31,564 bases of DNA. It comes from a virus. Where the stretch lies: positions 1 to 31,564 of the IMG/VR virus record IMGVR_UViG_3300040808_001336; one strand, given 5' to 3'. Both the position numbers and the translations under genes were made by a program. The notes below the pieces were generated by a model, which was not told the origin of the DNA, made no database searches, and saw nothing but the letters and a program-made list of their open reading frames with translations. This document shows, one piece after another, positions 1 to 31,564 of this stretch (within the stretch, counting starts at the first letter, position 1; each line of letters begins with the position of its first letter).

Positions 1-658
1 ACACTCTCAGTTGTATTCTAGGACTAGTAATTTCAGTAGTACAATGTGGCATTGCGTCATTAAAATACCAGCACTTATATTTGCTTTCGTTTACTGTTTG
101 CAATCCCTCAGGAGTCCTGTACTGTAAATTGCCGTTGCCGTCGCTTACATTAAGTGTTATAGATACCCCGCCCTTTTTAAAATATTTGATGTTATCTCTT
201 AACGAAGAATCAACATGCACAATACCTTTACTAGGAGGAGTTTGACCTACAAGTCTAACACAACTAATATACGATAACCCCAATGCCTCTACTACTTTTT
301 TAATACTACTAGGTGTTGTTTCCTTCCACTTCCAAGCAGTATCATATACATGCCAAACAGGGCGTCTACCTTCAGGAGTATCTACAAAACTAGAATCGTA
401 TGTTTCTTCTACACCAGGCAAGTATGTAAAATTGTAAGTTACAAACGTATTATATTTGCCTTCGATTTTGTTACCGCTATCGTCATAGTGTACAACGTCA
501 TCGTAATTATCAAAGAAACCATCTTGATCGTACTTACTGCGGCCATTATTGTAAATAACTGTAGCAAGAAAACTTTTATCAAAGATTTCCATTTGCATTA
601 AGTCTTTATAGAGTTCTTCTTGATTAAAATCAAAATCAATGGGCGTAAAGTGTTCCAT
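1..658 (-). CDS. Fe(II)/2-oxoglutarate oxygenase-like protein, C-terminus cut by window edge
   Basis: Open reading frame running off the left edge; 219 complete codons are visible from an ATG at 658. The pattern H148-x-D150, a lone H205 and R214 (in SPRIQLRV) is the metal triad plus co-substrate arginine of Fe(II)/2-oxoglutarate oxygenases. The surrounding text (GIVHVDSSLRDN, then CWYFNDAMPHCTTEI) recalls the aspartyl/asparaginyl beta-hydroxylase branch. Likely role is hydroxylation of an unknown substrate. No good ribosome site precedes 658; an in-frame ATG at 703 would overlap the divergent gene at 688 and also lacks one, so the start is uncertain. It is transcribed away from the PP-loop gene with only 29 bases between them. 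The family call is fairly secure; the substrate is unknown. Confidence 0.68.
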   Translation of the reverse strand, partial: MEHFTPIDFDFNQEELYKDLMQMEIFDKSFLATVIYNNGRSKYDQDGFFDNYDDVVHYDDSGNKIEGKYNTFVTYNFTYLPGVEETYDSSFVDTPEGRRPVWHVYDTAWKWKETTPSSIKKVVEALGLSYISCVRLVGQTPPSKGIVHVDSSLRDNIKYFKKGGVSITLNVSDGNGNLQYRTPEGLQTVNESKYKCWYFNDAMPHCTTEITSPRIQLRV

Positions 659-687
659 AAAGTATTTATTAGGAAGGATCTTGCATA

Positions 688-1551
688 ATGGTATCTTTGA
701 CATATAACAATTATTTTACTACATCCGGCACTGGAAAAGATTGGTCAATAAATTTTAAAAAATGTACTAAAAAGATTATAGAAGATTACCATAAAGAACT
801 AATAAATGCAGCTCATATAATACACGAGCAAGCTGATTCAAAATTAGTTTTGCTTTTTAGCGGCGGACTAGACGGAGAGTTTATGCTCAATATTTTCCGT
901 ACAGCCAAAATTCCTTTTGATACAGCAATTATTAGTTACGGAAAATATAATGCACATGATACAGAGTATGCATTTAGCTATTGCAATGATCACAATATTA
1001 AACCTATAATAGTAGATATAGATATAGAAGATTTTATAAAAAGCGGAAAACTTTTAGATATTGCAACAAAAGCAAATTGTAATGCTTACCAAATGCCTAG
1101 CATAATGTACGGACTATCTAAATTAGAAGGAACACTTGTAATGGCAAATGGTGAACCTTATATTAAAAATTATGACGGTGTTTGGAAATATCAAGAAACA
1201 GAACACGTTAACAGTTATATGAAATGGTATACTGATAACAGTATTGACGGAACACCTGATTTTTTACGATATACACCTGAAACAACTGTTGCATTTATCA
1301 AAGAACCTAGAGTACAAGAATTAGTTGCTAACAAGCATCCTGGAAAATTAAGCACAAGAACTAGTAAACATTTAATATATTCTAAAAATTATACTTTTGT
1401 GCCACGGCCTAAATACACAGGTTGGGAACTATTAGAAAAGACTCCGTTTTTTGAAAACGAAGTCTTAAAAGAATTTGAAAGACTAAAAGATAAAAATAAC
1501 GGAGTATATGAAATTGAAAGTAAAAAACTTTTAGAATTACTCTGTTCCTAG
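688..1551 (+). CDS. PP-loop ATP-pyrophosphatase domain protein (asparagine-synthase-like)
   Basis: Protein of 287 residues. Residues 53-64 read LVLLFSGGLDGE, a PP-loop nucleotide-binding motif (SGGxDS) of the alpha-type ATP pyrophosphatases, with the usual final Ser replaced by Gly63. Such domains adenylate a carboxyl or carbonyl group before amide or thio transfer (asparagine synthase, QueC, NAD synthase families). The layout after the loop looks most like the synthase half of asparagine-synthase-related proteins. There is no N-terminal glutaminase domain, and I see no cysteine cluster of the QueC type, so QueC is unlikely. AGGAAGGA lies 9 bases before the ATG. Its 3' end overlaps the convergent gene at 1537 by 15 bases. 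The substrate is unknown; it may serve the neighbouring biosynthetic operon. Confidence 0.72.
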   Translation: MVSLTYNNYFTTSGTGKDWSINFKKCTKKIIEDYHKELINAAHIIHEQADSKLVLLFSGGLDGEFMLNIFRTAKIPFDTAIISYGKYNAHDTEYAFSYCNDHNIKPIIVDIDIEDFIKSGKLLDIATKANCNAYQMPSIMYGLSKLEGTLVMANGEPYIKNYDGVWKYQETEHVNSYMKWYTDNSIDGTPDFLRYTPETTVAFIKEPRVQELVANKHPGKLSTRTSKHLIYSKNYTFVPRPKYTGWELLEKTPFFENEVLKEFERLKDKNNGVYEIESKKLLELLCS

Positions 1552-1914
1552 TAAAGAGTCTACTCTGTTATTAGGAATAAATGTTTCGTCGTATTGTGCT
1601 GCAAGATCTGCAAACTGCTCAAATGTTAAATCTTCATCAACTGATTTATCAAACATTTCAAGAGATTCTAATACAGCTTTAGCTGGAGAAAAATTAGTTA
1701 ATGCATCTTCAGAATCAAATATGTATAACAAATGGCATTTATCGTTATCTAGATAATAGTGTTTGAACCAAATGTCGCCGTTTTCACTTAAACTTTTAAT
1801 AGTTGATCCTAGTGTAATAAGGTCTGCATCACTAATAGTGTCTATTACACTGTTGTGAAACTCTTCGATATTTGTAATAGTACTATTTGATAACGTGACA
1901 GTAAGTTTTTTCAT
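1537..1914 (-). CDS. Hypothetical acidic protein
   Basis: A 125-residue protein that I do not recognise. It is acidic, with Ser/Thr-rich N-terminal beta-like segments (KLTVTLSNSTITNIEEFH) and a middle part containing IWFKHYYLDNDKCHLLYIFDS. There is no signal peptide or membrane segment. A clear AGGAG ribosome site lies shortly before the ATG at 1914, and an ATAAATA-containing stretch lies 19 bases before the start. The last 15 bases overlap the end of the plus-strand PP-loop gene. It is divergent from the oxygenase gene at 1955. Confidence 0.65.
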   Translation of the reverse strand: MKKLTVTLSNSTITNIEEFHNSVIDTISDADLITLGSTIKSLSENGDIWFKHYYLDNDKCHLLYIFDSEDALTNFSPAKAVLESLEMFDKSVDEDLTFEQFADLAAQYDETFIPNNRVDSLLGTE

Positions 1915-1949
1915 AATGTATCTCCTCTATAATATTTATCTGATAAGTA

Positions 1950-1979
1950 TCTATATGGAAAAATATTTTTTATTGTCAA
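1950..1979 (-). promoter_or_regulatory. Possible sigma70-type promoter before the 1537-1914 gene
   Basis: On the minus strand TTGACA (1979-1974) is followed after 18 bases by TATAGA (1955-1950), matching four of six -10 positions. It would fire towards the gene starting at 1914. The spacer is slightly long, the region is AT-rich, and the -35 lies inside the coding start of the divergent oxygenase gene, so chance is quite possible. Confidence 0.3.
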
Positions 1980-2524
1980 ACTTAGAAACAACAGAATCAT
2001 GTAACTCGTTAATCGAGTTTGTTAAATCTTATGATCAGTGGGAGTTCTATGGGCAAGGTCGTTTTACAATTTATATGGGATTCCCTCCTAAAGATATTGT
2101 TAGACCTATTACAACCCAATTTAAAAATCCTGATGATTTATTTTTTAAAACAGAATTAAATTTAGTAAAAGCAATGGGCATAGTTCCGCCCCACACAGAT
2201 CATCATAGATATGTTACTATCAACATTCCTTTAAAAGGAGATTTCAAAAATAGTTACCTTGATCTTTATACTCCTGCTGAAGGAATTTCAGCATCGTCTT
2301 TAAACCATAATTCTTCAAATTATGGCGGCGGACAATTTTATCCCTCTGCAAATCTAAGCAAGCAAATTAATTATGAAGATCCTATATGCTTTGATACACA
2401 AGAAATTCATGGTGTTACAAACGCAACTTTTGAAGATAGATTTATATTAACGCTTAGTTTTAGAGAAAACTATAAATTTGATCAAGTTAAGGAAATGTAT
2501 GATAATGGCGAACTCCTGTTATAA
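1955..2524 (+). CDS. Fe(II)/2-oxoglutarate oxygenase, HTD type (paralogue of 9133-9726)
   Basis: With the ATG at 1955 the protein has 189 residues. H80-T-D82, H152 and R162 give the facial triad and 2-oxoglutarate-binding arginine (PPHTDHHRYVTINIPLKG; PICFDTQEIHGVTN; FEDRFILTLSF). The same skeleton, including NIPxxGxF and TPICxxTxxxH-like blocks, recurs in the protein at 9133-9726, so the two are paralogues. The role is presumably hydroxylation of a small molecule or protein side chain; the substrate is unknown. An upstream in-frame ATG at 1895 would extend into the divergent gene and add a hydrophobic leader unlike the family, so 1955 was chosen, although its ribosome site is poor. The 3' end overlaps the next gene by 26 bases. 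Confidence 0.75.
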   Translation: MEKYFLLSNLETTESCNSLIEFVKSYDQWEFYGQGRFTIYMGFPPKDIVRPITTQFKNPDDLFFKTELNLVKAMGIVPPHTDHHRYVTINIPLKGDFKNSYLDLYTPAEGISASSLNHNSSNYGGGQFYPSANLSKQINYEDPICFDTQEIHGVTNATFEDRFILTLSFRENYKFDQVKEMYDNGELLL

Positions 2525-3230
2525 AGTTAAAGGTTACACACACTTAACTCAGGTATTTGATCCTAAAATTATAAAAAAAGAAGCAACTGAATTAAAGTCT
2601 ATTAAAAGCGATAATTTTACTTACGAAGACGACGGTACTATTCGTAGTCTTTTTGCTCCTCACTGGTATAGTAATAAAGTAAGAGATTTTGTATACAACA
2701 ATCCTGTAATAGACACTGTAAAAAAGATTTTAGGAAACGACATTTACGTACACCAAGTTCATTTTAATTACAAGTCTGCACATTCTGGCGGCGAATTTGC
2801 TTGGCATAGCGACTATACTTTTTGGGAAGCACACGATGGTATGAAGTCTCCTGATGCAATAAGCGTACTTTTTTTGTTAGATGATATGACAGAAAATAAC
2901 GGTCCATTGCAGTTGTTAGAAAAAAGCCATAACAATTTTGTAAAAAAACAAGACGAAAGTGCTTGGACTATCAATCATGATTCTTCAGAAACTGACGGTA
3001 TGATAACAGAAGAAATGGTGTCTAAGACGCAATATAAGCGTCATACAGTGCTTGCCAAAGCAGGTGATGTTGTACTAATGCATGCAAACACATGGCATAC
3101 TAGCGGCCCTAATACAAGTGATTTTGATAGAAATATTTTGTTTGTGTGTTACAACAGACTTGATAATAAAACAACAAAGGAAACTAGGCCTAAACATATT
3201 GTACTAAGAGATTTTATGCTTGTTCCTTAG
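2499..3230 (+). CDS. PhyH-family dioxygenase, ectoine-hydroxylase-like
   Basis: A 243-residue protein. H103-S-D105, H200 and R211 form the non-haem iron and 2-oxoglutarate site. The block around 102-116 (WHSDYTFWEAHDGM), followed by NNGPLQLLEKSH and RNILFVCYN, closely resembles ectoine 5-hydroxylase (EctD) within the phytanoyl-CoA dioxygenase family. Expected chemistry is Fe(II)/2OG-dependent hydroxylation of a small polar compound. That the substrate is ectoine is not shown; no ectABC genes are near. ATG at 2499 was chosen because AAGGA lies 5 bases upstream; a TTG at 2478 is also in frame. The last 27 bases overlap the convergent ATP-grasp gene. Confidence 0.82.
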   Translation: MIMANSCYKVKGYTHLTQVFDPKIIKKEATELKSIKSDNFTYEDDGTIRSLFAPHWYSNKVRDFVYNNPVIDTVKKILGNDIYVHQVHFNYKSAHSGGEFAWHSDYTFWEAHDGMKSPDAISVLFLLDDMTENNGPLQLLEKSHNNFVKKQDESAWTINHDSSETDGMITEEMVSKTQYKRHTVLAKAGDVVLMHANTWHTSGPNTSDFDRNILFVCYNRLDNKTTKETRPKHIVLRDFMLVP

Positions 3231-4355
3231 TACAATATTTTGAGCAACAGACTGCCATTTTTCTTCTGCTGTTGTAAGATAGTCGGCTGTGGTAACAGCA
3301 TAGCCTTTAAACGGCATTAATAAATCCATTCTAGTCATATACGATATTTCACTAGGTAGTTTTAATTCTACTGCTGTTTCTTTATCTCCAGTAAAATCAA
3401 CATCGTACTCGCCTTTTGGAAAATCAAAATATCTATAAACAACAGATTTTTTACAATTAACTTTTGATTTATTTTTGTATAGGATACTATCTAATACAAG
3501 CTCGTTATAATTGATATTTGCACTATATTTTACTAAAACCTGTGCGCTTACACTTAATCTAGGACTAAAATCAACTAACACGAATTCACCGTCACTGTAT
3601 ATAAAATCAGCCATCCACGCACAAGTATCTAACTCTAATGCATCTACAAATTTTTGCATCAATTCTTTTATAACAATATCAATATCAAAGTTAGGCGCAA
3701 ATACAAATCCTGTTTCTGCTCTGTAAGGTAATTCACTCATTTCTATATTATATGTGCAATCGACTATCAATTCTCCGTCTGCGATGCGTCCTGCACTACT
3801 TACTGTTACGCCTTCTATAAAATCTTGAAAGATGTAGTGTTTACCTAGATCGTTATATTGTATATCTTCACCCGATGCAAAAAAGAAATATTCACTATAA
3901 TCGTTAAGTACTTTTATACCTATACTTCCAGTGCCGTTTACAGGTTTAGCAATAAGCGGATATCTAGCTTTTTTAATATCGGTATACGTCCGTGGAACAG
4001 AAATGCCCACCGAACGTGCTACTTCTGTGTAATTTTTTTTACTAGAAAGTATTTCTGATTGTTTATCAGTAAATCCTAATTTTTTATACAAGTATGGAAA
4101 CATCATATCATTATATAAAGGAAATATAACATCGATATTTTTATCTTTTATGACGTTGTTTATTCCCCTTGCTAAGTCTCCTCTTTCTACTTCATAAATG
4201 TCTACGTTTTCTATTATGTTATGATGTATAGGAGTTGCAGTTTTTCTTGAAAAATCGTTACCTAATGCTCTCCACGAATAAAGGTTATGGTCTGATAGTT
4301 CTTCAACTGCATAGCGTAAGTTACCTGATTGGTAGTTTAAAAGTATATTAGCCAT
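3204..4355 (-). CDS. ATP-grasp family ligase
   Basis: A 383-residue protein with the carbamoyl-phosphate-synthase-like ATP-grasp layout. It has an N-terminal pre-ATP domain (1-110), then YPLIAKPVNGTGSIGIKVL at 132-150 supplying the ATP-binding lysine K137 and a glycine-rich loop. It also has IFQDFIEGVTVSS (adenine side) and FVLVDFSPRLSVSA near 258-271 in place of the usual E-x-NPR metal motif, with Asp for Glu and Ser for Asn. These enzymes join a carboxylate to an amine through an acyl-phosphate, making peptide or amide bonds. It is the last gene of the overlapping run that starts with panD, and its start overlaps the previous gene by 8 bases. It is the obvious candidate for the condensing step of that pathway; substrates are unknown. 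Confidence 0.8.
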   Translation of the reverse strand: MANILLNYQSGNLRYAVEELSDHNLYSWRALGNDFSRKTATPIHHNIIENVDIYEVERGDLARGINNVIKDKNIDVIFPLYNDMMFPYLYKKLGFTDKQSEILSSKKNYTEVARSVGISVPRTYTDIKKARYPLIAKPVNGTGSIGIKVLNDYSEYFFFASGEDIQYNDLGKHYIFQDFIEGVTVSSAGRIADGELIVDCTYNIEMSELPYRAETGFVFAPNFDIDIVIKELMQKFVDALELDTCAWMADFIYSDGEFVLVDFSPRLSVSAQVLVKYSANINYNELVLDSILYKNKSKVNCKKSVVYRYFDFPKGEYDVDFTGDKETAVELKLPSEISYMTRMDLLMPFKGYAVTTADYLTTAEEKWQSVAQNIVLRNKHKIS

Positions 4356-4959
4356 AAGTAATTGCGTCTTTCAAGTCAGTCGACATATAGTTTTGTTTTA
4401 AGCTAAGTTGTCGTATTGTTACATCGTACGGAACAGGATTCCATCCTAAGACTTTGTCATACAGTGTTATACCAGTTAATGTATTTTTTTTAATATATGC
4501 TCTATCAGCAATATGATATTTTTCGTCAACTACTTTAGCTAACATAATTCCGTAATGAGAAATATTATTATATTCAGAAAACTTGTTTTTATCTTTGATA
4601 CTAGCGTCTAACCTTTCAGATCTAGCATACCAATGACTCCATATACCTTGCTTTTCGTAGTAGTCGAGTATAAAGGTATAAAACTTTTTAAATATTTTTA
4701 TACTTTGAAATCCGTGTAGTCTATGATTGGTAATCATAGTATTATGAATAACCCACGGCATTGTACTAATATTATCAACAGCCATGCACATTTGAATTTT
4801 ATCGTCTATCACATATGCAAAAATATCTCGATCTTCTCTAATATAATCAATATTTTTCCAAAGAGGGTCTTGATGCAGATTTCTATATTGTATTTCAAAA
4901 TTTACAAAGTTGTAAAATAGATCTCTATGTTCTTCTGATAATTTAATAACCGTATTCAT
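4348..4959 (-). CDS. Hypothetical protein of the panD operon, possibly GNAT-like
   Basis: A 203-residue protein that I do not firmly recognise. It has alternating strand and helix character (FAYVIDDKIQMCMAVDNI, then IKIFKKFYTFILDYYEKQG). Such a layout can be seen in acyltransferases of the GNAT fold, but I cannot point to the acetyl-CoA loop. It is rich in aromatic residues and has no membrane segment. The start at 4959 overlaps the end of the radical SAM gene by 17 bases, and its end overlaps the ATP-grasp start by 8, so it is translationally coupled to both. Context suggests a dedicated enzyme or scaffold of the pathway. Confidence 0.6.
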   Translation of the reverse strand: MNTVIKLSEEHRDLFYNFVNFEIQYRNLHQDPLWKNIDYIREDRDIFAYVIDDKIQMCMAVDNISTMPWVIHNTMITNHRLHGFQSIKIFKKFYTFILDYYEKQGIWSHWYARSERLDASIKDKNKFSEYNNISHYGIMLAKVVDEKYHIADRAYIKKNTLTGITLYDKVLGWNPVPYDVTIRQLSLKQNYMSTDLKDAITYG

Positions 4960-5851
4960 TTAATTTTATGTGTTCCCAACAAGGTGCAATCATACCATCT
5001 TCCGTCAGACGTCCACGGTTTTTACTACCATTAATACCACTGTCGTTAAGATCATCTTCTTCATTCCAATTAATTAACCTAATATATACATTTCTATATT
5101 CAAATAAGTAACTTTCTCCGTAGTTGTTTGCTGTAATCTTGTTTGTTCCTGATTCAACTCTTTGTGCTTTGATTACGCTTTTAGAAATATTTAATTGCTG
5201 ACTTGCAATATTTACTAACTCTTGGAAGTCCATAGTATAACCTGCCATATATCTACCCAAGTCACCAATATTTTTTACTCTAAGAACTGGTTTTACTTTT
5301 GGTTTATATTTGTCTGCTAAATCTGCTACTATATCTGCTTGTCTTTTTAACGTATGCTCGTTTAATCCTTTAGCAATAATCGTTCCTGTATTAATTATGA
5401 AGCCTTTTGTTTTAAAACAATTTTCAAGTGCTTGCATTTTAAGTTCATGTGCATGACTGTGATTATCTAATTTTTCATATATATGCTTTTCGTCTGCGCC
5501 GTTCATACTAAGCAGAATCATACGTAGTCCTGCATTACGTAATTCTTGACAATATTTTAAACTTGCTAACTTCAGTCCGTTTGTTGTTACACTTGGTTTA
5601 TGACCATATTCTAATACTTTTGATATAATTTCTGGAAGATCTTTTCGTAGTGTAGGTTCTGCACCTATGAGCCTAATATATGCTCGTTCTGGTAATCTAC
5701 TTAAAACATCGTATAACATATTTTCGTTCATGTCTGGAATTGTTCTATTCGGCAAATAACAATTAAAACAATCCATATTACACCTATGTGTTAAGTCAAC
5801 AAAGATAACCTTAAAGTGGTTGTCTTCGGGTTTTACTTCGTAGTAATTCAT
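4943..5851 (-). CDS. Radical SAM enzyme (MoaA/PqqE-like)
   Basis: A 302-residue protein. FVDLTHRCNMDCFNCYLPNR carries the C24-x3-C28-x2-C31 motif that binds the SAM-cleaving 4Fe-4S cluster. It is followed by IRLIGAEPTLRKDL (the GGEP-like SAM contact) and SVTTNG. A further Cys291 sits in the last 15 residues (IAPCWEHIKLNEYGY), where some family members bind auxiliary clusters, but a full SPASM cysteine set is not evident. Radical SAM enzymes start difficult C-H chemistry on peptides or small molecules. ATG at 5851 overlaps the desaturase stop as ATGA, so the gene is coupled to it. The family is clear; the reaction is unknown. Confidence 0.85.
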   Translation of the reverse strand: MNYYEVKPEDNHFKVIFVDLTHRCNMDCFNCYLPNRTIPDMNENMLYDVLSRLPERAYIRLIGAEPTLRKDLPEIISKVLEYGHKPSVTTNGLKLASLKYCQELRNAGLRMILLSMNGADEKHIYEKLDNHSHAHELKMQALENCFKTKGFIINTGTIIAKGLNEHTLKRQADIVADLADKYKPKVKPVLRVKNIGDLGRYMAGYTMDFQELVNIASQQLNISKSVIKAQRVESGTNKITANNYGESYLFEYRNVYIRLINWNEEDDLNDSGINGSKNRGRLTEDGMIAPCWEHIKLNEYGY

Positions 5852-6567
5852 ATACGGTCCTTTTTTAAAAGCCAGATGATCGGAGCCATTGGATCATATT
5901 TTCCAAATCGCCAACTTTTAGTATTATTATGATGATTCAAATGATAGCTTTCGCCACTTGTAATTAAATTTAATAACGGAATGTTATTTGGTTTACCTTT
6001 CCAATGATTAATGCTATTAACTATGCCAGTAGCATAAAATACATAAACTGCAGGTATAGAGTATAAGTATGCGGTCCACACCGGTCCTAAACTTATTATT
6101 AAAAAACTTATAAACAATAATAGTATTATAAAGTAATGTTTATGTTGCAGCTTTAATAAATTGTTAGATAGTAATGATTTAACAAACATAGGCTTAATGT
6201 CATATCTACTCCATACATGAAATAGTGTCCTTAATTTACCATTGTACTTTGGACTATGAGGGTCTTTGTCAGTGTCGCTATTTGCATGATGTTCTCGATG
6301 AATACCGACCCAAGTAATAGCACTACCTACACTACATAATGTGCCTATGAACAAAGTTATAACTTCTGCAACTTTGTTTAGTTCAAATCCTCTATGTGCA
6401 TAGTATCGATGATAGCCTATACTAATACCTATTCCGCCAAATATGAACCCTATTAAATAAGATAGCAATAATAGATCAAAAGAAAATGCTGTATAAACAG
6501 CATATAGTCCTAAAATATGGTTAAAAATTAATAAACTTCTAATTTTAAAATTTGTACTTAGATCCAA
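5848..6567 (-). CDS. Membrane fatty-acid desaturase / di-iron hydroxylase
   Basis: A 239-residue membrane protein with the three histidine boxes of the acyl-CoA/lipid desaturase family: H53RYYAH58, H90REHH94 and GESYH209LNHH213, plus NSINH at 184-188. Hydrophobic stretches near 12-50, 66-90, 145-160 and 162-185 would form the membrane helices. The layout matches bacterial delta-9 desaturases, which are somewhat longer. Activity would be O2-dependent desaturation or hydroxylation of an acyl chain in the host membrane, needing an external electron donor. A TTG at 6567 is preferred because GGAGGA lies 7 bases before it; the longer frame would begin at another TTG at 6582, with that ribosome site inside it. 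It overlaps the genes on both sides. Confidence 0.85.
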   Translation of the reverse strand: MDLSTNFKIRSLLIFNHILGLYAVYTAFSFDLLLLSYLIGFIFGGIGISIGYHRYYAHRGFELNKVAEVITLFIGTLCSVGSAITWVGIHREHHANSDTDKDPHSPKYNGKLRTLFHVWSRYDIKPMFVKSLLSNNLLKLQHKHYFIILLLFISFLIISLGPVWTAYLYSIPAVYVFYATGIVNSINHWKGKPNNIPLLNLITSGESYHLNHHNNTKSWRFGKYDPMAPIIWLLKKDRI

Positions 6568-7256
6568 AATTGAATCCTCCAAAGTTCTCTTTCGCCTTCA
6601 AATGCGTGTCGTCTGTGCATAACTCGAATGTTATCGTAGATAAGAATATCATTTTCTTTCCAATGATGTCTGTAAATTGGCTGCTGTTCGCAGTGCTTTA
6701 CATACTTACTTATATCTAAATTTGACTGTAATGTACCAGGACTAATATACATTACAGTATCTCCTGTGACATGATGCTTGTGAGCAAAACTTCTAGTAAC
6801 TTTTGCTTTTTCTAATATCTTAAGCATTCTTGGAGTAAAACAAGTTTCGTGTAAGTATTGTGGGGGGAAGTAGTCACCTTGTAAATTTTCTAATTCTTCT
6901 TTATATTCATAAGAGTCATATGCCAAACGCATGTCAACAAAGTCTGTAGTGCTTAGGTGCCCGTTTTTTTGATTGTATAAAATTGTACCAAAATAATTGC
7001 CTTCGCCATAACTCCAATCATTGTGCCAATCAACATCATCATTACTAAACAACCCTTTGTCGCTTACGTATTGTACATGACGCTCTTTGTCTAGAGTGTG
7101 ACGTTTAGCAATTAAAGGCTTGCCCAGCATTCTCCCTATATTTTTAAATTCTTCTAAAGTGAGAGGGGCGTCACAGCTTAGATGTATAAGTCCGTGTTCG
7201 AGTAATTCTTTTTTAATATCGTATTGATCTATATCATTGATATTAAATCTAATCAA
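6558..7256 (-). CDS. TauD/TfdA-family Fe(II)/2OG dioxygenase, first copy
   Basis: A 232-residue protein. DVDWH78-N-D80 with the distal H214 (RVMHRRHAFEG) and arginines at 223/227 gives the TauD/TfdA metal and co-substrate site. The layout, with a first helix-rich third, then KRHTLDKERHVQYVSD and the WHND block, is standard for clavaminate-synthase-like enzymes. The start is a TTG with GGAG 8 bases upstream; it overlaps the end of the preceding TauD gene by 8 bases. The chemistry expected is hydroxylation, desaturation or oxidative cleavage of an amino-acid-like substrate. Unlike its neighbour, all metal ligands are intact. Confidence 0.8.
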   Translation of the reverse strand: MIRFNINDIDQYDIKKELLEHGLIHLSCDAPLTLEEFKNIGRMLGKPLIAKRHTLDKERHVQYVSDKGLFSNDDVDWHNDWSYGEGNYFGTILYNQKNGHLSTTDFVDMRLAYDSYEYKEELENLQGDYFPPQYLHETCFTPRMLKILEKAKVTRSFAHKHHVTGDTVMYISPGTLQSNLDISKYVKHCEQQPIYRHHWKENDILIYDNIRVMHRRHAFEGERELWRIQFWI

Positions 7257-8181
7257 TTATGTTACTCCAAGTTGAACACATACGGTGTAAGAGTCTTTTA
7301 CTTGTATCTGATCCAGGGCGTCTGTGCAGTGTAACAATTTGATCCATCCAGACTATTTCACCGTCTTGCCAATTGTGCTTATAAACATATTTGTCTTGCC
7401 ACAAATGGTCTACTAAAAATTTGTATAGTCTTTCGAACTCGTGCTGTGTGTATCCTTTAAACCCAACAATACTTGTCCATGGAAAATGCATTCCTGTCAT
7501 GCCGTTAGGTGCTGTAGCTATTACAGGCATTTCTACCCCGTCATCAGGAACAAGATGCATTTGTGTAATCAATGCTTGAGAATCTGAAGTACCTTTGCAA
7601 ATTTTATCCTTTTCAAAGCTATGGATAGCAATTAATTGTTTTACTTCTGACTGTACATCTGAGCTAAGGTCGTTTAGTGCATCTACGGTTTGTAGAAACT
7701 CTGTGCTTGATCCTTCTGTACCTTCTACGCCCTGAAGACCAATTAATGGTGCATATCCGCTATTATCGCTTTGTTGGTTACTATGCCATTCTAACTCACC
7801 ATCGGCAAACATACCAGTTCGTTTGCCTTTTTCATCTTTAATACCAGTTACTCGGATCATTCCTTTGAGATCTTCTAATCCGCCTTTCATTTTTTTCATA
7901 TCGGAAATAGTTTCTGCAAGAAGTTTATTCATACCTTCTTCGTTAATACGCTTCTTTAATACATCTTTAGCACCTGAGACAACTGGATCTCCCCAAAGAG
8001 TTTGTATGTAATGAAATCTTTGCGGCGTTATATTTGCGCATTTTGCATCTACGTAAACAACAAGCTCATTAAATACTAGCTTGCCTAACTCCATTAAGTC
8101 GTTGTCACTAGCTGTAGCTAAATCTATGTCAATAGCTTGTGCTCCTAAAGAACCAAAGCCGGGTAAATCAATTTTTTTCAT
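7249..8181 (-). CDS. TauD/TfdA-family dioxygenase homologue with HxN in place of HxD
   Basis: A 310-residue protein with the TauD/TfdA fold signature. ELEWHSNQQSDN lies at 130-140, MHFPWTSIVGFKGYTQHEF carries the substrate-side region, and VTLHRRPG with H286 is followed by the co-substrate arginine region (SKRLLHRMCS). The proximal metal motif reads H133-S-N135, not H-x-D, so the carboxylate iron ligand is missing at the usual place. Halogenases of the wider superfamily also lack this carboxylate, but with Gly or Ala. Asn may still bind iron weakly, or the protein may be altered or inactive. ATG overlaps the PanD stop as ATGA, with GGAGAA upstream, so it is tightly coupled to panD. Confidence 0.75.
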   Translation of the reverse strand: MKKIDLPGFGSLGAQAIDIDLATASDNDLMELGKLVFNELVVYVDAKCANITPQRFHYIQTLWGDPVVSGAKDVLKKRINEEGMNKLLAETISDMKKMKGGLEDLKGMIRVTGIKDEKGKRTGMFADGELEWHSNQQSDNSGYAPLIGLQGVEGTEGSSTEFLQTVDALNDLSSDVQSEVKQLIAIHSFEKDKICKGTSDSQALITQMHLVPDDGVEMPVIATAPNGMTGMHFPWTSIVGFKGYTQHEFERLYKFLVDHLWQDKYVYKHNWQDGEIVWMDQIVTLHRRPGSDTSKRLLHRMCSTWSNIID

Positions 8182-8534
8182 TTGTTCTCCATAGGGTAAG
8201 ACATTATATCAGATATTGTATTATACTTATCGCAAAATATAACAGTTGCAGAGTTAAATTGATTTAGCATCTCGTATGCAATAACAACACATTTATCGCC
8301 AATTTCACCTAATCTTGCTCCTCCACCGTTTAATTCAAACGAGCCCTTAGGTCCAGGTAACGCATACGTAGTCCAACGATTACCGTTATTTAAATTTACT
8401 ATGTCTACTTTTTGATAAGGATCTATACCAGAAGCTTTTAATAAATCTGCACAAACAGTAACACTTCCGTGATAATCTATGCTTTTAGAACTTACACTGA
8501 TATTATGTATTTTAGATTGTATATATTCTCTCAT
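8178..8534 (-). CDS. panD: L-aspartate 1-decarboxylase-like protein (PanD)
   Basis: A 118-residue protein colinear with bacterial PanD (about 126). The self-cleavage site is G23-S24 in YHGSVTV, where Ser becomes the pyruvoyl cofactor. K8 (SKIH) matches Lys9 of the E. coli enzyme. NGNRWTTYAL gives R53, T56 and Y57, matching Arg54, Thr57 and Tyr58, and N69-G70 matches the NG pair of the active site. The product would be beta-alanine from aspartate, or another amine from a related amino acid. In bacteria beta-alanine feeds pantothenate and CoA. Here no other pantothenate gene is seen, and panD heads an operon of oxygenases, a desaturase, a radical SAM enzyme and an ATP-grasp ligase. The ATG at 8534 lines up with the E. 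coli start. Strong family call; substrate not proven. Confidence 0.88.
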   Translation of the reverse strand: MREYIQSKIHNISVSSKSIDYHGSVTVCADLLKASGIDPYQKVDIVNLNNGNRWTTYALPGPKGSFELNGGGARLGEIGDKCVVIAYEMLNQFNSATVIFCDKYNTISDIMSYPMENK

Positions 8535-8540
8535 AAGTAT

Positions 8541-8569
8541 ATTATACTACATGAGAAATGTGTTGTCAA
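8541..8569 (-). promoter_or_regulatory. Consensus sigma70-type promoter in front of panD
   Basis: On the minus strand TTGACA (8569-8564) and TATAAT (8546-8541) are separated by exactly 17 bases, a perfect consensus. The expected start of transcription, about 7 bases after the -10, is near 8534, the first base of the panD start codon. The messenger would therefore have little or no leader. The -10/spacer border also holds the TAG stop of the preceding gene. Confidence 0.75.
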
Positions 8570-9152
8570 TACTTTTATATAAATCTATATCTTTTTGATA
8601 ATAATCTTGCCATAATTCCAATACAGAATTATTAAGTAGCTCTTCTTTACTGTATTTTGTATATGTAGGAGATTGATTAGAAACAATGGAGTACTTAAAA
8701 TCGTAATCTAGTTTTTTGTTTATCCAGTTGCGTACTTCAGGAATTCGATTAAACGAAAACAGTTTTGTATCGTTGTTTATAAATTCAGTCATCGGCTTAA
8801 AATGATTGTCCCAGTTAGTTGGTATCTTTTTAACTAGTATAAGATTTACATATAGCCAATTATTAATTTTTTTAAATTCTATATCTTTTGTTCGATAGAT
8901 GTATTCAGAAAGTGTTCTTTCCCAAGGTTCTCTTAGTATAGCAAATTCGTTTTTGAAAGACTTTTTAAAATATTGTTGACGTTCAACTGCGTCTAAATGA
9001 TGAGAACTTACATTTAAATAAGTTTGCATCCAAGGATTATAACCTTCAACTGTTGCACCTTGACTTCTCAAATTTGTATATATTGATGTTCCGCCAGTTT
9101 TTGGTATATGTACAAAAAACACAGAATTATTTTTATAAACAATATTTGGCAT
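8547..9152 (-). CDS. Sulfotransferase-family protein
   Basis: A 201-residue protein from ATG 9152. FFVHIPKTGGTSIYTNL near the N-terminus is the 5'-phosphosulfate loop of PAPS-dependent sulfotransferases, and LREPWERTLSEY supplies the 3'-phosphate Arg/Ser pair. It would transfer sulfate to a carbohydrate, lipid or other acceptor, or use the fold for another purpose. An in-frame TTG at 9158 is an alternative start; AGGA lies upstream of both. It overlaps the oxygenase gene at 9133 by 20 bases and ends at the panD promoter. The acceptor is unknown. Confidence 0.78.
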   Translation of the reverse strand: MPNIVYKNNSVFFVHIPKTGGTSIYTNLRSQGATVEGYNPWMQTYLNVSSHHLDAVERQQYFKKSFKNEFAILREPWERTLSEYIYRTKDIEFKKINNWLYVNLILVKKIPTNWDNHFKPMTEFINNDTKLFSFNRIPEVRNWINKKLDYDFKYSIVSNQSPTYTKYSKEELLNNSVLELWQDYYQKDIDLYKSIDNTFLM

Positions 9153-9726
9153 GAACAAATTTTCCTATCTCTTGCATTCTTTCGATGTCGGCAAAACTAA
9201 GTTTAGGATTAAACCCTAAGCCCAGCACAACTCTATCTGTTTTTGAAAAGTTTACAACATTATGTACTTTTTCAGTATTAAGACATATAGGAGTAGTGTA
9301 ATTTACTTTTTTAATTAGTGTTGAGTCGGGCCATCCGCCCCCGTCTTTTAAAACAGGTTTGCCCTCAAAAAATTCTGTGTTAGGTATAAAAGTTTTTCCT
9401 TTATCAAATATACCTACATAAGACTCGTCAAAGTTTCCTTCTATAGGAATATTAAGTGCTACTTTGCGTCTGCTGTCAGTGTGCGGCATAACTACAGCAC
9501 CAGGTTCTGTATACATGATTTCATAGTTGTCTACAATTTCAGGGTCTACTAGTTTATCTAACACTTCTTGTAGACTAGGCATAACTTCTAAATTTAAGCT
9601 ATGCATATAAAGACGCTTTCGTCTTGTGCCATAAAAACGAAAGCGTTCCTTGTTTATTTTAATAATTTGGGTTTTTAGGTCGCTAGACAGATCAAAGTCT
9701 TTTAATATGAAATATCTATTGAGCAT
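9133..9726 (-). CDS. Fe(II)/2-oxoglutarate oxygenase, HTD type (paralogue of 1955-2524)
   Basis: A 197-residue protein. VMPH82TD84SRRKVALNIPIEG, TPICLNTEKVH155NVVNF and TDR165VVLGLGF give the triad and arginine. The spacing and many flanking residues match the plus-strand protein at 1955-2524, showing common ancestry. It lies just after the tail-fibre-like gene, with ATG 4 bases beyond that stop and no strong ribosome site. The two paralogues bracket the panD operon. The substrate is unknown; protein-side-chain hydroxylation is as plausible as small-molecule chemistry. Confidence 0.75.
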   Translation of the reverse strand: MLNRYFILKDFDLSSDLKTQIIKINKERFRFYGTRRKRLYMHSLNLEVMPSLQEVLDKLVDPEIVDNYEIMYTEPGAVVMPHTDSRRKVALNIPIEGNFDESYVGIFDKGKTFIPNTEFFEGKPVLKDGGGWPDSTLIKKVNYTTPICLNTEKVHNVVNFSKTDRVVLGLGFNPKLSFADIERMQEIGKFVHAKYCL

Positions 9727-9730
9727 CCAT

Positions 9731-10909
9731 TTAGTTTAGAGCAACCCAAGCAGATCCAGTGTAACCTTGGAATTGTGGATTACCTGCTCCGTCGCCGTCT
9801 GTAACAAAACAAACCATGCCAGCAGCAGGTGTTGCTGCTGCATCTCTTGCAGAAGTATCAGCATATACAGCTAATTGTGCCATGCCTGAAAATGTACTAG
9901 TTCTAGTTTCGTCAACTGTAAACTGAGGTTCGGCTGCACCGTTTGAAGCAAATGTAAACAGTGATACTCTACCTGGAATTCTGTTTGCTTCAGGAGCACC
10001 ATTTGCAATAACTACAACGCCACCTGCGCCGTAGTTTGCAGATCCGTTGTATCCTCTAACTTGGAATGCACCTAGATTGTCACCACTTTGCACTGCTGTT
10101 GGCGCACCTTTTGTGCCTCTTGATTTTGTAATAGATATTGAAACAGTGTTTGTGCCGTCTGAGCTGTGATTAACAGCAACAGGCGCTGATAAAGGACTAT
10201 CATTAAATATGTTTAAACTTGTATCTGGGAAGCCTGCACTAGTGCCACCCAGTCTAAGATTACGACTTATAATAACATTACCACCAGTATTAGCAGTTGT
10301 AATAATTAAACTAGTATCGTCAGGATTGAATAAAGAAATTTGATTAGGAGTCTCACCGCCTATTCTAATATCACTAGCACTAACACTTCCAGTAGCAGTA
10401 ATTCCACCAAAGCTAGTTATCTTTTCTGCAAATAACTCTCTATTAATAGCATCGACCATAACAGATGAGTTTTCACCAAACACGCTTCCTTGCATGTCAC
10501 CATCTAAGTAACCGTTAATTACTTCGCCCGGACTAAAGATAGGTGATCCTGGAACCCAGGCAGCACCATCCCAAACAAGACTATCTCCGTTACTAGGAGG
10601 ATTACTTACAACATCAACATTAGATAAATCATTAATAGTAAGAGCAGGAACACCAGGAGCAAAGTTAGAACCGTTCCAAAGTAAAGCATCTCCGCTTGTA
10701 GGTGCAACACTGGTTGTGTCAACGTCACTTAATGCATCTATGCTTACAGTGGCTAAGTCATTTTCAATACCACCGGTTACCTTAATTCCTCCTACAGTTG
10801 ACCCGTCACCTATCCAAAGTGCTTCGTTGTCAATCCATAGTGGTTCACCTGCTTCGGGTGTAATTAGTTGTCGTTCTGCATCAGTTCCGCGTCTTAGTTT
10901 TAAGGCCAT
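9731..10909 (-). CDS. Tail-fibre-like structural protein
   Basis: A 392-residue protein. The N-terminus MALKLRRGTDAERQLITP then GEPLWIDNEALWIGDGSTVGG is a head module common in phage tail fibres and receptor-binding proteins. Two copies of a short repeat follow at about 57-88 and 95-123: LSDVD..PTSGDALLWNGSNFAPG and LSNVD..PSNGDSLVWDGAAWVPG. The middle is Gly/Ser/Thr/Asn-rich beta structure. The end, MVCFVTDGDGAGNPQFQGYTG then SAWVALN, is a typical phage C-terminal cap. An AGGAG site precedes the ATG and a T4-late-like CATAAATA lies 30 bases upstream, as expected for a virion gene. The host receptor is unknown. Confidence 0.78.
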   Translation of the reverse strand: MALKLRRGTDAERQLITPEAGEPLWIDNEALWIGDGSTVGGIKVTGGIENDLATVSIDALSDVDTTSVAPTSGDALLWNGSNFAPGVPALTINDLSNVDVVSNPPSNGDSLVWDGAAWVPGSPIFSPGEVINGYLDGDMQGSVFGENSSVMVDAINRELFAEKITSFGGITATGSVSASDIRIGGETPNQISLFNPDDTSLIITTANTGGNVIISRNLRLGGTSAGFPDTSLNIFNDSPLSAPVAVNHSSDGTNTVSISITKSRGTKGAPTAVQSGDNLGAFQVRGYNGSANYGAGGVVVIANGAPEANRIPGRVSLFTFASNGAAEPQFTVDETRTSTFSGMAQLAVYADTSARDAAATPAAGMVCFVTDGDGAGNPQFQGYTGSAWVALN

Positions 10910-10938
10910 TACCTATAACTCCTAGTTCTTGTTATATG

Positions 10939-10946
10939 TATTTATG
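10939..10946 (-). promoter_or_regulatory. T4-type late promoter candidate
   Basis: The minus strand reads CATAAATA here, one base from the T4 late -10 box TATAAATA, 30 bases before the ATG of the tail-fibre-like gene. A structural gene is where a late promoter is expected. Confidence 0.5.
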
Positions 10947-10951
10947 CTTTT

Positions 10952-11260
10952 TTATTTCTTTTTCTTCATAAACAATCGAGTGCGTTTAGTAATATCAGCT
11001 TTAACTTTTGGAATGTCAACAACAAAGTTTACACCTTGTATAGTATCTTCATATTCTTCAAGCAGACCTTCTAGAGCGTACTCTAGTTCGTCTGCATCCG
11101 CTTGTCCATGATCCACATCCATAACCCAAACTTTGCCGTCGTCGAATTTTACTTCAACAGACTTGATATACTGGATAGGTACAACTTGTATGTCTACCTC
11201 ATCCAGTATACCTGGCCATTGTTCGGTTACTTCTGGAGATATTTTTTTCTTTTTAGGCAC
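10952..11260 (-). CDS. Hypothetical protein
   Basis: A 102-residue protein that I do not recognise. It has lysine-rich ends (PKKKK and MKKKK) around an acidic middle (DADELEYALEGLLEEYED, a likely helix). The segment VEVKFDDGKVWVMDVDHG looks like a beta hairpin. The start codon is GTG and overlaps the upstream stop by 8 bases, so it is coupled to the gene at 11253. It lies among small phage proteins next to the tail-fibre gene. Confidence 0.6.
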   Translation of the reverse strand: MPKKKKISPEVTEQWPGILDEVDIQVVPIQYIKSVEVKFDDGKVWVMDVDHGQADADELEYALEGLLEEYEDTIQGVNFVVDIPKVKADITKRTRLFMKKKK

Positions 11261-11861
11261 TTTCCGTAGACTTAGCTTTGGCCTTTTTCTTCGTTGGCAC
11301 TAGCTCTTCAGCTTGCTCTCTTAGGCGCTTTGCTTCCTTAAACATAGCGTCAGCTTGCGAACGATACTGCGCCGCAAGATCTTCGTCCGTCAATACACCG
11401 TTTTCTGCAACCGGTTCAGATGGTGTTTCAGCTACTGGTGCAGTTTGCGTAGTTGACTGTGTTTTTTGTTGCCCGCTTTGCAGTGCTAAGTCTTCAACTG
11501 CCATACCTTTTTGCTGGGCAATAATTGTATTAAGCTCTGCTAAATTTACACTATCTCTAAAGTTGGGAATCATCTCAATTTCGCTAGTAGGTATTTTTAC
11601 TAGTTTACCTGTACGTGAAAAATGTACAAGCATATTTCTGCCATCTGGTAATTGACTGCGATGCATTACCTCTGCAAGCTCGTATGCGTTTTGTCCTGCA
11701 TTTGATTCAACAACACCTACCAGTGCATCATGATCAGCAGCTTCTAAACTATCACTAAACACTACTAGGCAATGATTAGGATCGTTTGGAACTACACGAT
11801 ATGCGACAAAGCATTTTCTTTTGTTGTTAGTCTGTCTTCCGACATGTTTCATATCTGGCAT
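11253..11861 (-). CDS. Hypothetical phage protein with charged C-terminal helix
   Basis: With the ATG at 11861 the protein has 202 residues. A longer frame from 11903 exists, but CTCCT read on the minus strand gives AGGAG 6 bases before 11861, which decides the start. The first 120 residues look globular (CFVAYRVVPNDPNHCLVVF; RNMLVHFSRTGKLVKI). Then comes a Gln/Thr/Pro-rich linker (about 130-158) and a charged helix ending in KKKAKAKST. I do not recognise the family; the layout suggests a phage DNA-associated or virion assembly protein, but this is only inference. Confidence 0.6.
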   Translation of the reverse strand: MPDMKHVGRQTNNKRKCFVAYRVVPNDPNHCLVVFSDSLEAADHDALVGVVESNAGQNAYELAEVMHRSQLPDGRNMLVHFSRTGKLVKIPTSEIEMIPNFRDSVNLAELNTIIAQQKGMAVEDLALQSGQQKTQSTTQTAPVAETPSEPVAENGVLTDEDLAAQYRSQADAMFKEAKRLREQAEELVPTKKKAKAKSTESA

Positions 11862-11862
11862 A

Positions 11863-12087
11863 TTATTCTCCTGCTGGAACTTCCTCAGCTTCGGCTTCGC
11901 CATTTGCTGCTGCTTGCTGTTCTGCTACAGCCTTAAGGAACTTTTCTAACTTATCGTATACAGTGCCAACAGTGGTCATTTCGTTTGGTTTAAACGCACC
12001 ACGGCCGCTAGCTACGTCGATAATAGTTTTCATAGCAGTTAGGTCCTGTACGCTAAGATCTGGTGCTACTTGTTCTTGTTCGCTCAT
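11863..12087 (-). CDS. Small hypothetical phage protein
   Basis: A 74-residue acidic protein with a central helix (VQDLTAMKTIIDVASGRGAF; TVYDKLEKFLKAVAEQQAA) and an Ala/Glu-rich tail. Small proteins of this appearance sit near structural genes in T4-like marine phages, as far as I recall; the function is unknown. AAGGAG precedes the ATG. Its stop abuts the ribosome site of the next gene. Confidence 0.6.
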   Translation of the reverse strand: MSEQEQVAPDLSVQDLTAMKTIIDVASGRGAFKPNEMTTVGTVYDKLEKFLKAVAEQQAAANGEAEAEEVPAGE

Positions 12088-12126
12088 ATTTTAATCTCCT
12101 TGTAGTAATAATTATGCGCAAAGTAT

Positions 12127-12405
12127 TTACTTATATTTCAAATGTGGACACGCCAACATGAAATAACTTGCTTCTTTTGGATCTTCGAAACCTATTCTAT
12201 ACACAGTTTCTATATTAGAATCCTGGAGAGCAACTCCTTTACCTACATAGTAACGACCTTTTAAGTGCGAGTCTATCCAACGCACTACACTTTCTTCTAG
12301 GTTATACATCATAGGTTGTGTCACAACTTCAAAGTGCGGAGGAAGGATTTTTACCTTCCTTGCACCGAAAAAGTTAAGTGGATTTGGATCTTTTATTTTT
12401 ATCAT
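12127..12405 (-). CDS. Hypothetical phage protein
   Basis: A 92-residue protein, not recognised. It is a small mixed alpha/beta protein with FEVVTQPMMYNLEESVVRWI and VYRIGFEDPKEASYFMLACP. Its ATG overlaps the stop of the VWA/HExxH gene as ATGA, so it is co-translated with that gene and may be its partner. Confidence 0.62.
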   Translation of the reverse strand: MIKIKDPNPLNFFGARKVKILPPHFEVVTQPMMYNLEESVVRWIDSHLKGRYYVGKGVALQDSNIETVYRIGFEDPKEASYFMLACPHLKYK

Positions 12406-13733
12406 GCAACTTCATCATAGTGTGCTGTAACACCAAATGGTGCCTGTAGCTCTTTGTTGTGATTGCTATGTATTACAAATACAGTTTCACACCAGTCTGG
12501 ATCTCCCCAGCTATCCCATGCGTAGCCATCTGTAAACATAATAAACTTCTTAGGCTGGATATCGTTTTCTTTCATATACGTCCAGTTCGCCATAAAGTCA
12601 GTGCCACCACCGCCAAAGATTTCGTATTCAGTTAAGTCTTCGCCGCCGTCTGCACTAAAGTCCTGCTCGTTGTAAACACTAGTATCAAAGCACCACAATT
12701 TAATTTTGTAGTCTTTGTACTCGTCCATAATACCTTTGACTTCGCTTAAGAACACTTTTGCTTGATCATTACCGATCGAACCACTCATATCAATGCTAAC
12801 ACAGATATCAATAGTTTCGTCAAAGTCTTGTCCTGGCAGTATTGCACCAGTATGCCAGCCCTTACGGTTAGGACGCTGGAAAGTAAAATCGCTACGGATA
12901 GTGCTTTGGATCTGTTGACGTAGCAATTCACGCCAGTTCATCTTAGGCTCTGTAAGCTCTTTGATCATACGCTGTACAGCACCAGGTGTATTACCTGCGC
13001 CTGCGGCTTGAGCTGCCTGTAGCATACCTTCTTTGATTTCATCTTTGATATTTTGTAGTTCTTCTTTTGTATACTTAGGCTTTTTTGTGCTTACAGTATT
13101 ACCGTTGCCGTCTTTTTCTTCGCCGTCGTCACCGCCGCCTTCACCTTCGTCGTCAAGCTCTAGATGTTCGTCTAGCATTTCGCCTAGTTGTTTTAAGAAC
13201 TCTCGTCCGTTCTTTTCAGCTTCTTTAAATAAGTCGTCGTATACTTCTTCGGAAGTCCAATCTTCGTATTTAAAGTCTTGGAAGCAATCTACTACTTTGG
13301 GTTTTTCACCAATGCGATCACGCACTAGGATATTGTTTACAATGTAGTCTTGTGCAATATTAGACAGCATTGGGTCTAGGTTACGATCTTGCCAAGTACG
13401 GCGCTCTAAGTGATCGAACACGCAGTGTAGGATTTCGTGTGCAATAACAAACTCAATTTCTTTGTTTGACATTGCATTAAAGAATTGTGTGTTAAAATAC
13501 AGGTTGCGTCCGTCTACAGCGGCAGTAGGGCACCATTCGTCTGCTGCCTTAATTTGTAAACGTGTTGCCATATTGCCAAAGAACGGGTGACGCAGTAGCA
13601 AGCCTACTCGTGCAACAATAATGCGGTCAAGTACTTCGACACGCATTTCTTCAAGTTGGGCTTCTGTGATATCTGGATCTGGTTGCCAGTTCTTCTTACC
13701 GTCTAGGTTAAAAATTACATCTGCGTCAAACAT
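12402..13733 (-). CDS. VWA-domain protein with HExxH metallopeptidase-like motif
   Basis: A 443-residue protein in two parts. The N-terminal part carries FVIAH99EILH103, a zincin motif as in VWA-like putative metallopeptidases. An acidic, low-complexity linker lies around 188-210 (rich in Asp, Glu and Gly). The C-terminal VWA domain has the metal-ion-dependent adhesion motif D315-M-S-G-S319 and, later, FGGGGTDF and FTDG. Such proteins work with MoxR-type AAA+ ATPases, the gene for which lies just upstream. The pair may act as a chaperone or remodelling machine in virion assembly or host takeover; the target is unknown. AAGGA precedes the ATG, and a consensus promoter lies 31-58 bases upstream. 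Confidence 0.83.
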   Translation of the reverse strand: MFDADVIFNLDGKKNWQPDPDITEAQLEEMRVEVLDRIIVARVGLLLRHPFFGNMATRLQIKAADEWCPTAAVDGRNLYFNTQFFNAMSNKEIEFVIAHEILHCVFDHLERRTWQDRNLDPMLSNIAQDYIVNNILVRDRIGEKPKVVDCFQDFKYEDWTSEEVYDDLFKEAEKNGREFLKQLGEMLDEHLELDDEGEGGGDDGEEKDGNGNTVSTKKPKYTKEELQNIKDEIKEGMLQAAQAAGAGNTPGAVQRMIKELTEPKMNWRELLRQQIQSTIRSDFTFQRPNRKGWHTGAILPGQDFDETIDICVSIDMSGSIGNDQAKVFLSEVKGIMDEYKDYKIKLWCFDTSVYNEQDFSADGGEDLTEYEIFGGGGTDFMANWTYMKENDIQPKKFIMFTDGYAWDSWGDPDWCETVFVIHSNHNKELQAPFGVTAHYDEVA

Positions 13734-13763
13734 GTGCTATGTCCTTTGTTTTATTACTCTATT

Positions 13764-13791
13764 ATTATAACATATTTACTAGAGTTGTCAA
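13764..13791 (-). promoter_or_regulatory. Sigma70-type promoter for the VWA/HExxH gene
   Basis: The minus strand has GGTTGACA with TTGACA at 13791-13786, 16 bases, then TATAAT at 13769-13764. Transcription would start near 13757, giving a leader of about 24 bases. It follows directly on the terminator of the upstream MoxR gene. Confidence 0.75.
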
Positions 13792-13794
13792 CCA

Positions 13795-13829
13795 GAAAAA
13801 GATAGAGTGGGCTCAAAAGAACCCACTCT
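13795..13829 (-). terminator. Rho-independent terminator after the MoxR gene
   Basis: An 11-pair stem with a TTTT loop: AGAGTGGGTTC (13829-13819) pairs with GAGCCCACTCT (13814-13804, including one G-U pair), followed on the minus strand by a T-rich run (ATCTTTTTC). On the plus strand the stem is followed by GTTTTGTTT, so it may work in both directions. Confidence 0.85.
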
Positions 13830-13836
13830 GTTTTGT

Positions 13837-14922
13837 TTAAGACTGAGCTGCCTTAATGTATTTTCCATAACGATCATGGAACTCATCAAAACAATCAACC
13901 TCATCTGGATCAATTGGCAATGAGTACTGTGTAAGTGCAAGTTTGATGCCCATAACAACCAACTCAGTGTCAAAATTATCCATTGCAAAGCGCAGGAAGT
14001 TGTTGACTTTTTCGTCGAACTTTTTATCGCCACGGTCACAAGCTTCTTTCAACTCGTAACACAGAGACACTGTAAGGGAATACATAGCACTGATTTCTTT
14101 ACCAGTCATCTCTTTGACTTTCCCTGCTAAGATATCAGTTGGATTAGGCATAGACGCCGCTACTTTGCGGTGCGCCATAAACTTGACAGCCAAGCCTTCG
14201 CCAACCGAACCACTTACTAAATCAGTAGTGGTGTTTTCGTCTAAGTCATCTTCTAGCAACTCTGATACAAACGACCACGAACGAGGCGTTGCAAAAGAAC
14301 GGCTTGGAGACTTAGGATCGAAATCGTACAAGTCTTTCTTACTAAAAGTAAGGAAGCCTACAACATCTTTGTGGATGTTGTTAGTAACTGCCCACTGGAA
14401 CCAGTCATCAAAGTCGACACGCATTTCCAAGTGAACAAAACGGTTAGCCAACGGAGCAGGCATACGATACGTAACGCCTTTGTCTGCTTCGCGGTTACCT
14501 GCCGCAACAATCATTACGTTGTCTGGCAGTTTATATTGTCCTACACGACGATTAAGAATCAACTGGTATGCTGCCGCTTGTACGCTAGGCGCTGCCGAGT
14601 TCATTTCGTCTAAGAACAATACGATATTGTCGTATTGTGCGGCAAATGCTTCGTCTGGAAGCTCTGAAGGAGCACCCCAAACCATTTTACCGATGTTGCT
14701 GTCAAAGTATGGAATACCTTTAATATCTGTAGGTTCCCAAAGTGACAAACGAATGTCAATTAGATGTGAGTTGTCAAAACTGTCTGTAATCTGCTGTACG
14801 ATGTCAGACTTACCAATACCCGGAGGTCCCCAAAGGAAGATAGGACGCTGCTTGCGCATTGCAGTTTTAATAGAAGCTTTTGCGCTGTTTGGTGAAACAG
14901 TACGTGTTGCTACATTTTCCAT
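13837..14922 (-). CDS. MoxR-family AAA+ ATPase
   Basis: A 361-residue protein. Walker A is GPPGIGKS at 32-39, Walker B is NIVLFLDEMNSA with D105-E106, and NRRVGQYKLPDN followed by VAAGNREADKG supplies the sensor 1 region. This matches MoxR-type ATPases, which remodel or insert cofactors into target proteins together with a VWA partner. The partner gene lies immediately downstream, separated only by a terminator and a fresh promoter, so the two may be expressed at different levels. AAGG precedes the ATG at 14922. The family is clear; the target is unknown. Confidence 0.88.
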   Translation of the reverse strand: MENVATRTVSPNSAKASIKTAMRKQRPIFLWGPPGIGKSDIVQQITDSFDNSHLIDIRLSLWEPTDIKGIPYFDSNIGKMVWGAPSELPDEAFAAQYDNIVLFLDEMNSAAPSVQAAAYQLILNRRVGQYKLPDNVMIVAAGNREADKGVTYRMPAPLANRFVHLEMRVDFDDWFQWAVTNNIHKDVVGFLTFSKKDLYDFDPKSPSRSFATPRSWSFVSELLEDDLDENTTTDLVSGSVGEGLAVKFMAHRKVAASMPNPTDILAGKVKEMTGKEISAMYSLTVSLCYELKEACDRGDKKFDEKVNNFLRFAMDNFDTELVVMGIKLALTQYSLPIDPDEVDCFDEFHDRYGKYIKAAQS

Positions 14923-14970
14923 ATGTATTACCCTTCTTAAGTTTCAGTGCTTATTTGTAACTATACATAT

Positions 14971-14998
14971 ATAATAACATCACTGTAGCAAATGTCAA
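14971..14998 (-). promoter_or_regulatory. Sigma70-type promoter for the MoxR gene
   Basis: The minus strand reads GGTTGACA (TTGACA 14998-14993), 16 bases, then TATTAT (14976-14971). The expected start of transcription near 14964 leaves about 42 bases of leader. The TGA stop codon of the upstream gene lies inside TTGACA. Confidence 0.7.
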
Positions 14999-15381
14999 CC
15001 TTTTTCTTGTCTTTTCATTGCTTTTGTTATTCCGTACTTGCGCAAGTCTCCTGAAAATAGGGTAAGTTCAACTGCTTTCTTTTCGTTCGTTACTGTAATA
15101 CTTCTATTTGTAAGATAGTAAGGACAATCAATCAATTGATCTAAAAAGATAATAACTTGGGTTGTTAATGGCATGTCTTTTGGATAAGGAATGTCGTATG
15201 TTGCTAAACCTATTTCTGTGACTATATTCATACCTTCGTCTGTAAGTCTAAGACCGCCTGCGCCTTTGTTTCTTGTATTTTTCCACCAAAGAGGCATATA
15301 CTGTTTGACATTTGTTTCATCTATTGTCTTACCTAGCTCTTTAAGAAAGATTTTTGTGTAGGTTTCTTTCCAGTTGACCAT
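14995..15381 (-). CDS. Hypothetical phage protein
   Basis: A 128-residue basic protein, not recognised. It contains VNWKETYTKIFLKELGKT, PLWWKNTRNKGAGGLRLT and a later stretch ITVTNEKKAVELTLFSGDL. The compact look with LTDEGMNIV recalls winged-helix-like small proteins, but I cannot assign it. Its ATG lies 41 bases inside the end of the SGNH-like gene, an unusually long overlap; the reading is nonetheless protein-like from the first residue. Confidence 0.6.
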   Translation of the reverse strand: MVNWKETYTKIFLKELGKTIDETNVKQYMPLWWKNTRNKGAGGLRLTDEGMNIVTEIGLATYDIPYPKDMPLTTQVIIFLDQLIDCPYYLTNRSITVTNEKKAVELTLFSGDLRKYGITKAMKRQEKG

Positions 15382-15943
15382 TTATCCATTCTCCGACAAT
15401 TTCATGTCCTAAGATACTAAAATGTCCTGCCGAATCAATTATATTTTCTTTTGCTTCTTTAGGAACATCGTCGTATGTAAAAGAAATTGTACTTTCATTT
15501 CCTGCATAATTTTTTAAGATATTATATTCTAAAATTCCTAGTCCTTGGTTATAAAACTTATAGTATTTTTTAGCAAATTCTATTTTTTGTTCTACTAGAC
15601 TCCAGTTAGGTGATACATCTGCAGGTGTTACAGTAAAAATCTTTTGTTCTTTGCGTATGTGGGGACTTAATCTGTAGTAGTTGTTATCTTGTATGTAATC
15701 TAAACTTAGTTTATCAAATCCTGTAAATCTATAAGGATGAGTAATTTGAAAGATAATTACATCTGGATTTAGTTCTTCTTTAAACTGTTCTAACAAATAA
15801 ATTGAAAATAGTAAACTGGACCCGCCGATTGCTAAATTATATACATTATCACTAGGACGTTCTGTAGCTAAGAATTCACTCCAACTATAATAATCATCTG
15901 GCATTCCTGCTGTGTAGCTACATCCTAAACATAAAATATTCAT
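15341..15943 (-). CDS. SGNH/GDSL-hydrolase-like protein
   Basis: A 200-residue protein. MNILCLGCS9YTAG holds the nucleophile serine of block I, NLAIGGSS the glycine of block II, and IIFQITHP stands where block III usually has Asn. DSAGHFSILGHEIVGEW carries the Asp/His block V. The fold is likely that of SGNH esterases, which remove acyl groups from sugars or lipids; the Asn-to-Gln change leaves activity uncertain. The ATG overlaps the upstream stop as ATGA. A role on capsule or cell-surface sugars during infection is possible. Confidence 0.65.
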   Translation of the reverse strand: MNILCLGCSYTAGMPDDYYSWSEFLATERPSDNVYNLAIGGSSLLFSIYLLEQFKEELNPDVIIFQITHPYRFTGFDKLSLDYIQDNNYYRLSPHIRKEQKIFTVTPADVSPNWSLVEQKIEFAKKYYKFYNQGLGILEYNILKNYAGNESTISFTYDDVPKEAKENIIDSAGHFSILGHEIVGEWINGQLERNLHKNLS

Positions 15944-16227
15944 TCTTCAACTACTTCACCTGAAGTAAGCCTAACAACACAAAAATCACTTGTGCTGAAC
16001 ATATCGTTAAGTTTTTTTGCTAGATTGTGTGCATGGCCCGGATTAGAGAAACTAGTCTTCTTGTACTTAGGTCCGGGGTAATTTGTAAGTGCGTTAGAAC
16101 TTTTGAGATTAAACGGCTTGCCCTGATAAAATACCGCCCAGATAGCTTCAGCATCTAGTACTTGTTCTGCTCTATAATTTTTCTTATTAACGTATTCTAA
16201 TAATACTGTTGGCTTTGGCCTGCTCAT
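15940..16227 (-). CDS. Hypothetical phage protein
   Basis: A 95-residue basic protein, not recognised, with VLDAEAIWAVFYQGKPFNL and HAHNLAKKLNDMFSTSDF followed by a strand FCVVRLTSGEV. AAAGGA precedes the ATG and GATAAATA lies 30 bases upstream, at the same spacing as before the tail-fibre gene, so it may be a late gene. Confidence 0.6.
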   Translation of the reverse strand: MSRPKPTVLLEYVNKKNYRAEQVLDAEAIWAVFYQGKPFNLKSSNALTNYPGPKYKKTSFSNPGHAHNLAKKLNDMFSTSDFCVVRLTSGEVVEE

Positions 16228-16256
16228 ATACGTAATCCTTTAATTAACTACGTATA

Positions 16257-16264
16257 TATTTATC
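16257..16264 (-). promoter_or_regulatory. T4-type late promoter candidate
   Basis: The minus strand reads GATAAATA, one base from TATAAATA, 30 bases before the ATG at 16227. The spacing is the same as for the tail-fibre gene. Confidence 0.45.
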
Positions 16265-16288
16265 TTTTTTAGCAGTTATCTACGTGCT

Positions 16289-16534
16289 TTACTTCCAACC
16301 TGCGCCACTGTCCATCTGGATTTGTATGACTTCGTTTTCGCCTCGGGCTTGGTCTATGAGTAGTTTTTCTAGATCACCGTTTAATCTAGCAAGTACTTCA
16401 CCTAGTGTAAATGCCAATCGTTTTGCGTTTTGTATGTCAAGGCGAACATCTTTTGCTCGCCCTGCATCAGCACTTTTAACCTGCTGTATAAACTGCTGTA
16501 GTGGTGCAGTATTAATAGGCTCAACGCTTGGCAT
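16289..16534 (-). CDS. Small helical hypothetical protein
   Basis: An 81-residue protein, mostly helix (LQQFIQQVKSADAGRAKD; LAFTLGEVLARLNGDLEKLL). Its start overlaps the upstream gene by 14 bases. The function is unknown; it looks like a small phage accessory or regulatory protein. Confidence 0.58.
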   Translation of the reverse strand: MPSVEPINTAPLQQFIQQVKSADAGRAKDVRLDIQNAKRLAFTLGEVLARLNGDLEKLLIDQARGENEVIQIQMDSGAGWK

Positions 16535-16982
16535 TACTTAACTCCTGCCGCATTTCGAATTCAGTTTTGTAAGGACCACGATAGTCATAGCGTTCTAGTG
16601 TAATTAGTTTAGGACAATGACTTTGCACCCAGCCTTTATCAAAACGTATGATATAATATCCTGCACAATACAAGCTCTTACTTTTAATACTTTTTGTAAA
16701 CAAAGGCAGTTTACGCTTTACATCATACATTTCGTTGTAAGGAGTACAACTAGTAGGATAGTTGTAAACTTCTTTTGTAGGTTCAACAACAGTTTCAACT
16801 GATTGCTTTTCAGTAATCTTAATACCTAATTTTTTCTCTAATTGTCTTTTACTATCAAAGAAACTTACATCACTGCCACTAGACAAAACATACTTTTCGT
16901 CATTCCAGCTTAGTGTGCCTACTTTAGTATTACCGTCTTCGACAATCCAAAATTTATTTTTTAATACTGTTTTCGCTCTCAC
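16521..16982 (-). CDS. Hypothetical protein
   Basis: From a GTG at 16982 the protein has 153 residues. The frame is open further upstream (to 17051), but GTG overlaps the stop of the nuclease gene as GTGA and has a GAGG site before it, a normal coupling. It is basic, with FWIVEDGNTKVGTLSWNDEK and, at the end, YCAGYYIIRFDKGWVQSHCP. No family is recognised. Confidence 0.58.
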   Translation of the reverse strand: MRAKTVLKNKFWIVEDGNTKVGTLSWNDEKYVLSSGSDVSFFDSKRQLEKKLGIKITEKQSVETVVEPTKEVYNYPTSCTPYNEMYDVKRKLPLFTKSIKSKSLYCAGYYIIRFDKGWVQSHCPKLITLERYDYRGPYKTEFEMRQELSNAKR

Positions 16983-17965
16983 TGTGGATACCTCGCTTGT
17001 AATGGTTCTGCAAAACTCTGTGCCTGATCTGCAATACGTTGCATATCCCATTTAGCACAGAACTTCATAAGACGCATACCAACTTGTGATACGCTCTTAG
17101 GTTCTACTTCTGCAATAGTAGTATTAATTATCTCTCTAATCTCTGCAGGCTGTGCGGTTAAATCACACAGTGTTACATTACGTGTGTAATCATCTAGTAC
17201 ACGATGTTCATCTCCGTTATGATCAACCCAACGCTGTAGCATCATGTTGTTCCAGTTGTAGCCTTTTGTATCTTTGTCAGCAAACGCTTCAAGTAGTCCG
17301 ACTTTGTTCTTTGTACCTTTCTTACGTACACCAGGATATGCACTAAACACATTATCACTAGTATCGCCGCGCATACATTTTTCAAACAGCATAAACGCAG
17401 GATCAGGTGCAGCTTTAGGTTCTTTAGTCTTCTTATCAATTACAGGAAGTTTTTTCTTGTCGTCAAAGTAACCTTCGTGTGTAATAATTGTATTACTTAC
17501 ACCATTATACTGTTTTACGTTAGGTGCAATAAGTTGTGCAAAGTCACCGTCAGTTGAAATAATAACATGTTCGTCATTAGGATGATTCTGTACCCAACCT
17601 GCAATAAGGTCATCTGCTTCTAGTTGCGGATGTTGTATCACTGTACAGTTAGTTTTTTCTGCAACAAAGTTTTTAAACTCGTCAAAGATTTCAAAGAACA
17701 CACTATCTTCTTCTGCTTCACGTGGGCTCATAGCATCACGAGTTTCTTGACGGTTACGCTTGTATGGCTCGTAAAAGTCTTTGCGCCAGCTACGACCTTC
17801 TAAGCAAAATACAACATGATCTGCATTAAAGTCTTGCCAAGCCTTTTTAACACTGTTTAGTGTAATGTGTAGTGCCATACCTACTTTAGTATCAATGTCT
17901 CCACGTACTACGTGTCGAGCTCTAAAGAAAGTATTAAGCGTATCAACTATAACATAAGTCGCCAT
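16979..17965 (-). CDS. rnh: RNase H / flap-type 5'-3' exonuclease
   Basis: A 328-residue protein with the FEN/PIN-like layout of T4 RNase H. The N-terminal IVD8TLNTFF, PQLE116ADDLIAGW and ISTD139GD141FAQL supply the acidic metal-binding residues, and RGDTSDNV-type text follows in the helix-hairpin-helix region. It would remove RNA primers and flaps during phage DNA replication, together with the clamp and polymerase present here. AGGAAG precedes the ATG. It overlaps the glycosylase gene upstream by 23 bases. Confidence 0.82.
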   Translation of the reverse strand: MATYVIVDTLNTFFRARHVVRGDIDTKVGMALHITLNSVKKAWQDFNADHVVFCLEGRSWRKDFYEPYKRNRQETRDAMSPREAEEDSVFFEIFDEFKNFVAEKTNCTVIQHPQLEADDLIAGWVQNHPNDEHVIISTDGDFAQLIAPNVKQYNGVSNTIITHEGYFDDKKKLPVIDKKTKEPKAAPDPAFMLFEKCMRGDTSDNVFSAYPGVRKKGTKNKVGLLEAFADKDTKGYNWNNMMLQRWVDHNGDEHRVLDDYTRNVTLCDLTAQPAEIREIINTTIAEVEPKSVSQVGMRLMKFCAKWDMQRIADQAQSFAEPLQARYPQ

Positions 17966-18353
17966 TTAGTTCTTCCTGTACATAACGTTTCAATTCGTGG
18001 TCGCCGATGTTGTCAGGTATCTCGTCTTTATAAAACAATCTATAACTGTCACTACCGTATTTCCCAATTCCATGTAACATTGTAGCATCGTTTCCGTCCC
18101 ATGTCAAGAAATCATTACTCATACGTTTCAAACGGTTATAACGTATGTTTACCATTCCTAGACTTTCTATGATGCTTTTGATTGTGCTTTCTGGAGTATT
18201 AAGGAAATGTATTGCTGTAGGCGCAACAGTAAAAAGAACAGGAAGAACACGTTTAACTTGCTTTCTTCCTGTACAGTTTAAGCAGATAACACCAACCATA
18301 TGTTGCCACACGTTTTCTACTTGCTGTTGGACCATTAGATCGTCACGCATCAT
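17943..18353 (-). CDS. MBD4-like HhH-GPD DNA glycosylase
   Basis: A 136-residue protein with the compact glycosylase domain of the endonuclease III superfamily. The hairpin is LHGIGKYGSDSYRLF at 93-107, very like human MBD4, and GDHELKRY places the catalytic aspartate at D118, as in the PEDHKL motif of MBD4. There is no iron-sulfur cysteine loop and no methyl-CpG domain, so it is the bare catalytic module. MBD4 removes thymine or uracil mispaired with guanine. In a phage it could repair deaminated bases or act on unmodified DNA. It overlaps the genes on both sides and lies next to QueE/FolE, genes of base modification. Confidence 0.78.
   Translation of the reverse strand: MMRDDLMVQQQVENVWQHMVGVICLNCTGRKQVKRVLPVLFTVAPTAIHFLNTPESTIKSIIESLGMVNIRYNRLKRMSNDFLTWDGNDATMLHGIGKYGSDSYRLFYKDEIPDNIGDHELKRYVQEELNGDLCYS
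18079..18107 (-). promoter_or_regulatory. Possible internal promoter before the nuclease gene
   Basis: Inside the glycosylase gene the minus strand reads TTGACA (18107-18102), 17 bases, TACAAT (18084-18079). It would start transcription about 107 bases before the nuclease ATG. Being inside coding sequence it may be chance. Confidence 0.35.
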
Positions 18354-18748
18354 GATACTTCTGAACGTCCTTTATCAATTGGCACTACATTGATATAACC
18401 CATTTCTCGCTCGCTGTCAAGTCCTTCTTCTTCTAACATTTGAATAACAATAGTACGGAACCACTTGTCGACAATTTCTTCTTGTGACTCGCCTTTGTAG
18501 CCTGCATCAAGCAATTGTTCGATAAATTCGTTATTCCAATCTAGTTCAAAGAAACCGTTACGAATGTTGTCTGGATTAATTTGTGTATCTAGCACAGCAA
18601 CCCAAGGTTCGTTTTTTTCAGTAGCAGCTTGTTTTTCTGCTTCTAATGCTTCTCGACGAATTTCTTCTTGTGTCTTTTCAACTTCGGGCTCTTGTTGTTC
18701 TAAAACTTTAGGAGTAACACCTAGCGTTTGTTTTAATTTATCCCACAT
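18350..18748 (-). CDS. Hypothetical acidic phage protein
   Basis: A 132-residue acidic protein with a charged N-terminal helix (EVEKTQEEIRREALEAEKQA) and a globular remainder (IRNGFFELDWNNEFIEQLL; EEIVDKWFRTIVIQML). It is not recognised. The AAGG ribosome site lies inside the tiny upstream frame at 18748-18840, and its end overlaps the glycosylase start as ATGA. Confidence 0.62.
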   Translation of the reverse strand: MWDKLKQTLGVTPKVLEQQEPEVEKTQEEIRREALEAEKQAATEKNEPWVAVLDTQINPDNIRNGFFELDWNNEFIEQLLDAGYKGESQEEIVDKWFRTIVIQMLEEEGLDSEREMGYINVVPIDKGRSEVS

Positions 18749-18840
18749 TATAAGCCTTTCCTTATTTTTTCGTACTGTTCTTCTGTAATCTTTTTGCCAC
18801 GTAGTAGATCAAGGTCTTCTTCGCTAAGTCCCCCAGGCAT
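18748..18840 (-). CDS. Tiny 30-residue protein, SHOCT-like
   Basis: The frame runs from an ATG inside the end of QueE to a TAA that shares its last base with the next ATG (TAATG). It thus fills the whole gap between two genes. The product (GGLSEEDLDLLRGKK, then ITEEQYEKIRKGL) looks like a short helical SHOCT-type module. The ribosome site is weak (CGGGA directly before ATG). The perfect fit to its neighbours is the main support. Confidence 0.45.
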   Translation of the reverse strand: MPGGLSEEDLDLLRGKKITEEQYEKIRKGL

Positions 18841-19717
18841 TCCCGAATAGCGATATGTGGAGTCTTGGGCTGAATCTCCATCCTCTTTCCATGCAGAGGT
18901 TCGCCACTTCTTGAACGTTGAGGGTATATTCTTCACTGCGTCCGCCCAGCGGCATAAGATATACTGGACATTCCACCCCGGAATCCCTGTAAAGCTGAAC
19001 AGCTCTAGTAACTTCGTCCACATCATCTTGATCAGCGACAACAAACTTAAGATACATGTCACTACCATCAACGTGGCTATACTGACTAGCAACGTCAGGC
19101 TTAATAGCAGTCTCCCAAGGTTCTCCGCTAACACTAAGTTTTGGGGAACAACTCCAAGTAACTGTAAATCTTTCCTGATTGCTAAGATACTCGTAGAAAT
19201 CATTGTGTAGGGTTTGAGTAGTATTTGTTTCAAATGTGACATTTTTAAGGTCTCTCATTTTCGGATGTTCGAACAACTCTACGTAGAGTCGTTGCCATGC
19301 GAGTAAAGGCTCGCCACCTGTCATAATTAAATGGATGTCTTGTCCGTTGTCTTGTGTCCACTTTCCTTCAGGCAACAAACTAATCAAATGATCGACTACT
19401 TCGTCTACTTCTGCAAGTTTATTAAAGTGTTTAAACTCAGGATAGATACTTGCGTATGTATCACAGCCTGTGTGGATAATAGGCAAGTCCTCGAACTTTT
19501 CAGTTGTCTTGTGTACATCCTTAGCAATAAGATCTGCTACTTCTGGATTGTAGCGATTGCCTTCTTTGTGTTGTTCCCAACGATTCTTGTCTTTAGGAAG
19601 TCCAAAGTTCATACAACGAAAGTTACAACCAAATGTTCTTAAGAACACACTAGGGACTCCAACAAACTTGCCTTCGCCTTGTACACTATAAAATGCTTCT
19701 GAATAACGTAACTTCAT
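18824..19717 (-). CDS. queE: 7-carboxy-7-deazaguanine synthase (QueE), split-cysteine type
   Basis: A 297-residue radical SAM protein. EAFYSVQGEG and VPSVFLRTFGCNFRC are the QueE opening. The first two cluster cysteines are C31 and C35. The third position of the usual CxxxCxxC is Phe, and the matching cysteine is C85 in GCDTYAS, displaced by a 49-residue segment. LIMTGGEPLL follows, and the end is RGWRFSPRLHISLFGNAWGT. The reaction is ring contraction of carboxy-tetrahydropterin to 7-carboxy-7-deazaguanine. ATG at 19717 comes one base after the FolE stop; an in-frame TTG at 19729 is also possible. FolE and a QueD-like protein are also encoded here. Confidence 0.88.
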   Translation of the reverse strand: MKLRYSEAFYSVQGEGKFVGVPSVFLRTFGCNFRCMNFGLPKDKNRWEQHKEGNRYNPEVADLIAKDVHKTTEKFEDLPIIHTGCDTYASIYPEFKHFNKLAEVDEVVDHLISLLPEGKWTQDNGQDIHLIMTGGEPLLAWQRLYVELFEHPKMRDLKNVTFETNTTQTLHNDFYEYLSNQERFTVTWSCSPKLSVSGEPWETAIKPDVASQYSHVDGSDMYLKFVVADQDDVDEVTRAVQLYRDSGVECPVYLMPLGGRSEEYTLNVQEVANLCMERGWRFSPRLHISLFGNAWGT

Positions 19718-19718
19718 A

Positions 19719-20402
19719 TTAACACGCAAATTCTTGTTGCAACTTAATGTTGTCGAAGAATTCCTTTTTAGTTGCTGGGTCGGATTTAAATGCGCCTTCT
19801 AGTACAGTTGTCTGTGTAAGGCTACTATGTGCCATAATGCCGCGATTCTCACAACATCCGTGTGTTGCTTGAATGTAAACACCTAAATGTTCTGCACCTG
19901 TTGCTTTTGCAATTTCACGTGCAATATCATTTGCAAGTTCTTCTTGCAGTGTACCACGTCTAGCACACCATTGTGCGATACGTGTATATTTGCTAAGTCC
20001 GATTAGTTTCTCACTAGCAATAATACCAATGTATGCAGTACCTGCTACTGGCTGGTGATGATGCGAACACATACTTTTTAGTTCCGAACGAACTACTAGC
20101 ATACCTTCATAACGGTCTGCACTGTCATTAGGAAATGCAGTTGCACTTGGCATAGGATCATAACGTCCTGCCATAATCTCATTAAAGTACATTTTAGCAA
20201 GACGCCGTGCTGTACCTTTAGAGTTTGGATCGTTGTGACGATCAATTATAAGTGCATCTAGTACACCTTCAAATGCTACTGTAGCATTTTCAATAAGTGC
20301 TTCTTTATCACCTGCTTGTAATACTTCTGAAATGTTATCACCGGCCCAGTAGCGGATGCCAGCGTCTTCTAGTTTTTGTTTAATTTGTTCTGCTTTACTC
20401 AA
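19719..20402 (-). CDS. folE: GTP cyclohydrolase I (FolE)
   Basis: A 227-residue protein from a TTG at 20402, chosen because GGAGA lies 6 bases before it. An in-frame ATG at 20435 has no ribosome site and lies next to the hairpin. Zinc ligands are C112 and H115 (MCSHHHQP) and C183/C184 (THGCCENRGI), and LIGLSKYTRIAQWCARR is the family active-site stretch. The enzyme converts GTP to dihydroneopterin triphosphate, the entry to both folate and 7-deazaguanine routes. With QueE next to it and a QueD-like gene near, the 7-deazaguanine role is favoured. It has its own promoter. Confidence 0.92.
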   Translation of the reverse strand: MSKAEQIKQKLEDAGIRYWAGDNISEVLQAGDKEALIENATVAFEGVLDALIIDRHNDPNSKGTARRLAKMYFNEIMAGRYDPMPSATAFPNDSADRYEGMLVVRSELKSMCSHHHQPVAGTAYIGIIASEKLIGLSKYTRIAQWCARRGTLQEELANDIAREIAKATGAEHLGVYIQATHGCCENRGIMAHSSLTQTTVLEGAFKSDPATKKEFFDNIKLQQEFAC

Positions 20403-20435
20403 TTTAATTCTCCGAGTTATAGACGTGGATGTCAT

Positions 20436-20470
20436 AAAAAATGGTACAACACATACTAGTATTGTACCAT
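20436..20470 (-). terminator. Terminator hairpin between the 20486 gene and folE
   Basis: A perfect 9-pair inverted repeat, ATGGTACAA (20441-20449) and TTGTACCAT (20462-20470), with a 12-base loop. On the minus strand it is followed by TTTTT. It fits a rho-independent terminator for transcripts from upstream. The folE promoter -10 overlaps its first arm. Confidence 0.7.
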
Positions 20471-20489
20471 GTATTTAGGTTTTTGTCAA
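20461..20489 (-). promoter_or_regulatory. Sigma70-type promoter for folE-queE
   Basis: The minus strand reads GGTTGACA (TTGACA 20489-20484), 17 bases, TACAAT (20466-20461). The upstream gene's TGA stop lies in TTGACA. The start of transcription would be near 20454, inside the loop of the hairpin, so its own transcript lacks the first arm and should escape termination. Confidence 0.75.
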
Positions 20490-20692
20490 CCAAAATATTT
20501 GTTTATCATTTCTAGTCGATCATGTGCCGCAGCCATCGCATCAAGTTCTTTTTGGATAGTTTCGATAATATCCGAATGTTCCCCGATACCTACTACTTTT
20601 TGCATGTAGACTTCAACGTTTGTTTTATGCAATTCGATTTCAGCTTCTGCATGTAGTCTTGCTGCCGCTATCATTTGTGCTTTCAAGTCCAT
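20486..20692 (-). CDS. Small helical hypothetical protein
   Basis: A 68-residue helical protein, His- and Glu-rich (AARLHAEAEIELHKTNVEVY; IQKELDAMAAAHDRLEMI), likely a short coiled coil. AAAGGA precedes the ATG. Followed by a terminator, it closes the transcription unit running from the right. Function unknown. Confidence 0.62.
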   Translation of the reverse strand: MDLKAQMIAAARLHAEAEIELHKTNVEVYMQKVVGIGEHSDIIETIQKELDAMAAAHDRLEMINKYFG

Positions 20693-20701
20693 ATCCTTTC
20701 C

Positions 20702-21085
20702 TTATTGTTTGTAGTTACCTTTGCCCGGTATTACGTTTCGAACTCCGCCGATAGGATCCGAACAATCTCCATCACGACGAAATATAAGATGCACATGTGG
20801 ATACATGCACGTCTGTCCTGCACTTACACCTATATTTAGGCCTATGTTAAAACCAGTAACGTCATTACTGGACTGCACATTCTCGTTGCCCATAGCAACA
20901 GCAAACTTAAAACATTTCATAAGTTCTTCTTGCGTGTTGGTTTTTGGTACAACAAGAGTATGACCTTCTGTTACTGGAAAGCCATCTTCATATACAACAA
21001 AGTCACGAGTGTTAAGTTGTACGTTGGTCCAAGGAGCTCTGCCTTCTTGTTGAGCTAGCTCTAAGGTATCAATTTGCATCGTCAT
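20702..21085 (-). CDS. HIT-family nucleotide-binding protein
   Basis: A 127-residue protein. FPVTEGHTLVVPK at 36-48 and GQTCMYPH97VH99LIFRR are the two landmarks of HIT nucleotide hydrolases/transferases. The usual H-x-H-x-H reads Y95-P-H-V-H here, so the first His is replaced while the central nucleophile is kept. Family members split nucleoside phosphoramidates or dinucleotides. Two ATGs (21085 and 21079) are possible; the first overlaps the phosphoribosyltransferase end. It may process nucleotides in the modification or salvage route. Confidence 0.8.
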   Translation of the reverse strand: MTMQIDTLELAQQEGRAPWTNVQLNTRDFVVYEDGFPVTEGHTLVVPKTNTQEELMKCFKFAVAMGNENVQSSNDVTGFNIGLNIGVSAGQTCMYPHVHLIFRRDGDCSDPIGGVRNVIPGKGNYKQ

Positions 21086-21629
21086 ATTCCCATGGGTAAA
21101 CTAACCATACATCATCTTCTGCTTTATTAACTTCTTGCCAGTGATAATTTACTTCACCAAACTCACTAGAAAGATTTTCTGTCATTACAGCAAAGCGAAC
21201 ATTCTGACCCCATACAGTATCCCAATTTGGGTCGTCGGGTAAACAACTGCTTTGCCAATCTTGTTTGATCCAGTTAAATGTAGCACCTGTGTCGTTGATA
21301 TCATCTACTACGAGAATATTTTTCTTATTCTTAGGATCACTATCTGCTTTTCCAAACACATTATCTCTATCTGGCTCATAAACGTATCCAAACGCATCCT
21401 CGCTCATCCAACAGTTACTTTCGCAATTATTATCGCCGCCGTCGCGTAGTGCAACTTTTAGTGTTTCCATTTCGCATCCTAGCAAGTGACTAATGCGTAG
21501 TGCAAGAGGAAGTCCGCCTCGTGTAATACCTACAACGTAATCAGGACGCCAGTTGTCATTGTACATCTTCAAGCAGATGTTTGTTGCTGCTCTGTGTACA
21601 TCGTCGTATGTATAATAATGTTTTTTCAT
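21069..21629 (-). CDS. Phosphoribosyltransferase
   Basis: A 186-residue protein. YVVGITRGGLPLALRISHLL and NILVVDDINDTGATF are the pyrophosphate loop and PRPP-binding signature of type I phosphoribosyltransferases, nearest in look to purine (xanthine/guanine/hypoxanthine) types. It would join a base to PRPP. Start at 21629 was chosen because it overlaps the previous stop as ATGA with GGAAG upstream. An insert of about 40 residues between the landmarks (CESNCWMSEDAFGY) is unusual and contains two cysteines. It could salvage purines or a 7-deazapurine base; this is inference. Confidence 0.82.
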   Translation of the reverse strand: MKKHYYTYDDVHRAATNICLKMYNDNWRPDYVVGITRGGLPLALRISHLLGCEMETLKVALRDGGDNNCESNCWMSEDAFGYVYEPDRDNVFGKADSDPKNKKNILVVDDINDTGATFNWIKQDWQSSCLPDDPNWDTVWGQNVRFAVMTENLSSEFGEVNYHWQEVNKAEDDVWLVYPWEYDDAN

Positions 21630-21853
21630 TTTTTCTTCCACTCGTCCATATCAGTTCTAATTTCATCACCGCCGCGATCTTCTGCAATCATCTTTGCCAT
21701 GGTTTGGATATCGTCTAACAATGACTGAGCATAAACACGATCGTACTGTCTTTCACTTAATTCACTGTATTGATTACGAACACGATGCAATTCTATTGCT
21801 TTGTCGTGCATAACATTTAAACGTTCGATTAGTTCTTCAATGGTGTGTAACAC
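21626..21853 (-). CDS. Small helical hypothetical protein
   Basis: A 75-residue, highly charged helical protein (IEELIERLNVMHDKAIELHR; LLDDIQTMAKMIAEDRGG). The start is GTG with AGGAGA 7 bases upstream. It abuts the oxygenase gene and overlaps the phosphoribosyltransferase start. Function unknown. Confidence 0.62.
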   Translation of the reverse strand: MLHTIEELIERLNVMHDKAIELHRVRNQYSELSERQYDRVYAQSLLDDIQTMAKMIAEDRGGDEIRTDMDEWKKK

Positions 21854-22477
21854 TTATTTGTCTCCTGCATATTTTATTTTTGGTTCACCAATTAATCCGT
21901 GATCAATAAATTGAAAGGTTGGTGTAAACCTATGTTCATTTCTTAATGCTGTTGCGCTATGCTGTATTGCACCATTAAACAATAAGACTCTACCAGGAAT
22001 AGGAGCAATACTTAAAATAATAGGATATTCTTTTTCGCCACTAGTTACTATATCGCCTTGAAAATTTAACTTGTCTGAAATTAAAAATTTAGTTTCTCCG
22101 AAGTCATTTATGTCCCAGTACATACTTGCATACAATAATACAGTCCAACCTTTATATCTATCTTGATCTGTATGATAACGTGCATTTTCATTTGGAGCAA
22201 AAAGATTGATATGGTGCCTAGCCAAAGTATAATTATCTAACTCTGGTATATTGTCTTCACAGAATCTCCATAATTTTCTATACCAAAATGTATCACTTAG
22301 GTCTTTGCCCATAGTAGTTAAGCCTGTGGGAATTTTTTCACCTTCACTGTTACTATCACTAGCACCATATTTATAATCTAGATCCCAGCATTCTGTAGTC
22401 ATGCTTTCGATCATTTTTTCAGTAAATACATCGTCGAATGTTTGTATTTGACCGCCAAAGTAACTAGTGTGTTTCAT
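21854..22477 (-). CDS. Prolyl-4-hydroxylase-like Fe(II)/2OG oxygenase
   Basis: A 207-residue protein. ARYH102TD104QDRY, GRVLLFNGAIQH173SA and EHR183FTPTF give the metal triad and 2OG arginine of the prolyl-4-hydroxylase-like group found in many T4-like marine phages. Unlike the oxygenases near panD, it lies among nucleotide genes. The ATG overlaps the previous stop as ATGA with GAGG upstream. It might hydroxylate a protein or a modified base; the substrate is unknown. Confidence 0.8.
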   Translation of the reverse strand: MKHTSYFGGQIQTFDDVFTEKMIESMTTECWDLDYKYGASDSNSEGEKIPTGLTTMGKDLSDTFWYRKLWRFCEDNIPELDNYTLARHHINLFAPNENARYHTDQDRYKGWTVLLYASMYWDINDFGETKFLISDKLNFQGDIVTSGEKEYPIILSIAPIPGRVLLFNGAIQHSATALRNEHRFTPTFQFIDHGLIGEPKIKYAGDK

Positions 22478-22815
22478 TTCAATGCCTCAAAGGTTTTATA
22501 CTTCTCAAGTTGTGCTTCGTAAGCATCCTTTAGTTCTCGTAGTTTAGGATACTTTGCTTCCATATCTACGTCACGCTTTAATAATAACAGAGCATCACGC
22601 ATTTCGTCAATCTCTTTCATAACGTCTCTGCCATTTACTAATAGCGGAACATCAACACGCATACTACCATTCTCACCACCGTCAATAGTAATCTTATGAT
22701 CTTCAATACTTGTAGAGCTAATCGCTGCTATCGCTGTATTGCTTGCATATGTGTAGTTGTTAGGATTATAGTTCTGTGTACTATTAAAGATAGCAGTTGT
22801 AGTATGATCACGCAT
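22474..22815 (-). CDS. Hypothetical phage protein with C-terminal coiled coil
   Basis: A 113-residue protein from ATG 22815; an in-frame GTG at 22827 is possible. The first half is Asn/Thr/Ser-rich (AIFNSTQNYNPNNYTYASN), then ITIDGGENGSMRVDVPLLV, then a charged helix (EIDEMRDALLLLKRDVDMEA). It resembles small phage proteins of virion or assembly type; unassigned. Confidence 0.6.
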   Translation of the reverse strand: MRDHTTTAIFNSTQNYNPNNYTYASNTAIAAISSTSIEDHKITIDGGENGSMRVDVPLLVNGRDVMKEIDEMRDALLLLKRDVDMEAKYPKLRELKDAYEAQLEKYKTFEALK

Positions 22816-23257
22816 CGTCTTTTGCACCTCTTGCTAGATAATCTTTGTTGTGTACCCAAATACCATTTTTAATAAAACCCCAGGCGCCTGCTTTACGTCC
22901 CATAAAGAACAAACTCCAACAAGGTATTTCATTGCCGTCTGCATCTTTTGCAAGTTCTAAATAGTGCAAGTCACTGGCTTTGCGATAACGGAAGTGACCA
23001 GGACCTCTCCAAAAACGACCTTTGGGTGTATTTTCCCAATATCCGCCTGCAATAATAAATGTAGCATACGACCACGGATGGTCGTGCAGTGTAGGCTCAT
23101 CACTTAGCAATACTTTGTGTAGTGTAATGTTAAAAGGAAAACGCTTTCTATCTTTTAGAAAAACGTAGTAACGTATAAGATAAGGAATATCGCTATCACG
23201 TTCTGTGATTACTCTGCGTCTTCCTAGTTTGTCCATAATCTTAGAAAGGAAGGTCAT
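22808..23257 (-). CDS. Cupin-like protein
   Basis: A 149-residue protein. NITLHKVLLSDEPTLHDHPW, then SYATFIIAGGYWE and ASDLHYLEL, has the H-x-H and lone His of a single cupin barrel, which usually binds a metal. It is basic and aromatic-rich. GAGGA lies 8 bases before the ATG, and both ends overlap neighbours. The role could be an enzyme or sugar/metabolite binding; not known. Confidence 0.65.
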   Translation of the reverse strand: MTFLSKIMDKLGRRRVITERDSDIPYLIRYYVFLKDRKRFPFNITLHKVLLSDEPTLHDHPWSYATFIIAGGYWENTPKGRFWRGPGHFRYRKASDLHYLELAKDADGNEIPCWSLFFMGRKAGAWGFIKNGIWVHNKDYLARGAKDDA

Positions 23258-23600
23258 CGTCTAAATCCTCATGATTGCCTTTATAATCTTGTTCTACCAT
23301 ATCGTAGATGCTTTTAAAGTTTCGCCACGCTTTTTCTAAACTAGGATAATGATCGCACATGCGTTCAACTTTACTAGGATCTATCCTATCATCTTTACCT
23401 AAAGTAATATAATCGGTATCAGTAATTGTGATATTACTTAAATCAATAGTATCTGTTACATAATCACTTACAGTAAATGTACCATCACTTGGTGTAACTG
23501 TAATGTCAGTTACGCTATCACCTGCCCAGTACGTTGTAGTAGTACCGTAGGTATCATCTAGATTGATAGTAAAAGTATCATCCTTCTTTGATTGCGTCAT
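23241..23600 (-). CDS. Hypothetical Thr/Asp-rich protein
   Basis: A 119-residue acidic protein. The first 75 residues are Thr/Asp-rich beta-like repeats (DLSNITITDTDYITLGKDDR). The rest is helical (ERMCDHYPSLEKAWRNFKSI) with an acidic end. The start overlaps the glycosyltransferase end by 23 bases. No family recognised. Confidence 0.58.
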   Translation of the reverse strand: MTQSKKDDTFTINLDDTYGTTTTYWAGDSVTDITVTPSDGTFTVSDYVTDTIDLSNITITDTDYITLGKDDRIDPSKVERMCDHYPSLEKAWRNFKSIYDMVEQDYKGNHEDLDDDLPF

Positions 23601-24624
23601 ACAATGCTGCTCCGCTAAAAAACTCTTTGTTTAGACGACTACGTTGTTTGTCTAAACTTACAAGAAAGTCGTCATAGTTTTCTATATACTCTCTTACTTG
23701 TGCAACAACTTCGTTACGATGTGCTCTATACGAACTATAGTCTTCGGTCCACTTACTAGGATACTTAAACTCAGGTAGTGCCATTTCGCTATAGCTGAGT
23801 CTGTCCGGAACCATTGGAATAGCATTTACAAGTGCGCCTTCGTACCAACTAATACCAAGTGTTTCTTGTAGATTGGCACTAAACACAAGTTTTGCTTCAC
23901 CTAGCAAATTATGATATTCGTTTTTAGTAAGTTCACGTTCTTGACAAACTATAAACTCATATTCAGGAAGTTGATCTGCTAGATCACGAAATATATCAAC
24001 TTGCTTTTCTGGTGCAATACGATGCGGAAACAGTATAAGATTTCGCTTGTCCATACCACTGTACGTAACAAGACTATCTTTAAGATACTCCATAGGCCAG
24101 CCAACACGATGTGTTTTATCATCGTCAATGTCTAAACTTTCTGCAAACAAGTCTATATGGAACTCTGTAGCATAAAAGTTATCGTCATAGCACTCATACA
24201 TACTTTGTTCTGCATGACGTACCCAAGGCTTGTCTCCGATTAGACGACCTAAGAAGTCTTGAGGATCATAACTACCTGCATGCCACAAACCACCAATGCA
24301 AATGTCAACACCCAATAGTTCTGCCATGTAGCGTAGTTGTATAACTGTAGGATTCCAGGCATCGGTATAGAGAAAATAATCACCGTCCTTAATAGTTCCT
24401 GCACAGAACATTTCTCCTATCTGTTCTAGTTGTTTACTCTTGTAAACATTAGTACCGCCGAAATTGAGAAAAGCCCCAGGCGTAGTTGCCTGAGGCGTTT
24501 CCCCACCGCTAATGACTTTTACTTCGTTGTTTGTAGCACGTTGAAGTTGACGTGGCAAATACTCTTTCCACTGTTTAGTGTAACGTGTATCTACTGCTTC
24601 AATATCTACAATGTAAATAGTCAT
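23578..24624 (-). CDS. GT-B-type glycosyltransferase
   Basis: A 348-residue protein. The C-terminal half has ILFPHRIAPEKQVDIFRDLA, YEFIVCQE, AKLVFSANLQETLGISWYEG and NAIPMVPDRLSYSEM, the donor-binding half of GT-B (GT4-like) enzymes, with E in QETLGISWYE as the conserved acid. The N-terminal half is less typical (FLNFGGTNVYKS; YFLYTDAWNP). It might add sugar to phage DNA or to a cell-surface glycan. Its neighbours in nucleotide modification make DNA a fair guess. GGAGAAATTA precedes the ATG, which overlaps the previous stop as TAATG. Confidence 0.75.
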   Translation of the reverse strand: MTIYIVDIEAVDTRYTKQWKEYLPRQLQRATNNEVKVISGGETPQATTPGAFLNFGGTNVYKSKQLEQIGEMFCAGTIKDGDYFLYTDAWNPTVIQLRYMAELLGVDICIGGLWHAGSYDPQDFLGRLIGDKPWVRHAEQSMYECYDDNFYATEFHIDLFAESLDIDDDKTHRVGWPMEYLKDSLVTYSGMDKRNLILFPHRIAPEKQVDIFRDLADQLPEYEFIVCQERELTKNEYHNLLGEAKLVFSANLQETLGISWYEGALVNAIPMVPDRLSYSEMALPEFKYPSKWTEDYSSYRAHRNEVVAQVREYIENYDDFLVSLDKQRSRLNKEFFSGAALYDAIKEG

Positions 24625-24836
24625 TAATTTCTCCGATCGTTAAACTTCCGTCCCGCATTGCGAGCCTTTGCACGAAGCCATCCTTGGTACTTTTGATAAG
24701 CCTGCCAATGAGGAGAATCTTTTTTGTAAAGATCTGCTTCATTAAACACCTTACCTTCAAAACGACAATAATCACGATATGCATCTAAATCGTTGAAAAC
24801 TTTAGTGTATGCATTTCGGTTAAATTCGATTGCCAT
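24624..24836 (-). CDS. Small basic hypothetical protein
   Basis: A 70-residue basic, aromatic-rich protein (DLDAYRDYCRFEGKVFNEA; HWQAYQKYQGWLRAKARNAG), likely all helix and perhaps nucleic-acid-binding. AAGGA precedes the ATG. It lies between the QueD-like gene and the glycosyltransferase. Unassigned. Confidence 0.6.
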   Translation of the reverse strand: MAIEFNRNAYTKVFNDLDAYRDYCRFEGKVFNEADLYKKDSPHWQAYQKYQGWLRAKARNAGRKFNDRRN

Positions 24837-24856
24837 AGTTAGTTTTTCCTTTTATA

Positions 24857-25306
24857 TTAGGTTTTAGGATAAAAGATTGAACAGCCGTTTTCATTGTCTT
24901 CAGCGACACTAATCTCTACAAATCGGCCTGGATACTTTGCAGAAATTTCTTGATACAAGTCATCTGCAATCATTTCACAGCTCTTGTGGTTTAACTCTAG
25001 TACGCCTTCGACGTCATAGAGTCGTTGCATCCAGCGTTTAAACTGAATGAATTCAATATCGCGATCGTTATGAAATACTTCAATACGAACACGGAAATGG
25101 AAAATATGACGATGTGGAATACCGAGGAATGAAACATCATCCCAATCGCCAGTTGCTAGTTTAGGATCTGTGTCAGCACCTGGGTACATATGTACACCTT
25201 CTTTAGCGAAGGTTACCCAAATACTGCGTTCTGCATTTTGCATAGACATCTTGTTATCTTCTTCTCTCATTCTTCGTAACATGTAATCGTGATAGCGTTC
25301 TTGCAT
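24857..25306 (-). CDS. queD: QueD / 6-pyruvoyl-tetrahydropterin-synthase-like protein
   Basis: A 149-residue frame. PHRH-IFHFRVRIEVFHND, with H65 and H67, matches the HGH zinc motif of the family; IEFIQFKRWM the V-x-DF-x2-LK stretch; LNHKSCEMIADDL the ENxA helix; ISVAE136DNENGCSIFY the catalytic-Glu end. H39 may be the third zinc ligand. No cysteine stands where QueD has its catalytic one, so it is a divergent type. It would turn dihydroneopterin triphosphate (from FolE) into carboxy-tetrahydropterin for QueE. The promoter directly upstream would start transcription at about 25309, so a second ATG at 25249 (131 residues, a better family length) is a credible start. Confidence 0.75.
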   Translation of the reverse strand: MQERYHDYMLRRMREEDNKMSMQNAERSIWVTFAKEGVHMYPGADTDPKLATGDWDDVSFLGIPHRHIFHFRVRIEVFHNDRDIEFIQFKRWMQRLYDVEGVLELNHKSCEMIADDLYQEISAKYPGRFVEISVAEDNENGCSIFYPKT

Positions 25307-25315
25307 TGTCTTTAC

Positions 25316-25344
25316 AGTATACTTTCATTTAAGAACTTTGTCAA
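25316..25344 (-). promoter_or_regulatory. Sigma70-type promoter for the queD-like gene
   Basis: The minus strand reads TTGACA (25344-25339), 17 bases, TATACT (25321-25316). The -35 and most of the spacer lie in the end of the upstream gene. Transcription would begin only about 3 bases before the first possible ATG. Confidence 0.65.
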
Positions 25345-25858
25345 GGCCATATTTACTCCAATCTGTGAACTTTTCTCTGTCCATTAGATCGTGCAAGCTA
25401 TGACACCAAACACCTGGGTTAGTTGCCTTAAAGTCTTTATCATCAATCTTCAACATAGTGTTGTAGTTCCACAGTTTTGCATAAGGCAATGGAATGCGCA
25501 ATTGTGGGATAAAGTTATCATATTCAATTAGTGGAGATTCTAAAAATGCTTCTGCAAGAGAAATAGGAATATCTAAACTACACAGTTTACCTGCTGTTAA
25601 CAATGCTTTGATCATATTGTCCCAAGGCGTCCATTCGTCAGCATCTTCTGGAAAGTTTGTACCTGGATTAAATGAGTGATTAGCACCAAAGAATATGTGT
25701 TCGCAACCTTCTCTGTTGTAGAACTCCATAATATCATGACAGCTTTGAACACCTGTAACAAACAGTGTCTTCATTCCAAACGCAGGAGTTTTTTCAACTT
25801 CTACACCTGTAAAGAACGTAACTTGTTCATTTGTACCTGTATCGTAATCTCGTTTCAT
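25325..25858 (-). CDS. Hypothetical protein between TGT-like and QueD-like genes
   Basis: A 177-residue protein that I do not recognise. It has FVTGVQSCHDIMEFYNREG, IFFGANHSFNPG and WDNMIKALLTAGKLCSLDIP, a layout of alternating strand and helix that suggests a Rossmann-like alpha/beta enzyme. There is no PP-loop, so it is not QueC. The ATG overlaps the previous stop as ATGA with AAGG upstream. Its position suggests a link with deazaguanine chemistry, which is inference only. Confidence 0.62.
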   Translation of the reverse strand: MKRDYDTGTNEQVTFFTGVEVEKTPAFGMKTLFVTGVQSCHDIMEFYNREGCEHIFFGANHSFNPGTNFPEDADEWTPWDNMIKALLTAGKLCSLDIPISLAEAFLESPLIEYDNFIPQLRIPLPYAKLWNYNTMLKIDDKDFKATNPGVWCHSLHDLMDREKFTDWSKYGLDKVLK

Positions 25859-26058
25859 CCTAATGCCTTTAACTGTGATTCGTATCTATGTATTTCGTCT
25901 TTAAGCCAAAGCTTTTGAGTTTTCTTACGATTTATTACACCGTCGTCTGCCCATTTATTATACAACTCTTTTATTTCGTCGTCAAGTGCTCTGTGACGTT
26001 TGTAAAGTTCTTGCAGATAATTAGCAATCTTATTGTGTTGCTCCGTGAAGTTGCTCAT
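25855..26058 (-). CDS. Small coiled-coil hypothetical protein
   Basis: A 67-residue charged helical protein (IANYLQELYKRHRALDDEIK; KTQKLWLKDEIHRYESQL), a likely helical hairpin. Its start lies 29 bases inside the end of the TGT-like gene. Function unknown. Confidence 0.58.
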   Translation of the reverse strand: MSNFTEQHNKIANYLQELYKRHRALDDEIKELYNKWADDGVINRKKTQKLWLKDEIHRYESQLKALG

Positions 26059-27574
26059 CTTCTAGTTCCTCTAGTTTTGTTTCATCTAGTTCGTCTTCTT
26101 CAAACGGCGCTGGTTCTTCAACGTCAAACAAACTATCAAAAAAGGTACTTGCATTTACTGTCTTTTTCCCGACCGCACCCCTAGTACCCGGAATAGCCAT
26201 CCAAAAACGACTGTGCTCGTCGACAAGTGCTAGAGCCTTGTCTTTGTCATCAGTTGCGAATATTTCTTCCACAATGTCTCTAAAAAATAACCTGTCAAAG
26301 CGTTCTTGTACAAGCATCCTCGGAACACTTCCATTGTCGTACTGTCTGTTTGCTTCTTGCACTGCATTTATGTGACTCCATACATTATGACCCATTTGGA
26401 TCGCATACGAAAAACTATCCCATGATGTTTTTCCTTCTTTGCCAATCTTGTTTAGATCTCCGGGAGCATAAGTGCAAACGTCTGATACTTTGAGTTCTGC
26501 TGTAAGCGGGCTGTCTTCAAAGTTTTTAAATATCCCATCTGATATAACAGCGTCTCTAAACAAGCGTTGATCTGTAGCATATTTCTTATCGTCAACTGAC
26601 GGCACCATACGATACGTCCATTTGCTTCGGTCTTCAGTCTCGTTCTGAATGTAGATTTGTCCATTCGCGGTTGCCAAGAAAGGACTAGCACAGTCAAAAG
26701 TAATAGTATAGTTTTCATTGTGATGTTTCCGTACTGCTCGTTGTACATCAGTTAGTAAGGTAGCCCACTCTAGTTTGCTTGTACCTAGGAAGTGCATAAA
26801 GTCTTGCACACCTTTTTCTAGCAAGCCGTCATAGCGTAGTGCAATCAGTCTTTTAAGTACAAGATGCACATCACACATGTTTTGACCACCCATTGACCAC
26901 CCGTTAAAGTGTTCGTTTGGATATTGCTTCGGATCTGAATACTTCTTCATACGCTGATACCAATCTTCTGCATCAGCGTGATTTTCACCTTGAAGAACAT
27001 TTAAGAACTTACAGTTGCCATTACGATTGCGAATAAACCAATCGTTATTAATATATGTGCCTTGTACTGCTTCCATGTAACTAGTAATACCAGTTGCTTT
27101 TTGCCCGGCAGGTGAACGAGCAACCCAAGCTGGAATATCTAAGATCATTCCATAGTCCATATAAGCATCCATCCACGTAAGAACCTGCTCACGTTTCTTT
27201 TGTGCTTTTGGACAATTAGGATCTTTCCAATCACCTTCCCAAACACCCTTACCAATCTGGAAGCCACCCGAGTCACCTAGTATCCAACTGTTATTCCTAT
27301 CTCTGTTACGCACCATATCTTCTTTGGGTGCATGTTTGTTTACATCTAGTTCTGCATGTCCTGCGGAATATAGTGTCCAATGATAATTAAACAAACCTTG
27401 ATCAGGATTGAGATAATTTAGACTTTCAACACCATTTGTAAAATTACTAGGTACTCTGTCTTTTGCGACATACTCGTCATAACGCTGTTTGCCCACGTAA
27501 GTGGCATAAAAGCCACTTAGCGCAGGCAGGAAAACAGCATAGTCATTTTGTGTTGCGGTTAAATTTCTATTCAT
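26030..27574 (-). CDS. Divergent tRNA-guanine-transglycosylase-like protein (phage DpdA-like)
   Basis: A 514-residue protein. SWILGD101SGGFQIGKG matches the DSGGFQ base-binding motif of TGT enzymes. LNVLQGE (191-197), GWSMGG (225-230) and HFLGTS (261-266) follow in the TGT order (QGG, GG, MGxG), and ITFD294CASPF places the nucleophile aspartate. The zinc site is not of the usual CxCxxC type: only C367 and H396 are seen in that region. The last 30 residues are very acidic. TGT swaps guanine for a 7-deazaguanine in tRNA; phage DpdA does it in DNA. With FolE, QueD and QueE encoded nearby, DNA is the likely substrate. The TGT fold is fairly sure; DNA as target is inferred. Confidence 0.75.
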   Translation of the reverse strand: MNRNLTATQNDYAVFLPALSGFYATYVGKQRYDEYVAKDRVPSNFTNGVESLNYLNPDQGLFNYHWTLYSAGHAELDVNKHAPKEDMVRNRDRNNSWILGDSGGFQIGKGVWEGDWKDPNCPKAQKKREQVLTWMDAYMDYGMILDIPAWVARSPAGQKATGITSYMEAVQGTYINNDWFIRNRNGNCKFLNVLQGENHADAEDWYQRMKKYSDPKQYPNEHFNGWSMGGQNMCDVHLVLKRLIALRYDGLLEKGVQDFMHFLGTSKLEWATLLTDVQRAVRKHHNENYTITFDCASPFLATANGQIYIQNETEDRSKWTYRMVPSVDDKKYATDQRLFRDAVISDGIFKNFEDSPLTAELKVSDVCTYAPGDLNKIGKEGKTSWDSFSYAIQMGHNVWSHINAVQEANRQYDNGSVPRMLVQERFDRLFFRDIVEEIFATDDKDKALALVDEHSRFWMAIPGTRGAVGKKTVNASTFFDSLFDVEEPAPFEEDELDETKLEELEDEQLHGATQ

Positions 27575-27928
27575 CTAAATTCCAATATTCTGTGCAATCA
27601 CCATCATGCTTAACCAAATCCAAAGAGTGTTAAATCCTACTAGAGTAGGTAACAGTTTTTTGTTGCTAGCCCATATCAATGTCATACTAGTCATAAGTGC
27701 TACGAAGTAGAACTGCCAAATTTGTATACCGAATATTAAACCAGGTATAATAATAATTGCTTTGGCAATCCAGCTGGCTGCTTCAATGATATTGTAATCA
27801 GTCCAATATTCTCTAGTGAACCACATTTTATAGCATTCAGCTACTTTACGCCAACCTGTAATAGTATACACTATACTAGTTAATATTACCCAACTTAAGA
27901 TAGCAAAGAGGATTTGATCTTGTGTCAT
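27575..27928 (-). CDS. Small membrane protein
   Basis: A 117-residue protein with about four hydrophobic helices (around 5-24, 50-68, 70-85 and 94-113). Loops hold GWRKVAECYKMWFTREYW. It is not recognised. The ATG overlaps the stop of the tiny gene upstream as ATGA, and it abuts the TGT-like gene. An inner-membrane role in the infected cell is likely. Confidence 0.62.
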   Translation of the reverse strand: MTQDQILFAILSWVILTSIVYTITGWRKVAECYKMWFTREYWTDYNIIEAASWIAKAIIIIPGLIFGIQIWQFYFVALMTSMTLIWASNKKLLPTLVGFNTLWIWLSMMVIAQNIGI

Positions 27929-28017
27929 TTACGTTTATTCATCTCGGTTACTGCAATTACATAGAATCCTATGATAATTATTGCAAGAATACTGACGGCA
28001 GTGGCTACTTCACCCAT
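27925..28017 (-). CDS. Tiny single-pass membrane protein
   Basis: A 30-residue product, MGEVATAVSILAIIIIGF then YVIAVTEMNKRK: one hydrophobic helix with a basic end. The ATG comes immediately after the clamp stop (TAAATG) and the TGA overlaps the next ATG (ATGA), so it fits its neighbours perfectly. It is probably co-translated with the clamp and the membrane protein. Confidence 0.65.
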   Translation of the reverse strand: MGEVATAVSILAIIIIGFYVIAVTEMNKRK

Positions 28018-28761
28018 TTACTTACTCTGTGCTGGGAGGATATAGTCATACTTGGCCATACCACTATCTACCGAAATCATCATAGCACCTTGATCGGAAA
28101 TGCTCATAGTAATGTCACCGCTCAGTCCTAGGACAGCTTGTACTTGACTTACTGGCCAACTCCATGTGTGCTGTAACGCACCTTCAACACCTGCTTCAAA
28201 TACAAAGCTACCTGCGTGTGTACCTGCATCACCAAAGCTAAAGTGTAGATCAGTTGTACCGCCTGTTACCTTTGTGCTTACATTAAACGTAGGCTCTTCC
28301 GAGTGTGCTGCACTCTGCAACTTCATACGTGCAATTGCTGCTACACTTGGATTTAGTGTAACGTTCCAGCTTGCACCTTTGAATTTAACAGTTTTTAGTT
28401 TTTCTTCGATAATCGCTTTGTTCATAAAGCGATAGTCATTCTGGAAGTCACCTGCGGCATTCTCAAAGTGAATGTGTGTAGGAACAACTTCGCCGTTGCG
28501 TTCTGCACTTACAACTTCAATCTTTGCATCTTTTTGATACTCTGGATTCTTTAAGTGCAGTGCAAGTTTGTCTAGATTAGGCATACCAAATACACCTGTA
28601 AAATCATTTACTGGCGAGTGTGTAACTGCACTTAAAATAACACTGCGATCTTCTGCCATTGAGTCAACACTAGTAGTGCCATCTTCGGATGTAACTTTAA
28701 CTAGCGATAAAAAACCTAGCGCATGGGTGTGTGCAACTACGTCTTGTAAAATGTCTTTCAT
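28018..28761 (-). CDS. gp45: Sliding clamp (gp45-like)
   Basis: A 247-residue protein with the length and layout of T4-type clamps: two similar domains, DRSVILSAVTHSPVNDFTG in the first and MKLQSAAHSEEPTFNVSTKV in the second, and the end MAKYDYILPAQ. It encircles DNA and tethers the polymerase, and in T4 also activates late transcription. GGAG lies 8 bases before the ATG. A perfect consensus promoter lies upstream in the epimerase gene, which would give this gene its own expression. Confidence 0.82.
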   Translation of the reverse strand: MKDILQDVVAHTHALGFLSLVKVTSEDGTTSVDSMAEDRSVILSAVTHSPVNDFTGVFGMPNLDKLALHLKNPEYQKDAKIEVVSAERNGEVVPTHIHFENAAGDFQNDYRFMNKAIIEEKLKTVKFKGASWNVTLNPSVAAIARMKLQSAAHSEEPTFNVSTKVTGGTTDLHFSFGDAGTHAGSFVFEAGVEGALQHTWSWPVSQVQAVLGLSGDITMSISDQGAMMISVDSGMAKYDYILPAQSK

Positions 28762-29531
28762 ACTGTTTCTCCATTGAATAAGTTAATTATATTGCCTAAA
28801 TTGTTGTTTGTCAAGAACTTTTCTACTGAGTATTTAGGTTTCCAGCCCAAGTTCTTTAATTTTTCTGTGTTAGCGCAAGTCCATTCACGCTCACCTGGGG
28901 TATTTAGACGAACCGGTAGATCCGGTGCCAAGTCTTGGATCCGTATAGGATGCCCCGTACCAATATCAACTACTCCGTTTACATGAGTTGCTTTGATTAG
29001 TATTTCGATTGCATCTAGCACATCTTCTAAATGTATAAAATCTCTATAATGTCTAGTAGTGTATTCTAGTGTTCCGTTCTTCAGTTTATTAAAGAACATA
29101 TTTTCTCTAGGACATCTATCTGAATATACTGTGTGGAAACGCATACCTATCATATTACCTGCATTGTAACGCTCTGCTAGCTCTTCCATAATAAATTTAG
29201 ATGCAGCGTAAGGATTTAAATCGGGCTCGTATGCGCTCGAACTGCTCGCATACAGTATACGTGTACCTTCGTAACGTTCAAACAAGCGTCTGCTTGCTTC
29301 TACATTATTCATCCAATACCCTGCAGGATCAGATAAACTTTCACGCACTCCACTCTTGCCTGCTAGGTGTATGATCAAATCAAAAGATTCAGTAGGAAAG
29401 TCGCAGTATAAAAGATTATCGAGTCCATTTGCTGCAATATCTAATCCAGTTAAATTATGACCTGCCTTTATCAAACGATTCCATAGCGCAGTACCTATGA
29501 ATCCTCTATAGCCTGTTAGTAGAATATTCAT
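28758..29531 (-). CDS. NAD-dependent sugar-nucleotide epimerase/dehydratase
   Basis: A 257-residue extended short-chain dehydrogenase. LLTGYRGFIG at 4-13 is the NAD-binding glycine motif, SSSSAYE (97-102) and Y108AASK112 the catalytic Ser/Tyr/Lys. It is shorter than typical members (about 310). The usual role is changing a nucleotide sugar at C4 or removing water. The PMM-like HAD protein and TagD-like cytidylyltransferase nearby suggest a common sugar-nucleotide route. It overlaps the genes on both sides. Confidence 0.85.
   Translation of the reverse strand: MNILLTGYRGFIGTALWNRLIKAGHNLTGLDIAANGLDNLLYCDFPTESFDLIIHLAGKSGVRESLSDPAGYWMNNVEASRRLFERYEGTRILYASSSSAYEPDLNPYAASKFIMEELAERYNAGNMIGMRFHTVYSDRCPRENMFFNKLKNGTLEYTTRHYRDFIHLEDVLDAIEILIKATHVNGVVDIGTGHPIRIQDLAPDLPVRLNTPGEREWTCANTEKLKNLGWKPKYSVEKFLTNNNLGNIINLFNGETV
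28786..28814 (-). promoter_or_regulatory. Consensus sigma70-type promoter for the sliding clamp
   Basis: The minus strand reads TTGACA (28814-28809), 17 bases, TATAAT (28791-28786), all inside the last codons of the epimerase gene. The expected start of transcription near 28779 leaves about 18 bases of leader holding the clamp ribosome site. Confidence 0.75.
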
Positions 29532-30216
29532 TTCTTAGAATCTCCCAAGTATGTTGCCAACCTGTAACATGATAATTGACACCTTTCTTATTTGCTTGTG
29601 CTAAAGGATAATCGTTACCATCTTCATCCATTCTGTCCCCAAAGAATATTATTCTATCTGTATCTTCAAAGTCTTGAAGTATTTGACTTTTATCAAATCC
29701 TTTAGGAGCAATATCAATACCTGTTTCGCCTCCTGGACGAGCTTCTAGTTCTGGAAACACAATGTTAAAGTTGTGAGCAATTAAATCACGCTCGTTATAT
29801 CTTTTGTCCCACGAAACATACATTTTACGTTGTTCTGTGTTTGCATTGCGTCCTACTATACTAAAGTTTACCATACCTGGTCGGTGTTCAAAGTGTAATC
29901 CTGTACGTATACTAAATGCACTTGCACTTAGTTGTTCGCTCAACCAGCCGTGTGCATCTTCTGGAAGTACCCATTCGTTAGTTCTAACATTTATACCATT
30001 TTCCCTAACATCATTGCCGGAACAATTATAGATTCTATTTACACTCATACAGATAGATTCTCCTAATTGCTCTAATGTTTTAGGATAATCACTTCCTGTA
30101 ACCAAATATACATTTTTTGTTAGACAAAACTTTCTAAACCAAACAGCAAATCTTTTATCTATTGCACTTCTACTCGGAGTAAGTGTTCCATCCACGTCAA
30201 ATATAAATTTATTCAT
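29506..30216 (-). CDS. HAD phosphatase/phosphomannomutase-like protein (eukaryotic PMM type)
   Basis: A 236-residue protein. FIFD7VD9GTLTPSRS is the HAD nucleophile motif and FFGDRMDEDGNDYPLA the acidic motif IV. RPGMVNFSIVGRNA and ETGIDIAPKGFDKSQIL are the substrate-binding blocks seen in human PMM2-type phosphomannomutases. It may interconvert mannose-6- and mannose-1-phosphate, or act as a sugar-phosphate phosphatase. ATG 30216 was chosen; the frame is open 7 codons further up to 30237. It overlaps the epimerase start by 26 bases. Confidence 0.82.
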   Translation of the reverse strand: MNKFIFDVDGTLTPSRSAIDKRFAVWFRKFCLTKNVYLVTGSDYPKTLEQLGESICMSVNRIYNCSGNDVRENGINVRTNEWVLPEDAHGWLSEQLSASAFSIRTGLHFEHRPGMVNFSIVGRNANTEQRKMYVSWDKRYNERDLIAHNFNIVFPELEARPGGETGIDIAPKGFDKSQILQDFEDTDRIIFFGDRMDEDGNDYPLAQANKKGVNYHVTGWQHTWEILRNEYSTNRL

Positions 30217-30367
30217 CTGTGCAAAATGCCTCTTCACCTTGTGTAAATTCTGCTTCTAAAACTGCTTGCTCAATATGACAACTCATAGCAGTTTCAAAAG
30301 TTTCATATCGAGTGAGTTTAGGTTCTGCGCTACCAATAACGCTACTTACGATCCAAAGTGTCCACAT
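30209..30367 (-). CDS. Small hypothetical protein
   Basis: A 52-residue protein from ATG 30367, set by AGGAGA 8 bases upstream; the frame is open further to 30394. It has a hydrophobic start (MWTLWIVSSVIGSAEP) and a Glu-rich remainder with two cysteines. The start may be a signal peptide or anchor. Unknown function. Confidence 0.58.
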   Translation of the reverse strand: MWTLWIVSSVIGSAEPKLTRYETFETAMSCHIEQAVLEAEFTQGEEAFCTDE

Positions 30368-30552
30368 TACGGGTTCTCCTTGATCCACACACATTCTGAA
30401 ACATCTTCAGGCGTGTCGTACATACGCTTACATTGTTCATAAGGATGAAGATATTCGCCCACGCACCATCCGAGAAGAAATACAATAAATGCAAATACTG
30501 TAAGAATCAAAAAACGTTTAATTATCTTTATACGTTCTTCAGCTGTTAGCAT
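30367..30552 (-). CDS. Small single-pass membrane protein
   Basis: A 61-residue protein with one membrane helix (about 13-31, FLILTVFAFIVFLLGWCVG) after a basic start. A short outer part with two cysteines (EQCKRMYDTPEDVSECVWI) could form a disulfide in the periplasm. The stop overlaps the next ATG. Unknown role, perhaps in lysis or exclusion. Confidence 0.62.
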   Translation of the reverse strand: MLTAEERIKIIKRFLILTVFAFIVFLLGWCVGEYLHPYEQCKRMYDTPEDVSECVWIKENP

Positions 30553-30682
30553 ATTCTTCCTCTCTAACTATAAAGTGTACCTTTACAATACCGTTTTTTT
30601 CTTTTTTAATATAAAACTCTAATCCAGCATCGATAAAGATTCTTCTAAGCTCGTTGATAGTAGGATCAGTATCTCTAACCAT
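30539..30682 (-). CDS. Small 47-residue protein
   Basis: The product (MVRDTDPTINELRRIFIDAG; LEFYIKKEKNGIVKVHFIVR) has a clean helix-strand-strand look. The ATG lies 8 bases inside the end of the cytidylyltransferase gene and the TGA lies 14 bases inside the next gene. This gapless fit is the main evidence. Function unknown. Confidence 0.58.
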   Translation of the reverse strand: MVRDTDPTINELRRIFIDAGLEFYIKKEKNGIVKVHFIVREEEYANS

Positions 30683-31094
30683 TGTTCTGTCTTTCTGCTA
30701 CACGCTTCCTCAAATCACTTGAGCTAAAGCGATGGTCACGTTTGTTGAAGTATAAATCAATATCACGTTTGCGGCATATATCTTTGCCTGTGAACTCTTT
30801 GTCTCTATACTCTTCTCCTAATATTCTAACATCAATATGATACATTGTCAAGATATCTTCTAGATCTTTTTCAGTACCATATGGAACTATTTCGTCTACA
30901 TAGCCTACTGCTTTTAGTTGAGTATAGCGTTCTACAACAGTTTGTATAGGTGAGTTCTTTTCTGCTCTATCTACACTTGGATCTACTTGCAGGCCGCAGA
31001 TCAAATAATCACATTGTTCTTTTGCTTCACGTAACATTTGTACATGCCCTGCATGTAATAAGTCAAATGTTGAACAAGTAAATCCTACTCGCAT
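30675..31094 (-). CDS. Cytidylyltransferase-like nucleotidyltransferase (TagD type)
   Basis: A 139-residue protein. GFTCSTFDLLH14AGH17VQML is the HxGH motif of the family, and YFNKRDHRFSSSDLRKRV the C-terminal signature region (usually ISTT-like). Length and sequence fit glycerol-3-phosphate cytidylyltransferase. It would form a CDP-alcohol or another nucleotide-activated head group. AAGGGA precedes the ATG. It may act with the PMM-like and epimerase genes on cell-surface or DNA-linked groups. Confidence 0.82.
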   Translation of the reverse strand: MRVGFTCSTFDLLHAGHVQMLREAKEQCDYLICGLQVDPSVDRAEKNSPIQTVVERYTQLKAVGYVDEIVPYGTEKDLEDILTMYHIDVRILGEEYRDKEFTGKDICRKRDIDLYFNKRDHRFSSSDLRKRVAERQNNG

Positions 31095-31204
31095 TTATTT
31101 TCCCTTTCGTTAACTACTTTCCAACTATAGTAAAATGTTATTCCGCCAAACACCATAGGGCAGAGGAATACAGCTAATAATCCTAACATACCTAAATCAA
31201 TCAT
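31085..31204 (-). CDS. Tiny single-pass membrane protein
   Basis: A 39-residue product with one long hydrophobic helix (MLGLLAVFLCPMVFGGITFY) and a charged tail (KVVNERENKCE). The ATG lies within the previous gene's end (8-base overlap) and the TAG is 10 bases inside the next gene. Function unknown. Confidence 0.58.
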   Translation of the reverse strand: MIDLGMLGLLAVFLCPMVFGGITFYYSWKVVNERENKCE

Positions 31205-31310
31205 CTTCCATCCTTTCTGCTAGTTCACGTAACATAGCAATAAGCTCTTCAATGGTATTTAGGTCGTTTGCGTTCTCTGTGTCAATTTCAAGTTCTAGTT
31301 TTACTTTCAT
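31197..31310 (-). CDS. Tiny acidic helical protein
   Basis: A 37-residue product (MKVKLELEIDTENANDLNTI; EELIAMLRELAERMEDD), strand then helix, with GGAGA upstream. It follows directly after the polymerase gene. Function unknown. Confidence 0.58.
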   Translation of the reverse strand: MKVKLELEIDTENANDLNTIEELIAMLRELAERMEDD

Positions 31311-31315
31311 ACATT

Positions 31316-31564
31316 TTAGTCTCCAAAGTCAAACAAACTATTAAATGTAGTGTGCTGTTTAGTATCCTCTAGGGGATAGTTCAACACTCCAATCAAGTTG
31401 TCTAACTTATTATCAATAATAGTTTCTGCCATAGCCGCATCGTCAAATGGCAGTTCTTTGAACCACTCTGGCAAACGTAGTTCATCTGTTGGATATGCTA
31501 CACTTGTATAGCCTAGTGGATTCTGTTTTAGTTTACAAACAATAACCTTCATACCATCAACAAT
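31316..31564 (-). CDS. gp43: DNA polymerase family B (gp43-like), C-terminal end only
   Basis: The frame is open through the right edge (82 codons visible plus stop), so the ATG at 31552 is internal and not a start. GMKVIVCKLKQNPLGYTSVA, PTDELRLPEWFKELPFDD and NKLDNLIGVLNYPLED match the layout of the C-terminal thumb end of T4-like polymerases, ending in SLFDFGD. The short acidic/aromatic end is where such polymerases touch the sliding clamp. The clamp gene nearby supports this. The assignment rests on a short piece, so it is moderate. Confidence 0.65.
   Translation of the reverse strand: MVDGMKVIVCKLKQNPLGYTSVAYPTDELRLPEWFKELPFDDAAMAETIIDNKLDNLIGVLNYPLEDTKQHTTFNSLFDFGD

Follow-up and report, generated by a model that had tools for sequence, protein, structure and literature searches.

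What would a virus make with a compact run of seven metabolic genes? The window analysed here is the whole stretch of 31,564 nucleotides of a marine phage record (IMG/VR IMGVR_UViG_3300040808_001336). A first-pass annotation had described in it seven overlapping minus-strand genes behind one perfect promoter and had proposed that they make a β-alanine-derived or acylated small molecule.

Layout and transcription of the operon

All seven open reading frames are present in the window, each on the minus strand and each overlapping its neighbour (Table 1). In gene order from PanD, the overlaps are 4, 8, 25, 4, 17, and 8 bases, and two of them are ATGA. The range of 4–17 bases given earlier holds for five of the six junctions; at TauD2/desaturase the overlap depends on the start codon, being 25 bases with the TTG that corresponds to the relatives' ATG and 10 bases with the next TTG, which has GGAGG upstream. 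Pfam matches were obtained for six of the seven proteins, in line with the families first assigned to them, and for none in the case of the protein encoded at 4959–4348, which had been left as unknown.

The perfect promoter is present as described. PanD is the first gene at every locus, and in the window exactly 6 nt lie between the end of the −10 box and its ATG. Every PanD locus examined has this spacing, in nine different upstream sequences that match at 10–12 of 12 positions. Seventeen such sites occur among 2,421 sequences upstream of an ATG, and six of the 17 belong to PanD. This placement of the −10 box predicts a leaderless early PanD mRNA. The promoter resembles the early, host sigma-70 type rather than a late promoter.

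Table 1. Coordinates of the operon and its neighbours in the window
Feature	Position	Strand	Evidence or remark
PP-loop (QueC-like) protein	688..1551	+	SGGxD motif; QueC 0.002, below cut-off; conserved position
PhyH/ectoine-hydroxylase-like oxygenase, convergent neighbour	2478..3230	+	Pfam PhyH 1.3e-29; kept in all complete core loci
ATP-grasp ligase, 383 aa	3204..4355	-	Pfam ATP-grasp_3 2.4e-9, above cut-off
GNAT-fold protein, 203 aa	4348..4959	-	AlphaFold model and structure matches
Radical SAM enzyme, 302 aa	4943..5851	-	Pfam Radical_SAM 1e-14
Membrane desaturase/hydroxylase-like protein, 244 aa	5848..6582	-	Pfam FA_desaturase 2.9e-12; DesA family 1.5e-17
TauD-like 2 (TauD2), 232 aa	6558..7256	-	Pfam TauD 1.1e-18
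TauD-like 1 (TauD1), 310 aa	7249..8181	-	Pfam TauD 2.1e-18
PanD, aspartate 1-decarboxylase, 118 aa	8178..8534	-	Pfam Asp_decarbox 1.9e-30
Sigma-70 promoter TTGACA-N17-TATAAT	8541..8569	-	12/12 match
Sulfotransferase-like gene, fibre-operon interval	8547..9158	-	Pfam Sulfotransfer_2 1e-4; PHROG 3347 1.3e-13
Fibre-like gene, marks island insertion place	9731..10909	-	PHROG 9627 (unknown function)

Active sites of the encoded proteins

Catalytic motifs are intact across the operon enzymes, the sole exception being the iron site of TauD1. Alignment of PanD to a solved PanD places its Gly-Ser self-cleavage site and its catalytic Lys, Arg, Tyr, and Asn; the residues kept are K8, H10, Y21, H22, the G23-S24 cleavage site, R53, T56, Y57, and N69. 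The match to TIGR00223 (1.9e-24, 86 bits) is under the equivalog cut-off of 106 bits. The desaturase has the three histidine boxes of the membrane fatty acid desaturases (HRYYAH, HREHH, and HLNHH). In the radical SAM enzyme, which has about 40 marine viral relatives, C24, C28, and C31 of the CxxxCxxC motif are conserved, and conserved extra cluster ligands are absent.

TauD2 is a canonical TauD/TfdA-type Fe/2OG enzyme, with an H78-x-D80...H214 triad and the 2OG-binding R227; HxD occurs in every one of the 37 clade sequences that could be read. The TauD fold of TauD1 is supported by Foldseek (3e-16), but the HxD...H 2-His-1-carboxylate triad of taurine dioxygenase is missing and the iron site is H133-x-N135...H286, with R296/R300. 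HxN or HxA replaces HxD in 77 of 84 clade members, a count obtained with a scan motif that favoured these residues, although the P-HM1 and Mosig proteins, found independently of the motif, agree. The window TauD1 carries HxN, and its relatives in the radical SAM cassette (see below) carry HxA. HxA (or HxG) instead of HxD is a mark of Fe/2OG halogenases. Two-histidine enzymes can also act as hydroxylases, as AspH does (PMC8252765). Judged by these residues, TauD1 is no ordinary taurine dioxygenase and belongs to a clade that lacks the iron-binding carboxylate, and the original description of two TauD oxygenases needs correction on this point.

Sequence searches with the formerly unknown protein gave zero matches, and its structure has a GNAT fold. 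The AlphaFold model (pLDDT 74.5) retrieved GNATs with Foldseek at 5e-7 and superimposes on RimI with Z 14.0 and rmsd 2.8 (144 aligned); PanZ was missing from the structural match lists, a result that carries no weight against a PanZ-like role. The Q/RxxGxG/A acyl-CoA loop is degenerate and is not conserved among eight members, and for this reason we do not claim acyltransferase activity. The ATP-grasp ligase, whose gene always comes after the GNAT-fold gene in syntenic phages, has the fold and the conserved catalytic residues of its family (K137, D250, D262, and R266). Its nearest profiles are the L-amino acid ligase BL00235 (solved chain 3vot, 3e-11) and BacD, and this nearness to amino-acid (dipeptide) ligases offers a lead to the substrate.

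Two cassettes in an oxygenase-rich island

The full seven-gene order recurs with the same flanks in two other viral contigs (L002 and L003). Protein identity is mostly 55–87%; it is 87% for the radical SAM protein in both contigs and 36–51% for the GNAT-fold protein. dN/dS is mostly 0.04–0.2 where dS is measurable, which indicates purifying selection. The recurring order, the purifying selection, and the retained catalytic motifs show that the seven-gene operon is real, beyond chance. Conserved synteny with intact active sites had been proposed at the outset as the test of a pathway; both were found in these two independent contigs and argue for a coordinated pathway. The same functions occur in L057 and L058, where the genes are diverged and rearranged.

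The core of PanD, GNAT, and ATP-grasp genes is found without the others in L046, L048, L050–L052, and L054. A second cassette, usually in the order radical SAM-GNAT-TauD1-TauD2, occurs in roughly 20 further viral contigs of marine origin. It is also seen away from fibre genes, for example in L005, where it comes after ThyX-like and cell-wall-hydrolase-like genes. Profile comparison did not detect homology between the GNAT-fold protein of the operon and the GNAT of this cassette (GNATx). L064 has the order PanD-TauD2-radical SAM-GNAT-ATP-grasp, and a direct search and the sequence itself showed that its PanD is intact, with its promoter spaced as elsewhere. This 335-kb contig, filed as bacterial (Neomarinimicrobiota), shares the window's flanks; it probably comes from a phage and was placed in a bacterial bin, and it was not counted as cellular. 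The seven genes are two recombining cassettes, not one fixed unit, inside a larger oxygenase-rich island. The fibre-like gene is the same neighbour in L002, L003, L046, L048, L050, and L057; the sulfotransferase-like gene is not at this place in syntenic relatives.

Among 50,697 phage records, no isolate with the operon was found; the ATP-grasp protein had no match and the radical SAM protein remote matches only. Nor did the full set turn up in a cellular genome, in a single scan with the radical SAM profile that gave partial clusters only. The first-pass annotation knew of no phage system with this gene set, and none was found in our literature searches.

Candidate products and closest known systems

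We tentatively prefer, while holding it somewhat doubtful, a phage-encoded pathway that joins β-alanine to an oxidatively tailored amino acid. The two cassettes would have been assembled into one biosynthetic operon, which host sigma-70 polymerase would transcribe early as a leaderless mRNA. PanD would decarboxylate aspartate to β-alanine. A small substrate that probably resembles an amino acid would pass in succession through the radical SAM enzyme, TauD2, TauD1, and the desaturase-like enzyme, each altering carbons that are unreactive; the TauD1 step would be a halogenation or a two-histidine hydroxylation. The ATP-grasp enzyme would then form the amide bond between the tailored amino acid and β-alanine, and the GNAT-fold protein may acylate or hand over the product, or mature PanD as PanZ/PanM does. 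The product, for example a modified dipeptide or an antimetabolite, would act within the infected cell. Of the product first proposed, the β-alanine part fits the intact PanD and an ATP-grasp protein nearest to amino-acid ligases, whereas the degenerate acyl-CoA loop weakens the acylated part. The closest matches score so far under the cut-offs of their families that they do not point to any named pathway. Proteins and DNA bases are further targets of GNAT-fold and ATP-grasp enzymes, the fibre-gene neighbourhood could equally mean a virion or host-surface role, and β-alanine may serve another purpose. The product is most likely a β-alanine-containing small molecule or modification made during infection. 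A bolder version, a modular natural-product-like pathway in which the radical SAM enzyme, together with a novel, carboxylate-less (halogenase-like) TauD clade of phages, helps to make a β-alanyl dipeptide-type antimetabolite or signal, seems to us quite improbable; if true, viral tauD genes of the TauD1 clade would not be taurine-degradation genes.

It is unlikely that the enzymes instead build a group that is oxidised or derived from β-alanine, which the GNAT-fold and ATP-grasp proteins install on phage DNA or nucleotides as protection against host nucleases. In favour of such nucleobase hypermodification, the window encodes two proteins of 7-deazaguanine synthesis, FolE and QueE, together with the weakly QueC-like gene, and a MoxR-like ATPase with its best matches in PA5oct-type phages, which carry several base-modification systems (PMC7824862). 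This reading also recalls the unrelated actinophage Jace, in which PanD shares an operon with an ABC-ATPase bearing a GNAT domain; a GNAT coupled to an ABC ATPase is predicted to acylate DNA bases (PMC7824862). However, the Mom, ABC-ATPase, and ParB partners are absent from the operon, and neither its ORFs nor their direct neighbours include an ABC-ATPase-GNAT with a ParB-like partner. The cassettes adjoin a fibre gene, not replication genes. A thymidylate-synthase-like match, as a base hydroxymethylase would give, was found in one (G006) of seven viral records, in a search of eight relatives that included several fragments.

The fibre gene raises the possibility, to which we assign a similarly low probability, that the virion fibre, host proteins, or lipids are decorated by hydroxylation, amino-acyl ligation, or acylation. 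The island adjoins this gene in syntenic phages, tail-fibre genes border the TauD1 islands in other phages, Pelagibacter phage Mosig among them, and Asp/Arg-hydroxylase-like genes belong to these islands. Jumbo-phage GNATs and ATP-grasp ligases are predicted modifiers of host proteins (PMC7824862). An early type of promoter does not suit this role, and neither does PanD, whose product is a metabolite in free form; enzymes with a TauD fold mostly act on small molecules, and L005 has the radical SAM cassette without the fibre context. It is very unlikely that the genes are independent auxiliary metabolic genes on one transcript, with PanD feeding host coenzyme A, the desaturase acting on host lipids, and the oxygenases scavenging nutrients. 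PanZ/PanM is a GNAT that activates PanD, and the GNAT-fold protein, present wherever syntenic PanD loci are complete, could be such a maturation factor; marine phages do carry many single metabolic genes. Yet the genes overlap, the whole block is conserved, and TauD and radical SAM genes were gained block-wise in the interval from PanD to the GNAT gene, all of which speaks for a shared function. In addition, CoA synthesis has no step for the ATP-grasp ligase, and TauD1 lacks the iron ligand that a normal TauD needs.

The preferred β-alanine pathway has partial counterparts. The Gordonia/Rhodococcus phage Jace locus (ParB-like, ABC-ATPase/GNAT, PanD, CoA-transferase III) likewise places a phage PanD, 54% identical, beside a GNAT domain in an operon, but lacks ATP-grasp, radical SAM, TauD, and desaturase genes, and its fusion of ATPase and GNAT belongs to the type for which DNA acylation is predicted. 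The island of Pelagibacter phage Mosig EXVC030M has a fatty acid desaturase, a TauD with the same HxN site, an N-acetyltransferase, and other 2OG oxygenases beside tail-fibre genes. It differs in having no annotated PanD or ATP-grasp and in adding an aminotransferase, an FMN reductase, a peroxiredoxin, and a methylase. A radical SAM of the operon family was not detected in that island; a "molybdenum cofactor enzyme" (61562-62428) was considered and rejected, as it has no radical SAM cysteine motif. Bacilysin-type dipeptides, made with ligases of the BacD/BL00235 kind nearest to the operon's ATP-grasp profile, also join a tailored amino acid to a common one; the operon has no bac genes, and its partners are radical SAM, TauD, desaturase, and PanD. 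Loss of the iron-binding carboxylate is shared with Fe/2OG halogenases, and TauD1 proteins encoded in the radical SAM cassette show HxA, whereas the window TauD1 has HxN and a TauD-type fold.

Viral "tauD" genes (PHROG 24590; cyanophages P-HM1, P-HM2, and MED4-213) are homologous to TauD1 (E 4e-38), and that of P-HM1 carries the same HxN site. In P-HM1 and MED4-213 they stand alone, with no radical SAM or ATP-grasp gene annotated nearby. Because the metal ligand of taurine dioxygenase is missing from the TauD1 clade, it may be a mistake to interpret viral "tauD" genes as genes for taurine use. In our sample the clade comprises more than 80 sequences; isolated cyanophages and pelagiphages have relatives of it, and these isolates make an experimental test possible now. 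The crowding of 2OG oxygenases in marine phage genomes is a long-standing puzzle, which the cassettes allow to be attacked with defined gene sets. Viral metabolic genes mostly assist host pathways one at a time; here, seven enzymes encoded in a conserved and modular operon, behind a promoter of fixed position, suggest that marine phages carry out their own biosynthesis.

Conservation of the operon and its promoter

The seven minus-strand ORFs of the first-pass annotation all lie where it placed them, and six of the seven have clear Pfam families. Gene junctions overlap by, in order, 4, 8, 25 (10 from the next TTG), 4, 17 and 8 bases; the claimed range of 4-17 bases is exceeded only at the third, and there only with the 25-base reading. 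The window is a viral record in IMG/VR. When its radical SAM gene was used as a query, two contigs (L002 and L003) were retrieved at 87% identity, and both contain the entire block in unchanged order. Identities to the window are 74-75% for PanD, 72-84% and 72-77% for the TauD-like proteins TauD1 and TauD2, 65-68% for the desaturase, 36-51% for the GNAT-fold protein (previously listed as unknown) and 55-64% for the ATP-grasp protein. The flanking PhyH, small-protein, PP-loop and 2OG genes are also kept, and L002 has an extra desaturase inserted before its radical SAM gene. Comparison with these contigs shows purifying selection on all seven reading frames: synonymous differences are close to saturation (pS 0.6-0.8), with dN of ~0.09 for the radical SAM gene, 0.4-0.7 for the GNAT-fold gene, the fastest, and 0.1-0.4 for the others. 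In L002 and L003, additional 2OG-Fe oxygenase-like genes neighbor a second desaturase and a radical SAM gene of the B12-binding type.

The perfect promoter described upstream of PanD was confirmed at 12 of 12 positions. Exactly 6 nt separate the end of the -10 box from the PanD ATG in the window, L002, L003, L046, L048, L050, L051, L057 and L064. The nine distinct PanD upstream sequences (L050 = L052, L057 = L058) score 10-12/12. Of 2,421 distinct ATG upstreams of the phage loci, only 17 carry an 11-12/12 promoter whose end lies 5-8 nt from the ATG; six of the 17 belong to PanD. Transcription usually starts 6-8 nt past the -10 box, so the PanD mRNA would begin at or within 1-2 bases of the AUG and may be leaderless. 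The promoter is of sigma-70 consensus type, which suggests early transcription by the polymerase of the infected host.

Modular arrangements and cellular relatives

Profile scans with radical SAM, TauD2, ATP-grasp, PanD and TauD1 were combined with neighbourhood tables; counts refer to records, not independent events, as several contigs are near-duplicates or fragments. The core PanD–GNAT-fold–ATP-grasp stands alone behind a fibre-like gene in L046, L048, L050-L052 and L054. It carries inserted TauD2–radical SAM in L064 (truncated copy in L049), and TauD1–TauD2–desaturase–radical SAM in the window, L002 and L003. L057/L058 have the same PanD, but their desaturase and radical SAM genes lie on the opposite strand; their ATP-grasp is diverged (29%), and 3' of it lies a 189-aa protein without a match, GNAT-like by eye only. 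An independent radical SAM–GNATx–TauD1–TauD2 cassette, often with a sulfotransferase-like gene, occurs in ~20 contigs with other flanks; the GNATx label comes from reading of the sequences alone. Other marine phage islands (L086-L131, e.g., L094, L101, L122) contain desaturase, GNAT, several 2OG oxygenases, TauD1 (HSN) and B12-binding radical SAM, and fibre genes are often adjacent.

One scan of bacterial genomes turned up a small number of MAGs with radical SAM relatives, including a Geminicoccaceae contig (L065, with TauD2) and a Bdellovibrionales contig (L067, with a second radical SAM, TauD1 (HTN) and GNATx). No cellular locus in that scan had PanD or ATP-grasp beside the radical SAM relative, L064 aside. 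L064 (PBPT01000016.1, 335 kb, filed under Neomarinimicrobiota) resembles the window in its fibre, tail-region and operon genes, and is probably a large phage contig that binning placed in a bacterial MAG.

Coordinates of features in the window and compared loci
Locus	Position	Feature
Window	8569-8541	TTGACA-N17-TATAAT, upstream of PanD
Window	2-703, 1895-2524, 2478-3230, 9133-9726, 21854-22477	Further 2OG-Fe oxygenase-like genes, apparently several
Window	9613-9646, minus strand	Terminator-like 13-pair stem, T-containing tail, within the 9133-9726 ORF
Window	1537-1914	Small acidic protein, ~125 aa, no known family, kept in the island between convergent genes
L002	13991-14368	Same small protein
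L048	12187-12573	Same small protein
Window	18824-20435	Adjoining QueE-like and FolE genes
Window	26030-27574	514-aa ORF, by eye transglycosylase-like (DpdA-type); no match in Pfam or PHROG
L060 (Pelagibacter phage Mosig)	6788-7597	Annotated taurine dioxygenase, iron site HSN, not HxD
L061 (Prochlorococcus phage P-HM1)	1096-2166	Annotated taurine dioxygenase, iron site HSN, not HxD
L065	7977-9642	Possible cellular version of phage cassette
L067	8001-12132	Possible cellular version of phage cassette
L161 (phage Jace)	2847-5612	Consecutive genes: ParB-like, ABC-ATPase carrying a GNAT domain, PanD and CoA-transferase III

Predicted activities and possible roles

PanD retains its self-cleavage site and active-site residues. 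The ATP-grasp profile is closest to L-amino acid ligase (3vot, 3e-11) and BacD. The radical SAM enzyme, whose C-terminus is conserved, has a single CxxxCxxC cluster; the solved structures closest to it are those of the GDGT/macrocyclic archaeol synthase and MoaA, a similarity confined to the core domain. The predicted structure of the GNAT-fold protein is that of a GNAT (Foldseek 5e-7) and matches RimI (Z 14.0, rmsd 2.8 A over 144 residues), with a degenerate acyl-CoA loop. Among the further 2OG-Fe oxygenase-like genes of the window, PhyH is the one Pfam match.

Of the two TauD oxygenases proposed, TauD2 retains HxD...H, whereas in TauD1, modeled as a TauD fold with a motif-bearing loop of low confidence, N135 (A in relatives) aligns with the iron-binding aspartate of TfdA-type enzymes. 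The 84 readable clade members have HxN (55), HxA (22), HxH (3) or HxD (4), a count biased by the [AN] in the scan pattern; HSN was also found by plain tblastn in Mosig and P-HM1. HxA/G characterizes Fe/2OG halogenases. AspH has two histidines, yet hydroxylates (PMC8252765), and the halogenase motif by itself yields false positives (PMC12871659), so TauD1 is a possible halogenase.

That the genes are inherited together, that sub-blocks are inserted as units and that catalytic motifs are intact argues for one pathway. The coordinated pathway proposed earlier is supported by the kept order in L002/L003 and by these motifs, the iron site of TauD1, which lacks the canonical iron-binding aspartate, excepted. 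We tentatively favor a small-molecule route in which beta-alanine would be linked to an amino acid tailored by oxidation. Base modification is a less likely alternative; it gains plausibility from Jace, whose PanD lies beside a GNAT–ABC-ATPase of predicted DNA-acylation type, within a predicted DNA-acylation operon, and from the window's FolE and QueE genes, whose adjacency suggests 7-deazaguanine DNA modification. Modification of a protein or fibre, also less likely, is made more plausible by the constant fibre-gene neighbor. This seven-gene set was found in no isolate and in no paper searched (most subscription journals lay outside the search); metabolic islands in general are already known from marine phages.
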